NCBI GenBank assembly: GCA_023512255.1
Contig: JAILZY010000001.1
Coordinates: forward strand, 1 to 64,000
Direction: 5' to 3'
Length of the DNA stretch: 64,000 nucleotides
From: a bacterium
Lineage (GTDB): Bacteria > SZUA-182 > DTGQ01
The position numbers were made by a program, and so were the translations under genes. Of this stretch, positions 1 to 64,000 are shown piece after piece; positions within the stretch are counted from its first letter, which is position 1; the number at the start of each line of letters is the position of its first letter. The notes below the pieces were generated by a model. The model saw only the letters and a program-made list of their open reading frames with translations. It was not told the DNA's origin and did no database searches.

Positions 1-81
1 TGATTTTACTGGATTTGCTATTAGAGGTAACTTTCTAAGGATGTCAAGGCGCTAAGAAATTTCTGCAAAAGTGTAGTTAAT

Positions 82-200
82 CTATACTTTAGCACTTTTT
101 CTCCGAACCCTCGATTTTACTGGGCTCGATTTTACTGGGTTTGGTATGAAAGATAACTTTCAAGAATTTCAGAGACGATCAAGCGGCTGACAATTCAAGA
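82..200. repeat. Repeat family R1, copy B (a partial copy A, lacking its left end, occupies 1-76)
   Basis: CTATACTTTAGCACTTTTTCTCCGAACCCTCGATTTTACTGGG...GGTATGAAAGATAACTTTCAAG; copy A ends TGCAAAAGTGTAG at 64-76. Confidence 0.75.
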
Positions 201-251
201 TCAGGCAGCTGGCAATTCGGCTGGACTTCTAAAAAACCGGGCAAGGAGGAC

Positions 252-3200
252 TTGCGGGTGATAATGGAGCGAAAAAAGAGAAAATCTTATCAGGTTGGGG
301 TGTTGATCTTCAACACCCTTTTGTGCCTTCTGATAAGTCTTGCCCCGCTACCCTTTTCATGGCCTGGATTCTGCCAGGAGCCGCCATCTGCCACATCCTC
401 TTATTATTACGCCACCGGCTCGGCTAAGGCTACTGCTATCTCAACCAAGGCTTTTGTCTCTCAACCGTCTTTATCCCAAGATATTGATGATGACGGAATC
501 GAAGATCTAAATGACAATTGCCCTCAGTTATATAACCCTGATCAGGGAGATGCTGACAGTGACGGTGTGGGGGATATGTGCGACAACTGCCTGCTTGTGC
601 CCAATCAAGATCAGGCCGATGAGAATGCAAACGATATCGGTGATGCCTGCGAAGAGTGTACTGATGCAGATTATGATTCGGTCTGTGACTGGGCAGACAA
701 CTGCCCCTATGTGCCTAACCCCGATCAAATAGATTGGGATGAGGACGGCCGGGGAGATACCTGCGATACCCCCCCCGACCTGCTCTGTCCTGATAATCTT
801 ACCACAGAGGCTGAGCACCCTTTGGGAACATCGGCCACTGACGAGGAAATAGCTCATTTTCTCACCTCGGTGAAGGTCTTTGGCCAGCCGGGCACTACCC
901 TAACTAACGATGCCCCAGCGGTGTTTAGAATCGGAACCACGACCGTAACCTTTACGGCCACTGATCCCGAAGGTGGGGTAGCAACCTGCCAGGCTCAGGT
1001 TACGGTTCAAGATACCCAGCCACCTCGGATAACCTGTCCTGAAAATATCACGGTCGAGGCCATGTCGCCTGAAGGGACTCCGGCTACAGACCCGCAGATT
1101 CAGGCCTTTTTGAGCGCTGTCTCGGCGGTCGATGCTACAGATGGCGTATTGATCGAGCTTGCCTCATCCATAGAGGTTTTCCCTCTGGGAACAACTACGG
1201 TAACCTTTATAGCCAGGGATGATTACGGCCATGAATCATCCTGTGAGGCGATGGTGATTGTCCAGGATACCACGCCCCCTGTGCTTACCTTACCTCATGG
1301 TATCACCGTGGAGCAAGAGCAGCCAGATGGTACACCTGCCACCAGCGCTCAAATAGCCGCTTTCCTGGCGCAAGCCTCGGCCACCGACCTGGTTGATCCC
1401 GAAGTCTCAGTCCGCGTGGGTTCTATACCGCAGGTCTTTCCCCCGGGCACAACCACCGTTACCTTTACGGCTACCGACCGCTCAGGCAATACAGCCACAG
1501 GCTGGTCTACGGTTGAGGTAGCTCCAGCCTCTCCACAGCCTCCCACAGCTCCTACTATGGTCTGGTCTGGTGAGGTAACCATTGACCGCGATCTGACCAT
1601 TCCTGAAAATGAATACCTAGAGATTAAACCAGGAAGCCTGATCTGCTGCCTTGGCAATTTCAGTCTGGTCATCCGCGGCCCCTTATATGCGGTCGGCACA
1701 GCTGAGAGCCCGATCCTGTTTACCGCCGCATCTAGAGAAGGCTGGCGAGGATTGACTGTCAGCTCTTCAAAAACCTCTATCCGCTACTGCCACCTCGAAA
1801 AGGTGATGGCCCAAGGGGAGGCAGCTTTGACTATTCAAAACGCTGCTCCGCAAGAGGTGAGCGATAACCTCTTGCGGCATAACAGCATCGGCCTGCTGCT
1901 CCAAAACAGCGGCGGAAGATATGAGCACAATACCCTGATAGAAAATAGCCTGGCCGCTATCTGGATTGATAATCCCGCACCTTCGGCCCCGCTGATCCTC
2001 AAGCATAATCTAATCGCCAAAAACGAACTCGGTCTGATAATTGTTAATACGGACCAAAATATTACCCTGAGCGAGAATAACTTCCAAACCCAGGCAGCCT
2101 ATCACCTAAAAAACCTCTCGGCCACAAGTCTGTCAGCCACATACAACTGGTGGGGTCAAGCCTCTCCCCTTCTTCAGGCTGATTCTGATCCAGTGGTCAG
2201 AATTGGCAAGCTGATCTACGACCGAGAGGATAATCCCCAGTGCGGCCAGGTAGCCTACACACCCTTCCTGCTGCGGCCACACCACGAGGCGCCGATACCG
2301 TATGTGTCCGGCATTCGCTTTTTGCCTACCGAATCAAGCACTACCATAGAATGGGATGAGCTGCCTCTGCCGGATATTCAAGGCTATCGGATCTATGTTC
2401 AGGAGGAGAGCGGGATAAAAGAGCCGACCACAGCAGTCGATGAGGCAGGCTTTCGGCTAATTAAGCAAGTTGAGAAGAATACCTCGGCTCTCCTCGACAA
2501 CTTTTCTCCAACCAACCAGTATGCCGTAGTTGCCTACGATCAGGATGGAAACGAGGGCCGCTACTCGATCCCGCCCAAGACTCCGACTGGCTTTTCCGTG
2601 CTCTCTCTAGGCGGCGGAATCAAGATTCTCTTTGATCCTGCCAAGGAAAATGTCTTAGGCTACTGGCTCTTTTTCGGTACCTTAAAAGATAGACTCGGAC
2701 CGGGGCTAAATCCCCTGACCTGCCGAAAAATGTTCATAGCCGCCGGACAAAGTTCCTCACTTACCCTGGCTTATGACATCACCTGGTATCTCTCCCTGAC
2801 GGCCTGCGATTGGCTGGCCAATATGAGTCTGCCTACACCGCTCTTGAGCTTTACCCATACTCCAGCAGGGATCTTAAGTTTTCAAAAAAATCTGGACTCA
2901 GCCAGCGCCGACACTTACTTCCGCTACCAGATGATTTCTATCCCCTTGCAGCCACTAGATAGGGAGATAAGCCATCTTTTTACTCAAGAATTGGGGCAGT
3001 ATGATCCAACCTCATGGAGACTATTTCGCTACGATCCTGACCGAAAAACATATCTGGAATTTCCAGATATCTCAACCCTGTCTACTGGCGAATCGGTCTG
3101 GATTATCAGCCGAAAGAGAAAAATCATTACTTTCTACGGCCAGGCCACCTCAACCGAAGAAAATTACCGCATCCCGCTAAAACCAGGCTGGAATCAGATC

Positions 3201-5057
3201 GGCAATCCCTTTCACTTTCCCGTTGGATGGGAAGATGTTTACCGGCTAAATTCCGGGATTGTTGACCCAAGGCTTTACCAGTATCAGGGACTGCCATCTT
3301 CCCCATATATCCAGGCCGGTCAACTGATGCCTGGCGAAGGCTATTGGGTCAAAAACATTCTGGACCGTGAAGCTGATCTTCTCATACCTCCAATCTCGCA
3401 AAAATTGCCCGTATCCTCAGCAAGACTCAAGGGATTATCATTATCATCTTCCTCCTCACCATCATCATCGCCCAAGCAGGCTGATCAGCACGATCTTCCT
3501 CCCCCACCGCCGCAAGAGCTCGATCAGGGAGCCAGCAGCAGATCGGGGGCTCTTGCCGGATCATGTTTTCTGGCTTTCTGCAACAATCCCTCTACAGCCA
3601 AACTACCCCATGCTGCTGGGGATTATCCACACGGTAAGGTGGCCAGAGTTTTTGACTGGCTCTCTTTCTGGCTCTATTCCTGGATCATTCCCGTGCTCGG
3701 CAGCTATCTCAGTCTTGCCCTACTCCTTAGTCTTTATGGCCTTGGTCTTTTAATCATCTTTGGTCCGCTTCTTTTCCTAGTCAGACGAATGCAGCTCTTT
3801 TATTCACCTGAGCCTACTCTGAGGCCGCCCGTCGAGCTCCTGGCCAGATTGCGCACTCACCCTAAGATCATGCTTTTCATCTGCTTCCTCCTGACCTTCT
3901 TCGCCCTCCCCTTGTGGGCAGAAGCGGCAGAGAAAATCAATGATCATATCTATGACCCTATCCAGCAGGGAATCCGCAAATTAAAGGATCAGCAGTATAA
4001 AGAGGCATCCGCACTGTTTCTCGAAGCTATAAAAACGACCCCCTCTGAGCCGAAAGCCCATCTTTACCTAGCCCTGGCCTATTATCAGCAAAACATGCTG
4101 GATGAGGCCCAGCAAGAGATCAGCAAGGCCCTTTCCCTGGGGCTCAATTCAGAATATGGTGAGCTGGCCAGAAAGTATCAGGCTCTGATCGAGCAGAAGA
4201 AAAAAAAGCTCTTTTTATCGCTTTCTGCCTCGATCCAGTATGACGACAACATTCTTTTGACTCCCTACTCATCTGAGGCAGAGCCGATTGATCGGACGGA
4301 TTGGAAGAACATCTTTGTCCTAACCACAAGAGCTCGTCCTTTTTCAGGCAAACAAAAGATTTTTCTACTCGCCGGATATGATTTTTATCAAAGTCTGAAT
4401 CATGAGTATCGCACTTACAATATCCAGGGTCATATTGGCAGTATCACCGCAGGATACCAAAAAGCAGCCTGGCGGCTGGAGTGCAACTTCGGGATGAATT
4501 ATTTCTTTTTGGATAGCCGCGATTATCTAAAGGGGCAGGAGGCTACTGCCTCTTGCGTCTTTGAGCAAAGCGCAACCAGGCAGAGAGAACTTTCTTTTGG
4601 CTGGCAAGGGAAAACCTTTTTCGACCAGAAGATAGAAGATACGGTAAGGTACCTGTGCGGAATCGGCGAAATTTTCTCTTCCCAAGACCGCAGAAAGCAG
4701 CTTCGGCTAGGCTATGGCTATAGCCGGGAGAGGGCAGAGCCGACCTGTCTTTCCTTTCAAGAGCATGAGCTTTCAGCCATCTGGCGCCGCGACCCCTTCC
4801 TCTACCAAACTCAACTAATCCTCAAGGGCAGCTACACCATTAGAGATTATCTTCATCCCGATCCTGAGTATGGCTGGCGAGAGCGTGAGGATGACCGAAG
4901 GACAGTCAGCGCCGCGGTGCTAAAAAAGCTTAGCCGAGGATTCAACCTTAGCCTGCAATACAGCAAGACCGTCAACCACTCCAATCTCAATCACCAGGGA
5001 TTGGATAAACGCTACCGGCGAAATCTATACACTGCCGGCATTATCAAACATTTTTAA
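252..5057 (+). CDS. Large secreted/envelope protein: TSP type-3 repeats, HYR domains, beta-helix and FN3-like regions, TM segments, TPR, C-terminal outer-membrane beta-barrel
   Basis: ORF 1601 aa; DxDxDGxxDxxDNCP repeats; three HYR-like repeats (PENITVEAxSPEGTPATD...GTTTVTF); TPR region and C-terminus ending in F. TTG start at 252 or ATG at 264, behind AAGGAGG. Confidence 0.75.
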   Translation: MRVIMERKKRKSYQVGVLIFNTLLCLLISLAPLPFSWPGFCQEPPSATSSYYYATGSAKATAISTKAFVSQPSLSQDIDDDGIEDLNDNCPQLYNPDQGDADSDGVGDMCDNCLLVPNQDQADENANDIGDACEECTDADYDSVCDWADNCPYVPNPDQIDWDEDGRGDTCDTPPDLLCPDNLTTEAEHPLGTSATDEEIAHFLTSVKVFGQPGTTLTNDAPAVFRIGTTTVTFTATDPEGGVATCQAQVTVQDTQPPRITCPENITVEAMSPEGTPATDPQIQAFLSAVSAVDATDGVLIELASSIEVFPLGTTTVTFIARDDYGHESSCEAMVIVQDTTPPVLTLPHGITVEQEQPDGTPATSAQIAAFLAQASATDLVDPEVSVRVGSIPQVFPPGTTTVTFTATDRSGNTATGWSTVEVAPASPQPPTAPTMVWSGEVTIDRDLTIPENEYLEIKPGSLICCLGNFSLVIRGPLYAVGTAESPILFTAASREGWRGLTVSSSKTSIRYCHLEKVMAQGEAALTIQNAAPQEVSDNLLRHNSIGLLLQNSGGRYEHNTLIENSLAAIWIDNPAPSAPLILKHNLIAKNELGLIIVNTDQNITLSENNFQTQAAYHLKNLSATSLSATYNWWGQASPLLQADSDPVVRIGKLIYDREDNPQCGQVAYTPFLLRPHHEAPIPYVSGIRFLPTESSTTIEWDELPLPDIQGYRIYVQEESGIKEPTTAVDEAGFRLIKQVEKNTSALLDNFSPTNQYAVVAYDQDGNEGRYSIPPKTPTGFSVLSLGGGIKILFDPAKENVLGYWLFFGTLKDRLGPGLNPLTCRKMFIAAGQSSSLTLAYDITWYLSLTACDWLANMSLPTPLLSFTHTPAGILSFQKNLDSASADTYFRYQMISIPLQPLDREISHLFTQELGQYDPTSWRLFRYDPDRKTYLEFPDISTLSTGESVWIISRKRKIITFYGQATSTEENYRIPLKPGWNQIGNPFHFPVGWEDVYRLNSGIVDPRLYQYQGLPSSPYIQAGQLMPGEGYWVKNILDREADLLIPPISQKLPVSSARLKGLSLSSSSSPSSSPKQADQHDLPPPPPQELDQGASSRSGALAGSCFLAFCNNPSTAKLPHAAGDYPHGKVARVFDWLSFWLYSWIIPVLGSYLSLALLLSLYGLGLLIIFGPLLFLVRRMQLFYSPEPTLRPPVELLARLRTHPKIMLFICFLLTFFALPLWAEAAEKINDHIYDPIQQGIRKLKDQQYKEASALFLEAIKTTPSEPKAHLYLALAYYQQNMLDEAQQEISKALSLGLNSEYGELARKYQALIEQKKKKLFLSLSASIQYDDNILLTPYSSEAEPIDRTDWKNIFVLTTRARPFSGKQKIFLLAGYDFYQSLNHEYRTYNIQGHIGSITAGYQKAAWRLECNFGMNYFFLDSRDYLKGQEATASCVFEQSATRQRELSFGWQGKTFFDQKIEDTVRYLCGIGEIFSSQDRRKQLRLGYGYSRERAEPTCLSFQEHELSAIWRRDPFLYQTQLILKGSYTIRDYLHPDPEYGWREREDDRRTVSAAVLKKLSRGFNLSLQYSKTVNHSNLNHQGLDKRYRRNLYTAGIIKHF

Positions 5058-5080
5058 CCGCTATCAAAGGAGATCTGGCC

Positions 5081-6217
5081 ATGGCTGAATGCTCACCAAG
5101 CAGCACCCACCGCAATAATATTACATGGTGGGTGGCTTGCTTTCTGGCGGCTGCTTTCTCGGCCACTCTCGCTCCCACCCTGCAAGCTGCATCTATTCCG
5201 GTTGGGACCATAGACCTGATCGAGGGAGTAGCCTTCGTCCGGCATGAGCCTAAGCGGTCATTGGTCAGGATCAGGGCAAAAGATAAGGTTTATCCCCATG
5301 ATGAGATTACCACGACTAGCGGATCAAAGCTCAAGATAACCTTTATCAACCGCTCGATCATTCACCTTGGTCCAGACTCTCATCTGATTATCGAATCGTT
5401 TTTGTATGCACCGCAAAAATCCTTGAGCCAATCCTTCTTTAAGCTGCCGGTCGGCAGACTTAGAGCTGTGGTTGAAAAACTCAGCAGTCCTGACTCTAAA
5501 TTTGAGATAGAAACCAAGACCGCAGTCGCTGGTGTGGTGGGCACCAAGGAGTTGATCATTGCTGGATCAGATCCCGAAACCAATCAGTATATCACTCAGA
5601 CGGTGTGCGAGGAAGGACGGATTGCGGTCCGAAGCAGTGATCAAAAAATTCAGGGAGAAGTAATCCTGAATCCTCTGGAGCAGTCATTTACCAGGGAAAG
5701 CGAGGCTCCAAGTGAGAAGATGAAAATTACTGCCGAGCAACTCGAAGAGCTGATCCAGGAAATAACAATTATTGCCGGGGGAAACAGCTCAAGCCGAGCT
5801 GAGGAGCCGGCGAAAAAAGAGGATAAAAAGAAAGAGGACAAGGCTGAAGAAAAAAGCAGCCTTGGGGAGAACAAAAGGAGAGAGCCTGCTATCAAAGTAT
5901 TACTCCCCCCAATCAGCCAGCAAAAAAATTCTCCATCATTAGATTTGCCTGGCAGACGAATACCACCTCCTGAAACGAATCCTGAAACGAATAATGATCA
6001 TCCTCTTCCTCACGGTATCCTGGAGGGAGGTGCCGAAACAGTTGGAATTGAGGCCATAAGAGCAACAGCCGCAGATGATCCAGGAGTGATCGATGGAGAG
6101 ACAGGAGAAATCGCTCCCCTGTCTCATGAAACCATCGAGAAAATCATTCCTGAGATTGAAGAAAAACTTCACCAGAAACTCAAAGAGCTTCCCGGGCCAC
6201 CACCGCCGCCGCAGTAA
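5081..6217 (+). CDS. FecR-domain protein with signal peptide
   Basis: IPVGTIDLIEGVAFVRHEPKRSLVRIRAKDKVYPHDEITTTSGSKLKITFINRSIIHLGPDS is FecR-like. Confidence 0.75.
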   Translation: MAECSPSSTHRNNITWWVACFLAAAFSATLAPTLQAASIPVGTIDLIEGVAFVRHEPKRSLVRIRAKDKVYPHDEITTTSGSKLKITFINRSIIHLGPDSHLIIESFLYAPQKSLSQSFFKLPVGRLRAVVEKLSSPDSKFEIETKTAVAGVVGTKELIIAGSDPETNQYITQTVCEEGRIAVRSSDQKIQGEVILNPLEQSFTRESEAPSEKMKITAEQLEELIQEITIIAGGNSSSRAEEPAKKEDKKKEDKAEEKSSLGENKRREPAIKVLLPPISQQKNSPSLDLPGRRIPPPETNPETNNDHPLPHGILEGGAETVGIEAIRATAADDPGVIDGETGEIAPLSHETIEKIIPEIEEKLHQKLKELPGPPPPPQ

Positions 6218-6223
6218 TAAGGA

Positions 6224-6883
6224 TTATAAAAGAGTCAGGTTAAATATTCCCTTGTCAACTAATATTCCGCCAAAACCGATATTTACCGTGTAGGTCCCGG
6301 TGATGGTGGTTGGTGAGGTGAGAATGCAGCTTAAGACAACCGCATATCCTCCGGGTAAAGTTCCACTTACCTCGAAAGTTGAAGTAGTCGGCAGCACACC
6401 TCTCACATCAAATAAAGTAGAGGTATAGCGGCTTCCCTGAAGGATAGCCGTACCACTAATCGATTGCAAGAGAGGATTTTCAATCAGGTCCAAGGTCATC
6501 GGTCCTGAATGGTACAAGATAATAAAGGCTATGAAGGTACTCTGCCAGGTACCGACCCAGGTTCCGGCCTGAGCAGCGGTGCGGATTAGCGGAGCAGACA
6601 CCGCTGTAGGCACAGGGATAGCCGCAGATAGCGGAGAAGTCATCAGGATCAGCGGATTGATCGCCGGAAAGGATACCAAAGGCAAGGGGAAAGGATAATA
6701 AGCTGGCAGCAAACTAGGAGAAAAAAGTAATGGATTCAGCCCCTCGGTAAAGCCAAAAACCGGAACCGCAGGCAGAGGCGGGTAAAGATACTGTGCCTCA
6801 CTGCGTGAGGTCCAAGCTATTGAGATAATGATGAAAATTATGGATAAGACAATATTTAGTTCTCTTCTCTTGATGCTGTTCAT
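6224..6883 (-). CDS. Hypothetical secreted protein
   Basis: ORF with N-terminal signal peptide-like segment (IVLSIIFIIISIAWTSRSEAQ); no recognised family. Confidence 0.55.
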   Translation of the reverse strand: MNSIKRRELNIVLSIIFIIISIAWTSRSEAQYLYPPLPAVPVFGFTEGLNPLLFSPSLLPAYYPFPLPLVSFPAINPLILMTSPLSAAIPVPTAVSAPLIRTAAQAGTWVGTWQSTFIAFIILYHSGPMTLDLIENPLLQSISGTAILQGSRYTSTLFDVRGVLPTTSTFEVSGTLPGGYAVVLSCILTSPTTITGTYTVNIGFGGILVDKGIFNLTLL

Positions 6884-7329
6884 AGTTGAAAAACCTACCT
6901 GTTTCTGATTTAAAAATGATAACGATTTAAATGATAACGGATATTACGGGTACAATACTGCTTTTTGACTAAAAATGGGAGATAAATAGCATCCTTCGGT
7001 GGGCTTCTGCTTAACTTAGTCTGATTGTTTTTCCTGTTCCCTGAATAATAGGATAGGGGTTCCATAACTGCAAGCTATTTTCCCTGGCATCTGACCAGTA
7101 AAAAAGGGAGTTATTATTCTCTATGGCTGGGGGTGACAAGTATAAATTCCCTTATTTCAATAGAGGCAGACAGAAACAGGTCAATGTTCGTCGAAATGGC
7201 ACTGGTGAATAGTCACTTAAGGATGAGTAGGGAATTTAGGATTAGGAAACAATCTTTTTTATATATTTTAATATATAATGACCAAAAGAGGCAAGACCAA
7301 ACACTGATTTTTGGAAGGAACCCTTATTC

Positions 7330-7460
7330 TTTGGAAGGAACCCTTTTGAAAAAGGGTTCCTTCCAAACCATCCTCCTAAAACTTTAATTAATATTAATTA
7401 AAGTTTTAGGAAAAGGGTTACAAGGGGAAAACCCTTACTCGATAAGGGTTTTCCCTTTTA
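7330..7460. repeat. Cluster of three hairpins/palindromes upstream of purA (repeat family R3)
   Basis: 7330-7367 stem TTTGGAAGGAACCCTTTT-GA-AAAAGGGTTCCTTCCAAA; 7374-7411 perfect palindrome TCCTAAAACTTTAATTAA-TA-TTAATTAAAGTTTTAGGA; about 7422-7458 AAGGGGAAAACCCTTA...TAAGGGTTTTCCCTT. Confidence 0.85.
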
Positions 7461-7489
7461 AATAAATATCGCTAAAGCTTCAAAAATTT

Positions 7490-7518
7490 TTGACAAACAT
7501 CTAAAAAGATGATATAGA
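7490..7518 (+). promoter_or_regulatory. Sigma-70 type promoter for purA
   Basis: TTGACA-N17-TATAGA upstream of purA. Confidence 0.6.
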
Positions 7519-7593
7519 TAAAAGGTTTTGGCTTATATTTAGCTATCCTGGGTAGAAATTTGATTGAACTATTAATTTTTTGGTGGAGCGAAA

Positions 7594-8913
7594 ATGGCTA
7601 ATATTATTATCGTAGGAGCTCAATGGGGTGATGAGGGTAAGGGGAAAATAGTTGATATTCTCTCCCGCTATGCGGATATTATCGCTCGGTTTCAGGGAGG
7701 CCATAATGCCGGGCATACCGTTCACTTCAATAATAAGCAATACATCTTACATGCCATCCCTACCGGTATCCTCCATCCCCATAAGATGTGTATCATTGGA
7801 AACGGGGTAGTAATAGATCCAGCCGCTTTGATTCAGGAGATTGAGGAACTGACTAGCCAGGGGGTGGAAATCAGTGAGAAGAATCTGCGCATAAGCAAGC
7901 GGGCCCATCTGATCATGCCGTATCATAAAACCCTTGACCTGATGAGAGAGGAAAAAAAGGGAGAAGGTAAGATTGGGACCACAGGCCGGGGAATTGGACC
8001 AGCCTATGAGAATAAAGTGGCCAGAACAGGATTACACATCGCAGATCTGCTCTTTGAAGAACCCTTGCGACAGGGGCTTTCCAGCAATCTTCAGGAAAAA
8101 AATTTCCTGCTAGAGAAATTTTTCCAAACCTCGGGGCTATCTCTCGATGAGCTTCTCGATCAGTACAAAAGCTATGGTGATCGACTGAAAGGCTATCTCA
8201 GCGATACTTCGATAATTATAAATCAAGCTATCTATGAGGGGAAAAACATTATCTGCGAGGGAGCCCAGGGCACAATGCTGGATATAGATCATGGTACCTA
8301 TCCATTCGTTACCTCATCAAATTGTGTTTCCGCTCAAGCCTGCATAGGCTTAGGGTTTGGGCCGCAATTCATTGACGGCATTGTGGGGGTGGTCAAAGCT
8401 TATACTACCCGAGTCGGAAATGGCCCCTTCCCTACGGAGATCAAAGATGAGATCGGTGAAAAAATCCGCAAGGCAGGCAGAGAATATGGCGCAACTACCG
8501 GCAGACCTAGAAGATGCGGCTGGCTCGACGTCGTTGTTCTTCGCCATGCGGCTCGAGTCAATGGATTGCAGACCATTGCCTTAACCAAACTGGATGTTTT
8601 AGACAGTCTGCAATCTCTAAAAATCTGCACTGCCTATCGGCGGAAAGGGCAAATTTTCCGGGAATTCCCTCCCGAGCTCCACATCCTTCAAGAGTGCACC
8701 CCTGTGTATGAAGAAATAGACGGCTGGCAGCAGACAACTCATGGTATCCAATGCTATGAACATCTCCCCCAAAAAGCCAAAAACTACATCGACCGGATCC
8801 GTGATCTTTTGAATATTGATATTTCAATGATTTCTACTGGCTATGAACGGGAGAAGACTATATTCATTAAAAACTCTTTGTTGGACCGCTGGCTAGGGAT
8901 AGGTGCTGATTAA
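7594..8913 (+). CDS. purA: Adenylosuccinate synthetase
   Basis: Starts MANIIIVGAQWGDEGKGKIVDIL; full-length match to the PurA family by recognition. Confidence 0.97.
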   Translation: MANIIIVGAQWGDEGKGKIVDILSRYADIIARFQGGHNAGHTVHFNNKQYILHAIPTGILHPHKMCIIGNGVVIDPAALIQEIEELTSQGVEISEKNLRISKRAHLIMPYHKTLDLMREEKKGEGKIGTTGRGIGPAYENKVARTGLHIADLLFEEPLRQGLSSNLQEKNFLLEKFFQTSGLSLDELLDQYKSYGDRLKGYLSDTSIIINQAIYEGKNIICEGAQGTMLDIDHGTYPFVTSSNCVSAQACIGLGFGPQFIDGIVGVVKAYTTRVGNGPFPTEIKDEIGEKIRKAGREYGATTGRPRRCGWLDVVVLRHAARVNGLQTIALTKLDVLDSLQSLKICTAYRRKGQIFREFPPELHILQECTPVYEEIDGWQQTTHGIQCYEHLPQKAKNYIDRIRDLLNIDISMISTGYEREKTIFIKNSLLDRWLGIGAD

Positions 8914-8945
8914 AAAATGTTTCTATTTTTTTGAGGAATGGATAA

Positions 8946-8974
8946 TTGACAACTGAAGCAAAATCTATTATAAT
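8946..8974 (+). promoter_or_regulatory. Perfect-consensus sigma-70 promoter for tRNA-Lys
   Basis: TTGACA-N17-TATAAT. Confidence 0.75.
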
Positions 8975-9025
8975 TGCTGCACTTTTGTGTTTTGGATAGC
9001 AATGGTTCTAAAAAACAAAAAGATC

Positions 9026-9098
9026 GGGCCGTTAGCTCAGTCGGCAGAGCATCTGCCTTTTAAGCAGAGGGTCGCTGGTTCGAATCCAGCACGGCTCA
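9026..9098 (+). tRNA. tRNA-Lys(TTT)
   Basis: Cloverleaf GGGCCGT...GTTAGCTCAGTCGGCAGAGC...CTTTTAA...GGTTCGAATCC...ACGGCTCA; anticodon TTT. Confidence 0.95.
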
Positions 9099-9110
9099 CT
9101 AAAGAAAATC

Positions 9111-9150
9111 AAGGGGTTACCGATTAAGAATCTGTAACCCCTTATCTCTT
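9111..9150 (+). terminator. Probable terminator after tRNA-Lys
   Basis: 10-bp stem AAGGGGTTAC/GTAACCCCTT followed by ATCTCTTT. Confidence 0.6.
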
Positions 9151-9178
9151 TAAAACCAATCAATTACAGCGACAGACG

Positions 9179-10990
9179 ATGAAGAACATTCTCAAGTATT
9201 ACCTAATGATCGTTGGATTCCTGACTACACTTTTCATGGTGCTATTTGTTATTTTTCTATTCACTCTAATCAGCAATATCGGCAAAATGTCTGTCAGCTT
9301 AGGGGAGAGAGAAACTCTTCTGGCCGATCAGCCCTATTACCTGGAATTGAACCTAGTGGGGGAGATTCAGGATCAAGAGGTTTCAGAATTAGACCTTTTT
9401 ATTCAGCTCATTGAGGAGCGGCCTCGGTATCAGCTCTATGAGCTGATCATGACCCTAGATCAAGCCTCCCGCGATGGGCGGATAAAGGGGCTAGTGATCA
9501 AAAATCTGGATGTTAAAGCACCCTTGAGCTCTCTTTTTGAATTGAGCGAGGCCCTAGTTCGCTTCCGCACGCAGGGCAAGAAGGTCTATGTTTTCTTAAA
9601 CGAGGCTGACAACCAAAATTACCTCCTGGCTTCAGCCGCGGACAAGATCTTTCTCCAGAAAGAGGGCAGTCTCTTCCTGCCAGGAATCTCTGGCTCATTT
9701 ATCTATGTTAAAGATACCCTGGCCAAGATAGGCGTTGAGGCGGACTTTCTGCGGGCAGGAAGGTACAAGAGCGCTCCAGAAACGTTTACTGACAACAAGA
9801 TGTCTGAGGATAGCAGAAAGGTATACACGGAGCTTTTGACTGACATCCAGGATACATTCATCACTACTCTGGTCAAAAACAGAAATCTGAGCCGGGAAGA
9901 AGTAGCCGGCTGCCTGAACAAAGCCCTGTTCACGGCCAAAGAGGCTCTCCAGCGAAAACTGGTCGATGTTCTCTCCTACCAGGATGAATTTCTTGAAACT
10001 GTAGAAAAAAAGCTTTTTCCACGCATCGAGCCGCTTGAGTTCACCACCTATACAAAAGTTTCTCCCACCTCGATCAAAGGCCTCAAGGTCGACACTCACC
10101 GAAAGATAGCCATAATTGTGGCCAATGGTCTTATTCAGATGTCTGCCGAGGAAAACCAGATCAAAGAGCCCTCCATACTGCCCTCACAAATTATCAAAGG
10201 ACTGGAAGAGGTTGAGGAGGATCCAACGATCAAGGCCTTGATACTGCGGGTAAATAGTCAGGGAGGCTCAGCCCTGGCTTCAGACATTATCTGGAATAGG
10301 ATCAGGAAGCTGAACGCTAAAAAGCCTGTTTTCGTCTCTATGGGCCCTGTGGCCGCCTCAGGTGGCTACTACATTTCAATGGCTGCTGGTCAGCTTTACG
10401 CTGGCCGGACCACGCTCACCGGCTCGATCGGTGTTTTCGGCGGCAAGTTTGTAGTCAGCGATCTCCTTAACAAGATCGGAGCTCATACTGAAACCATCTC
10501 CTTCAGTGAAGGGGCATCTCTGTTTTCTCCTATCCAAAGCTTCACTCCAAATCAACGCCAAGAATTTGACCGCTTTCTCCAGCATACCTACCGAAGTTTT
10601 GTGGCCAAGGCAGCCTTAAGCCGCAACAAAAAGTACGAGGAGCTGAACGAGATCGCCCAGGGTCGGGTCTGGACCGGACAGCAGGCCCGGCAGGTTGGCC
10701 TGGTAGATGGGATCGGCGGCTATCATGAGGTCATTGAGGCGGTCAAGAAAAAGATTGGCCTTGAGAAGGGAACAATTCCAACCATTGTCCCGATAAGGAT
10801 TGAAGCAGAAAATCTGCTTGATATGCTACGCACGATCTTTCCTCTAATAGTAGAAAGACTTGGGCTTTCTTCCTCATCCCTTGAATCTTGCCTAAGCAGT
10901 AGAGAAGCTGGCGATCTAAAGAGGCTGAAGGGCCTAATTTCCCAAGAAAAATCTCTTTACCTGATGCCTATATTGGCAAAGATAGAATAG
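9179..10990 (+). CDS. sppA: Signal peptide peptidase SppA, long (67K) type
   Basis: 603 aa with tandem protease halves; VAASGGYYISMAAGQLYAGRTTLTGSIGVFGG. Confidence 0.9.
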   Translation: MKNILKYYLMIVGFLTTLFMVLFVIFLFTLISNIGKMSVSLGERETLLADQPYYLELNLVGEIQDQEVSELDLFIQLIEERPRYQLYELIMTLDQASRDGRIKGLVIKNLDVKAPLSSLFELSEALVRFRTQGKKVYVFLNEADNQNYLLASAADKIFLQKEGSLFLPGISGSFIYVKDTLAKIGVEADFLRAGRYKSAPETFTDNKMSEDSRKVYTELLTDIQDTFITTLVKNRNLSREEVAGCLNKALFTAKEALQRKLVDVLSYQDEFLETVEKKLFPRIEPLEFTTYTKVSPTSIKGLKVDTHRKIAIIVANGLIQMSAEENQIKEPSILPSQIIKGLEEVEEDPTIKALILRVNSQGGSALASDIIWNRIRKLNAKKPVFVSMGPVAASGGYYISMAAGQLYAGRTTLTGSIGVFGGKFVVSDLLNKIGAHTETISFSEGASLFSPIQSFTPNQRQEFDRFLQHTYRSFVAKAALSRNKKYEELNEIAQGRVWTGQQARQVGLVDGIGGYHEVIEAVKKKIGLEKGTIPTIVPIRIEAENLLDMLRTIFPLIVERLGLSSSSLESCLSSREAGDLKRLKGLISQEKSLYLMPILAKIE

Positions 10991-11262
10991 CAGACTAAAG
11001 ACTCCTTGCGAAAGCACATCGAAAGACAGCCGCGGCTACATGGGAGCTGTCCACGCCGGCCTGCGAAAGTTACTGCCGCCAGCCACCCGCGAAAGCAGGC
11101 ATCCAGTGGTAAAAATTACTGGGATTTTCGGCTGTTCAAAATGGTAGACATGAGTGTAAGACAACATAAAAAGAGACACAGCTCGCCATGAGGGGCATAA
11201 CTTGGAGGGGCATAACCATTGCCATTAATGGTGCCATTAATGGTATGGTAGGGTGTCAAACT

Positions 11263-12003
11263 CTATCGGCGGTAAATCTTTCGAATACCGCCACCGCCTC
11301 CGCCGCGGACAAATTTTGGTGGCTCCTGCCGGACGATGGTTTTCTCCAGCATAAAGATTGACCACATCTCCTTATAAGCCCGCATCTTCATCTTCTGATT
11401 ATTCTGAAGAGCGGCGAGATTAGCCTTGATATTTTCATCATTCGGCAGCCGCTTCAGTCCCTTGTTGAGAATCTCGATAGCCTCGGTCTTCTTCCCAAGA
11501 CTGCTCAGACAGTAGGCATACAGGGACCAGACAATACTCTCTTTGCCGCTAAGCCGGGTCGCGGACTTGAAAACCCGGTTCATCTTTTTCTCATCCTTTT
11601 TCTTCATGTACAAAATGCCCAACATGCACTGGCCGATGTAGTGACTGGCTATGCCCTTGGCCAGATACTCTTCGGCTTTTTTAAAATCCTTTTTATAATA
11701 ATAAATTACCCCAATCTGAGAATTAAGCTGAGCAGCCACGAAGGGATGCCGGTAGCGGTACTTGAATCCGCCTTCCAGAATATTAATTGCTCGGTCAAAT
11801 TGTCCCTTTATCAACTCTTCATTAGCAAGCTCAATAGTGGCCGTAACCTTTTTCATGGTCAGTCTGGCCAGGATGAAAAAAAGGGCAATGGCGGCAATCT
11901 GCCCGACAATAAGGGCGATAATCCAATGTCCGGGGAACAATAGGAGGTTAAAAAGAAAAAAAACGCCCACCCCCAAGAGCAAGGGAACAGCAATATTAAT
12001 CAT
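11263..12003 (-). CDS. Membrane-anchored TPR protein
   Basis: Two N-terminal TM segments followed by TPR-like helices. Confidence 0.6.
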   Translation of the reverse strand: MINIAVPLLLGVGVFFLFNLLLFPGHWIIALIVGQIAAIALFFILARLTMKKVTATIELANEELIKGQFDRAINILEGGFKYRYRHPFVAAQLNSQIGVIYYYKKDFKKAEEYLAKGIASHYIGQCMLGILYMKKKDEKKMNRVFKSATRLSGKESIVWSLYAYCLSSLGKKTEAIEILNKGLKRLPNDENIKANLAALQNNQKMKMRAYKEMWSIFMLEKTIVRQEPPKFVRGGGGGGIRKIYRR

Positions 12004-12120
12004 TAATCAAAGCTCCTTTTATCCTCATTTTATAAAATATGCTCTGCCTATCTATTTGAAGGGGCAATTTGACGCAGATTATTCTTCAAGGTAACTTTTT
12101 GATTTCTCGGAGAACTTATT

Positions 12121-12195
12121 TGGCAGCGCTACGGGGAGTCGAACCCCGGTTTGATGACTGAGAATCACCCGTCCTGACCACTAGACGATAGCGCC
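12121..12195 (-). tRNA. tRNA-Glu(CTC), CCA encoded
   Basis: Reverse strand GGCGCTATCGTCTAGTGGTCAGGAC...TTCTCAG...GGGGTTCGACTCCCCTAGCGCTGCCA-type cloverleaf; anticodon CTC. Confidence 0.92.
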
Positions 12196-12257
12196 GCATT
12201 CATAGGTTCAATCTCTGATCGAGGTTTGATTCTTTCTGTACTGCTGACGGTAAGGAT

Positions 12258-12331
12258 TGGCTGCAGGACCAGGATTCGAACCTGGACTGGATGATCCAGA
12301 GTCATCTGGCCTACCATTAGCCGATCCTGCA
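12258..12331 (-). tRNA. tRNA-Gln(CTG), CCA encoded
   Basis: Reverse strand TGCAGGATCGGCTAATGGTAGGCC...CTCTGGA...TCCAGGTTCGAATCCTGGTCCTGCAGCCA; anticodon CTG. Confidence 0.92.
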
Positions 12332-12434
12332 GCATAAGTATAAAATAGCATACTTTTTTTTCTCTGTAAAGAGCTTTTCAACAATCGTTAACTCACCGAT
12401 CTTACAGTCGATGGCTCTCGACTTCGCCCCTCAA

Positions 12435-13970
12435 TCATGAGCCCTGCTCTTGGCCAATTACGAACCCTTCTCTTCTTAGGCCGCCGCCAAGCGTCTGCAA
12501 GCAATTGGCCAGCCGTGTCAAAACCCGCTCTCTTCCCAACAAAGACATGGTCAGAAAAACCCCTGGACTTGCGCTCCTTCCGGTAACAGCCGCCCGCACA
12601 GGCTGGGCCAAGCTAGCCATTTTTATCCCCTTCTCCCTGATCAAATCCTGAAAAAGAGCCTCAAGCGAGACCTCATCAAAGACCTCAATATTCAAAAGCC
12701 GCTCATAGAGTTCCTTCAGCAGCGAAAGGTTATCCTGGCTAGCCATAATCTGGCTTCGGGCCTCTTCGGTCAGGGTGATCGAATCAACAAAGAAAAAGTC
12801 AACCAGCGCAGGCAGTTCAGAAAATTTTTTGAACTTGTCCCGAACACTTAGTAATATCTTTATAACCGCAGCCGGCGGCTGCTGCACTACTGCCTCATTC
12901 ACCAGGCCGGCCTTATGCAGGAAAGCTAGGGCTAGGGAAATATAGCGCTGCTCATCGATCTGCCGAATATACTTTCCATTCATCCAGTCCAGCTTCACCG
13001 GATCAAAGATGGCGGCTTTCTTGCTTACTTTCTTCAAATCGAATTTTTCTATCAGCTCAGGGATAGAAAAAATGGTCTGCTGACCATCATAAGACCATCC
13101 AAGCAAGGCTAGGTAATTCACCAGGGCTTCGGGAAGATAGCCTGCCTCTCGGTACTGGCCAACAGCCACAGCTCCATGCCTCTTGCTCAAACGGGTATTA
13201 TCTGGCCCCATGATCATTGGGATATGAGCAAACTGAGGGCAGGGAAACCCAAGCGCCTGGTAGAGCAGAATCTGCTTCGGAGTATTGGATATATGATCAT
13301 CTCCCCTGATGATATGAGTGATGTTCATCATCATATCATCAACCACGGCGGCCAGGTTATAAGTCGGCAGGCCATTGGATCGAAGAATGATGAAATCATC
13401 AAGTTGCCGGTTGTCAAAGGAAACCTTCCCGTGGATAAGGTCATGGAATTCTGTCTTGCCAGCCTCAGGTACCCGAAAGCGGATAGCTGCTGGCTTCCCG
13501 GCTTGGATACGTTCAAGGGCTTCTTGGGCCGGAATCTTCAGACACCGACCATCATAGCGAAAAGGGATATCCTTGCGGGCAGCCTCCTCCCGCTGCCTTT
13601 CCAGCTCTTGCGGCGAGCAAAAGCAGTAGTACGCCTTTTGTTTTTGAACCAGCTCTTGCGCCTTTTGAACATAAATTTCCCTTCTCTCATGTTGAAAAAA
13701 CGGGCCCTTATCCCAATTCAGTCCTAACCATTCAAGGTCTTCGAGAATCTTTCTCCAAAATCTTTCCTCGCTTCTTTCAACATCGGTATCTTCGATGCGA
13801 AGGATAAATGTCCCCCGCTGCTTTCTGGCAAAGAGCCAGTTGTACAGAGCGGTTCTCGCTCCTCCCACATGTAAAAATCCAGTAGGACTGGGAGCAAAAC
13901 GGACACAAATATTATCTTGCCCTGTATTATCTTGCCCTGACTTGGTGATTTTCTCTTGGTTCTGAATCAT
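12435..13970 (-). CDS. gltX: Glutamyl-tRNA synthetase
   Basis: VRFAPSPTGFLHVGGARTALYNWLFARKQ and KRHGA motifs. Confidence 0.96.
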   Translation of the reverse strand: MIQNQEKITKSGQDNTGQDNICVRFAPSPTGFLHVGGARTALYNWLFARKQRGTFILRIEDTDVERSEERFWRKILEDLEWLGLNWDKGPFFQHERREIYVQKAQELVQKQKAYYCFCSPQELERQREEAARKDIPFRYDGRCLKIPAQEALERIQAGKPAAIRFRVPEAGKTEFHDLIHGKVSFDNRQLDDFIILRSNGLPTYNLAAVVDDMMMNITHIIRGDDHISNTPKQILLYQALGFPCPQFAHIPMIMGPDNTRLSKRHGAVAVGQYREAGYLPEALVNYLALLGWSYDGQQTIFSIPELIEKFDLKKVSKKAAIFDPVKLDWMNGKYIRQIDEQRYISLALAFLHKAGLVNEAVVQQPPAAVIKILLSVRDKFKKFSELPALVDFFFVDSITLTEEARSQIMASQDNLSLLKELYERLLNIEVFDEVSLEALFQDLIREKGIKMASLAQPVRAAVTGRSASPGVFLTMSLLGRERVLTRLANCLQTLGGGLRREGFVIGQEQGS

Positions 13971-14278
13971 GGGATTTATTATAGAGCTATATAAGTCAGC
14001 CAGTCAAGGATAATTTTCCCCCATTAGTCAGGATAATCTGTTGACCGATCTTCGCTTTTATATTATCCTATTGATGTGGTCGCCAACAGATGTTCTCCAC
14101 CTTTTATGGGAGATCCCCATACTGTCCCTCCCCTTGATAGGGGAGGTGGTGTTAATTTTCTGGCTTAGTGGGGATGAATAAAAGCATCATCCTCATACCA
14201 GCGTCCCTGAACCATCGAGGTGTTGGGGGAATCGAGGTTGGGGGATGTGGGGAGAACATCTGGCTGCCAAGAATTAGC

Positions 14279-14308
14279 TTGACAAAGGGGAGAATTTCTC
14301 CTTAAAAT
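14279..14308 (+). promoter_or_regulatory. Sigma-70 type promoter for the DUF177-rpmF-plsX-fab operon
   Basis: TTGACA-N18-TAAAAT. Confidence 0.5.
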
Positions 14309-14347
14309 AAAATCCCATTTTTTTTAACGCTGAAGGGAAAATACAGG

Positions 14348-14884
14348 ATGAAGATCAACATTAAAGATATCACGGCTGAGATAACCGAGCTTATTTTCAC
14401 TGTTCCTGCTTCATATTTTACCTTTTCTCCTGATGAGGCTATCATCAGGAAAGATATCCAGGTCAAGGCGAAGGTTGAGAAGGTTGGCCGAGAAATTCTC
14501 ATCCGCGGAAGTGTCAAAACTCAACTTGAGCTGGAATGCAGTCGCTGCCTGACCCATTTTCTCTATTCAGTAGCGGAAAATTTTCAGACGATTTTCCAAC
14601 CATTTTCTCCTACTAGAGTATCAGAGGAGGAAGTCGAGCTGGCCAAAGAGGATCTGGATATCGAATTTTATAAGGATGATATAATTGATTTGACCAACAT
14701 AGTAAGAGATCAAATTCTGCTATCGATTCCAATGATCCCTATTTGCGAGACACAATGTCAAGGATTGTGTCCACACTGTGGGCAAAATCTTAATCAGGGG
14801 AAATGCAGCTGTTCTGCCGAAGCGATCGATCCAAGATGGCGCAAGCTCCAAGATTTTGCTAAGAAGAAAACCATCATGAATTAA
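14348..14884 (+). CDS. DUF177 (YceD-like) family protein
   Basis: C-terminal CETQCQGLCPHCGQNLNQGKCSC; immediately precedes rpmF. Confidence 0.85.
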   Translation: MKINIKDITAEITELIFTVPASYFTFSPDEAIIRKDIQVKAKVEKVGREILIRGSVKTQLELECSRCLTHFLYSVAENFQTIFQPFSPTRVSEEEVELAKEDLDIEFYKDDIIDLTNIVRDQILLSIPMIPICETQCQGLCPHCGQNLNQGKCSCSAEAIDPRWRKLQDFAKKKTIMN

Positions 14885-14904
14885 CATAATTAACCTAAGG
14901 AGGA

Positions 14905-15096
14905 ATGAATATGGCCCTGCCAAAAAGGAAAATCTCGAAGGCGAGGCGAGACAAGAGACGTACCCATTTTAAGCTATTTTCACCGACCTATACAAGCTGT
15001 CCGCAATGTCAGGAGGCGAAACTTCCCCATGCTGTATGCTTGAGTTGTGGCTATTACAAAGGGCAGAAAATCTTCGAAATAAAAGAAAAGATATAG
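14905..15096 (+). CDS. rpmF: 50S ribosomal protein L32
   Basis: MALPKRKISKARRDKRRTHFKLFSPTYTSCPQCQEAKLPHAVCLSCGYYKG. Confidence 0.95.
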   Translation: MNMALPKRKISKARRDKRRTHFKLFSPTYTSCPQCQEAKLPHAVCLSCGYYKGQKIFEIKEKI

Positions 15097-15103
15097 AGAG
15101 AGC

Positions 15104-16135
15104 ATGAGAATCGCTGTTGACGTCATGGGAGGAGATCGGGGGCCAAAGGTTATTGTGGAGGGAGCAATCCAGGCGGCTCGTGAGTTTGGAGTTCAGCTCG
15201 TGCTGGTCGGAGATCAAAGGGTAATTGCTGATGAGCTGTCACAATTCGATCTTTCCGGGCTGGACATCGGCATCAAGCATGCCTCAGAAGTAGTTGAAAT
15301 GAACGAGCCTCCGACTGTGGCTATCCGAAAGAAGCGAGACTCCTCGATCCGGGTCTCCACTGAACTGGTGAAGAGCGGTGAGGCCGAGGCAGTGGTTAGT
15401 GCGGGAAATACCGGAGCAGCTATGGCTACGGCCAAAATCCTCCTCGGTGCCCTAAGAGGAGTAGAGCGTCCGGCCATTGCCACCATCCTGCCGACAGCCA
15501 AAGATATCGCCCTATTGCTGGATGCTGGAGCGAATGTAGATTGCAAACCTCGCCATCTGCTTCAATTTGCTATCATGGGGTATACTTACTCCAAGGATAT
15601 TCTCGGAGTCAAGAATCCCAGAGTAGGATTATTAAATATCGGAGAGGAAGAATCTAAGGGAAATGAGTTAACTAAAGAATCCTTTAAAACCCTCAAAGAG
15701 GGTGGGCTTAATTTTATCGGTAATGTAGAGGGAAAGGATTTATATTCAGGAAATGTGGATGTGGTCGTCTGTGATGGGTTCACGGGCAATGTGGCTCTGA
15801 AAATCAGCGAAAGTGTGGCAGAGATGATCTCCTCCTATTTTAAACAAGAGATTCCAAAGAAGTTCCTTTGGAGACTTGGATATCTGCTGATGAAGCCTTG
15901 TTTCCAGGGCTTCAAAAAGAAGGTAGATTATGATGAGTATGGAGGGGCTCCTCTTCTTGGAATCAATGGTGTTTGCATTATTTGTCATGGCAGGTCTGGA
16001 GCAAAGGCGATTAAAAATGCCATTAAAGTGGCCATAGGATTTATCCAGCAGAATGTAAACTCTCACATCCAAAATTCTCTGGCCTTCCCCCATAAAGAAT
16101 TTGACCACAGCGAGAAAGTTGTTGGCGAGAATTAA
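15104..16135 (+). CDS. plsX: Phosphate acyltransferase PlsX
   Basis: MRIAVDVMGGDRGPKVIVEGA; operon context. Confidence 0.95.
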   Translation: MRIAVDVMGGDRGPKVIVEGAIQAAREFGVQLVLVGDQRVIADELSQFDLSGLDIGIKHASEVVEMNEPPTVAIRKKRDSSIRVSTELVKSGEAEAVVSAGNTGAAMATAKILLGALRGVERPAIATILPTAKDIALLLDAGANVDCKPRHLLQFAIMGYTYSKDILGVKNPRVGLLNIGEEESKGNELTKESFKTLKEGGLNFIGNVEGKDLYSGNVDVVVCDGFTGNVALKISESVAEMISSYFKQEIPKKFLWRLGYLLMKPCFQGFKKKVDYDEYGGAPLLGINGVCIICHGRSGAKAIKNAIKVAIGFIQQNVNSHIQNSLAFPHKEFDHSEKVVGEN

Positions 16136-16195
16136 ACCATCCCCAAAAAAATTAATATCCATTGGCATGTGGCGAATCATGCAAAGTGAAGCGAG

Positions 16196-17179
16196 ATGAA
16201 ATCTGCTTATATCGCTGGAACAGGCTCTTTTGTTCCTGAGGAAGTAGTTTCAAATTTTGCCCTGGAAAAGATCGTGGACACCACCGATGAGTGGATTCGC
16301 ACCCGAACCGGTATTTCAGAGCGACGGGTTGCCCGACAGGGAGAATGCACTTCTGACCTAGCGGCTCGCGCCGCTCGATCAGCTTTAGAAAATGCAGGTC
16401 TTGAGGCCAGGGATTTGGACTTGATTATTACGGCTACGGTAACGCCAGATATGTTTTTCCCCTCGACCGGCTGCATGGTTCAAAGGAAAATCGGTGCTAC
16501 GCGGGCTGCTGCCTTTGATATTTCAGCCGCCTGCTCTGGATTCATCTACGCGCTCAGCATTGCTGATCAGTTCATTAAAAATGGCCAGTATGAAAATATT
16601 ATGGTCCTTGGGGCTGACACCCTGTCTAAAATAACCGACTGGACAGATCGAAACACTTGTGTCCTTTTTGGAGATGGAGCAGGGGCTGCGCTTCTTAGGG
16701 CTACGACAGACAAGGATCGGGGCATATTGTCTACTCACCTTTATTCAGATGGAACCCTGGCTGAGCTGCTTCAGATACCAGCCGGAGGATCCTTTATGCC
16801 TGCCTCGGAGGAAACCCTGAAAAAACGGCTACATTATATTACTATGAAAGGGAATGAAACATTCAAAATTGCAGTCAAGGCCTTGACCGATTCTGTTCAG
16901 ACTGCACTTAGTCACCAGGGGGTAAGCTGTGAGCAGGTTGATCTTTTCATTTTTCACCAGGCTAATGCCCGGATTATTCAGTCGGTGGGAGAGCGGCTGT
17001 CTATCCCTGAGTCTAAAATTCCATTAACCATTGGCAAGTATGGAAATACCTCGGCAGCCAGTATTCCCATCACTCTGGATGAGCTAAACAGAGAGGGAAA
17101 GATTCAGCGGGGAACCCTGATCTGCATGGCTGCTTTTGGTGGTGGGTTGACCTGGGCTTCAAGCATGATAAGATGGTAG
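16196..17179 (+). CDS. fabH: Beta-ketoacyl-ACP synthase III
   Basis: DTTDEWIRTRTGISERR, AAFDISAACSGFIYAL. Confidence 0.95.
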   Translation: MKSAYIAGTGSFVPEEVVSNFALEKIVDTTDEWIRTRTGISERRVARQGECTSDLAARAARSALENAGLEARDLDLIITATVTPDMFFPSTGCMVQRKIGATRAAAFDISAACSGFIYALSIADQFIKNGQYENIMVLGADTLSKITDWTDRNTCVLFGDGAGAALLRATTDKDRGILSTHLYSDGTLAELLQIPAGGSFMPASEETLKKRLHYITMKGNETFKIAVKALTDSVQTALSHQGVSCEQVDLFIFHQANARIIQSVGERLSIPESKIPLTIGKYGNTSAASIPITLDELNREGKIQRGTLICMAAFGGGLTWASSMIRW

Positions 17180-17225
17180 GATATTTATTAACACATATAA
17201 TATTTAATATAATATATATTAATTC

Positions 17226-18404
17226 TTGAATAAAAAGAGGGAAGAAATGGATTATTTTCTAACTGAAGAGCAAATCATGATTCGGGACTTAGCTCGCAAA
17301 ATTGCCCAGGAAAAGATTTTGCCGGTGAGGGCAGAGCTAGACGAGCGGGAAGAATTCCCTTGGCCTATTATCCAGTGTTTGGCTGAAGCAGACCTTTTTG
17401 GTGTGTATCTGCCTGAAGAATACGGCGGATGTGGGGGAGGATGCTTTGAGCTTTGCCTGGCCGTGGAGGAGCTGAGTCGGGTCTGCGGTGGGGTAGCGGT
17501 GTCATATGCAGCTAGTGCCTTGGGAGCCTTTCCGATCCTCTTATTCGGCAATGCGCAGCAGAAGGAAAGATATCTGCCGGAAATTGCTCAAGGCAAAAAG
17601 CTGGCTGCCTTTGCCCTCACTGAAGCCAATGCTGGAAGTGATGCCGGTGGGATTCAGACTACAGCTCGGCTAGAAGGCGACGAATATGTTTTAAATGGAA
17701 CTAAGCAGTGGATTACTAATGGTGGAGAGGCGCATATTTATACGGTCATAGCTATGACCGACAGATCTAAGGGAAGCAGGGGAGCAAGCGCCTTTATCGT
17801 TGAAAAAGGCACCCCGGGTTTTTCCTTCGGCAAAAAGGAAAAAAAGATGGGCATCCGCTCATCGGCAACTCGCGAGCTGGTATTTACCGACTGTCGCATC
17901 CCCAAAGAGAATCTCCTGGCCAAGGAGGGCATGGGATTTATGGTCGCCATGAAGACCTTGGACAACTCCCGGCCGGGGATTGGAGCCCAAGCGGTAGGCA
18001 TTGCTCAGGGAGCCTTGGATGAGGCGCTCGATTATGCCCGGGAGCGGGTCCAATTTGGAAAGCCGATCTCTTCTTTTCAGGCTATCCAGCATATGATGGC
18101 TGATATGGCTACCCAGATCGAAGCAGCCCGGGCTTTGACCTATGCTGCTGCCCGCTATATTGACAGCGGGGCCAAGGATGTATCTAAGGTTTCGGCCATG
18201 GCCAAGGTGTTTGCTTCCGATGTAGCCATGAATGTTACCACTCAGGCAGTGCAGATCCTCGGAGGCTATGGCTACATGCGAGAGTATCCGGTCGAGAAGA
18301 TGATGCGGGATGCTAAGATAACTCAGATCTATGAAGGGACAAATCAGATCCAGCGCAATGTCATTGCTCTTTCACTCATTAAGGAAAGGGCTCAAAAGAG
18401 ATGA
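17226..18404 (+). CDS. Acyl-CoA dehydrogenase
   Basis: ALTEANAGSDAGGIQT, QILGGYGYMREYPVEKMMRDAKITQIYEGTNQIQRNVIA. Confidence 0.93.
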   Translation: MNKKREEMDYFLTEEQIMIRDLARKIAQEKILPVRAELDEREEFPWPIIQCLAEADLFGVYLPEEYGGCGGGCFELCLAVEELSRVCGGVAVSYAASALGAFPILLFGNAQQKERYLPEIAQGKKLAAFALTEANAGSDAGGIQTTARLEGDEYVLNGTKQWITNGGEAHIYTVIAMTDRSKGSRGASAFIVEKGTPGFSFGKKEKKMGIRSSATRELVFTDCRIPKENLLAKEGMGFMVAMKTLDNSRPGIGAQAVGIAQGALDEALDYARERVQFGKPISSFQAIQHMMADMATQIEAARALTYAAARYIDSGAKDVSKVSAMAKVFASDVAMNVTTQAVQILGGYGYMREYPVEKMMRDAKITQIYEGTNQIQRNVIALSLIKERAQKR

Positions 18405-19192
18405 AGATCATCGTCTGTATCAAGCAGGTTCCTGAGACAGGGAATGTAAAGATTGATCCGCAAACCCATACCTTGATTCGCAGTGGAGTCCCCAGCATTA
18501 TCAATCCGCTCGACACCTATGCTATTGAGGAGGCTCTGCGATGGAAGGAGAAGCTGGGAGCATCTACCCTGGTACTGAGCATGGGGCCGCCGCAGGCCGA
18601 AGAAGCCCTGCGGGAGGCTGTCTCGATGGGCATAGATCAAGCTCTGCTGCTGACTGACCGCCGGTTTGCCGGTGCCGACACCTATGCCACGGCCTACACC
18701 CTTTCTTTGGCTATCCGAAAACTTGCTCCTTATGATCTGATTTTCTGCGGCAAGCAGGCTATTGACGGAGACACAGCTCAGGTTGGCCCAGCTCTGGCCG
18801 AACACCTTGGGATTCCTCATATTGCCTATGTGAAAAAAATCGAAGATATTGATCTCCAGAAGGCTACGGTGCGGGCTCATCGCCTTATGGAAGATGGCTA
18901 TGAAATTTTAGATAGCCGACTGCCTGCACTGTTAACCGTAGTGAAAGAAATCAATGAACCTCGATTTCCTTCTCTTAAAGGGAAAATGAGAGCTAAAAAG
19001 CTGGAAATCCCTATCTGGGGAGCAGATGATTTGGGCGGAGAGGTAGCGAATTTCGGCTTATCCGGATCACCGACTCAAGTCAAGGGAATCTTTGCTCCGC
19101 CAGCCAGGGGAAAGGGAGAAATCCTCACGGGTGAGGCTCCACTGATAGCTCAGACCCTGATTGAGCGACTCAAGGCGCAGAAAATTATTTGA
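18401..19192 (+). CDS. etfB: Electron transfer flavoprotein beta subunit
   Basis: MKIIVCIKQVPETGNVKIDPQTHTLIRSGVPSIINPLDTYAIEEALR. Confidence 0.93.
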   Translation: MKIIVCIKQVPETGNVKIDPQTHTLIRSGVPSIINPLDTYAIEEALRWKEKLGASTLVLSMGPPQAEEALREAVSMGIDQALLLTDRRFAGADTYATAYTLSLAIRKLAPYDLIFCGKQAIDGDTAQVGPALAEHLGIPHIAYVKKIEDIDLQKATVRAHRLMEDGYEILDSRLPALLTVVKEINEPRFPSLKGKMRAKKLEIPIWGADDLGGEVANFGLSGSPTQVKGIFAPPARGKGEILTGEAPLIAQTLIERLKAQKII

Positions 19193-19247
19193 CTTAATGC
19201 CCGAAAAAATTATTATTTGTCAAGGATAAATTAAGGAAACTCTCACA

Positions 19248-20453
19248 ATGGGTAGGATTATCATTCATCAGGATCGCTGTAGCGGCTGTGGGGAATGTGT
19301 TTCAACATGCCCCTTTGGAGCTATTAGTCTAGTCAGTAATCGGGCTCAGGTAAATGAGCAATGCGTACTCTGTCAAGCCTGTCTGAGTGTCTGCCCGACA
19401 GAAGCTATTTCTCTTGAAGAAAAGAAAAAAGATCAGCCATTGGTCAACGGCTTCTCTTATGAAGGAGTTTGGGTCTTTGGAGAGCAGCGGCAGGGGATCA
19501 TCTCAGAAGTGGTCTATGAATTGATGGGTGAAGGAAGGCGGCTGGCAGACAAGCTTGGCACCCATCTTTGGGTCATTGTGTTAGGCTCTGGTCTACAATC
19601 AGAAGCCGAGCACCTGCTGCATTATGGAGCTGATCGGGTCTGTCTGGTTGACCATCCAGACCTGGCTGACTTTCATGATGAATCTTATACCAGGGTAGTA
19701 AGTTATCTGATCGAGAAATATCGACCAGAAATCGTCTTAAGTGGGGCGACAGCTATAGGGCGCTCATTTATTCCCCGAGTAGCTGTGCGGCTTAAAGCTG
19801 GTCTGACCGCAGATTGCACTGCTCTTGATGTTGATCTTGATCAGCGGCTCCTGCTGCAAACCAGGCCAGCCTTTGGCGGCAATATCATGGCTACGATCAT
19901 CACTCCTGTGCACCGACCACAGATGGCTACAGTGCGGCCTAAGGTAATGAAGAAAGCCGCCTATTCTCCCCTGCCGAAGGGGAGGGTTCAGATTGAAACC
20001 GTGCCTGAGGACCTGATTGTACCGCAAACAAGAATAGTATCCCTGGTCAAGGATCTGACCGAGCGGGTCAACCTGGCTGATGCTGATATCATTGTGGCTG
20101 GAGGAAGAGGAGTTGGGGGAGCGGAAAACTTTAAGCTGCTGTATGATCTGGCTAACGTGCTAGGAGCCGCGGTTGGTGCCTCTCGTGCAGCCGTGGATGC
20201 AGGCTGGATTCCCTATTCACACCAAGTCGGGCAGACCGGCAAAACGGTCTGTCCTAAGCTCTACATTGCCTGTGGTATCTCAGGAGCGATTCAGCATCTG
20301 GTCGGAATGCAATCCTCTGAAACCATTGTCGCCATCAACAAAGATTCACAGGCGCCGATCTTTTCCGTAGCTGATTATGGGCTAGTGGGAAATCTGTTTG
20401 AGATTATACCCTCCTTGACAAAAAAGCTACAAGAGGAGCGGCTTAAATTCTGA
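19248..20453 (+). CDS. etfA: Electron transfer flavoprotein alpha subunit with N-terminal 2x[4Fe-4S] ferredoxin domain
   Basis: CSGCGECVSTCPFGAI and CVLCQACLSVCPTEAI at the N-terminus; C-terminal FAD domain VGASRAAVDAGWIPYSHQVGQTGKTVCPKLYIACGISGAIQHLVGM. Confidence 0.93.
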   Translation: MGRIIIHQDRCSGCGECVSTCPFGAISLVSNRAQVNEQCVLCQACLSVCPTEAISLEEKKKDQPLVNGFSYEGVWVFGEQRQGIISEVVYELMGEGRRLADKLGTHLWVIVLGSGLQSEAEHLLHYGADRVCLVDHPDLADFHDESYTRVVSYLIEKYRPEIVLSGATAIGRSFIPRVAVRLKAGLTADCTALDVDLDQRLLLQTRPAFGGNIMATIITPVHRPQMATVRPKVMKKAAYSPLPKGRVQIETVPEDLIVPQTRIVSLVKDLTERVNLADADIIVAGGRGVGGAENFKLLYDLANVLGAAVGASRAAVDAGWIPYSHQVGQTGKTVCPKLYIACGISGAIQHLVGMQSSETIVAINKDSQAPIFSVADYGLVGNLFEIIPSLTKKLQEERLKF

Positions 20454-20468
20454 TGAGGAGAGAGAGCA

Positions 20469-21395
20469 TTGAAGATAGCTTTTCTTTTTCCTGGCCAAGG
20501 TTCGCAATTTGTAGGCATGGGTAAGGATATCGTTGACATTTATCCCCAAGCTAAACAGGTGTTTGAAGAGGCCAGGGAGGCCTTGGGCTTTGATCTTGAG
20601 CGGCTTTGCTTTGAAGGACCTGAAAAAGAATTAGGATTGACAATAAATACGCAACCTGCTATATTGGCCACTAGTGTGGCCATCTGGCGGGTATTACAGC
20701 AGGCAGGGATTCAACCTGATTTTGTGGCTGGACATAGTCTGGGAGAATACAGTGCCCTGGTAGCCTCACAGGCGCTGTCTTTTGAAGATGCCATCAAGCT
20801 GGTAAGGGCAAGGGCCCAATTTATGCAAGAGGCGGTAGCAGAAGGCAGCGGGGCTATGGCCGCTGTTTTGGGCCTGTCAGAAGAAAAGATTGTTAATCTT
20901 TTACACTCATTACACATTGAAGATCAGGTTTTCATAGCTAATTTGAATTGTCCAGGGCAGATCGTTATTGCTGGGAAAAAAGAGCCGGTTGAGCAATTTC
21001 AGGCTCAGGCACAGGACATCGGGGCTCGATGTATCCTCTTGGATGTCAGTGTGCCATCTCATTGCCCTTTGATGAATTCGGCTGGCAAGCGGTTAGAAGA
21101 GCGGCTTTGTTCCGTCCAGATAAATCAACCTCAAATTCCGCTTATAACCAATGTAGATGCAAAGATCCTCACTGAGCAGAGAGAAGTTCTGCCTTCCCTG
21201 GTTCGGCAGATTTCTACAGTACTCCGATGGGAAGAATCAATGCGTATTTTAATCAAAGAAGGTGTTGAGCTTTTCGTTGAGGTTGGTCCGGGAAAGGTTT
21301 TATCCAACCTCCTACGACGAATTGACCGACAGGCAAAGAGCTTGAGTGCAGGAGACCGGGCTGGTTTACAGCAGGTGCTCAACCTGCTCTGCTGA
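20469..21395 (+). CDS. fabD: Malonyl-CoA-ACP transacylase
   Basis: FLFPGQGSQFVGMG, VAGHSLGEYSAL. Confidence 0.95.
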   Translation: MKIAFLFPGQGSQFVGMGKDIVDIYPQAKQVFEEAREALGFDLERLCFEGPEKELGLTINTQPAILATSVAIWRVLQQAGIQPDFVAGHSLGEYSALVASQALSFEDAIKLVRARAQFMQEAVAEGSGAMAAVLGLSEEKIVNLLHSLHIEDQVFIANLNCPGQIVIAGKKEPVEQFQAQAQDIGARCILLDVSVPSHCPLMNSAGKRLEERLCSVQINQPQIPLITNVDAKILTEQREVLPSLVRQISTVLRWEESMRILIKEGVELFVEVGPGKVLSNLLRRIDRQAKSLSAGDRAGLQQVLNLLC

Positions 21396-21417
21396 GTTTA
21401 TAAGGATTGCAACCTTG

Positions 21418-22830
21418 ATGAGGGATGGCTTCTATTATTCCTATTCCAGAAAAATGGCAAATCCGCCCTATTTTCAGCTCAACCACCAGGGAGAGGCAGG
21501 CTATGCTCTCATCGTCTTTTCCTGGTGTATTTTCTTTATCTTGGTCCTCTTAATCGCAGGGTATCTGAGCCTTCAGGCAAATCAAATCGACCAAATAGAG
21601 AGAGAAATCTGCTCGATCAAGGCTTTTTATATCGCCCAGGCTGGTTTGAAGAAAATTGCCAAAGATCCAAGGCTACAGCAAGACCCGAACCTGATGCTAA
21701 CCGGCTCCTTTGGGAAAAACGACAAGATATATGATGAGGCGTATCGAGGGAAATTGGATCGAAGCAGCAAACCTCCTTGTCTGCTGGTTACGGGAATGTG
21801 CCAGACTAAAGATAAGCATATCGTAGCCCAACGAACCCTGAAGGCGGAGATAGGCTCAACGAGTGGGGGGCTCCCTTTTCCAGCCCCAGCAGTCTACATC
21901 AAGGAGGACCCCAGTTTTTCAGCTATTCCTGGTGATATCTATGGGAAGTGCTTGGACGCCGAGAGGGGAAAATACTCTATAGCTATCCAAAGCGGCGGGA
22001 AAATCAAAACCGAACTCTTCAATACCATACCGATTAAGTTTCACGATGAATTTTTATCCTTTGTCGAATTAGGATGCAAACAGGGTGAGAAGTGCGAACT
22101 TAAGGATTGGTGGTATCCAAAAATCGAAACTAAGCAGAGAGAAGAAGGAGAGAGGTTTCGAATTTCATTGAATATCCAATTATCAAATCCCCAAAGCCTC
22201 GACCCCAATGCTCCCAATTACTGGCTTACCCAGCCGCCGATGATAAAGGACAGCGATCCGGCCTATAATTGCTACTATCATGATCCGGCTGACAATATTG
22301 AATACCGTGGTCGGGCAGGTGGGGTTAAAGGTAGCGGAATGTTAGCCGAGCTGCTGGTCAAGCGGGAATATGTGCTGCATGAGGGCAACTACTACTTCAC
22401 TAAGATCGAGTTACAGCCGAATGCCAAATTAAAGATAAAAGGAAAGGTAAAGATATTTTGTACGAACGAGATGAGACTGGGAAAATCAAGCCAAATTGGG
22501 GATCCAAATCAGATCGGAAATTTATCCCTGCGAAGTTATAGCACCGGTAGCTGGAATCCTACCATGTATTTTAACGAGAAGTCCAAATTTTTTGGGATCA
22601 TTCTAGTTCCTAGATGCGAGATGATATTATATTCTGGTGAAATTTATATTCAAGGGGGCATTGTAGCCTGGCGGATGAGAGACTTCAAGTTACAAGGAAC
22701 CAGCATGAGGCCCTGGCGGATTGAGTTTGACCCAGCTTTTGAACAAGTGCTCAGTGAATTTGGGGGAGAATCAGGAGCTCCTGTCCTTGCCAACTGGCGA
22801 GAACTAAAAGACCATCTGCCTTTACCTTAA
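21418..22830 (+). CDS. PilX/pseudopilin-assembly-like membrane protein
   Basis: N-terminal GEAGYALIVFSWCIFFILVLLIAGYLSL hydrophobic helix then FYIAQAGLKKIAKD, as in PilX/GspK-like proteins; start chosen at ATG 21418 to avoid overlapping fabD. Confidence 0.5.
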   Translation: MRDGFYYSYSRKMANPPYFQLNHQGEAGYALIVFSWCIFFILVLLIAGYLSLQANQIDQIEREICSIKAFYIAQAGLKKIAKDPRLQQDPNLMLTGSFGKNDKIYDEAYRGKLDRSSKPPCLLVTGMCQTKDKHIVAQRTLKAEIGSTSGGLPFPAPAVYIKEDPSFSAIPGDIYGKCLDAERGKYSIAIQSGGKIKTELFNTIPIKFHDEFLSFVELGCKQGEKCELKDWWYPKIETKQREEGERFRISLNIQLSNPQSLDPNAPNYWLTQPPMIKDSDPAYNCYYHDPADNIEYRGRAGGVKGSGMLAELLVKREYVLHEGNYYFTKIELQPNAKLKIKGKVKIFCTNEMRLGKSSQIGDPNQIGNLSLRSYSTGSWNPTMYFNEKSKFFGIILVPRCEMILYSGEIYIQGGIVAWRMRDFKLQGTSMRPWRIEFDPAFEQVLSEFGGESGAPVLANWRELKDHLPLP

Positions 22831-23032
22831 GATACTATAGTGCTTCAACTTTGGTTTTTCAAGACATGATTTTTGATTAGCTATTTTGGTGAAAATTTAT
22901 AGTTCATTTCAATATTGTGTTCAGTTTACCATAAAAATATGTTCATTGAGGTGATTATCAATATTCATGCCAATCAAAATCTAACTTGAACGAGTATAAT
23001 GCAAATTATAAGAAGAAAATTAAAGGGGTAAT

Positions 23033-23773
23033 ATGAACTTAACTGAAAAGGTTGCTTTTATTACTGGAGCAGCCCAGGGGATTGGCAAAGAGACTGCTCT
23101 GACCCTGGCTAGATTAGGGGCCAGGATCATAGCCACCGACCTGAACAGAGAATTACTTATGAAAAATGCCGAGGAATTCCAGACTCTCGGCTGCGAATAT
23201 CTCCCTATAGTTATGGATGTTACCAATGAGCAGGAGGTGAATGAGGCTGTAGATCAGGGGGTTGAAAAATTTCAACGGATTGACATCCTGGTCAACAATG
23301 CGGGTATCACTAGGGATTCTCTTATCTTTCGAATGTCAGACGAGGCTTGGGACAGTGTGCTCTCGGTCAACCTCAAGGGGGCCTTTCATTGCATCAAGGC
23401 TGTGGCCAGACCCATGCTGAAGCAGAAAAAAGGAACCATCATCAATGTGGCTTCCGTGGTTGGCCTGATGGGCAACCCGGGGCAGGCGAATTATTCGGCT
23501 TCAAAGGCAGGGTTGATAGGTTTGACCAAGACGGTGGCTCGAGAGCTGGCTAGTCGGGGAATCACTGTAAACGCTGTGGCTCCTGGGTATATCGATACTG
23601 AGATGACCAGGGCATTACCTGAGGCTGCAAGAGAGAAACTACAAGAGGCTATTCTGCTGAAAAGATTGGGGACTGTTCAGGATGTGGCTCAAGTTATTGC
23701 TTTTTTGGCCTCTGACGGGGCCAGCTATATTACTGGACAGGTTATTAATGTCAATGGTGGTATGTACATGTAA
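23033..23773 (+). CDS. fabG: 3-oxoacyl-ACP reductase
   Basis: VAFITGAAQGIGKETALTLA, YSASKAGLIGLTKTVARELA. Confidence 0.95.
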   Translation: MNLTEKVAFITGAAQGIGKETALTLARLGARIIATDLNRELLMKNAEEFQTLGCEYLPIVMDVTNEQEVNEAVDQGVEKFQRIDILVNNAGITRDSLIFRMSDEAWDSVLSVNLKGAFHCIKAVARPMLKQKKGTIINVASVVGLMGNPGQANYSASKAGLIGLTKTVARELASRGITVNAVAPGYIDTEMTRALPEAAREKLQEAILLKRLGTVQDVAQVIAFLASDGASYITGQVINVNGGMYM

Positions 23774-23881
23774 TTGTTTGTGATCACATATACCTGTAAT
23801 TACAGGTGATCAAGAGGATCACCACGGTTTCAATCGCGAATTCAATCGCGGACGGAATTTGAACTTAAACGAGGAGGTAAA

Positions 23882-24142
23882 ATGATGGCAACTTCAATTG
23901 AAAATCGGGTGAAAGAGATTATTACGGAACAGTTAGGAGTGGATGAAAAAGAGGTTACCCCAGATGCTTCTTTTATTGATGATCTTGGGGCAGACTCTCT
24001 GGATACAGTTGAGCTAGTAATGGCTCTGGAAGAAGAGTTTGACATCGAAATTTCTGATGAAGATGCAGAAAAGATTATCACCGTAGGTGATGCCATTAAT
24101 TATATTAAGGAAAACGTTAAGGAAGATTCTAGTAAGGAGTAG
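23882..24142 (+). CDS. acpP: Acyl carrier protein
   Basis: [27 protein letters not shown]. Confidence 0.97.
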
Positions 24143-24149
24143 GGGAACC

Positions 24150-25394
24150 TTGAAAAGACGGGTTGTGATAACCGGACTTGGGGCAGTAACTCCGCTAGGA
24201 ACAGGAGTTGATAAGTTCTGGAAGGCACTTTGTGAAGGGAAATCAGGAATTGGGCCAATTACCCGTTTTGATGCCCGAAATTATCCCACCAGGATCGCTG
24301 CTGAAGTAACCGATTTCAATGCTGAGGACTTCATACCCAAAAAAGAGATCAAAAAGATGGATCCCTTTATCCACTATGCGATTGCGGCCTCGGATATGGT
24401 TATGGAAGATGCAGGTATCAAAATTGCCCATGAGGAATCATCACGGTTTGGAGTCTTAGTCGGAGCAGGCATTGGTGGACTCTCCACCATTGAAAAATAT
24501 CATGAGCTCGTGTTGGAGTACAACGGGCCTAAAAAGATCACTCCATTTTTTATTCCCATGCTGATTATCAATCTGGCCTCTGGCCAGATTGCTATTCGCC
24601 ATGGATTAAAGGGGCCAAACTCGGCGGTTGTTACTGCCTGCGCTACTGGAACTCACGCCATTGGGGATGCATTTAAGATAATCCAGCGGGGAGATGCTGA
24701 TGGTATGATCAGCGGGGGGGCTGAGTCGGTCATCACTCCAATGGGAGTCGGGGGATTCTGCGCCATGAAGGCCCTATCCTGCCGAAATGATGAACCTGAG
24801 CGGGCAAGTCGTCCCTTTGACCGGGACCGCGACGGCTTTGTAATAGGAGAAGGTGCGGGGCTTGTTCTCTTAGAGGAAATGAACCATGCCTTAAATCGGG
24901 GGGCAAAAATCTATGCCGAGCTTGTCGGCTATGGGATGTCATGTGATGCCTACCATATCTCTGCGCCGGCCCCTGATGGGAGCGGTGCTATTCTCTGCAT
25001 GCAAAATGCCTTGCGGGATGCGCAGATCGAGCCTTCGCAAGTTCAATACATTAATGCTCATGGAACATCTACCCAGCTAAATGACCAGACCGAAACCGAG
25101 GCGATAAAGGGAGTATTTGGTCCTCATGCCTATCGGCTTTTAGTCAGTGCTATAAAATCCATGACCGGACATCTACTGGGAGCCGCCGGCGGAATTGAAG
25201 CTGTGGCTACTGCCTTAACCATTAAGCATGGGATAATTCCGCCGACCATCAATTATGAGACTCCAGATCCTGCCTGTGATCTGAATTATGTCCCTAACCA
25301 GGCTCAGCGAGCTGAGGTACGGGTTGCTCTTTCGAATTCATTTGGCTTTGGGGGAACCAACGCGACCTTAGTTTTTAAAAAATTCGAGCCGTAG
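24150..25394 (+). CDS. fabF: Beta-ketoacyl-ACP synthase II
   Basis: TTG start at 24150 behind AAGGAG gives [32 protein letters not shown]. Confidence 0.93.
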
Positions 25395-25515
25395 TCTATT
25401 TCTTCAGGAGGAAGCTAAGATAAGAAAAAGTATAAAATAAAATTAAAGAAAAATAATCTATTAAATTTTAGTCAATTTGTCTATGCCAATCTGTTAAGTT
25501 TCAGTCAATTCGTCT

Positions 25516-26250
25516 ATGTCGCCTATGGATGAAGAACGGATCAATTGTTTAAAAGAATTACAGCAAAGTATCGGCTGTCAATTTAAAAATCTAGCTATTC
25601 TCAATCAAGCCCTCACTCATAAGTCATACGCCAATGAAGCCAAGGATCGGAACCTATTCATTGAAGATAATGAACGGCTCGAATTTCTAGGCGATGCTAT
25701 TCTCTCCTATATTATTACCGAATTCATTATGGAAAAATTTCCCGAATACACCGAAGGCATGCTCTCAAGGCTGCGAGCTCACCTTGTCAGCGAAACTATT
25801 CTGGCCTCGATAGCCAGCAAAAATAGTCTTGGAAATTACCTCCTTCTGGGGAAAGGTGAAGAGATCAGTGGCGGAAGATCGAAAAAATCGATTCTCGCCG
25901 ATTGCCTTGAGGCTCTCTTTGCTGGAATCTACCTGGATCAGGGATTAGATACGGTCAGAGAATTTATTATTAAAAACTTTCACCCCTATATTGAAGAGAC
26001 CACCCAAAAAAATTTTATTCCAGACTTTAAGAGTATTTTACAGGAATATGTCCAGGGAAAGCTCAACTGTACGCCGATTTATCGAGTAACTAGCCAGAAT
26101 GGTCTGGATCACGAAAAGATTTTTGAAGTAAAGCTGACCATCGATCAAACGACCTATGGAATCGGAGAGGGTAGAAGCAAAAAAGAGGCTGAGCAGAAAG
26201 CCGCCTACCATGCTTTAAAAAAGATGAACATCGATGGATTGGATTTTTGA
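25516..26250 (+). CDS. rnc: Ribonuclease III
   Basis: NERLEFLGDAILSYIITEFI; C-terminal dsRBD. Confidence 0.95.
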   Translation: MSPMDEERINCLKELQQSIGCQFKNLAILNQALTHKSYANEAKDRNLFIEDNERLEFLGDAILSYIITEFIMEKFPEYTEGMLSRLRAHLVSETILASIASKNSLGNYLLLGKGEEISGGRSKKSILADCLEALFAGIYLDQGLDTVREFIIKNFHPYIEETTQKNFIPDFKSILQEYVQGKLNCTPIYRVTSQNGLDHEKIFEVKLTIDQTTYGIGEGRSKKEAEQKAAYHALKKMNIDGLDF

Positions 26251-26285
26251 ATCAAACTCTTCGAAATCCGATCGTAATCGAATAT

Positions 26286-26389
26286 CTATGCTTTTGCACT
26301 TTTTCTCCGAATCATTGATTTTACTGAATTTGCTATTAGAAGTAACTTTCAATGATTTCAAGGCGTTAAAAAATTTCTGTCAAAGTATA
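26286..26389. repeat. Repeat family R1, copy C
   Basis: CTATGCTTTTGCACTTTTTCTCCGAATCATTGATTTTACTGAATTTGCTATTAGAAGTAACTTTCAATGATTTCAAGGCGTTAAAAAATTTCTGTCAAAGTATA. Confidence 0.8.
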
Positions 26390-26410
26390 ATTGAATACCC
26401 CAAAAAACTA

Positions 26411-26447
26411 AAAAGGTGCCAATCCCACAAGAGATTGGCACCTTTTT
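26411..26447. terminator. Rho-independent terminator after rnc, probably bidirectional
   Basis: AAAAGGTGCCAATC-N8-GATTGGCACCTTTTTT. Confidence 0.85.
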
Positions 26448-26475
26448 TCTTTCCGGTACTTTAAGCCTGGTGCTT

Positions 26476-28395
26476 TTACAATGACCACCAAGGCTGTACG
26501 TCTAACACAAAAGTAGCTGTGCTCCAGCCGCCGCGAGGATCATAAGCGGTAATCTGCACGTTATATATCCCAGGAAAATAGGTCAGGAAAGAGTAGACCA
26601 CACCATTTCTATATCTTCCGTAGGTAGACTGGCCGCTCAGGCTCTGATCCGCATTGAGCTGTTTGGCGATCCCTTCCGGCGGAAGCTCTGTGACCATGCC
26701 GATGTTACAAGAATAGTACAGGGGCTCAAGGTCAGGATCATAGAATTCAACCGGTATGGAAAATAGTTGTCCGGCCAAAGCGACCTGTGGACTGTCAATA
26801 TCCTCTCCCAGAACCGGCGGATGATTCAGCCAGCCGCCAGGATTGGCTACTACCAGCGTATACTCAGCTATGCTAGTGAGCCCCCTAGTATCCCTGGCCA
26901 CGACTACAATCCGATGAACCCCTTCAAACTGTGGATGGAAGATAATATGGGGCGTAGTAGGCTCAGGAATTAAATCTTCCTGATAGGGGCCATATCCGTA
27001 ATAGGGCAGCCCATCAATAAAGGCCGTAAAAGTGATATTACCGCTTGCACTGCCGACTCCGGCCTTATCTGATTTTCCAAATATATCTTTCTGATAATCC
27101 TGATCATAGCAGCTAAAATATTTCTCATATGGCTGAGAGCTCCCAAGGAGATAGAAATCATCCTCAAGCTGCTCCAATCTAGGCGGATGATTAACCACTG
27201 GATAATTCACTACGCTCATGGGGAAAACCTCTACATCGCTCAAGCCCATCCTGTCAGTTACCCGAACGGTAACGATCAGATCTTCCAAGTATTGAGGAAC
27301 ATAGGTCAGCATGACCAGATTAGATTCAACCTGCGGATCATCAATACTGCAAGGCATGACGAATTTACCCTTAAAAGGAATTGGCGTAGGATCATCCACA
27401 AGTTTCACTCGGGTGATAAGGTTTGGGGTGTTGGTCCCATGTGCACCCCATCCACCAATGGTGGCTATAAAATATAACTGAGGATTCCCTGTTGGCACCG
27501 GCTGTAATAAATCAATGTCATTGGCTTCGATCAAAAGATTGAAGGGAACAAAAAGCTGAGCGAACTGCGGGCCGATTTTTTGTAGTTTGGGCGGATGATT
27601 GGCTATGATGTTTCTATTCGTATGAAACCATATATTGTCCATCCGGTATCCATTCCCGAGAATTCTGAGCCATTTTATTCTGGATTGTCCTCCTCCGAAT
27701 ACTTGGGAGCCGTCTCTTCTACCATTATCGGCCAAGTCGATGTCCTCATCCATATCCCGCATCACCATATGCCAGGTGCCGTCTTGGTATTGCCGCCCTA
27801 GATTAACCACGACATATGCCGGGTTCTGCTCAGTATTGCCTCCTGCTGGAAATCCTCCTTCGGCCAAAACCGGAGGCTCCCCTTGATAGCCGACAGGACG
27901 ATAGCCTAGGATTACATAATGGCCACTGGCAGTAATCAACCCTACCTGAAACTCCCATTGATCCCACTCTTCCAGGCCAAGCCTTGAAGCAACGTTAAAG
28001 GAGATTACCTTGTGATTAGTAATCGGCTGAGGACCTGATGGGGTCAGGTAGCGAATATCCTCATTCATCACCCAGAAGCGTTCCAGGCGGTTAAATACGG
28101 AAGGGTTAGTGGACCAAACTTCCAATACCCTGCTCCCTTCAGCAAAATCCAAAACAGTGCGCATAGCTCCATACCCAATGCCGAAGCCAAAGTAGGGATA
28201 GGCATAGCTAGAAGTCTTCCAGCCCCAGTTGAGAGGATCGTCCCAGTACTCAAAATCCTGCCATCGAATCGTCTGGGTCGGTACTATCTGAGCGAAGACC
28301 TGATGGCAGCACATAAGAGCCGTAATTACCAGAAGCAGTCCAAATATCTGTTTTCGAACCTTTAATGCTTCTAAAAACTTTCTGCTCATATCCAA
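26476..28395 (-). CDS. Secreted hypothetical protein with cadherin/Ig-like repeats
   Basis: Signal peptide-like N-terminus; repeated NHPPRLEQLEDDF.../NHPPVLGEDIDSPQ...-type segments. Confidence 0.55.
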   Translation of the reverse strand: MDMSRKFLEALKVRKQIFGLLLVITALMCCHQVFAQIVPTQTIRWQDFEYWDDPLNWGWKTSSYAYPYFGFGIGYGAMRTVLDFAEGSRVLEVWSTNPSVFNRLERFWVMNEDIRYLTPSGPQPITNHKVISFNVASRLGLEEWDQWEFQVGLITASGHYVILGYRPVGYQGEPPVLAEGGFPAGGNTEQNPAYVVVNLGRQYQDGTWHMVMRDMDEDIDLADNGRRDGSQVFGGGQSRIKWLRILGNGYRMDNIWFHTNRNIIANHPPKLQKIGPQFAQLFVPFNLLIEANDIDLLQPVPTGNPQLYFIATIGGWGAHGTNTPNLITRVKLVDDPTPIPFKGKFVMPCSIDDPQVESNLVMLTYVPQYLEDLIVTVRVTDRMGLSDVEVFPMSVVNYPVVNHPPRLEQLEDDFYLLGSSQPYEKYFSCYDQDYQKDIFGKSDKAGVGSASGNITFTAFIDGLPYYGYGPYQEDLIPEPTTPHIIFHPQFEGVHRIVVVARDTRGLTSIAEYTLVVANPGGWLNHPPVLGEDIDSPQVALAGQLFSIPVEFYDPDLEPLYYSCNIGMVTELPPEGIAKQLNADQSLSGQSTYGRYRNGVVYSFLTYFPGIYNVQITAYDPRGGWSTATFVLDVQPWWSL

Positions 28396-28508
28396 AACTC
28401 CTTCCCTCTTTTTTAAACTTCTCTAATTTTATGGTTTCTTTTTTTCTCCATTATTTTTATATTTATCTGTTTAAAATATTAGATTTAGATTATTCTTCCT
28501 CTGCACCG

Positions 28509-31094
28509 CTACGGTGTCTTTGACTTTGGTCTTGACCACAAAATTGCTCTTTTCATATCTGCTATATATCCCCTTGCTCTTTCGACCTTAAAATTATCTC
28601 CTGCACAGCCTCCCCAAAGCCAGACGGTGGATCTCCACTTCCCTTTCCTAGAATCAAAGTGACTTATGGCCGTGCTATTGACTCTAGCCTCTTGGAGGCT
28701 CCCCCCCAAGGTGCGCAACACATCCTGAGCGTAAAGGTTCTTGTCGGGCCCATCAGGAACAGAGATAATATTGCGGCCCTCTGCAAGGTTCATCGGGGGC
28801 GGTGGAGTGATAGTAAAGGGAGGAATTCGAAGGCTTGGAATATCCTGATCTAAATAAAAAATATAGCCGCGGCCAGGTTCAATCGCAAAGTCATTGCCAA
28901 GAGGAGAAGAGCTGTTAGAATCAAAATACATTACGCTTCCCTTATTCCCTCCCGTTCCGAGCAAAATGCGCCGGCTACTGGGGAAAAGAAGTAAAAATTC
29001 CCTAGCTGTGTCGCAGGCTTTGAGCGGGGTTCCAGGATAAGCGAATAAATTCAATCCGGCTGAAAAGGGGTATTGGTGGCTCGACAGCCCGATATTTATT
29101 TCTTTATCCTCTCCGGCAGTGATATAAACAGGAGTAATGATAATATTAGGATCATCCATGTGTGATGGATTGATACTTTGCAGGGCCATAGCCAGGCGCT
29201 TAACCTCCCATTGGCACCAAGGTTCAGCCTGCCTAAAAGCGGTAACGTTATCGTACATTTCATTGAAGTAGCCACCTTTTACGATGTTTGGATCATGATA
29301 GGTATAGACGATAAAACCAGAGTTTGGCAGCCCGGTAATGGTAAAATAGCCTTGAGAATCAGTAGTGGCCGAGCAGGGTATCTGACCTAAGTAGTTGATA
29401 TCCATAGCTCGAACAGCAACATTAGCCAAACCCATTTCCGGCTTTTCATCTGAAAAAACCCGGCCATGAATTTTCCCCGATCCCTGACAGGGTTCATATT
29501 TTACTAGAGTGATCGTTCCAACATTTCTGCTTTCGCCTAATTTCAAACCGGCCACTGTCTGCTCAACAACTCCATAGCCTGTTTTATCCAGACGCAAGAT
29601 CACATCTCCTGAAAGAAGCTGCTGGAAAGAAAACTCTCCTGTAGAGGAATTGACCACTGTAAAGGAAATCTGCTCATGAGAGCGGGTCAGTAGGCTAGCG
29701 GAAATATTGGTTAGAGTTCCTCCTTTAACCACTACTCGGCCAGAGATTGTAGTCTTGGCTAGGACAAAGTCGATCTTTTTTGCCTCGCCTGCTCCGAGAG
29801 AAACTACCTCGGCATTCTCAGCCGAATAAGCGTTTTGGCCATAAAAAACGCTGAACACATCACTGCTTCCAACTCGGGCAAAAGCCCGGATCTTATACCC
29901 TCCCGCCTTGAGAAATTTAAAAGCGTAGCCACCGTAACTTCCAGTGTGGTAAACTGCCAGCTTATCAGGATCAGTAGCAGGCATACTCATCACCTTGGCT
30001 GGAATAACGGCCCTTTCAACTATCTGGCCGTTGACGGGAATAATCTCCATTTGAATACCCTCAATACCCTGCTCCTCACTGTCAGCTTTGGTGAGATAGG
30101 AAATCTGCGGATTAGTAGGATCCATATGGTTAGGATCAAAACCGATAACCAAATCCGATTGGCTGTGCCATCCTTCGGTAACTACCCGAAAGAGGTGTGA
30201 AGTTACTTCTCTAGTATTAGGATCTGTAATAATGCCATAAATCATGCCTGCCTGAGCAAAAGAGCTGAAACGAACAGGATCTGCCTGGGGTTTTTTACAA
30301 GTGATGGTTACCTTAGCCTGCTGGGGAAGAAAACGGTAGGTTTGATTTATGGAATAGGTGCAGTAAGGATTTGAAATTTCAAGGTCGTAAAAAAACTGAG
30401 TACTGTCTTTCACCCAGATATTATAACTTCCCTCTGGTAGAGGAACTTTAGCGTTCGGCTCTAGGATGTAGTCAGCCAGATCAATAGAATAATGGGTTAT
30501 ATTAGGATCACTAAACATCCAATACCAGGGCGGATTCCCAGGAGGAAAGGTCATGGTAGTTTTCCCCTTATAGTTTACCGTACCTTCCAGATAAACGACG
30601 CAGCCTCGATTATGAGGCAGATCAATGGTCAGGGGGATTTTCCCTCCCCAGCAAAGTTTAAAATCCTTGGTTATCTTTTGATTGGGCGAAATTCCAATTT
30701 TATTTCCCTCTCCCCACTGCCCGGTTTCGGAATAAAGCCAATAGTGATCTTCGTAGCACTCGGTTACATACTGATTTTCAGGATCTTGAGCACAAAGGTA
30801 AATCTCTTGCCATCCCGTCAGATTAAGATTTAGGGTATAATATCCATCAGCATTGGTTACCGTCTGCCCAATAGGAGTAATGCCAATAGGATGATAGGCG
30901 GTAATCTGGATGCCAGCCAACCCCTTGACCGCACCCGAGTCTGAATACTCTGTTACCCTGCCGCTGATTACAGCCGGTGGGATACTGGCCGCCATAGCCT
31001 GGTGTGCCCAGGCAAGAGAGAAAATTATCAAAAGCAAAGCCATAAGAGAAGGGTACAATTGAAGTAAAAAACAATTATCCTTTCGTAAGTACAT
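28509..31094 (-). CDS. Secreted protein with carboxypeptidase-regulatory-like repeats and a C-terminal module shared with the C25 protein
   Basis: ISGRVTEYSDSGAVKGLAGIQITAYHP...GYYTLNL; AGLNLFAYPGTPL...PGRGYIFYLDQD at the C-terminus. Confidence 0.65.
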   Translation of the reverse strand: MYLRKDNCFLLQLYPSLMALLLIIFSLAWAHQAMAASIPPAVISGRVTEYSDSGAVKGLAGIQITAYHPIGITPIGQTVTNADGYYTLNLNLTGWQEIYLCAQDPENQYVTECYEDHYWLYSETGQWGEGNKIGISPNQKITKDFKLCWGGKIPLTIDLPHNRGCVVYLEGTVNYKGKTTMTFPPGNPPWYWMFSDPNITHYSIDLADYILEPNAKVPLPEGSYNIWVKDSTQFFYDLEISNPYCTYSINQTYRFLPQQAKVTITCKKPQADPVRFSSFAQAGMIYGIITDPNTREVTSHLFRVVTEGWHSQSDLVIGFDPNHMDPTNPQISYLTKADSEEQGIEGIQMEIIPVNGQIVERAVIPAKVMSMPATDPDKLAVYHTGSYGGYAFKFLKAGGYKIRAFARVGSSDVFSVFYGQNAYSAENAEVVSLGAGEAKKIDFVLAKTTISGRVVVKGGTLTNISASLLTRSHEQISFTVVNSSTGEFSFQQLLSGDVILRLDKTGYGVVEQTVAGLKLGESRNVGTITLVKYEPCQGSGKIHGRVFSDEKPEMGLANVAVRAMDINYLGQIPCSATTDSQGYFTITGLPNSGFIVYTYHDPNIVKGGYFNEMYDNVTAFRQAEPWCQWEVKRLAMALQSINPSHMDDPNIIITPVYITAGEDKEINIGLSSHQYPFSAGLNLFAYPGTPLKACDTAREFLLLFPSSRRILLGTGGNKGSVMYFDSNSSSPLGNDFAIEPGRGYIFYLDQDIPSLRIPPFTITPPPPMNLAEGRNIISVPDGPDKNLYAQDVLRTLGGSLQEARVNSTAISHFDSRKGKWRSTVWLWGGCAGDNFKVERARGYIADMKRAILWSRPKSKTP

Positions 31095-31166
31095 GGAATA
31101 ATGCTCCTATTCCCTGTGGACAGTTTATAACCAGGTGCAGGCAAGATGATATTCTCAAAAGTTTAA

Positions 31167-31182
31167 TGCAACACTTATGCCA
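31167..31182 (-). promoter_or_regulatory. Sigma-54 -24/-12 promoter upstream of 28509..31094
   Basis: Reverse complement TGGCATAAGTGTTGCA fits TGGCAYRNNNNTTGCW. Confidence 0.7.
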
Positions 31183-31350
31183 TACTTTGCCAACCAATGA
31201 CAATTTTTCAATTCCCGCACTCCTTAACTTCTCATCTTAAACTTCTAATCTTGTGTTTCAGTTATGATAGATCATAATTTCTACGCTTCGGGGCATCAAC
31301 CCTGACCAGACTCTCACCGAGCCCTAAAAATAGAGTTTGCTGGCCAATTT

Positions 31351-31388
31351 TATGAAATATTTTGCATAAATATGAAATAATATTCATA
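31351..31388. promoter_or_regulatory. Tandem palindromic activator sites
   Basis: TATGAA-ATATTT-TGCATA (31351-31368) and TATGAA-ATAATA-TTCATA (31371-31388). Confidence 0.6.
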
Positions 31389-31547
31389 CTCGCGGCTTTT
31401 CCCTCTTATCTAGTGGCCGATTTACCAGCCACAAATTCAACACGGTTTATTATTTTAGTTGGATTGACATTATCGGTATGAAATGATATCCTCATCATGC
31501 TGAGATAGATAAGGATTTCTTGCTCTGACCCTTAAGGAGACGAAAGT

Positions 31548-34418
31548 ATGGATTATAGCCTTACTCTTAATTTGCCAAAGACAAAGTTTCCCATGAAAGC
31601 TAACCTTGTCCAAAAAGAGTTGGAACTTATTGAATTTTGGGAACAAAATCGTATTTATGAAAAAATGATGAATCGCCGGGCAGATAATGGCTCATTCATC
31701 TTACACGATGGTCCTCCGTATGCCAACGGACATATCCATATCGGACATGCTTTTAATAAGATATTGAAAGATATTATTATCCGCTCTAAAAATATGACCG
31801 GATTTCAGGCCAGCTATATCCCAGGCTGGGATTGCCACGGTTTGCCGATTGAGCATGAGGTTGACAAAAAGCTAGGACCTAAAAAGCAACAGCTCAGTAC
31901 TTACGAAATCAGAAAACTCTGCCGAGAATATGCCAAGAAATTTGTTGATATCCAAAAAAAAGAATTCCAGCGGCTTGGTGTTTTCGGGGACTGGGATCAC
32001 CCCTACCTAACCATGGATCCAGAGTATGAATCGGCGATTGTGAGGGAATTCGGACGCCTGGCTGCTAGCGGCGGAGTCTATCGAGGGCTTAAACCCGTCT
32101 ACTGGTGTTCTTTCTGCCAGACAGCCTTAGCTGAAGCCGAGGTGGAATATGCCGATCATACCTCCCCATCAATCTGGGTAAAATTCCCTGTTCGGTCTGG
32201 TTTCCGAGAAAAATTCCCTGATCTGGCTAACCAGGCATCCAAATGCTCAGTCCTGATCTGGACTACCACTCCGTGGACACTTCCCGCCAATCTGGCCATT
32301 GCCGTCAATCCCGACTATGAATATGCGGCCTGCCAAGTTGATGATGAGGTTTGGCTCATGGCCAAAGATCTGGTAGAGCGAACCATGAACGTAGCCAAAA
32401 TCTCCGAGTACCAGATTCTCAAGACCTTTGCAGGAGGCGCACTTTTAGGGATCATCAGCCAGCATCCTTTCTATGAGCGGGAATCCCCGATTGTGCCGGC
32501 TGCCTATGTTACTCTTGATCAAGGAACGGGCTGTGTTCACATCGCTCCTGGTCACGGCCAGGAGGACTATGAGGTTGGCCAGCGTCATGGATTTTCCCCC
32601 TATGCCCCGGTTAACCAGGAAGGGAAATTCACTTCTGAGGTTCAATATTTTGCCGGAGTGCCTATTTTTAAGGCTAATCCTGAAATTATTCGCCTCATGC
32701 GTGAGCAGGGAACTCTCATTTTTGAGGAGACGGTGGTCCACTCTTATCCTCATTGCTGGCGATGCAAAAACCCGGTCATTTTCAGGGCTACAGAGCAGTG
32801 GTTTATCTCCATGGAAAAAAATGATCTGCGGGCCAAGGCTCTCGAGCAGATTCGCCAGGTCAGGTGGATTCCCCGATGGGGGGAAAACCGGATCAGCAGC
32901 ATGGTAAGCGACCGCCCTGACTGGTGCATTTCCCGACAAAGGTCATGGGGAGTGCCGATCGTTGTCTTCTTCTGCTCATCATGCCAGTATCCTATTATGG
33001 ATAGGGAAGTTATTGAGCATGTAGCTGATCTGGTAGCCAAAGAGGGCATTGATATCTGGTTCCAGAGAGAGCCAAAAGAGCTTCTGCCAGATGGGTTTAC
33101 CTGCCCAAGATGTCAGGGTGCGGAATTCACCAAAGATATGAATATCCTAGATGTCTGGTTTGAGTCAGGAGTAAGTTTTGCCGCTGTCCTTGAAAAAAGG
33201 CCCTCTTTGAGATTTCCGGCTGATCTCTACCTTGAGGGAAGCGATCAGCACCGCGGCTGGTTTCAGAGTTCACTCTTGACCTCAGTGGGCACTAGAGGAC
33301 TGCCTCCCTACCGCTCGGTCCTAACTCATGGATTTGTGGTTGATGGTGAAGGGAAAAAGATGTCAAAATCAGCCGGCAATGTCATCGCTCCGCAGGAAGT
33401 AATAGAAAAACTCGGGGCGGATATTTTGCGCCTGTGGGTCTGCTCTGAGGATTACAAAGATGATATCCGCATCTGCAATGATCTTCTGCGGCGGCTTTCG
33501 GATGCCTATCGCCGGATCCGAAACACCTGTCGCTATCTCCTCAGCAATTTAGAGGATTTCGATCCGCAGACCGACCGAGTTCCTTTTGATCAGATGGAGG
33601 AGATGGATCGGTGGATTCTTCACAGGTTCCAGGAGCTCATAGCCAGGGTTCGCAAGGCCTATGAAGATTACGAATTTCATATTCTCTTTCACGGGCTTCA
33701 CAATTTTTGTACCGTTGACCTAAGCTCCTTTTATCTTGATGCCTCCAAAGACCGAATGTACACTCGCGGGAAATCGTCCCTCGGCAGAAGATCCGGACAG
33801 ACCGCTATGTATGAGATCATCCTAGGAATGGTAAAGCTGATGGCTCCTGTGCTGTGTTTTACCGCCGAAGAGATCTGGAAATATCTCCCTGGGTCAAAAG
33901 ATCTGCCAGAGAGTGTTCATCTGGCCTCATTGCCCGATCCCAAGGCTGAGTACCTAGATAGCGACCTGGCCGAGCGGTGGGAAACCCTTTTGCAGGTGCG
34001 GGCAGAAGTAGCCAAGGTACTCGAAGCAGCTAGAGCGGCCAAGGTGATCGGCCACTCACTCGATGCCCAGGTGAGCCTTATCCTGACTGATCCTAAGTTG
34101 TATGATTTCCTAAAAAAATATGCGGATCTTCTTCCCACCATCTTTATTACCTCTTCGACAACTCTTGAGCAAACTGAATCCGCACCGTCTGATGCCGAAG
34201 GCTACACGCGCAGTGGCCTGTTCGATCAACTCTTTATCAAAGTTACTCACGCCGAGGGAGAAAAGTGTGCCCGGTGCTGGAAATACAGCCCCCTGGTTGG
34301 AAAAACAGCCGAATACCCTGATCTGTGTGCGACCTGTGTCTCGGTGCTGAAAAGCATGCCTGATCAGCCAAGCAAGGAGCTCCAGCCAGCGGTAGAGCAG
34401 GGAGAGTCAAGCCGGTGA
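31548..34418 (+). CDS. ileS: Isoleucyl-tRNA synthetase
   Basis: HDGPPYANGHIHIGHAFNKILKDI; GKKMSKSAGNV; C-terminal CARCW/CATC zinc motifs. Confidence 0.97.
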   Translation: MDYSLTLNLPKTKFPMKANLVQKELELIEFWEQNRIYEKMMNRRADNGSFILHDGPPYANGHIHIGHAFNKILKDIIIRSKNMTGFQASYIPGWDCHGLPIEHEVDKKLGPKKQQLSTYEIRKLCREYAKKFVDIQKKEFQRLGVFGDWDHPYLTMDPEYESAIVREFGRLAASGGVYRGLKPVYWCSFCQTALAEAEVEYADHTSPSIWVKFPVRSGFREKFPDLANQASKCSVLIWTTTPWTLPANLAIAVNPDYEYAACQVDDEVWLMAKDLVERTMNVAKISEYQILKTFAGGALLGIISQHPFYERESPIVPAAYVTLDQGTGCVHIAPGHGQEDYEVGQRHGFSPYAPVNQEGKFTSEVQYFAGVPIFKANPEIIRLMREQGTLIFEETVVHSYPHCWRCKNPVIFRATEQWFISMEKNDLRAKALEQIRQVRWIPRWGENRISSMVSDRPDWCISRQRSWGVPIVVFFCSSCQYPIMDREVIEHVADLVAKEGIDIWFQREPKELLPDGFTCPRCQGAEFTKDMNILDVWFESGVSFAAVLEKRPSLRFPADLYLEGSDQHRGWFQSSLLTSVGTRGLPPYRSVLTHGFVVDGEGKKMSKSAGNVIAPQEVIEKLGADILRLWVCSEDYKDDIRICNDLLRRLSDAYRRIRNTCRYLLSNLEDFDPQTDRVPFDQMEEMDRWILHRFQELIARVRKAYEDYEFHILFHGLHNFCTVDLSSFYLDASKDRMYTRGKSSLGRRSGQTAMYEIILGMVKLMAPVLCFTAEEIWKYLPGSKDLPESVHLASLPDPKAEYLDSDLAERWETLLQVRAEVAKVLEAARAAKVIGHSLDAQVSLILTDPKLYDFLKKYADLLPTIFITSSTTLEQTESAPSDAEGYTRSGLFDQLFIKVTHAEGEKCARCWKYSPLVGKTAEYPDLCATCVSVLKSMPDQPSKELQPAVEQGESSR

Positions 34419-34930
34419 AAGAAGGCTCGATAAAATCTCCGAAAATTCCCCTACTTATCCTGGTTGCAATTCTAGCCCTAGATTTTGGGACCAAATATCT
34501 GGCCCGCTCTTTCCTGCGCCAGATTCATTCCCTGACCATTATCCCAAACTTCTTTAACCTGACGTATGTCGAAAACCGAGGGGCTGCCTTTGGCTTTTTA
34601 GCCGAAACCAATGCCCGGTTCAGGACGCCATTTTTTGTCTTCATTTCTCTGGTGGCTATTTTGGTCATCATCATTCTCTATCGCCGAGAGGAGGGAGGAG
34701 CGTGGGGACGCCTAGCTCTGATTTTCATCCTCGGAGGAGCTCTGGGCAATATGGTCGATCGGCTGCGGTTTGGCTGGGTAATTGATTTTCTGGATTTCCA
34801 TTGGTATCACTATCATTGGCCTGCCTTCAACGTTGCTGACATAGCCATATGTATCGGAGTAGGTATGCTGATGATCAACATGTTTTCTGGCCAAAAAGGG
34901 AGAAAACCGCTTGCATCCAATACTTTTTAA
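34415..34930 (+). CDS. lspA: Lipoprotein signal peptidase
   Basis: NLTYVENRGAAFGFLA, FNVADIAICIG. Confidence 0.95.
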   Translation: MKEGSIKSPKIPLLILVAILALDFGTKYLARSFLRQIHSLTIIPNFFNLTYVENRGAAFGFLAETNARFRTPFFVFISLVAILVIIILYRREEGGAWGRLALIFILGGALGNMVDRLRFGWVIDFLDFHWYHYHWPAFNVADIAICIGVGMLMINMFSGQKGRKPLASNTF

Positions 34931-35684
34931 ATTTGGTCCTATTAGTGTCCACACTTATGGTTTTTTCATTGCCCTTGCCTTTTTCACTGCTATCATCTGG
35001 TCCTCATGGGAAGCCAAGCGGCTCGGGGAAAATCCAGAGCGAATAATGGACCTTGGATTTCTAATCATCCTGGCTGCTATTATCGGCTCTCGTATTCTCT
35101 TCATTCTGTTAAACCTTCAGGATTATCTTGAACATCCAATAAATATGATTAAGATATGGGAGGGAGGGTTAGTATTTTATGGCGGATTGATCGCCAGCAT
35201 TCTGACAGCTTTGTGGTATCTCAAAAAACACCGCCTGCGGATCTGGAAATATGGCGATATTCTCTCCCCAGCCATCGCTCTGGGACAAAGTATCGGCCGA
35301 GTGGGCTGCCTGATGGCTGGCTGCTGTTACGGAAAGGAAACTGCTCGTCCTTGGGCTGTGCGCTTTACCGATCCTCAGACCCTGGCTATGCCGAATATTC
35401 CCTTGCACCCAACCCAAATTTATGAGTCAATCGCCACCCTGCTCATATTCGGCCTTTTGTTGAGATTGAGAAAAAGAAAAAGCTTTGATGGACAGATTTT
35501 CTGGCTCTATATTGCTCTCTATGCAATAGTGCGATTTATCATCGACTTTTTCCGTGGGGATGAAACCAAGACCTTTTTCCACCACACCTTATCACTTACC
35601 CAGGTTCTCGGGATTGCTCTATTTCTAAGTGCCCTCTATATGCTCTGGAGCTTGAAAAAGAAAGTAACTAACAGCAGACAATAA
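34911..35684 (+). CDS. lgt: Prolipoprotein diacylglyceryl transferase
   Basis: IGRVGCLMAGCCYGKET, HPTQIYES, RFIIDFFRGDE. Confidence 0.95.
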   Translation: MHPILFKFGPISVHTYGFFIALAFFTAIIWSSWEAKRLGENPERIMDLGFLIILAAIIGSRILFILLNLQDYLEHPINMIKIWEGGLVFYGGLIASILTALWYLKKHRLRIWKYGDILSPAIALGQSIGRVGCLMAGCCYGKETARPWAVRFTDPQTLAMPNIPLHPTQIYESIATLLIFGLLLRLRKRKSFDGQIFWLYIALYAIVRFIIDFFRGDETKTFFHHTLSLTQVLGIALFLSALYMLWSLKKKVTNSRQ

Positions 35685-35873
35685 ACACTTACAAAAAGAC
35701 TAAGCACTAGAAAAGGGCACCATTATAAAAACTTAACACCTTTAAAAAGCTCGCTCTTATTTATTAGCTACCATTGAGAGACATAACCCTAATAAGAGCT
35801 AAGCTCCTTTGAGGGTTTATGGTGTCTGATATTAAGAGCGATTTACTTAGCGAGAAAACCCCTAAATCCCCCT

Positions 35874-36662
35874 TCATCTCAATAAGTACCAGTAGGCACA
35901 GCCGATCGCACCTACAAACTGGCTGTGAGGTAGCACCACTACTTGCCTGGGCTTGCAGTTTTCTCGAATGATCTGCTGAATAGCTGCATTGCGGGAAACC
36001 CCACCAGAGAGGAGGATCACCTGGCCTGAAAACTGACTCAGCATAGGAGCAAGACGGCGAAAAACCGAAAAATTCACTCCAGCACACAAAGATGACAAAG
36101 AAGCTCCTTCTACCAGCTTTCCAATCAACTCTGACTCGCCGAAAATAGCGCAGGTTGAGTCAAGCTCAACCGGATTTTCGGCATAGCGCCCCAGCTCTTC
36201 CAGACTAACTCCTAATACCCTGGCCATATTTTCCAAATATCGCCCGCTGCTAGCCGCACACTTATCATTCATAACAAAATCAGATACTTTCCCCTGCTCA
36301 ACCAGAGCTACTTTTGAGTCCTGGCCGCCGATATCAACCAGGATAAAGTCTGATAAGCCACTCAGATAGCAGGCCCCTAAGGCATGGGCCATGATTTCTG
36401 GAATTTGGTAGGAGTTCTCAAAGCAGAGCGAATTTCGGCCATAACCAGTGGTTACTACTGGATAGCCCAAGTTTTTAGCCGGACCGATGCTCTCATCCTC
36501 AATTCGCAGCCCTCCTCCTGGTTCAATCTGGCGACAGCGGCGATAAAAGGCTATGGTCTCATAACTTTCCATCTGCCTGATTTCTCTCCCCTCTCCCATG
36601 AGCACAATCTTTACCTCTCGACTGCCAAGGTCCATTCCCCAGACCGCTTTGCTCCTACTCAT
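35874..36662 (-). CDS. 2-hydroxyacyl-CoA dehydratase activator (BadF/BadG/BcrA/BcrD family ASKHA ATPase)
   Basis: GMDLGSREVKIV; DIGGQDSKVALVEQGKVSDFVMNDKCAASSGRYLENMA. Confidence 0.9.
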   Translation of the reverse strand: MSRSKAVWGMDLGSREVKIVLMGEGREIRQMESYETIAFYRRCRQIEPGGGLRIEDESIGPAKNLGYPVVTTGYGRNSLCFENSYQIPEIMAHALGACYLSGLSDFILVDIGGQDSKVALVEQGKVSDFVMNDKCAASSGRYLENMARVLGVSLEELGRYAENPVELDSTCAIFGESELIGKLVEGASLSSLCAGVNFSVFRRLAPMLSQFSGQVILLSGGVSRNAAIQQIIRENCKPRQVVVLPHSQFVGAIGCAYWYLLR

Positions 36663-36687
36663 AGATCACCGCCCGCACACTTGCTCC

Positions 36688-37779
36688 TTATCTTTTAGCA
36701 TCCGCGCTCCTTTCTTTTAGCACCTGGAGGAAGCTCTCGATCCTGATCCTGGTTCGGGCATCAATCTGGCCTGGGTTATCACCCTCCAGGGTGAGAATCG
36801 GCAAATGGATGGATTTTCGGACAATAAGGTCCTCAAGCCGATGAAAGCAGAAGGACTGAACATAGTGAATCAGACCATCTATCCGACGCACCGCTATCTG
36901 TTCCTTAATGTCGACAATCCGGGCAAAGATATCATATGGGTAGGTATAGCGCAGATACTGCTCAACCAGGTCCTCTCCCTGGCCGCAGCCGGGCATACTG
37001 AACTGTCGCTGGACCTCGTTAAAGACTACACGCCCCTCAAGTGACTCGATCAGAGGGTAAAGGTCGGTGAAAATCGGAGGCACACCAATAAACCCAAGCC
37101 TGACTTTCTCCTGCATCCGGCTTCTGGTGGAAAGCTCGGCCAGAAATTGATCAACCTTGGCCTCAAATTTTTCTGGATCTGCCTGCATATCACTACAGCT
37201 CACCTGGTAGTAATGGTTTTCAAACCCACTCACTACACCACCATCAGCCCAGCTCAGCCGATCAATCTGGTGCACCTTGCGGCGAATAGTATCGAGCCTT
37301 TCTTTCATGGCCATCGCTTCTTCCCACGAGCAGCCAAGAGCTTGCCTGAGACGCTCCATTTGAAGCCTCAAAAGCTCCCTGTCCCGGTCGTAGGGATAGG
37401 CAAAGGGGACGATCCTTATACCCTCAAGGCTGAGCATTTCGATTAAGGCCTGGGTGTTGCTACAATCTCCTTGAGTTACAGCTACAATCTGAGAAATTTT
37501 CTCCCGCCGGGCAGCCGAGTAAATCCCCTTAATCCAGGCGCAAAGAGTGCGGGGAAACCCCTGTATCTCAGCCTCATGGACAAGGTGCAGCGAATTATTA
37601 TGACTTATGAAAAGATTGTTCAGATCAAGCGGGACAAAGCCTGCGGCCAGAATAATTTCTAGCGGCACCGTGGTGGTGATACCGATTTTCGGCCTGTTAC
37701 TGCCCCCCTCTGCCGCCATAGCCAGCACTTTGGTTGCCTTATCTTCTGTGGTTGCCTTATCTTCTGATATATTTGACAT
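36688..37779 (-). CDS. 2-hydroxyacyl-CoA dehydratase (HgdB/FldC-like) family protein
   Basis: TTVPLEIILAAGFVPLDLNNLF; VQSFCFHRLEDLIVRKSIHLPILTLEGDNPGQIDARTRIRIESFLQ. Confidence 0.85.
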   Translation of the reverse strand: MSNISEDKATTEDKATKVLAMAAEGGSNRPKIGITTTVPLEIILAAGFVPLDLNNLFISHNNSLHLVHEAEIQGFPRTLCAWIKGIYSAARREKISQIVAVTQGDCSNTQALIEMLSLEGIRIVPFAYPYDRDRELLRLQMERLRQALGCSWEEAMAMKERLDTIRRKVHQIDRLSWADGGVVSGFENHYYQVSCSDMQADPEKFEAKVDQFLAELSTRSRMQEKVRLGFIGVPPIFTDLYPLIESLEGRVVFNEVQRQFSMPGCGQGEDLVEQYLRYTYPYDIFARIVDIKEQIAVRRIDGLIHYVQSFCFHRLEDLIVRKSIHLPILTLEGDNPGQIDARTRIRIESFLQVLKERSADAKR

Positions 37780-38080
37780 ATTTTTTATTTGGCATATTTT
37801 TCGTCTACTGTCTCCTCATCATGTGGGAACTATGCAGGCAGATGAATTTCTCGCCCACATAGGAACTGCCATCTCCTCATCATGCGGGAAAACTATAATT
37901 CGATCGCCTCCCTCGGCCAGCACTAGCTTATAATACCACATTTTGTTGATTTTCGACAATCGCCGGATTAGAAATGTCTGGATTACATAAATAAAAGCGC
38001 GGGGATAATGAAGGGTTAGTATAAAATTATTTATGAGTATAAAATTATTATATTTCAATAAACCTGGGGACTAATCTAAA

Positions 38081-38340
38081 TGGTTCTATCGCTAAGTGGT
38101 TTTTTCGCTAAGTAAATATACTTTAACTATAACCTCTCGAGGCCAAAACCTTAAGATTGGCCTTTAATTAGTAATTCTGTACTTGGCGAAAAGACCGCTA
38201 AGTGCACAAGAGCAGATCCAATTACCCATTTCAAATTGTAGGGTAATTACCCAGTAAATTGTAAGGGCGGACACACAAGGAGTCTGCCCAAATTGCGCAA
38301 TTTTGTTAGCGAGAGAATCACTAAATAGCCAGCCCGAGAG
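38081..38340. repeat. Repeat family R2, copy 1
   Basis: TCGCTAAGTGG...CAGATCCAATTACCC...AATTGTAAGGGCGGACAC...TCTGCCCAAATTGCGCAATTTTGTTAGCGAGAGAATC. Confidence 0.75.
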
Positions 38341-38358
38341 AAACACTAAATAGCCAGC

Positions 38359-38919
38359 CTATGATAGAGAAACAACAACTGCACGGAGAAATATACGATA
38401 GATAAGAAAAAAAATTCTACCAAAGCAAAGACTTACCTTCGATCCTACCCGGCCACAAAAGAGAGGATATCGACTAATCACCTGGTACAGCAGGCCGCAA
38501 ATTCCTGATATGGCAGCAATAAAAATCCCGGCCACTCGCCAGGAGGTTTGAGAAAGGTTTATCAATCTGTTTTCTTTTTGAATAGCTACCACCTTACCCA
38601 GGATTTGATCAGAACCTACGGCCTGATCAAAGCTCCTATTTCCATCTCCCTTGGTGAGAAAAAATGATTCTCCATTTCTTTTCCTGACAAATACTACCCG
38701 GTGAGCTACGGCATTAGAACAATGCGGGTAGGTAATCACCACAATGTCGCCAATAAAGATCCGCTTAGGCTCAACTTGGGGAGATACCATGACCTTGGCC
38801 CCAGGATAAAGCATGGGAGACATACTATAGCCACAGATCGAAAAATAGAAATTTCGATCCGCTGGTATGAATCCAGCCTTGATAATCTGAATCGCTTCCT
38901 CTTGAAGCAGATGGGCCAT
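38359..38919 (-). CDS. S26-family signal peptidase
   Basis: GYSMSPMLYPGAKVMV (Ser), DIVVITYPHCSNAVAHRVVFVR, FFLTKGDGN; His at the AHRVV position as in S26B-type enzymes. Confidence 0.8.
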   Translation of the reverse strand: MAHLLQEEAIQIIKAGFIPADRNFYFSICGYSMSPMLYPGAKVMVSPQVEPKRIFIGDIVVITYPHCSNAVAHRVVFVRKRNGESFFLTKGDGNRSFDQAVGSDQILGKVVAIQKENRLINLSQTSWRVAGIFIAAISGICGLLYQVISRYPLFCGRVGSKVSLCFGRIFFLIYRIFLRAVVVSLS

Positions 38920-38984
38920 CTACACCTACCCCTTGCGAAAACTTTACCTACCCCTTGCAAAAACTTTACTCCCTTACCCTGTTG

Positions 38985-39105
38985 CTTCTTTCGCTAAGTG
39001 CTTAACACAAGTGAGCAGAGGATCAATTACGCTATCAATTGTAGCTCGCAAGACCTTTGAGCCCGCCCCTCCAGCTTGCGCACTTTGTTAGCAAAAAGAC
39101 CGCTG
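38985..39105. repeat. Repeat family R2, copy 2
   Basis: CTTCTTTCGCTAAGTGCTTA...GATCAATTACGCTATCAATTGTAG...GCCCGCCC...CTTGCGCACTTTGTTAGC. Confidence 0.7.
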
Positions 39106-39207
39106 TTTTTGCAAGAGACAGAAAAACAGGGTAAGGGAGATTTTTTTCACCTCTTCATAAACGAGAGCTATTCTCTCTTGAGCTCTTCTCTAATCTCAAT
39201 TTTATTA

Positions 39208-39328
39208 CTATACTTTTGCACTTTTTCATCGAACCCTCTATTTTACAACCCTCGATTTTACCAGGTTTGGTATGAAAGATAACTTTCAAGAAATTTCGAG
39301 GCATAGAGAGATTTCTGCAAAAGTGTAG
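39208..39328. repeat. Repeat family R1, copy D (most complete, 121 bp, terminal inverted repeats)
   Basis: Starts CTATACTTTTGCA and ends TGCAAAAGTGTAG. Confidence 0.8.
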
Positions 39329-39358
39329 AATTTTTTAACTAAAAATTTAAAACATCAC

Positions 39359-41056
39359 CTACATCCAATACCAGCAGCAGGGATATAGGTACCATAAGGG
39401 GAAATAGTAGTATCCTGGATATTGAATAGTCGACAGCCAAAGCAGATATTGAGGGCATCCCGAAAATTCAAACTCAAGGGGAAGTTCAGACTCAAGGGAT
39501 AAGTATTCACTTTGCACCTTGCTCGGAGCGTCTAACTCGGTTGTAACATCTAAAAAGATAGGGCCATGGAAAGTACTAATACCAGTACTATCAACCTCTT
39601 CCAGTTGATAGTAATATCTAGTCGCAGGAGATACCATATTATCAAGGTAAGAATACTCAGCAGCTAACGACGATCCTCCTTCAGCCCCTATGGGAACAGG
39701 ATTAATTTTGACATATTCTCCGCCATCTTCCTGAGCACGCCAGAGATTAAACCCTGCCGTATTGATTTCACTCAAGGTGGTCCAGGTGATAACTACAGCA
39801 CTTCCCTGCAGCGCGGCTGAGAATTGATCCAAGGTGATCAAGGTAGGCTCTGGCTTATATTCATAGGCTCCCATGTCCCATTCGGCCTCACCATCCCCAT
39901 CTCCCTCCTGGGGTCTTATGATACCATCCTTGTCATTGCCTGGCGCTCCCATATGGGTACCAGCATCAATACATGGAGAGCCAACCCGAAGATGAAAATC
40001 CCCTGAGCCAGGATCAACAAACAGGGGATCAGCATTAATATTACCCGTACCAAAATAGCCATCTTTGATATCACAGTAGGTGACCTCACTGTCTTGGGCT
40101 ACACTGATCTCCACATTTAGATCACTATTATTTCCATAAATAATGCAGTTGGTTACCTTTATAGAATCATTTTTCTCATTATTGCAAAAAATTCCACCGG
40201 CGTAGATTTTGCCTGGTTGGGTTGAATTTCCCGAAAGCGTACAATTGATAACTTGCGGAGGTTGCGCCTTTACATTCTGAGAAGCATAGATTCCCCCGCC
40301 ATTCCAGGAAGCTGTATTTCCAATAATAAGGCAATTAACTATCATTGGCCTGCAGGCTGAAAGGCTAGCAATTCCTCCGCCACACATAGCCTGATTTTCT
40401 GCAATAGTACATCGCTCGATCTTTGGTGAAGAATTATTGAAGCAATAGATTCCTCCTCCATACCCATCGGAAGCCCTATTTCCTGTGATCGTGCATTTTG
40501 TAATTGTTGGGGAACTGTTCTTGAAACAGTAAATTCCTCCACCGCCACTTGTAGCCTCGGTTACATTTTGCGTGATAATACAATTGGCGATCCTCGGCGA
40601 AGAATTATTGGTACACATGATTCCCCCGGCACCATTTTTACTGCGGCCGCCGGTCAAGGTAAACCCTTCAAGGGCAGGACCTGTTCCTCCACCATAAAAA
40701 GTAACTACTGAACTTACACCTCCTCCATTGATTATGGTCTTCTTAACTACCTGTGGATCATCCGGATTAGTACTTTTTACAGTAATGGCCTTAGCAGGAT
40801 GGCCAAAATTGATATTTTCCTGATATGTTCCCTCAGCGACAATAATTTCATCTCCAGGACTAGCCGCCTCAATAGCTGCCTGAATAGTAGAATAATCATC
40901 AGGTACCTTGATTACTCCTGCAATTGCTCCAGATACATGAAATGAAATTATGGCTGCTACAGCTACCAATCCTAAAACCCGGTTGAAAATAAGTTTCAGA
41001 AAACCTTTCATTTCTTTCTTCCTCCTTTGGCCATCGGTTAAGTTTAGCATTTCCAT
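39359..41056 (-). CDS. Secreted right-handed parallel beta-helix protein
   Basis: IKVPDDYSTIQAAIEAASPGDEIIVAEGTYQENINF; repeated NCIITQN/KCTITGNRAS-type rungs. Confidence 0.8.
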   Translation of the reverse strand: MEMLNLTDGQRRKKEMKGFLKLIFNRVLGLVAVAAIISFHVSGAIAGVIKVPDDYSTIQAAIEAASPGDEIIVAEGTYQENINFGHPAKAITVKSTNPDDPQVVKKTIINGGGVSSVVTFYGGGTGPALEGFTLTGGRSKNGAGGIMCTNNSSPRIANCIITQNVTEATSGGGGIYCFKNSSPTITKCTITGNRASDGYGGGIYCFNNSSPKIERCTIAENQAMCGGGIASLSACRPMIVNCLIIGNTASWNGGGIYASQNVKAQPPQVINCTLSGNSTQPGKIYAGGIFCNNEKNDSIKVTNCIIYGNNSDLNVEISVAQDSEVTYCDIKDGYFGTGNINADPLFVDPGSGDFHLRVGSPCIDAGTHMGAPGNDKDGIIRPQEGDGDGEAEWDMGAYEYKPEPTLITLDQFSAALQGSAVVITWTTLSEINTAGFNLWRAQEDGGEYVKINPVPIGAEGGSSLAAEYSYLDNMVSPATRYYYQLEEVDSTGISTFHGPIFLDVTTELDAPSKVQSEYLSLESELPLEFEFSGCPQYLLWLSTIQYPGYYYFPLWYLYPCCWYWM

Positions 41057-41156
41057 GCTGTTTAAGACTATTCCATCGCCATTTTCCCCCCCATCAGATT
41101 TTTAACCTCCGGTTACGTTTACCTCCAGTTAAGTTTACTTCTAAACTCTTAAACTC

Positions 41157-41474
41157 TTACTTTTCTATCATGCCCTGGATCTCAAAATCATGAATTATAC
41201 CTTGAATATCCCGCTCAATCGAGATTGCCCCCCTCTCTCTCTCCTCTACGGAAAGAGAATACAGGTCAGCAATAGCAGCCACCATATCGCCAATAGAATG
41301 CTGACCATCACAGAGTTGCCAAACCAAGAGAGCGGCTTTATTGAGAATATGCACCTGCCTTGTCTCTGGATTGTACAAAATGGCTTCTCCATCAAGATCT
41401 CGAGCCATAATCGCCCCCTTACGGCAGGGTGCCTTTCTCTCTACCTCATAACTTCCCTTGTCTTGTCTAATCAT
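41157..41474 (-). CDS. PqqD-family protein (RiPP recognition element)
   Basis: DLDGEAILYNPETRQVHILNKAALLVWQLCDGQHSIGDMVAAI. Confidence 0.85.
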   Translation of the reverse strand: MIRQDKGSYEVERKAPCRKGAIMARDLDGEAILYNPETRQVHILNKAALLVWQLCDGQHSIGDMVAAIADLYSLSVEERERGAISIERDIQGIIHDFEIQGMIEK

Positions 41475-41666
41475 TTACCAGACCCTCTTTTCTATGATCT
41501 TTTCTTTCTATGCTTGATCATACTAGATTTATCATTAATCCTCGCGCTGTTTCCTGCTCCTCGACCCTGTTTTTCTGGTGCTGCCTTTCCCTCCTTCCCT
41601 TTGATTATTGTTATCATCCTTCACTATTTTTCTGCGCAGCCCATCTCTTCGTCCCTATCTTTCCTT

Positions 41667-42953
41667 TTAATTTTTACAGGTAATTTTTACAGGCCCCCGA
41701 TCCTCATTCACCAGATCAAATATTAAATCAGCCATCTTCTCAAGCCTGCCCGGAATAATGCGATAGCAATCTACTCCCTTGATGATCTGGCCAAGCTCAA
41801 GCAACATTGAAGCCACACCACTATTAGCCTCCCTCAATACAGGGGATCTCCAACCACCCCGAAAGCTTCTGACAAGCTCTCTGATAGCCGTCGATTTTGA
41901 AATTCTCTCAAGACAAGGGTTTTGAGAGTAATCAACCGCCGCCTGCCCATCTCGAGCAATATTAACTAATGCTACCCGATATTTTTGGCAAAGCTCTTCT
42001 ATTGCTGGCAAAAGAAAGTGTCCCCGCCTTCCAATAAGCCTAAAAGTGGGAAAAGGAGTTTCAGCATATAGGCTACATTTTTCTACTCCAGGGAGAGCTC
42101 GAATCTCATTTATCATTCTCTCTTCAAACTGGTCTACGCTGAAGTAGAAAAATTTTTTATCCTCTGTCGACAAATCCTCTAGCCTACTTCCTTCCTCATC
42201 CACAAAGCTTTCCTGTCTAGGAGAAGACCCTGCCGGCTGATAGGACAAACAGAGCAAAAATCTTAACCGGCAGGGTTTGGCTATTTTAGCCTCAGGGATA
42301 TCCACAAGATTCAGCCATATCTTTCTTCCACCCAAAATTTCACCCCCCGAGTTAGTATCAACCTGGTGAAAAAAATCTTTAAATAATTCCACCGCACTCC
42401 GACGCAAGCTAAGAGCCCTATGGACGGAAGATATGCACCTGTCCTGACGATTAATGCAAGTCATGTCATCGGTTAAAAAGTGAAATCCCCGCCTGACCAG
42501 CTCTAAAGTTAAGGTACTTTTCCCTTGGCCTGAGACACCCAGGATCATGATTCCCTGATCCTGCCAAGATAGAGCAGCCGCATGGAAGATAAGATGTGAT
42601 TGGATGCTGGCAACTATAGAATTGGTAATAATCGAATAAGCATAGCTTGGCAAAAGGTGAGTAACTGGACAGGGATAGATCCTCTCTTTTGTCCAGATGA
42701 AAGGCTTTTCCCAAATCTTTGGCTCGTCAATTACATAATATGATGCTCCATCCTGTGCTTCCAAGCCCTGAGGATCATCATTTTTTTCTTCAAAAGCTCG
42801 TAAATAAAAATCAGGATCGGGATACATCTTCTGAAAGTAGATCAATACCTCAGGCCGATTCGTGCCCACAGTAAAAATCGTATCGAGAAATCGGAAGGTA
42901 TGCTTGAACCGAGCCGTAGTGGCTACTGATGTTGGATCAACGAAGTCAACCAC
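41667..42953 (-). CDS. HPr kinase-like (HprK-related) P-loop protein
   Basis: LIFHAAALSWQDQGIMILGVSGQGKSTLTLELVRRGFHFLTDDMTCI. Confidence 0.8.
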   Translation of the reverse strand: MVDFVDPTSVATTARFKHTFRFLDTIFTVGTNRPEVLIYFQKMYPDPDFYLRAFEEKNDDPQGLEAQDGASYYVIDEPKIWEKPFIWTKERIYPCPVTHLLPSYAYSIITNSIVASIQSHLIFHAAALSWQDQGIMILGVSGQGKSTLTLELVRRGFHFLTDDMTCINRQDRCISSVHRALSLRRSAVELFKDFFHQVDTNSGGEILGGRKIWLNLVDIPEAKIAKPCRLRFLLCLSYQPAGSSPRQESFVDEEGSRLEDLSTEDKKFFYFSVDQFEERMINEIRALPGVEKCSLYAETPFPTFRLIGRRGHFLLPAIEELCQKYRVALVNIARDGQAAVDYSQNPCLERISKSTAIRELVRSFRGGWRSPVLREANSGVASMLLELGQIIKGVDCYRIIPGRLEKMADLIFDLVNEDRGPVKITCKN

Positions 42954-44343
42954 TTATAGCCACCTCACTTTTCTCTCCTGATATGCCAGAAAAGGAGAAA
43001 GACTTTTTAGCTGCCAAGCTAAAAATCATTTGCGGATAAAGCTTTTTCCTCACTGCACACAGATCATCAACCGCCTGAAAGGTACCTCTCAAAAGATATA
43101 CATTCCCAGGACACCCTCCCTGACAGAAATTTTTCCACACACACTCTTGACACTCAGGAATAGTGATTTTGCGAGCAAGAAAAATTTCCCACATTCTCTC
43201 CATGAGCGGTGACTCAAGGGCTTGGGGCAAAGACATCTCCTTGATATTGCCAATCCTAAATGGCGGCTCCATAAGCAGCGAACAGGGATATATATCTCCA
43301 CGGTGATCAATAATCAGTATTTGCCCTATCTGACACCATAAAGCCTGATCAGGAGGATGCTGAAGCACAAATCCCTGAAAACCAGGACTGATACGCAATT
43401 TGGGAAATTCCTCAGCAGCCTGCTGACACATATAGCTGTAAAATTCAGCATACTCTTGACTGGATGGGGCCAGCTCATCCCAGGATGAGCTGGCCATACC
43501 CATATTCTGCAAGGGAATAAATCGTATCTTAAACACCCCTATCTCACTGGCTAACTTAAGCAGAGCCCGAACATCTTTAAGATTATTTCTGCTGACAGTA
43601 ACACAAAAGCTGATCCTCTCCTGCATTCCTAACTTAACCAGAAGCTCAACCGCTCTCATGGCCCTGGAAAAAGCACCATCTCCCCGCATATAATCATGAA
43701 TACTCTCCCTGGAGCCATCCAGACTAATCTGGATCATTAGCCCCAGATCAGCCAGAAATCGAGCCACTCTCTCAGTAATAAGAGTTGCATTCGTCGCCAA
43801 ACTGGTTTTAACCCTCCTAGCCGCATAGGCGAGAATCTCAAGACAATCCTCCCGAAGAAGTGGCTCCCCTCCTGTTATACTTAGTGATCCAGCCCCTGCC
43901 TCTTCAACCCGGTCAATGATTCTAAATATCTCCTCGGTAGTAAAATTGCTATCTCTCCTTAAGCCATCAGTTATAGCGCAATGCCGACAGTGCAGATTAC
44001 AATTTTCAGTAATGTATACATCTACCTTTTTCAAAGTAAACTTTCTAACGCAGGACTCTTCTACTGACTGGGCTGGATTTGCAGCCAGGAAGCCATACTT
44101 TAGAAGTTGATCAATAAAAGCCTGGATATCTGAAACCACTCTTTGAAAAGACAGGCCATATCCCTGACTCACAATCTGAGCAATTTGCCCTACACTATGA
44201 TGGCTATCACAGAGAGAATGAGTTTTATATCCAACCTCATTGATTACCATCCAGGCGGGTTTGTCCTTATGCAATAAAAGATATCGCCCTCCATTGTCAT
44301 CACTAATACTGATTGCTCTACTTACTGGCTTAAGATCAAGCAC
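42946..44343 (-). CDS. Radical SAM/SPASM protein with N-terminal PqqD-like domain
   Basis: ITENCNLHCRHCAI (CxxxCxxC); SITGGEPLLRED; C-terminal Cys-rich SPASM CQECVWKNFCQGGCPGNVYL; N-terminal PAWMVINEVGYKTHSLCDSHHSVGQIAQ. Confidence 0.9.
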   Translation of the reverse strand: MLDLKPVSRAISISDDNGGRYLLLHKDKPAWMVINEVGYKTHSLCDSHHSVGQIAQIVSQGYGLSFQRVVSDIQAFIDQLLKYGFLAANPAQSVEESCVRKFTLKKVDVYITENCNLHCRHCAITDGLRRDSNFTTEEIFRIIDRVEEAGAGSLSITGGEPLLREDCLEILAYAARRVKTSLATNATLITERVARFLADLGLMIQISLDGSRESIHDYMRGDGAFSRAMRAVELLVKLGMQERISFCVTVSRNNLKDVRALLKLASEIGVFKIRFIPLQNMGMASSSWDELAPSSQEYAEFYSYMCQQAAEEFPKLRISPGFQGFVLQHPPDQALWCQIGQILIIDHRGDIYPCSLLMEPPFRIGNIKEMSLPQALESPLMERMWEIFLARKITIPECQECVWKNFCQGGCPGNVYLLRGTFQAVDDLCAVRKKLYPQMIFSLAAKKSFSFSGISGEKSEVAISG

Positions 44344-44399
44344 TTACCATTATCCTTATGTAACCACTCGATAGTAACCACCCAAGGTTGTTTTCTTGA

Positions 44400-44585
44400 G
44401 GTGATTTTCTCGCTAACTGGTTCTTCTCGCCAACTGCGAGAGCAAGATCCAATTACCCAATCAATTGTATATAGGCTAATTGCTAATGTATGTAGGCTAA
44501 TTGCCTAATCAATTGTAAGGGCGGACACAAGAGATCCGCCCAACTTGCGCATTCTGTTAGCGAGAGAACCGCTACATACCTATCA
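44400..44585. repeat. Repeat family R2, copy 3
   Basis: TTCTCGCTAACTGG...AGATCCAATTACCCAATCAATTGTA...AATTGTAAGGGCGGACACAAGAGATCCGCCCAACTTGCGCATTCTGTTAGCGAGAGAACC. Confidence 0.75.
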
Positions 44586-44801
44586 TCTAAAAAGCTCTTG
44601 GTTTTACGATACCTTTTGAGCTATTACCAAAAATATCAATAACTATTATCAATCACTCTCCACCTGAGCCATCCTCATTACCACAAAAACTCAGAATCCA
44701 TTGATATCAAAGCCTTTGGATTCTTTGGACAGAATAACAAAAAGTGAAAAATATAGCTAACTCAAGGTATGTAGTTAATAGTTAAATTATCATCCCACAG
44801 T

Positions 44802-44975
44802 CTACCCAGAACAGGACATCACAGCCCCCTGAAAACCACTGCAGGCCTGAATCGCCATGCCCTCCATCTCTTCAATCAGCTCCTCCTCAGAGTAGCTAAT
44901 CATACGCGGTGGTTCATACCCAGATAAAGGTTGATTTTGAATATCACTCTGTTTTCTTTGTTCTTCGGCTTTCAT
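44802..44975 (-). CDS. Putative RiPP precursor peptide, 57 aa (not in supplied ORF track)
   Basis: Codon-by-codon reading: MKAEEQRKQSDIQNQPLSGYEPPRMISYSEEELIEEMEGMAIQACSGFQGAVMSCSG*; AAGGAGGA SD 6 nt from ATG; directly upstream of the rSAM/SPASM operon. Confidence 0.8.
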   Translation of the reverse strand: MKAEEQRKQSDIQNQPLSGYEPPRMISYSEEELIEEMEGMAIQACSGFQGAVMSCSG

Positions 44976-45065
44976 AAATTTGTCCTCCTTTCGCCTTATT
45001 CAACTTATTCTTAAAAACGCTACGTGGTAAATCTTGGACCATATTTTATGACTATGTTTTAAATA

Positions 45066-45081
45066 AGCAATTAATATACCA
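45066..45081 (-). promoter_or_regulatory. Sigma-54 -24/-12 promoter for precursor operon
   Basis: Reverse complement TGGTATATTAATTGCT (GG-N10-GC), 91 nt upstream of the precursor ATG. Confidence 0.65.
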
Positions 45082-45268
45082 ACTTTAAAAATTTTTTATT
45101 TTATTTACGATATTTTAAACTACAGAGATTGTTAATGTTTTTTATTTTTAGATAATTAATACTACTTTATTGCTGATATCTACTTTTAAGCTTTATATAG
45201 CTTACTTATATTTATATTTAAATTTTAAATTTAAAATTTAAATATTTTATAACCAAATAACTACTAAA

Positions 45269-45307
45269 TATGAAATATATTGCATAGGCAATGAAATTAT
45301 TTTCATA
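45269..45307. promoter_or_regulatory. Tandem palindromic activator sites
   Basis: TATGAA-ATATAT-TGCATA (45269-45286) and AATGAA-ATTATT-TTCATA (45290-45307). Confidence 0.6.
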
Positions 45308-45567
45308 CACAACTCCTCAGGCTCATCTTCTGCTTTAGTATTCCCACAAGACATTAGCCTTATATCTACATTGTCCTTATATCTAATCTCTCTAAGCATC
45401 TAATCTCTCTCTAATCATTCAGTCCCAGCCAATATCTAATCATTTCGTCCCGCCCGCGAAAGCGGAAATCTTCGTGCTATCCTCATTGATCCTTGCTTCT
45501 GCTAAAAAGGACGCTTCGTTGTAGTATTATAAATACTCCTTTTAAAAAGTTAACCTTACTGGCTTCT

Positions 45568-48500
45568 TTACCGGCCTTCTTTGCTCCATGGGCCAGGACT
45601 CCAATTACGCCGAGCCTTGGCTATCCCAATACCATACCCACAGCCAGGCTCAATCTGATACCTCTCTCCGGCAGTCAGGCTAAAAAAAGAATAACTTTCC
45701 TGCCACTTCCCGCTTCTTTTCCCATAAGTTGCCACACTAAAGACAGAATCTGCCCCAAGTTCACGATGAAGATCATAAGAGGTATAATCCTCCAAAGGAG
45801 CAGGAAAACCTAATAGGTTGTAGCCTGCATCCAGGATATAGGAGGAATAAAAGGGAATGATGCAGGAGGAGACAAAGGATAGCGTCCGCTCAATGTCCCC
45901 ATCAGCATAGAGAACATAGCCCTGGCCGGGAACGATATCAAAATCTATCCCCTTGAGAGCCCCACCCGACCACACTCCCGTCTGCCACTTTTTATCAATC
46001 GAATCGTACTCCGAAATTTTCCTGACCCCAATTCCTTGACTCCTCAGCTTGACCAGCAAATCCTCTGCTCCTAGGGGAGGAAGTACACGGCCAGGCAAAC
46101 TAAAAAAATTAATTCCCGGCTTAATTATGATTCGAGCCTCTGCCGAGGCTTCATACTCTCCTTTCAGTCTTGTGGCCGGATCACCAAAGAGAAGGTAATT
46201 TTGAGCCATATCACCTGAAATTTGATGCCGTACATAGGTATTTATCCGAGCCAAAGTCGTACATACCCCAAGGATGTTATTCCCCTGCCTAAGTATCTGA
46301 TTGAGCAATTCTCTAGTTAAATTTTTTTGCTCGGTCGGATAACTAACACTAACCGGAGCCCAGCAGGCCAAAGCCCCCTTGTTTTCAGCCCGCAGCAGCT
46401 CTTCAGCCAGACAGCAATCCTGTTTGGGATGCGGGAAAAAGCCATTTAAACAGGTCAGCAAAATGATAAAACTTGGCCGACCGATATTTTCAAGCCTCTG
46501 CACATCGCTCAACTGAAAGAGCGTCGATTCCCATTTATCAACATTGCCATGACCACAGTAGACAGTAATCAGATGCCCATCGGAGAGCTGCCTTCTTATC
46601 TGCTCAGCCGCTAAGTCAACGTTCGGATAGCTGGCTGCATAGACCTTTTGGACCTCAAAATTTACCGGCCCAAAATCACGCGCCAGCTCATCAGTAATGG
46701 TTTGAAATTGTGGATCATCCTTGCCAGCCACCAAAAGAGCTCGCCGGTGCCAGGGCTGATTATTCTGCTGCTCATAGGAAATAATTTTTTCAACCATTGA
46801 CCGAACCTCAGATGGATTCCTAGCCGGCATACGGCCAAGAAACATATCCGGCAAGATATCCTCTCCACTAACGCAGACAAACCAATTGTCATTAGGGGTT
46901 TCGCCAATATCAGCGGTAAAATATAGATGAGTGGGAAGATAATTTGCTCTGCCAATCTTATAATTATCAAGATAATCCATATTTGCATCACCAACCAGTA
47001 AAACAAATAGAGGTGCCGGAGGAGCCCAGTTCTGAAAACAATACCTCAAAAAATCCTGAATAGCCTGGGGATCAGCAATCCCATAGGAAAACTCATCATA
47101 AATGTCATAAATATCTACTACCCTTACCCGCCACCCCTGAGCCTTTCGATAATCAGCCAGGGGCAAGATACTATCCCAAAAGTTTGGATGAGTTATTATC
47201 AAATAGTCCGCAGCATTATCAGTCGATCGCAAATCAACCTCTCTGTCCGACCTAACGAGGGCACCTGACTCAATAGACAGTGGCGACTGCTCAGCCGAAA
47301 TCCCCAAGACAGCATACCGCTTGCGGCCACTAACCGCGGCCGAAAACCTCACTCCATAGACCGAAGCTGCCTCAGCCTCAATCGAAATATTCCCTATTTT
47401 CATAATCCGCTCAGGATCAGTAATGTCAAAGACAGATATTTCCCTATCCGAAAATCCCCGAACATGAAACTCATACCTTCCCTCCCCTTGAATCGGAAAC
47501 AGCAACTTATGATTTTGAGCTACAAACATCCTTGGATAATCCAATTCAATCCAATTCACCAGCACCGTATCAATTGAGGCTCCAGTATCACCCACAGCTT
47601 TGATAGCCAGAGTATTATTTCCCTCCTGCAAAAGGGTGCTTGAAACCTGGATCTGACCAAGATACTCGCTCTGCCCATCCCAGGAAAAATCGCCTATTAC
47701 CGACCCGTTCAGGGTAATAATCAGATGGTGATCCGGTTTTGTAGTTGCAATATCCGTCTTCCCCTGGAAAAGAATTCTGACCGTAGCTGTTTTTTTGCCA
47801 GAAGAAAGGCTGTAAATAGAAAAGGAAAAATCTGCCGCTGAAGGCGCTGTCATCTGCCTCCAAAACCAGCGATCTTTATCCATGCCGCCAGGCAGCGTCT
47901 GCCAGTAAATGTTATTTTCTTCCAAGTGAAGATGGTCTATAAAATAATTCACCCCTTCACCTGAATAAGCCCCTCCCTTCTCCTGTTCCCCGATTCTCAT
48001 CCCCTCTCCTGTCTCCTTTTGCTCCAGCCAATAAATGTTTTTTTTGGTAAATCGGGAATTGATAGCCGTACCCCAAAAAATTATCCTATCCCCTGCGCTC
48101 AAATAACCATCCTCAGCACCAACGATGCTTATTGGTATCTCTCGCCCCTGATGATACATAGCAAGCTTGCGAGGAACTATCAAGTTAAGATCCCAGCCCG
48201 CGGCCTTAAGATCTGCCCCCAATATCCGATAGAGCCCCTCCTGCTCAATAGCAATTTTTAAGGGATGAAGCCCAACGGAGCCAGAAAGCCTCATCCTGCG
48301 CCTTGCTCTTGATTCCAAAGAGATCGATTCCAAAGAGGGAGATGGTGAAAGAGTGAATAGCTCTGGATGTTCCTTGACCAGCGAATAATTGATCAGAACA
48401 TTTTCCAAAAGCCTCTCAACTTCATGAATATTCTGATTTTCACTCATCTTCCCAGTCGAAAAAGTTGCTGGCAGACCCTTTGATGAACCAAAGGATAAGC

Positions 48501-49254
48501 CTGCTTCCCCCCTGCGGCCATTCTCCCCCACACCACTAAGCTTCAGCCTAAGGGAAGCCTCCCTAAAAATAACCTTAATCTTCACCCGACGCCAAAGCCG
48601 CACCTTTCGTAAGGCCGGATTATATTGCGCCGGAAAGATGGTTAGCCGAGCTACCTTCTGATGCCGAAGATATTCAGCAGGATCTATCCTGAAAGGGTGC
48701 TCTGGAATCCATTGATCTTGAGAATAACAAGCCCGATCAAGGGTAAATTCTTCGGCTATAGAAATATTTTCATTCTCAGCCACCACAATCCTCCTTGGAG
48801 CAGGATAGATAAGCAGAGAAGGGTCTAAAACCTCAACCTCCTGTTCCAAAACCACAAGCTCGGCCTCAGCCAGTAGGGGAATAGCTATCAAAAAGCCTAG
48901 AAGCGGCAGCCGCGGCTTTCCCTCATCCTGAGTCAGACCTGCCTCAGCCATACTCAAGACCTGATATACAATCCCGCCTTCCTCTCTATTTTCAATTCGA
49001 AGCTGCGGAGAGGAAAATTCTACAACTATCCCCCCTGCCCCTGACTCAAGGACCTTGAGCCCACTTGTAGCCTGCTGAGAATCCTGTAATTTAGGGAAAG
49101 CCTCCTCTTGAGCCCATAGAAGTCCATCCGCCGCACAGACCTTAAAATCTCTGCTATATACCGCATAAGTATGAAAAAATAAAAAAAGACCACAAATCAT
49201 TATGTAACATATTATTTCTTTTACATATCTCATGTCGATTTTACACCGATGCAT
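45568..49254 (-). CDS. Gingipain-like peptidase C25 family secreted protein
   Basis: DYLIITHPNFWDSILPLADYRKAQGWRVRVVDI; ITVYCGHGNVDKWES; FIILLTCLNGFF; C-terminal repeated PGINFFSLPG.../AGYNLLGFPAP modules. Confidence 0.85.
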   Translation of the reverse strand: MHRCKIDMRYVKEIICYIMICGLFLFFHTYAVYSRDFKVCAADGLLWAQEEAFPKLQDSQQATSGLKVLESGAGGIVVEFSSPQLRIENREEGGIVYQVLSMAEAGLTQDEGKPRLPLLGFLIAIPLLAEAELVVLEQEVEVLDPSLLIYPAPRRIVVAENENISIAEEFTLDRACYSQDQWIPEHPFRIDPAEYLRHQKVARLTIFPAQYNPALRKVRLWRRVKIKVIFREASLRLKLSGVGENGRRGEAGLSFGSSKGLPATFSTGKMSENQNIHEVERLLENVLINYSLVKEHPELFTLSPSPSLESISLESRARRRMRLSGSVGLHPLKIAIEQEGLYRILGADLKAAGWDLNLIVPRKLAMYHQGREIPISIVGAEDGYLSAGDRIIFWGTAINSRFTKKNIYWLEQKETGEGMRIGEQEKGGAYSGEGVNYFIDHLHLEENNIYWQTLPGGMDKDRWFWRQMTAPSAADFSFSIYSLSSGKKTATVRILFQGKTDIATTKPDHHLIITLNGSVIGDFSWDGQSEYLGQIQVSSTLLQEGNNTLAIKAVGDTGASIDTVLVNWIELDYPRMFVAQNHKLLFPIQGEGRYEFHVRGFSDREISVFDITDPERIMKIGNISIEAEAASVYGVRFSAAVSGRKRYAVLGISAEQSPLSIESGALVRSDREVDLRSTDNAADYLIITHPNFWDSILPLADYRKAQGWRVRVVDIYDIYDEFSYGIADPQAIQDFLRYCFQNWAPPAPLFVLLVGDANMDYLDNYKIGRANYLPTHLYFTADIGETPNDNWFVCVSGEDILPDMFLGRMPARNPSEVRSMVEKIISYEQQNNQPWHRRALLVAGKDDPQFQTITDELARDFGPVNFEVQKVYAASYPNVDLAAEQIRRQLSDGHLITVYCGHGNVDKWESTLFQLSDVQRLENIGRPSFIILLTCLNGFFPHPKQDCCLAEELLRAENKGALACWAPVSVSYPTEQKNLTRELLNQILRQGNNILGVCTTLARINTYVRHQISGDMAQNYLLFGDPATRLKGEYEASAEARIIIKPGINFFSLPGRVLPPLGAEDLLVKLRSQGIGVRKISEYDSIDKKWQTGVWSGGALKGIDFDIVPGQGYVLYADGDIERTLSFVSSCIIPFYSSYILDAGYNLLGFPAPLEDYTSYDLHRELGADSVFSVATYGKRSGKWQESYSFFSLTAGERYQIEPGCGYGIGIAKARRNWSPGPWSKEGR

Positions 49255-49566
49255 ATTTCACTTAAGCTGTATCCGCCATTACTTAAAAAAATAACTGCTC
49301 TAATACAGCAGACAGCCAAACATGAGAAGCCTGAAAAAAAGTGCTTGTATTCTCATGACGTTATGAGAGCCTCTTTCTCTCCATTATCTTGCTTCCATTA
49401 TTCTATGAGCCATGGCATCTAATAAAACGACACCAAAACTTAACCAAAAATTTATTTTTTGAATAATTATAATAACTTTTGGGGGGCACCAAATTCTGGT
49501 GCCCCCACAGGTCTTCTCTCAAAGCAGCTTTAAAACATGCTGATCTTAACAAGCAGATAAAACTCT

Positions 49567-52524
49567 TTATGGCCAGAAGGTAGAACCAACACCAGCCAGC
49601 GGAACTAGAACTGTCGGCTCATCAGGATCATTGGAGAAGATGGCCATATCATATAAGAACGTGCCTTCAGCCTCTGGGCTAAAACGAAGGGTGATGATAA
49701 TCGACGCCCCTGGAGCCAGATTGTAAGGAGGCAGAGCTCCCTCGATAGAGAATGGAGCCTCAAGATCAATATAGTCTATTCTCAGATTGGCATTTCCCTT
49801 ATTCTGGATAGTCAACTCCTGCTCGTAATAATCACCAACTGCAACTTCTCCAAAGTTAATCAAACCTCCCGCTAGATCAATATCAGATACCAGCATACTC
49901 CAGCCGTAAACGGAAATATTGGTTATTCCACCATCACTTCTCACCGTCAGGGTGGCATAGTCTGATCCATCATTCACAGGCGTATATCGAACCATAATCT
50001 TGGCATATTCGCCAGCAGGAATAGTTAAACCACCATAGGGCAGCTTGGTAACCAGCTTATATTCACTACTGCCACTTATAGTAACCGAGCTGACCTTCAA
50101 GGGAATATTTCCCTTATTATACAGATACACAGGCTGATCCTTGCTCTTTCCTTTCAACACACAGTAAAAATCAAGATAATCAGGCTCAACACTGAGTTGA
50201 GGATAGGAAAATTCCGAGGCCATCAGCTCAAGCGAATAGTTGTTCTTGAGTGCAGGGGTGTTATAACTAAACTGGCTGGCATTTTTGCTATCCCAGCACT
50301 GGGCACCTACAGTGGCTGATCGTCCAAAATCATAGCCCGGAGGATCATAAGCACCAAAGACTACATCCTTGTACCGATATTCAATTTCAGGCCTATCCTC
50401 GTGGAAGACCATCTGGAAGGTGATTCCATCAGTGCCAGGGAAAGGATTATAATACCAATCAAGCAGATTATAGTGATGCAGATCATTCCACTGAATAATA
50501 AACTCTCGCTTCGGGAAAATACCCTGGACATCAACATAAACATCCTCTCTTGTGCCTAGCCAAGGCCGTGGGCAAAGGTCATCCCAGAATGGAACCATCA
50601 CATTCCCATAATACATATTCGGAAGCGGCCAGTTATCCCAATCTATCCAGGTATCAACACTCACCCCTCCATTATCAAAAACAAAGACATAAGGGAAGAA
50701 CCATCCATAAATAGTCAGGTCAAAGGGAGGTGAAATCATCCTAAAATCCTCATCATCTATATACAGCCTCATGGCTGTCGGTGAGGTGGTGATGTCATTG
50801 AAACTATGAGGAATCTCGCCAATCGTATACCGCGGTGGCAGGAGCCAAATACTAACATTGATCGTCTTACTTAAACTGCCGCTCTTGAAGACCAGGGCAA
50901 AATCACCTACCCTAGGAGGTATCCATCGGGCCGAGAAGACACCATCTTGAGCTACCTTATCGGGGAAGATACCATCATCCAATAAGTTAATAACGGTATT
51001 ATTGATGGTGCAGGTTACCGGACCTACCGGATTAGCGCCCAGAATATCATGCACTTCAAGATCAATCGGGCTGTAGAGTGCCCCAATCATCCCATCAGCC
51101 GGACTCAAAATAGCAAAAAGCCGTGCATCAGGCGGGGAAGTCAATGCTCTCTCAGCATCAATTCTCCGGCCAGTAACCGAAATACCATCCAAGGCGGGAA
51201 TAGGATCGCCTGTTGACAGGATGAGATTCCTGATCGCTTTCCAGCTTCTGCTCTGATCCTGAGCCTTGAGAAGAGCCGCCAGCCCAGTAACATGAGGCGC
51301 AGCCATTGAGGTCCCTGACCAGGTATCATAAGGCCAGGCATCGGTTGACCAACAATAGGGAAGCAGCGGCGAGCAGGTGCTCAGGATATCCACGCCTGGG
51401 GCCCCGACATCGACTGTCCTCTTCCCATAGTTGCTAAACCAGGCAAGCTCATCATTGCAATCTGTAGCCGCCACCGAAATGATATTCATAAGATCATAGC
51501 TTGCCGGATATCTATACAGCGAGTCATTATCTTCACCATCATTGCCTGCCGAGGCCACAAACAAAATGCCCTCGTTCTGGAGCGCTTTGATGGCATCATA
51601 CAAGGCTCTTGAATAGCCACCACCACCCCAGGAATTATTGGCGGCAATAATATTGACCCCAGCTCGCTTTTGGGCACAAATATACTGGAGACAGAAAATG
51701 GCATCATCCAACCAGCCCCAGCCATCCTTGTTCATAAACTTGGTGGCCATGATCGATACCTTCCAGTTGACCCCACTGATCCCTCGGGCATTATTGCCGC
51801 AGGCTCCAATAATTCCAGCCACATGGGTGCCATGTCCCATATCATCCATCGGATCACCAGCACAAGGGGCCCCCCCAATGTAGTAATCAACCATATTAAT
51901 TCCATGAATATCATCAACATAGCCGTTGTTATCATCGTCAAGACCATTGCCTGGTATCTCACCCTGATTCACCCACATATTCCCAGCCAAATCGCGATGC
52001 TTGTAATCAACACCCGTATCAACCACAGCCACAACCACCGAGCGAGAGCCTGTCTCGTGATCCCACGCCCCCGGCCCATTAATGTCTGAACCTGGCGTCC
52101 CGCCAGTCTGGCCGAAATTGTAAAGAGCCCACTGATCGAAAAAAGAGGGATCATTAGGCACGGCCAAGGCATAGAGCTTGTAATTGGGCTCCGCATACTC
52201 CACATCAGGGTTTGTGGCTAAGGTGCTTAAAGATTGGGTCATTCTGGCATCATCAACCTTGAGAACAAATAAGTCAGGAATAATAACCGAGCGCTGATCG
52301 CTGATTGATCTTGCACTATACAGTATCTGGGCTCCTATGCTTTTGGTGATCGTATTGATGCGAGTTTGGTTTGCACTCGGCTTAAACCTAACCAGAATCT
52401 CGCCTTCTTTATATTCATGTCCCTGAAAGAACGGCTTCTTTGAATAGGCTAAGCTCGTCATCAGGGAAATCGTTAAGGTAGCTACCAATACGCCTAACAA
52501 ACCTTGAGCCATGAGTTTTCTCAT
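49567..52524 (-). CDS. Subtilisin-like serine protease (S8) with C-terminal HYDIN/ASPM-like abnormal-spindle repeats
   Basis: VVAVVDTGVDYKHRDLAGN, GHGTHVAGIIGACGNN, SGTSMAAPHVTGLAALL; C-terminal INFGEVAVGDYYEQELTIQNKGNANL. Confidence 0.9.
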   Translation of the reverse strand: MRKLMAQGLLGVLVATLTISLMTSLAYSKKPFFQGHEYKEGEILVRFKPSANQTRINTITKSIGAQILYSARSISDQRSVIIPDLFVLKVDDARMTQSLSTLATNPDVEYAEPNYKLYALAVPNDPSFFDQWALYNFGQTGGTPGSDINGPGAWDHETGSRSVVVAVVDTGVDYKHRDLAGNMWVNQGEIPGNGLDDDNNGYVDDIHGINMVDYYIGGAPCAGDPMDDMGHGTHVAGIIGACGNNARGISGVNWKVSIMATKFMNKDGWGWLDDAIFCLQYICAQKRAGVNIIAANNSWGGGGYSRALYDAIKALQNEGILFVASAGNDGEDNDSLYRYPASYDLMNIISVAATDCNDELAWFSNYGKRTVDVGAPGVDILSTCSPLLPYCWSTDAWPYDTWSGTSMAAPHVTGLAALLKAQDQSRSWKAIRNLILSTGDPIPALDGISVTGRRIDAERALTSPPDARLFAILSPADGMIGALYSPIDLEVHDILGANPVGPVTCTINNTVINLLDDGIFPDKVAQDGVFSARWIPPRVGDFALVFKSGSLSKTINVSIWLLPPRYTIGEIPHSFNDITTSPTAMRLYIDDEDFRMISPPFDLTIYGWFFPYVFVFDNGGVSVDTWIDWDNWPLPNMYYGNVMVPFWDDLCPRPWLGTREDVYVDVQGIFPKREFIIQWNDLHHYNLLDWYYNPFPGTDGITFQMVFHEDRPEIEYRYKDVVFGAYDPPGYDFGRSATVGAQCWDSKNASQFSYNTPALKNNYSLELMASEFSYPQLSVEPDYLDFYCVLKGKSKDQPVYLYNKGNIPLKVSSVTISGSSEYKLVTKLPYGGLTIPAGEYAKIMVRYTPVNDGSDYATLTVRSDGGITNISVYGWSMLVSDIDLAGGLINFGEVAVGDYYEQELTIQNKGNANLRIDYIDLEAPFSIEGALPPYNLAPGASIIITLRFSPEAEGTFLYDMAIFSNDPDEPTVLVPLAGVGSTFWP

Positions 52525-53072
52525 CTATAAGACCTCCCTATTCTTGAAAAAAATAAAAATTATTTATTATAAAATTATCCTTCACCTACCATGCTCAGTG
52601 GCCTTAACTCCCCTTAAAGATTCTTAAAACCATCTCTATCACCAGTAAAAAGAGATAAATTCCGCCTTCTAATCTTGCTCCCAGTTCATGCCCAGCCAAA
52701 AGAAAGACTCCTCTTCCAGGGGCCTTCAACTTCTCCACCGCATCTTCTACACTGCATCAAGTTTTATTTTATGGGCCTCTGTTCAAGCATATATTCATAC
52801 ACTCTTCCTCCTTGATACTTAAATTCTTTATCCTCAAATCCAATGAGGTCAAAGCTTATGGATAATATTTTCTCTTCGCTCAAGCGACGACTATTAAAAA
52901 TATCCAAACAAGCCTTTCCCAAAGTGCCGAAACGGATTATAAAAACGGATTATAAAAATAATACAAGACGCAAGATACCCTTCCCCAGGGCCAGAATCAA
53001 ACTGTTTGTAGCCTCTTAATAACTAGATCATTACAGAAGGAAAGTTAAAGCTAACCTTCCTAATTAAAAAGA

Positions 53073-53088
53073 AGCAAATAATATACCA
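53073..53088 (-). promoter_or_regulatory. Sigma-54 -24/-12 promoter upstream of S8 protease
   Basis: Reverse complement TGGTATATTATTTGCT, one base different from the 45066-45081 element. Confidence 0.65.
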
Positions 53089-53253
53089 ATTTTTATTATT
53101 TATCATAGTATATTAAGTTTTTAATTCCTGTAAAAACTGATAATATTATGTATTATCTATAATTAAATTGATTTTTATATTTTATAGATTGCTATAGATC
53201 CATTTTAATAGTTTATATTCTATTATTGATTATGTTACTAAAAATATAATATT

Positions 53254-53293
53254 TATGAATCTGATATCTTTATGGTATGAAATTTTATTCATA
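53254..53293. promoter_or_regulatory. Palindromic activator site plus half-site
   Basis: TATGAA half-site at 53254; GTATGAA-ATTTTA-TTCATAC at 53275-53294. Confidence 0.6.
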
Positions 53294-53551
53294 CAATTAG
53301 GAAATAGATTTCACAAAACGGAAAGGCGGAAAGTAAAAAAGTTAATAAGTAGGAATTTAGAGGATAACCCGTGGATTCTCTCTTTTGCGGGATGGAGGAA
53401 ATGACTGGTATAAGGAACAATATCTCGCTGTAATATTAGAGGGATGAAGTGCGATCTAGGCGTGAGAGGCGATAATCATGGCCTTTATTGGCCCCTCAGT
53501 ATGTTCGGATAATTCAGCATGTTCGGGTAATCAAGAGGTATGCACTATCTT

Positions 53552-54976
53552 TCACTCTTCATCCGGATCGAATTTCCCCTTAAGCGGCATGGGGATATTT
53601 AGTTGTTTCATTCGAAACTTCAGGGTGCTTAGCGGAATGCCGAGAACTTCAGCCCCCTTTTTCCTGTTCCATTTCACCTTATCCATGATCTTCAAAATAA
53701 AATTCCGCTCAAAGGCCATACAGGCATTCTTCAGGAGATTTTCGCCCTTATCCTGACTAACGGTATCGAAAGATGAAAGGTAATATTCTAGGGGAATATC
53801 TTCAATGGAGATAACTTCTCGTCTGCTGACCGCAACCAGCCTCTCGATAAGATTTTCCAATTCCCTGATATTTCCCGGCCACGGATAGCGCGTCAGCACC
53901 TCAAGGGCTGAGGAAGCCAGCCCCTCTATTTTCTTCCCAAACTTGTGGCTGTATTTCCTTATGAAAAAATCCACCAGCGCGGGAATATCCTCAGTCCGCT
54001 CCCGCAGCGGCGGAAGATGAATGGGGATGACATTCAGCCGAAAGTAGAGGTCTTCGCGAAAGGTACCCCCTCTGACTGCCTCCTTCAAATCCCGATTGGT
54101 AGCAGCAATAAATCGTATATCAACGCAGATGATCTTACTGCCGCCAATCCGCTCAATCTCTCCCGACTGCAAGGCCCGCAGGAGCTTAGCCTGCAGATCG
54201 TAGCGCAGCTCTGCGATCTCATCCAAAAATAAGATACCCTTATGAGCTAGTTCAAATTTACCGATATGCTGCTGGGTCGCACCAGTGAAGGCCCCTTTTT
54301 CGTGCCCAAAGAGGGTGCTTTCTACTAAATCCGGCGGGATGGAAGGAAGATTGACCGTAACAAAAGGGATCGATGGATCACCCATCTGTTGATAGATCAT
54401 CCTAGCAATAAGCTCTTTTCCCGTACCGCTCTCGCCCGTAATCAGAACGGTAGCTGGAATCTTGGCTATAGTTTGAACCAGGGAGTAGATCTCCTTCATC
54501 TTCTCGCTCGTGCCAAGGACAAAATCAGTCTGCACGAGTTGTTTCATTTCTGAGCGCAAGTAAAGCAGCTTTCTTTTATCCCGCTGTTTTTCTAGGGCCC
54601 TGGCTACTAGGTTCAAAACCAAATCATAATCAAACTCTTTAGTAATGTAATCGTAGGCCCCCAATTTTATGGCCTTAACCGCCGTATCAACCTCCTTGAC
54701 CACCGTAATTATGATCACTTCAATATCTTCATGCTGATCTTTAATGATCCTGAGAACCTCAAGGCCATCAATCCCAGGCAGCATGATATCGAGGAGAACC
54801 AAGTTTACCTCGGTGTTTTTCACTATCTCCAGAGCAGTTTCTCCATCTTCGGCCTTAATCACCCGATAAGTACGCCCCAGGATAGCCTCCAGCGTATCCC
54901 GCGTGATTTCATTATCTTCAACGATGAGAATGGTTGGGCGGTCTTTATCCCTTTTGGATTCCATACTATATTCCAT
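53552..54976 (-). CDS. Sigma-54-dependent response regulator (NtrC family)
   Basis: Receiver ILIVEDNEITRDTL...LLDIMLPG; AAA+ GESGTGKELIAR; HEKGAFTGATQ; C-terminal Fis-type HTH. Confidence 0.95.
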   Translation of the reverse strand: MEYSMESKRDKDRPTILIVEDNEITRDTLEAILGRTYRVIKAEDGETALEIVKNTEVNLVLLDIMLPGIDGLEVLRIIKDQHEDIEVIIITVVKEVDTAVKAIKLGAYDYITKEFDYDLVLNLVARALEKQRDKRKLLYLRSEMKQLVQTDFVLGTSEKMKEIYSLVQTIAKIPATVLITGESGTGKELIARMIYQQMGDPSIPFVTVNLPSIPPDLVESTLFGHEKGAFTGATQQHIGKFELAHKGILFLDEIAELRYDLQAKLLRALQSGEIERIGGSKIICVDIRFIAATNRDLKEAVRGGTFREDLYFRLNVIPIHLPPLRERTEDIPALVDFFIRKYSHKFGKKIEGLASSALEVLTRYPWPGNIRELENLIERLVAVSRREVISIEDIPLEYYLSSFDTVSQDKGENLLKNACMAFERNFILKIMDKVKWNRKKGAEVLGIPLSTLKFRMKQLNIPMPLKGKFDPDEE

Positions 54977-55004
54977 GCTATGCTCTCTAAAAGACTATCC
55001 TCAT

Positions 55005-55250
55005 CTAAGTGGCTCTATCGCCAAGTGGTTTTCTCGCTAAGTGGTCTTTTCGCTAATAAAATGTGCAAGCTGCGGCAGCACAAGGTCCGCACCTACAATT
55101 GATAGCCCCATTGATCCGCTGCGCACTTGGGTTACGCACTTAGCGAAAGAACCACTAAGCAGCGCCAATTACTCACTCAATTGTAGGGGCCTACCTTCTG
55201 TTGTCCGCCCAGATTGCGCACTTTTGGGTAGCGAAAGAGCCTCTTAAGCA
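55005..55250. repeat. Repeat family R2, copy 4
   Basis: AAGTGGCTCTATCGCCAAGTGGTTTTCTCGCTAAGTGG...GCGCACTTAGCGAAAGAACCACT...GTCCGCCCAGATTGCGCACTTTTGGGTAGCGAAAGAGCC. Confidence 0.7.
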
Positions 55251-55320
55251 AACGACCTGGCCAAGGGAGATGCGCCTCTGACGCCTCTGATATTATGCCT
55301 TCGATATTATGCCTTCTAGC

Positions 55321-56901
55321 TTATTGCCGAGCTAAAAGAGGTAAATAGATCTCAAACCGACTCCCTTGACCAATTCTGCTCTCGAATTCGATCAGCCCGT
55401 GATGTTTATCCACTATCTCCTTGACTACGGATAAACCAAGGCCTGTTCCTTCCCCTTCCTTCTTTGTGGTAAAGAACGGCTCGAATATCCTTGGCTTATC
55501 CGCTTCAGCTATACCACAGCCATTATCACTTACATAGCCGATGGCATACTTGCCATCAGGGCTTATTTTCGTGCCTACGGCCAATAACCTCTTTCCAGGG
55601 CTCGCCTTGAGAGCGTGAGCAGCATTGATCAGGAGATTTAGAAAAACCTGCTCAATCTGATCACGGTCAGCGAAGATAACTGGTGAGTCTGACAGGTACT
55701 TTCTTTCAATCTTACAGTTTGTTAACTGTCTCAATCCGTTTTGAACAACCGCCAGGGCCGTCTCAATCACTTCATTGAGAAAGACTTCTGAGGGCTCATG
55801 GTGTCTGGGACGACTCAGGGAGGTGAGGTTTTGAACCAGCTTCTTGATCCTCAGCCCCTCTTTGATTATCAAATCAAGGCTCTCCTGCTCGCCTACATTC
55901 TGGCTGGCCATCACCTGGGCCATGCCAATGATGCTAGTTAGGGGATTATTGATTTCATGGCTAACTACTCCAGCCATAACCCCCAGCATAGCCAACTTTT
56001 CCGACTGAATCAACTGCTCCTGAAGCCGTCGCTCTCGGCTCACATCCCGCTGATATTTGACCAGCAGCTCCAGCTGGCCATCTTCAAAGATAGGAAATAT
56101 GAACAGCTGATAGGTCAGATCCTGGCCATCGCGGCTAATTTTCCTCTCAACCGAATAAGGGGAATCCCCTGCCCCCAGTGCGTATCGTACAGGACAGTCT
56201 GGACAAGGAGCCAAGCTTTTATGAAAGACCGTATAGCATGGCTTGCCGATCACTTTTCCAAACTCACTCTCCCCGCAAACGGCCAGGCTCTTGCGGTTCA
56301 TCATCACTACATTATAGTCGCGGTCAAGCACTACGATTCCATCATTAATGGTATCCAAGGTTTTCTGAAGGATAGCTTTAGATCTTAGAATAATTTTGCT
56401 TAGATTTCCAATTTCTTCAGGATCATCTCTGATCACCAAATAGGCTGCTGGCTGGCCGCGATATGATACCGAAGTAGTCAAAAGTTCAGACCTGAGTCTA
56501 ATATTACCACTCTTCGGCAGGAGAGAAAAGCTGCACCTGACCTTATCATTTCCTCCCCTTGAGGCCGCAAGATGCGTCATAACCCGTGCCCGATCCTCAG
56601 GAGCAAGGAACTCTTCCAATTTCCTGCCAACAAGCGGCTCATCCACCCGATAGCCCATAAGCTGATAAGCCATAGTATTCAGATAAGCTATCTTACCTTC
56701 CTGGACAATCAGGCAACCATGAGGGAAAGCATTCAGCAAAGACTCATATTCCTGAACCTGCCTCTTCAGGAGCTGATTTTCAACCTTCAACGAGATGTGC
56801 TTAAGCTCCTGAACATACTTATTCTTATTATTAATTTTTTTAGTACTAATTTTAGTATTGATTCGCCCCCGACTGCTGCTGATGTACTCCTGGATCACCA
56901 T
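55321..56901 (-). CDS. PAS-domain sensor histidine kinase
   Basis: AGVVSHEINNPLTSIIGMAQ (H box); FFTTKKEGEGTGLGLSVVKEIVDKHHGLIEFES; two PAS-like regions. Confidence 0.92.
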   Translation of the reverse strand: MVIQEYISSSRGRINTKISTKKINNKNKYVQELKHISLKVENQLLKRQVQEYESLLNAFPHGCLIVQEGKIAYLNTMAYQLMGYRVDEPLVGRKLEEFLAPEDRARVMTHLAASRGGNDKVRCSFSLLPKSGNIRLRSELLTTSVSYRGQPAAYLVIRDDPEEIGNLSKIILRSKAILQKTLDTINDGIVVLDRDYNVVMMNRKSLAVCGESEFGKVIGKPCYTVFHKSLAPCPDCPVRYALGAGDSPYSVERKISRDGQDLTYQLFIFPIFEDGQLELLVKYQRDVSRERRLQEQLIQSEKLAMLGVMAGVVSHEINNPLTSIIGMAQVMASQNVGEQESLDLIIKEGLRIKKLVQNLTSLSRPRHHEPSEVFLNEVIETALAVVQNGLRQLTNCKIERKYLSDSPVIFADRDQIEQVFLNLLINAAHALKASPGKRLLAVGTKISPDGKYAIGYVSDNGCGIAEADKPRIFEPFFTTKKEGEGTGLGLSVVKEIVDKHHGLIEFESRIGQGSRFEIYLPLLARQ

Positions 56902-57071
56902 CCTTTTGTTCTCCTTAACCTAATCAGGCTGAGATAAGGTTACAGTCAGTTGAAAAATCAAGGCGTAAGGCCCATTTCTGTAATTAGATGATTTTACTTG
57001 AGTCTCAGTCAAACTGAACCAGTGCCACCTAATCACGAGTAAACCCTAATCCTCATCACAACCCCGCTCTC

Positions 57072-57365
57072 TCACGGAGTATGTGGTAGAGTATTTACGC
57101 CTTGTGCAGTATACCCCGCGTTTATCTTGCCCAAGACTCTGGATTGATAAGCAATCGGCAACACAAGGTAGGCATTTTTTTCCAACCTGCTAAAGTCGTC
57201 ATCATCGAGAATAATTTTATCGCTGGGATCAAAAGAAACTTCTAAAGAATAGCTGATCTGTCCGGTCAATTTTTTTATTTGAAAAAACTTAATCTCATAT
57301 TGGATATCATTAAGCCAGATAAATCCACTTTTGATAGGTATTTTCTGCATCATACCCTTTCCCAA
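57072..57365 (-). CDS. Hypothetical protein
   Basis: 97-aa ORF with soluble composition; no family recognised. Confidence 0.4.
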   Translation of the reverse strand: MGKGMMQKIPIKSGFIWLNDIQYEIKFFQIKKLTGQISYSLEVSFDPSDKIILDDDDFSRLEKNAYLVLPIAYQSRVLGKINAGYTAQGVNTLPHTP

Positions 57366-57977
57366 ATAATATTGTTAGTTGATTATTATCAAATTATTCA
57401 GTATACTAAATCTGATATACTATAATGATATACTATAATGCGAAATACATGGCTGGATGAAAATAACCAACTGGCTATTCCTCGCTTCTCTCACTACATC
57501 CCCTGAAGAGAATGATTTATTTATTAGGCAAGGATGAGGCAAATTTTGCGCCAGGATAAATAACAAGATAAATAAAATAAGGTCCTAGGTTTTAACCTTT
57601 GTTTTGTCATGGGCTTTCAAGGTATCGGAAACCGACAAGCGGCAAAGATCACAATTTCAGGGGAAGGCCAAGGTAGCCAATTTTTTGACCACATGCCGGC
57701 TATCAATCAATTTTTCAGTAGGCTTAATTAATTGATTGATTAAATATTCTGTCTTGTCGGCTAAGATCTTGTCCCTGAGAGACAATATCTTAGCCGAAAA
57801 TCATCCTTCTCTTCGATTATTACGTGATGAGGATGGAAAAGGTTCATGGAAAAGCTTCTCAAAAGCAGCCGAAGCGAATCATTTTTTCTCCTGTGAATGA
57901 CCGATGTAGGGAGATAAAGATGTCAAAAAGGGAGAAAAGTAGCAGGTAATGAAAATAATTTGAGGAGATTTAAGGTG

Positions 57978-58811
57978 ATGCAAGCCAGATTGGTAGCCGA
58001 TCAAAAGATTGAAGACAAAAATTTTACTATAATTCTTGCTATTTTTACTATAATCTTTGCTATCCTCATAGCAGCGACAGAGCCGTTTCTCTCCGCTGCC
58101 TGGGGAGCAGGAAAGAAACCGATCCAACAAGGCCAAAATTTAAAACTTGTGAATAACTCCCCTGAGGAGACTAAAAAAAGGAGCCGAGAGATGAAACAAG
58201 AGAGCACAAAATATGAATTGCCTCCACTACCATACGACTATAATGAGCTAGAGCCGTATTATGATCAGGAAACCCTGCGTCTTCACCACGACAAGCATCA
58301 TGCCGCCTATGTGAAAGAGCTAAACCTTACGGAGGAAAAACTGGCTGAGGCAAGAAACACAGGAGATTATGCCCTAATCAGGCACTTGGAGCGCACCCTT
58401 GCCTTCAACGGATCAGGGCATATCCTCCATAGTATCTTCTGGACCAATATGGCCCCTAACCCCGAAGGCCGCCTGCGCACTCCATCAGGCGCACTGGCTG
58501 ATCAGATTACCCGTGACTTTGGCAGTTTCGAGGCCTTTAAAAAACAGTTTAGCGCGGCAGCTATAAGTGTTGAAGGCAGTGGCTGGACCATCCTCGGCTG
58601 GATGCCAGAATTTGGCAAGCTGCTTGTTTTGGAAGTTGAAAACCATCAGAATCAGACTCTGTGGGGGATAAAGCCGCTTCTGGTAGTGGATGTCTGGGAA
58701 CATGCCTATTACCTCAGATACCAAAACCGCCGGGCGGAATGGATTGAAAACTGGTGGTATCTGGTCAATTGGGACGATGTGGCCAAGCGGTTTGAGCAAG
58801 CTCGGCGATAG
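57978..58811 (+). CDS. Fe/Mn superoxide dismutase with possible N-terminal membrane/signal extension
   Basis: YELPPLPYDYNELEPYYDQETLRLHHDKHHAAYV; VVDVWEHAYYLRYQNRRAEWIENWW; alternative ATG at 58191 with its own SD. Confidence 0.9.
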   Translation: MQARLVADQKIEDKNFTIILAIFTIIFAILIAATEPFLSAAWGAGKKPIQQGQNLKLVNNSPEETKKRSREMKQESTKYELPPLPYDYNELEPYYDQETLRLHHDKHHAAYVKELNLTEEKLAEARNTGDYALIRHLERTLAFNGSGHILHSIFWTNMAPNPEGRLRTPSGALADQITRDFGSFEAFKKQFSAAAISVEGSGWTILGWMPEFGKLLVLEVENHQNQTLWGIKPLLVVDVWEHAYYLRYQNRRAEWIENWWYLVNWDDVAKRFEQARR

Positions 58812-58901
58812 GCTTATAAAACTTGTGTATGCCAGGAGAGTATCTCAAACTGCCGCGAGGTTTTAAAATAAATAAAACAAGCACTTCAACAAAGAGGAGA
58901 G

Positions 58902-59564
58902 ATGATGCTCTTTCGTGACCGAACGGATGCCGGACGGCGGCTTGCTCAGTACCTTGGGCACTACCAGGATAAAAATCCCCTTATCCTGGCTATGCCACGG
59001 GGCGGCGTAGTGGTCGGTTTTGAAATCGCCACCAGCCTGAAAGCTTCGCTCGATGTAATCGTGGCTCGCAAAATCGGCGCCCCTGGTATGCCAGAGTATG
59101 GTATCGGAGCCGTTGCTCCAGGGGGAGTTCTTATTTTGGATGAGGACTCCATTAGGCTGCTTGAGATTCCGAAGGAAGAAATAGACCTAATCACCGAGCG
59201 GGAGAGAGAGGAGATGGAGCGGCGCATCAGGCGCTACCGCCAGGGGCGTCCCATGCCAAAGGTGCAGGGGCAGACCGTGATCCTAGTGGATGATGGCATC
59301 GCTACTGGAGTAACAGCCAGGGCAGCGATCAAAGCTATCCAAAAGCAGGAGCCAAAATGGCTCGCTCTGGCTGTCCCAGTATGTGCCCCGGATACGGCCA
59401 GACTACTCAAAGCCGAGGTTAATGATTTTATCTGCCTTGCAACCCCTGCTGATTTTCGGGCCATCAGCCTCTGGTATGATAACTTCCAACAGGTCTCGGA
59501 TGAGGAAGTGGTGAATCTCCTCCATCGCTCCTGGCATGGCAGCAGCCAGGAGCCGAAAGCATGA
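58902..59564 (+). CDS. Phosphoribosyltransferase-family protein
   Basis: PRGGVVVGFEIA; VILVDDGIATGVTARAAIKAI (PRPP-binding). Confidence 0.85.
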   Translation: MMLFRDRTDAGRRLAQYLGHYQDKNPLILAMPRGGVVVGFEIATSLKASLDVIVARKIGAPGMPEYGIGAVAPGGVLILDEDSIRLLEIPKEEIDLITEREREEMERRIRRYRQGRPMPKVQGQTVILVDDGIATGVTARAAIKAIQKQEPKWLALAVPVCAPDTARLLKAEVNDFICLATPADFRAISLWYDNFQQVSDEEVVNLLHRSWHGSSQEPKA

Positions 59565-59636
59565 GTTTTGAGGACGCTTGGTATGGTCATAAACCGCCGG
59601 CAATGACAGCGTTTGAAAATCAGGAGCGCATAACCA

Positions 59637-60056
59637 ATGTGGCCACTGACCAAAGAGAGCGAATATCTTTTCGTCTACGGCACCTTGTTAAAAAGCCAAA
59701 ACCATCCCATGCACTCTATTTTGGCTAACTATGCCAATTTTATTGGTAAAGGAGCTACAAGAGGCCGGCTTTACCGCCTGGAGGAATATCCGGCTGCCGT
59801 GCCTTCAACCTCAGCCTCAGATATTCTGTGGGGAGAAGTCTACCACCTTGGAGATCAGGCGCCTACAGTTCTCAGACTCCTCGATCAATATGAAGGCTGT
59901 GGACCTGATGATCCGCAGCCAACAGAATTCTGTCGCCAACAGACCACTATCTCCCTGGAAAACGGACAAACGATCACAGCTTGGATTTACTGGTATAATC
60001 GCCCCACCCATGGGCTAAACACTATCCATTCAAGGGACTATCAGGAACTATTATAG
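59637..60056 (+). CDS. Gamma-glutamylcyclotransferase (AIG2-like) family protein
   Basis: LFVYGTLLKSQNHPMHSIL; GRLYRLEEYPAAVPS. Confidence 0.85.
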   Translation: MWPLTKESEYLFVYGTLLKSQNHPMHSILANYANFIGKGATRGRLYRLEEYPAAVPSTSASDILWGEVYHLGDQAPTVLRLLDQYEGCGPDDPQPTEFCRQQTTISLENGQTITAWIYWYNRPTHGLNTIHSRDYQELL

Positions 60057-60101
60057 TGAGTTAGTGAGTGAATTTACTGTACTCTCTAAATTACTCTCTT
60101 T

Positions 60102-60512
60102 TTACTCGGCCACCCGGGCCAACGTCATAGAATTTTTCGATGTTGGCTCAGTCAGCCTGATGGTATCATTTCCCTGAAATTCAACCTGAAATTCTTTTCT
60201 CAACTTCTCTCCCCTGAAAAATTGAATCCGCCCTCCCTCAACCACCTTGTAGGTGCCAGGGATGCTTTGCTTTTCCTTTTTATCATTAGTAAATTCCATC
60301 ATACAGGTATGGTCCTGATTTAAGATATAGGTAAGATCTTCAGGAGGATTCTCCTGAGTAGGATCAGCGTGATCAAGTTTCCATTTCCCTACCAGCTTCT
60401 GTTCCATTTCTGTATCTGCTGAGGAAGAGGCTGATTGTTTGGAATTCGTGCACGAGCAAAGAATAATAGTCAAGACAAAGCTCAAGGTGAGCAGGATAGC
60501 GACCTTTTTCAT
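60102..60512 (-). CDS. Small lipoprotein, lipocalin-like
   Basis: MKKVAILLTLSFVLTIILCSCTN lipobox-like N-terminus; KLVGKWKLDHADP; ATG 60512 has GGGAGG SD. Confidence 0.65.
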   Translation of the reverse strand: MKKVAILLTLSFVLTIILCSCTNSKQSASSSADTEMEQKLVGKWKLDHADPTQENPPEDLTYILNQDHTCMMEFTNDKKEKQSIPGTYKVVEGGRIQFFRGEKLRKEFQVEFQGNDTIRLTEPTSKNSMTLARVAE

Positions 60513-60548
60513 GACTAAACCTCCCATTGAGGGGAAAATCCTTTTGAC

Positions 60549-60586
60549 TAAGGGGAAAACCCTTTTGAAAAAGGGTTTTCCCCTTA
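60549..60586. repeat. Repeat family R3 hairpin, second locus
   Basis: Perfect TAAGGGGAAAACCCTTTT-GA-AAAAGGGTTTTCCCCTTA followed by CCTCTTTCCTAAAACTTTTAAT. Confidence 0.85.
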
Positions 60587-60629
60587 AAAACCTCTTTCCT
60601 AAAACTTTTAATAACCACTTCTAATAACC

Positions 60630-63600
60630 TTAATTTCCCTTACTGTGGCTTAGAATCCAGTCCCTAGCATTGACAAACAACCTCACCCAAGGCGTAACCA
60701 AATGCCAGCCCCTGTCAGCCAAAGGATAATATCCCCACTGCCAGGGGAAAATAGCCCGCTCAGGATGAGGCATCATGGCCAGATGCCGGCCATCGGCAGA
60801 GCAGACAGCCGCAGCCTCAAACTGAGAGCCGTTTGGATTGGCCGGATAGTAAGAGGCTGAGTAGGTAATCGGAATAATGTACTCTTCCCTGCTTCCGCCA
60901 AAGGAGAACCTTCCCTCGCCATGAGCCACCCAAATGCCAAGACATGTCCCCTCAAGCCCCTGAAGCAGGATGGCCGGAGAAGGAGCAATGTCTACGGTCA
61001 AGAATCGGGATTCAAATATCTTCGACTTATTGGGCAAAAGCTTTGGCTGTTTGCTCTCTTCATAGTCAGGATAAAGCAGATTTAATTGGGCCATCAATTG
61101 GCAACCATTGCAGATGCCAAGGGATAGGGTATCCTGACGCTGATAGAAATTCTGAAGCACAGTGCGAGCTGTCTGGTTATAGCGAAAAATACCAGCCCAG
61201 CCCCGGCCAGAGCCAAGAACATCAGAGTTAGAAAATCCCCCGCAGAAGACAATGAACTGAATATCAGACAGGGTCTGTCGCCCGCTGGTGATATCAGTGG
61301 TGGTTACATCCAGAACCTCAAATCCTGCCAAGTGCAGGGCATAAGCCATTTCCCGATCCCCATTGGTTCCCTTCTCCCTGATAATGGCGGCCCGTGGCGT
61401 AAACTGAGGGGAGGAATCCGCAGCAGGTGGCCGGATAAGCTCGGCTGGATCAAAGTCAGCCGGAAAGACAAAATTTTTTAGCGGAGTGCCAAAATGACTA
61501 AATCCCTCATCAGCTACATCAGGATCCATCTGAAGCCGATCCATCTCATAAGAGGTCTTTTGCCAAACCTTGCGCAGCTCTTCCATGCTGACCCGAAGAC
61601 TCCCGCTCTGGGTTCTGATGGTCAGATCATCAAAATCAGGTCGGGCAATTGGGTAAAACTCCATCTCTTTGGGCAAATAGCTCAAAATTCTCTCCTGGGC
61701 GCCGAGCTGGTATTGAATAATCACCCCCGGCCCCTCGAAAAAGAAGAGATTTTCAGGGAAATTGATCTCAAGACCACAATTTCCAGCAAAGGCCATCTCA
61801 CACAGAGCAGTGATTATCCCGCCGGCGGAAACATCATGCCCGGCCAGAATCAGCCCTTGGCCAAGAAGGAGCTGAATGGTGTTAAAGCAGGTCCTAAAGA
61901 GCCGAGGATGACGAATGTCTGGCACCTGCTCAGTGCGCCCCCCCAGTTGATTATACACCTGAGCCAGGCTGCTTGTGCCAAGACAGGCCAAAGGCTCTTC
62001 AGGCAATTTCTGGAAGGGAATATAGGCCAGCCCGGTTTTCTCCACAGGCTTTAGATCAGGAGTAACGATGTGAGCAAGGTCATCACACCATCCGGCTGCG
62101 GTAACAATAACCGTGCCTGGCGAGCGAACAACCATCCCTGAGGGGTATTGCTGAGACATGGACAGGGAGTCCTTCCCTGTTGGCACGGCTATCTTAAGCT
62201 CCAGACAAAGCTCACCCAAGGCCCGAGTTGCCCGGTAGAGATTGGCTTTTTCTCCTGGCTGATTGTAGGGCCACATCCAATTGGCACTCAAGACCACCGA
62301 ATCAAGCCCCTTGGCCAGAGGAGCCCAGAGAATATTCAGCAGCGCCTCAGCCACAGACATCCGAGCTCCAGCCTCAGGACTGACCAGCCCAATGATTGGA
62401 TTATCTCCCATCCCCAGCGCGACCCCATGATTTCCCGTATAATCAAGGGCTTTGACCGCCACATCAGCCAAAGGCAACTGACATGGGCCGACCGTCTGCT
62501 GCTGAGCCACAAGACCTCCTACCGAGCGATCCGCTTTATGAGTCAGCCACTCCTTACTTGCCACCTTGGTCAGCCTGAGCACTCGGCGAAGGTGCTCCTC
62601 CAGCGAGGCTTTGGGAATAGTAACCTGGGGGAAACTCACCTCAACGGTTTCAGCCTGAATTTCAGTTTTAGGGAGATGGCCGAACAAAAACTTCAACTCA
62701 AGGTTAACAGGATCAGCCGAGGTGTGGCTTCCATCTGCAGCCATTGCCTGCTTGCTTTCTCGCCGGAAAATCAGCCGTCCGTCCCCAGTGCAGGTTCCGA
62801 CCACAAAACATGGACAGCGCTCCCGCTCAGCTATTTTGAGGATGCGCTCGACCGCTTTCTCCGGAACAATCAATCCCATGCGCTCCTGCGATTCATTGCC
62901 GATGATCTCAAGGTCAGACAGGGTAGGATCACCCAGGGGCAGCCGGTCCATGAAAATAATGCCGCCACAGCGCTCGAGAAGCTCAGCGAAACAATTGAAA
63001 TGGCCTCCCGCACCATGATCATGCAAGGAGATGATGGGATTGCTATCAGCATCCTCAGCCAAGGCCCGGATCACCCGATAAACCCGCTGCTGCATCTCGG
63101 CGTTAGCTCGCTGGACAGCGTTCAATTCAAGTTTCTTTTCCATCTGGCCCGTATTGACCGAAGAAACCGATCCGCCAGCAATACCGATCCGGTAGTTATC
63201 TCCTCCCAACAGAATAATCTTATCCCCTTTCCTAGGCACCTTCTTGTGGGCATGCCGAAGATTAGCATGACCTACCCCGCCAGCCAGCATAATAACCTTG
63301 TCGAATCCCCAAAAGAGCTCGCCCATGCGGTGCTCAAAAGTAGCTACGGTTCCGGCAATCAGTGGCTGGCCAAACTTGTTGCCATAGTCTGAGGCGCCAT
63401 TTGAGGCCTGAATTAGAATCGTGGCTGGATCCTGATATAGATAATCACGAGCCGGCAGCGCCTCTTCCCAGGGGAGGCCGCTTATGCGGGCATAGGAGGT
63501 AAGATATCCGGCTGTGCCAGCCCCGGGGATAGAGCCAATGCCTCCTCCCATGCGGTCGCGAATCTCGCCCCCTGTCCCTGTGGCCGCACCAGGGAAGGCA

Positions 63601-64000
63601 CAGACCGTAGTCGGAAAGTTATGGGTTTCAGCCTTCAGACTTAAAGCCGTCTCGATCTGCCGTACCCTAAAGCGGCCCGCCTCATCGGGAGCAAACTGCT
63701 CAACGGCCGGCCCCTTGAAAAAGGCTACATTGTCCGAGTAGGCACTGACAATGTTAGCCGGATTCTGGAGCGAGGTCTGACGGATCCAGTCAAAGAGGGA
63801 CAGTGGCTGCCTTTGGCCGTCCAGAATATATATCCCCTTGAAAATCTTGTGGCGGCAGTGCTCAGAATTGGCCTGAGCAAAACCAAACAGCTCAGCATCG
63901 GTCAGATGGCGGCCAATAGAGCGAGCATAAGAGCTCAGGTAGTCAATTTCCCGCTCGGAAAGGGCAAGACCTGCCTCCTGACTGTAGGCGGCAATATCTT
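60630..64000 (-). CDS. purL: Phosphoribosylformylglycinamidine synthase, large type, 5' end outside window
   Basis: Frame stays open to the window edge: [22 protein letters not shown]...[33 protein letters not shown]-terminal GATase [13 protein letters not shown]. Confidence 0.95.

Follow-up and report, generated by a model that had tools for sequence, protein, structure and literature searches.

A putative 57-residue RiPP precursor with a radical SAM, HprK-like kinase and signal peptidase cassette, and its genomic pairing with secreted tail-domain proteins

The locus and its precursor gene

The window analyzed here is a 64,000-nucleotide stretch of bacterial DNA that carries, on its minus strand, a small Cys-containing open reading frame (ORF) together with genes for putative maturation enzymes and for secreted proteins. 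The features of the locus, in order of coordinate, are the following.

38359-38919, minus strand: archaeal-type signal peptidase I, candidate leader peptidase (TIGR02228 above cut-off)
39359-41056, minus strand: secreted beta-helix partner with a C-terminal tail domain (PF13229, choice-of-anchor Q)
39557-39841, minus strand: undescribed C-terminal tail domain of this partner, about 95 residues (profile A5, E = 1.2e-37; the sequence is a seed row)
41157-41474, minus strand: discrete PqqD-family recognition element, or RRE (PF05402 above cut-off; LN and D positions kept)
41667-42953, minus strand: HprK-like kinase (PF07475 above cut-off; resembles HPr kinases in the PDB)
42946-44343, minus strand: radical SAM/SPASM maturase with an N-terminal fused PqqD/RRE domain (PF04055, PF13186 and PF05402 above cut-off)
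44802-44975, minus strand: putative RiPP precursor of 57 residues, leader plus Cys-containing core (exact translation; homologues adjoin homologous radical SAM and HprK genes)
44805-44849, minus strand: predicted core QACSGFQGAVMSCSG (Gln43 and Cys45 conserved; compare SxSCTGFGGSxxC in 27 paralogues of another phylum)
44901-44918, minus strand: leader recognition motif YEPPRM, of the form YxxPx[hydrophobic] (Tyr and Pro do not vary across the ten rows of alignment A4)
44983-44990, minus strand: Shine-Dalgarno sequence AAGGAGGA (read off the sequence; 7 nt 5' of the ATG)
45568-49254, minus strand: secreted C25 (gingipain/PorU-type) cysteine protease (PF01364, PF08126; GHG and TCLNGFF catalytic motifs intact)
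49567-52524, minus strand: secreted subtilase, a neighbor that is probably not a core member (PF00082)

The first-pass annotation, which was made from sequence alone, had read a 57-residue minus-strand ORF at 44802-44975 with Cys at residues 45 and 55, and both claims held: the translation is exact and a stop codon is present. The Shine-Dalgarno sequence that it placed 6 nt before the ATG held only in part, in that AAGGAGGA is present at a spacing of 7 nt. The leader block that it pointed out, YEPP, is a known recognition-element motif. It had further interpreted the ORF as a RiPP precursor in front of a radical SAM/PqqD/HprK cassette, a reading that would be refuted if homologous radical SAM loci had no conserved small ORF. 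We found that the small ORF is conserved beside homologous radical SAM or HprK genes at ten loci of several lineages, and this conserved neighborhood supports the assignment. Its suggestion of radical SAM thioether formation at Cys is still plausible, with the thioether itself remaining an inference.

An alternative is that this is a chance ORF without translation. In favor of this reading, the ORF is short, and neither NCBIfam nor Pfam holds a family for the 57-residue precursor or its homologues. Against it, both position and sequence are conserved across several lineages, and because of this conservation we consider the chance reading refuted, leaving it almost no room. In addition, mismatches between the G000 and G001 precursors number 16, 8, and 25 at codon positions 1, 2, and 3, a pattern that fits the expectation for coding sequence. 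The 57-residue ORF is a genuine gene. That it encodes a RiPP precursor, with a maturation path through the radical SAM protein, the kinase, and the signal peptidase, has strong support from its sequence, and all of the chemistry is inferred.

G001, a genome of the same genus, has the cassette twice, and in both copies a precursor lies immediately upstream of the radical SAM gene; one of these precursors is 64% identical to that of the window, as is the radical SAM protein encoded downstream of it (also 64%). More precursors, detected by pattern or profile, were found in G003 (two loci), G008, G050, G060, G151, and L029 (a record titled as a Proteobacteria MAG, LacPavin isolate), and these adjoin the radical SAM or HprK gene or have only a partner gene intervening. 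Ten precursor homologues from several lineages, the window's included, have the pattern Y-x-x-P...Q-x-C...C. In their alignment, Tyr20, Pro23, and Cys45 are invariant, Ile26, Tyr28, and Gln43 are nearly so, and the leader consensus reads YEPPxxITYSEDELLEExGPAQAC. All ten also have a second core Cys, though it is not fixed to one alignment column, and the residue that follows the first Cys is not always Ser or Thr (ACN, ACA, and SCA in some members).

The maturation cassette and its distribution

The predicted maturase retains the residues expected of its family, with the CX3CX2C and SPASM Cys invariant in eight homologues. Among its best matches in the PDB is 5wgg ("Radical SAM domain protein"), which we take to be CteB and which aligns over almost the full length, RRE included; SkfB (6efn) is also among the nearest sequences. 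Given that both are known thioether formers, a thioether from the conserved Cys is the most likely product. The P-loop, H124, and D162 of the HprK-like kinase are likewise invariant in eight homologues, and its predicted structure, made from a two-row alignment, was too poor for structure search (pLDDT 38). The Asn and Asp contact positions are retained in most discrete and fused recognition domains, and the Ser-His-Asp positions are conserved in most members of the signal peptidase family; both sets of positions were mapped by motif place and not by alignment with LppB.

Upstream of the precursor and on the same strand lie the C25 protease and the subtilase. The C25 protease adjoins the radical SAM/HprK genes in nine loci and in most copies its His and Cys motifs are intact, while the subtilase was found beside a cassette elsewhere only at G001:C34. 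The first-pass annotation had missed the signal peptidase (38359-38919), the C25 protease (45568-49254), and the beta-helix partner (39359-41056). An NTP_transf_5 nucleotidyltransferase adjoins the cassette in three relatives, G001:C4, G003, and L029 (loci L018, L020, and L029). Among the genes of the window operon, we saw no NTP_transf_5 and recognized no transporter, dedicated exporter, or immunity gene. We found no paper in the open-licence literature searched that combines HprK with a radical SAM/SPASM protein, or a radical SAM protein with C25, and no family model for the combination; to this extent the enzyme set is undescribed.

Two peculiarities were observed at L029, where the catalytic Ser of the signal peptidase (14499-15068) is replaced by Cys (GRCMIP), and where a second, shorter radical SAM protein (9427-10332), not observed in the other cassettes examined, is encoded between the radical SAM and HprK genes. 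Elsewhere in the window, an HGD-D (2-hydroxyglutaryl-CoA dehydratase D-component) family protein at 36688-37779 stands beside a probable BcrAD-type ATPase activator at 35874-36662; this pair is unrelated.

We assessed distribution over 386 diverse genomes with thresholds of E <= 1e-85 for the radical SAM profile and E <= 1e-3 for the precursor profile. Each profile matched 11 of the 386 genomes, ten of them in common (Fisher p = 7e-18, or 2e-6 without the genomes that supplied seed rows). G004 has a cassette without a detectable precursor, and G007 has a precursor without a radical SAM protein at the threshold used. The system is thus rare within this sample but distributed over several phyla, three of which are represented by only four genomes each. 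A scan of genome contigs with a single radical SAM sequence gave no match; the same scan with the radical SAM alignment relied on one generic radical SAM motif and yielded at least one true member (L029). The loci of G003, G008, G060, G065, and G151 are truncated at contig ends, so that a missing C25 protease or signal peptidase at those loci is uninformative.

The G007 precursor homologue (L175, 6546-6713) comes from a genome where neither a cassette nor a tail-domain protein was detectable, and short ORFs near it resemble pieces of a decayed partner.

It is also conceivable that the radical SAM protein is not the precursor's enzyme, and that only the RRE, the kinase, and the signal peptidase act on the precursor. 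This reading could appeal to G003, in which the precursor on contig C240 abuts HprK and one radical SAM gene lies on a different contig from both. It is opposed by the near-perfect co-occurrence of radical SAM protein and precursor over the 386 genomes and by the fact that the two are neighbors in most loci, and we regard it as very improbable.

Pairing of precursors with secreted tail-domain proteins

In most cases only tens of bases separate a precursor gene from one that encodes a secreted protein, often a beta-helix protein, with the shared tail domain; the first-pass annotation had also missed this tie between peptide and secreted proteins. Wherever a precursor shares a contig stretch with a tail-domain gene (35 cases), the two are on the same strand. 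The four genomes of the G042 phylum contain 27 dispersed precursors and a single cassette per genome (with PqqD, radical SAM, HprK, C25, and signal peptidase members); a pattern search for a precursor beside the cassette found none in this phylum, and the dispersed copies were found by profile. The nearest tail-domain gene shares the strand of the precursor in all 27 cases and is no more than 150 bp away in 21 of them (median distance, 42 bp), with the precursor upstream of it in some cases and downstream in others. Because a crude null places only 0.12% of sites per genome this close, the association is far beyond chance; the adjacency counts are nonetheless non-independent, since precursor and partner are duplicated as pairs. 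Precursors also lie within about 130 bp of a tail-domain gene in the G001:C4, G003:C240, G050, and G151 cassettes; for the window, G001:C34, and G060, precursor and tail-domain gene belong to the same gene run. No tail-domain gene was found in the stretch available at L021, L029, or L175.

The core of the 27 dispersed precursors is almost fixed as LGPSLSCTGFGGSxxC, occurring as LGPSLSCTGFGG in 17, LGPSISCTGFGG in 4, and IGPSVSCTGFGG in 3. Each of the other 3 precursors has a variant of its own, and two of these variants lack the first Cys.

These two, at L169 5622-5735 (VSHTVFGG) and L168 1283-1402 (LSYTGFGG), are perhaps decaying copies.

The window's beta-helix partner has an orthologue at the equivalent place in G001:C34. 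Its tail domain has no match in Pfam or the PDB and no meaningful one in NCBIfam. A fibronectin-III-like assignment, made by reading, was supported by no library searched, and we have therefore left the fold unnamed; a single-sequence structure prediction of the partner (pLDDT 48) was too poor for structure search. All 12 of the cassette genomes in the search gave strong tail-domain matches (E below 1e-17), whereas the four relatives that lack the cassette (G002, G005, G006, and G007) gave none, their best score being 9.5e-8. Since the profile was seeded from carriers, this contrast is partly biased. G050, which contributed no row to the profile, nevertheless encodes about 24 strong tail-domain proteins, and it has one precursor. 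Across genomes, the partners are mainly beta-helix or repeat proteins without a recognized oxidoreductase domain. The window's genome abounds in beta-helix proteins more generally (31 PF13229 matches), and at 252-5057 the window encodes a protein of 1601 residues for which the matches are HYR, thrombospondin type 3, and beta-helix.

With few exceptions, only about 10-65 residues follow the tail domain in the proteins examined, and these ends are clade-specific; the exceptions, with more sequence after the domain, include G008, G151, and L192. Arg or Lys is the last residue in 26 of 34 tail proteins of the G042 phylum but in only 12 of 72 ORFs taken for comparison (p = 3e-9). G050 and G060 have Lys-rich ends, and those of G000 and G001 are rich in aromatic residues (37% aromatic in the last 25 residues versus 9%). 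One tail-domain partner contains a C25 propeptide domain by Pfam, and BLAST found a similar stretch in others. Taken together, the gene pairing gives good support to the view that the product works together with the secreted tail-domain proteins, and the fate of the peptide is inferred.

Proposed maturation, possible roles, and known systems

Conservation, domain content, catalytic motifs, and genomic pairing are observed directly. From them we propose a five-step explanation, which we consider likely as a whole, with the chemistry and the fate of the product inferred in the absence of biochemical data. Its steps run from the most to the least secure. First, the PqqD-type elements, both discrete and fused to the radical SAM protein, would bind the leader at YxxPx[IVM]. 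Second, the radical SAM/SPASM protein would alter the Cys core, most likely by forming a thioether from Cys45 and/or Cys55. Third, the archaeal-type signal peptidase would cleave off the leader, in the way that LppS acts on the linear polyphosphorylated peptides (LPPs) of Bacillota. Fourth, the HprK-like kinase would phosphorylate a core Ser or Thr, probably beside the first Cys, as LppK does on Ser3 of its core. Fifth, the finished peptide would not be a diversified antibiotic but would pair with the secreted tail-domain proteins, serving as their cofactor, attachment group, or small partner, and the secreted C25 protease would act on the peptide or on the tail.

A more conventional alternative is that the peptide is an antimicrobial or signaling RiPP, a bacteriocin resembling sactipeptides or ranthipeptides, and that its secreted neighbors are incidental. 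The Cys core and a radical SAM maturase built like known thioether-forming enzymes speak for this possibility. It is contradicted by a core that is almost fixed in 27 paralogues, by the close pairing with tail-domain genes, and by an operon without a recognized immunity gene or dedicated exporter, and we think it unlikely. The fixed core together with the pairing with surface proteins argues against an antibiotic, and the link to secreted tail-domain proteins makes the role of an ordinary secreted antibiotic less likely; we infer that a structural, cofactor, or anchoring role is the likelier one.

Among such roles, the peptide could be a redox or catalytic cofactor, or a small subunit, of its partner, like PQQ or the gamma subunit of quinohemoprotein amine dehydrogenase. 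QHNDH brings together partner subunits, a leader protease of its own, and thioether formation by a radical SAM enzyme (cf. PMC7876137). A fixed, maturase-dependent core paired with a secreted partner is consistent with this hypothesis, but the partners, mainly beta-helix or repeat proteins, have no recognized oxidoreductase domain, and we doubt that it is correct.

A sharper version of the fifth step is possible, in which the C25 protease, behaving like a PorU sortase, joins the tail-domain proteins to the modified peptide as their acceptor or anchor, following a T9SS-like logic without the T9SS translocon. In its favor, C25 adjoins the maturase in nine loci, the partners share one near-C-terminal domain, after which there is usually only a short end that differs by clade, one partner contains the C25 propeptide domain, and SprA is missing in 11 of 12 carriers. 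Gingipains cut at Arg or Lys, and the basic ends of the G042-phylum partners (26 of 34) and the Lys-rich ends in G050 and G060 also count toward it. Against it, nothing beyond gene pairing links peptide and tail directly, G050 has one precursor for about 24 tail proteins, the partner ends in G000 and G001 are aromatic and not basic, and the C25 score is under the cut-off of the PorU model. Bolder still, and again no more than possible, is a RiPP-based sorting system independent of the T9SS translocon, wherein the modified peptide would be the acceptor, anchor, or obligate small partner of a whole class of surface proteins with a common near-C-terminal domain, with C25 doing the joining or processing.

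Under the five-step explanation, which we prefer, uncultured lineages would have an undescribed RiPP family in which radical SAM chemistry joins a phosphorylating kit so far known from Bacillota. The system also links a RiPP, via an undescribed C-terminal domain, with a large number of secreted proteins, and it provides a testable lead on the role of non-antibiotic RiPPs with HprK-like kinases.

Several known systems overlap with this one in part. T9SS PorU is alike in having a C25 protease with a propeptide and a secreted protein set with a common near-C-terminal domain, but the tail domain is not a T9SS domain by library search, and here a RiPP-type cassette is linked. We rejected T9SS membership, as SprA (PF14349) was found in only 1 of 12 carriers and not in the window's genome, and assignment as a PorU sortase, as NF033707 reached 255.3 of the required 420 bits. 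The SynChlorMet (Scm) and HPr-rel-A cassettes also combine PqqD with an HprK-like protein, and Scm has a radical SAM protein as well. Scores for ScmC, ScmD, ScmE, and ScmF (11.4, 36.6, 122.2, and 102.7 bits against cut-offs of 125, 100, 400, and 400) were all far too low, and those for TIGR04352 and TIGR04353 (57.4 and 19.4 bits against 200 and 35) were also below cut-off, so that we rejected membership in either system. Phosphorylated lasso peptides of the paeninodin type share the HprK-like kinase, NTP_transf_5, discrete RRE, and [Y/W]xxP leader; a lasso peptide was rejected for the window cassette, which has no macrolactam cyclase or B2 peptidase among its annotated operon genes.

The CteB/SCIFF ranthipeptide and SkfB sactipeptide systems resemble ours in their fused N-terminal RRE, radical SAM and SPASM domains, and Cys core. 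They differ in that no NCBIfam radical SAM maturase model reaches its cut-off here and the precursor matches no NCBIfam precursor model, and such systems are not known to include a kinase, signal peptidase, or C25 protease.

The LPPs were described in Bacillota by Popov et al. 2026 (PMC13381572). In that work, a discrete RRE binds a YxxP leader, a type of motif bound by discrete RREs in both LPP and lasso systems; an HprK-like kinase phosphorylates one core Ser, close to the core N terminus, several times over; and an archaeal-type signal peptidase (Ser-His-Asp), helped by the recognition element, removes the leader. According to the authors, neither LPPs nor paeninodins have a known biological role, and the word "radical" does not occur in their main text. 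Our system is similar in its YxxP leader, discrete PqqD-type RRE, HprK-like kinase, and archaeal-type signal peptidase, and in the NTP_transf_5 of some relatives. In contrast, the described LPP clusters have neither a radical SAM protein nor a C25 protease. LPP clusters include an NTP transferase and an MsbA-like transporter; here NTP_transf_5 was seen at L018, L020, and L029 but not in the window operon, and no transporter was recognized. The LPP leader consensus YxxPxVLxHQxIxFETxxS does not fit, with only YxxPx[hydrophobic] in common. LPPs are reported in Bacillota only; among the carriers here, the one record with a name, L029, is titled Proteobacteria. Finally, LPP cores are highly variable, while the core described here is conserved and paired with tail-domain proteins.
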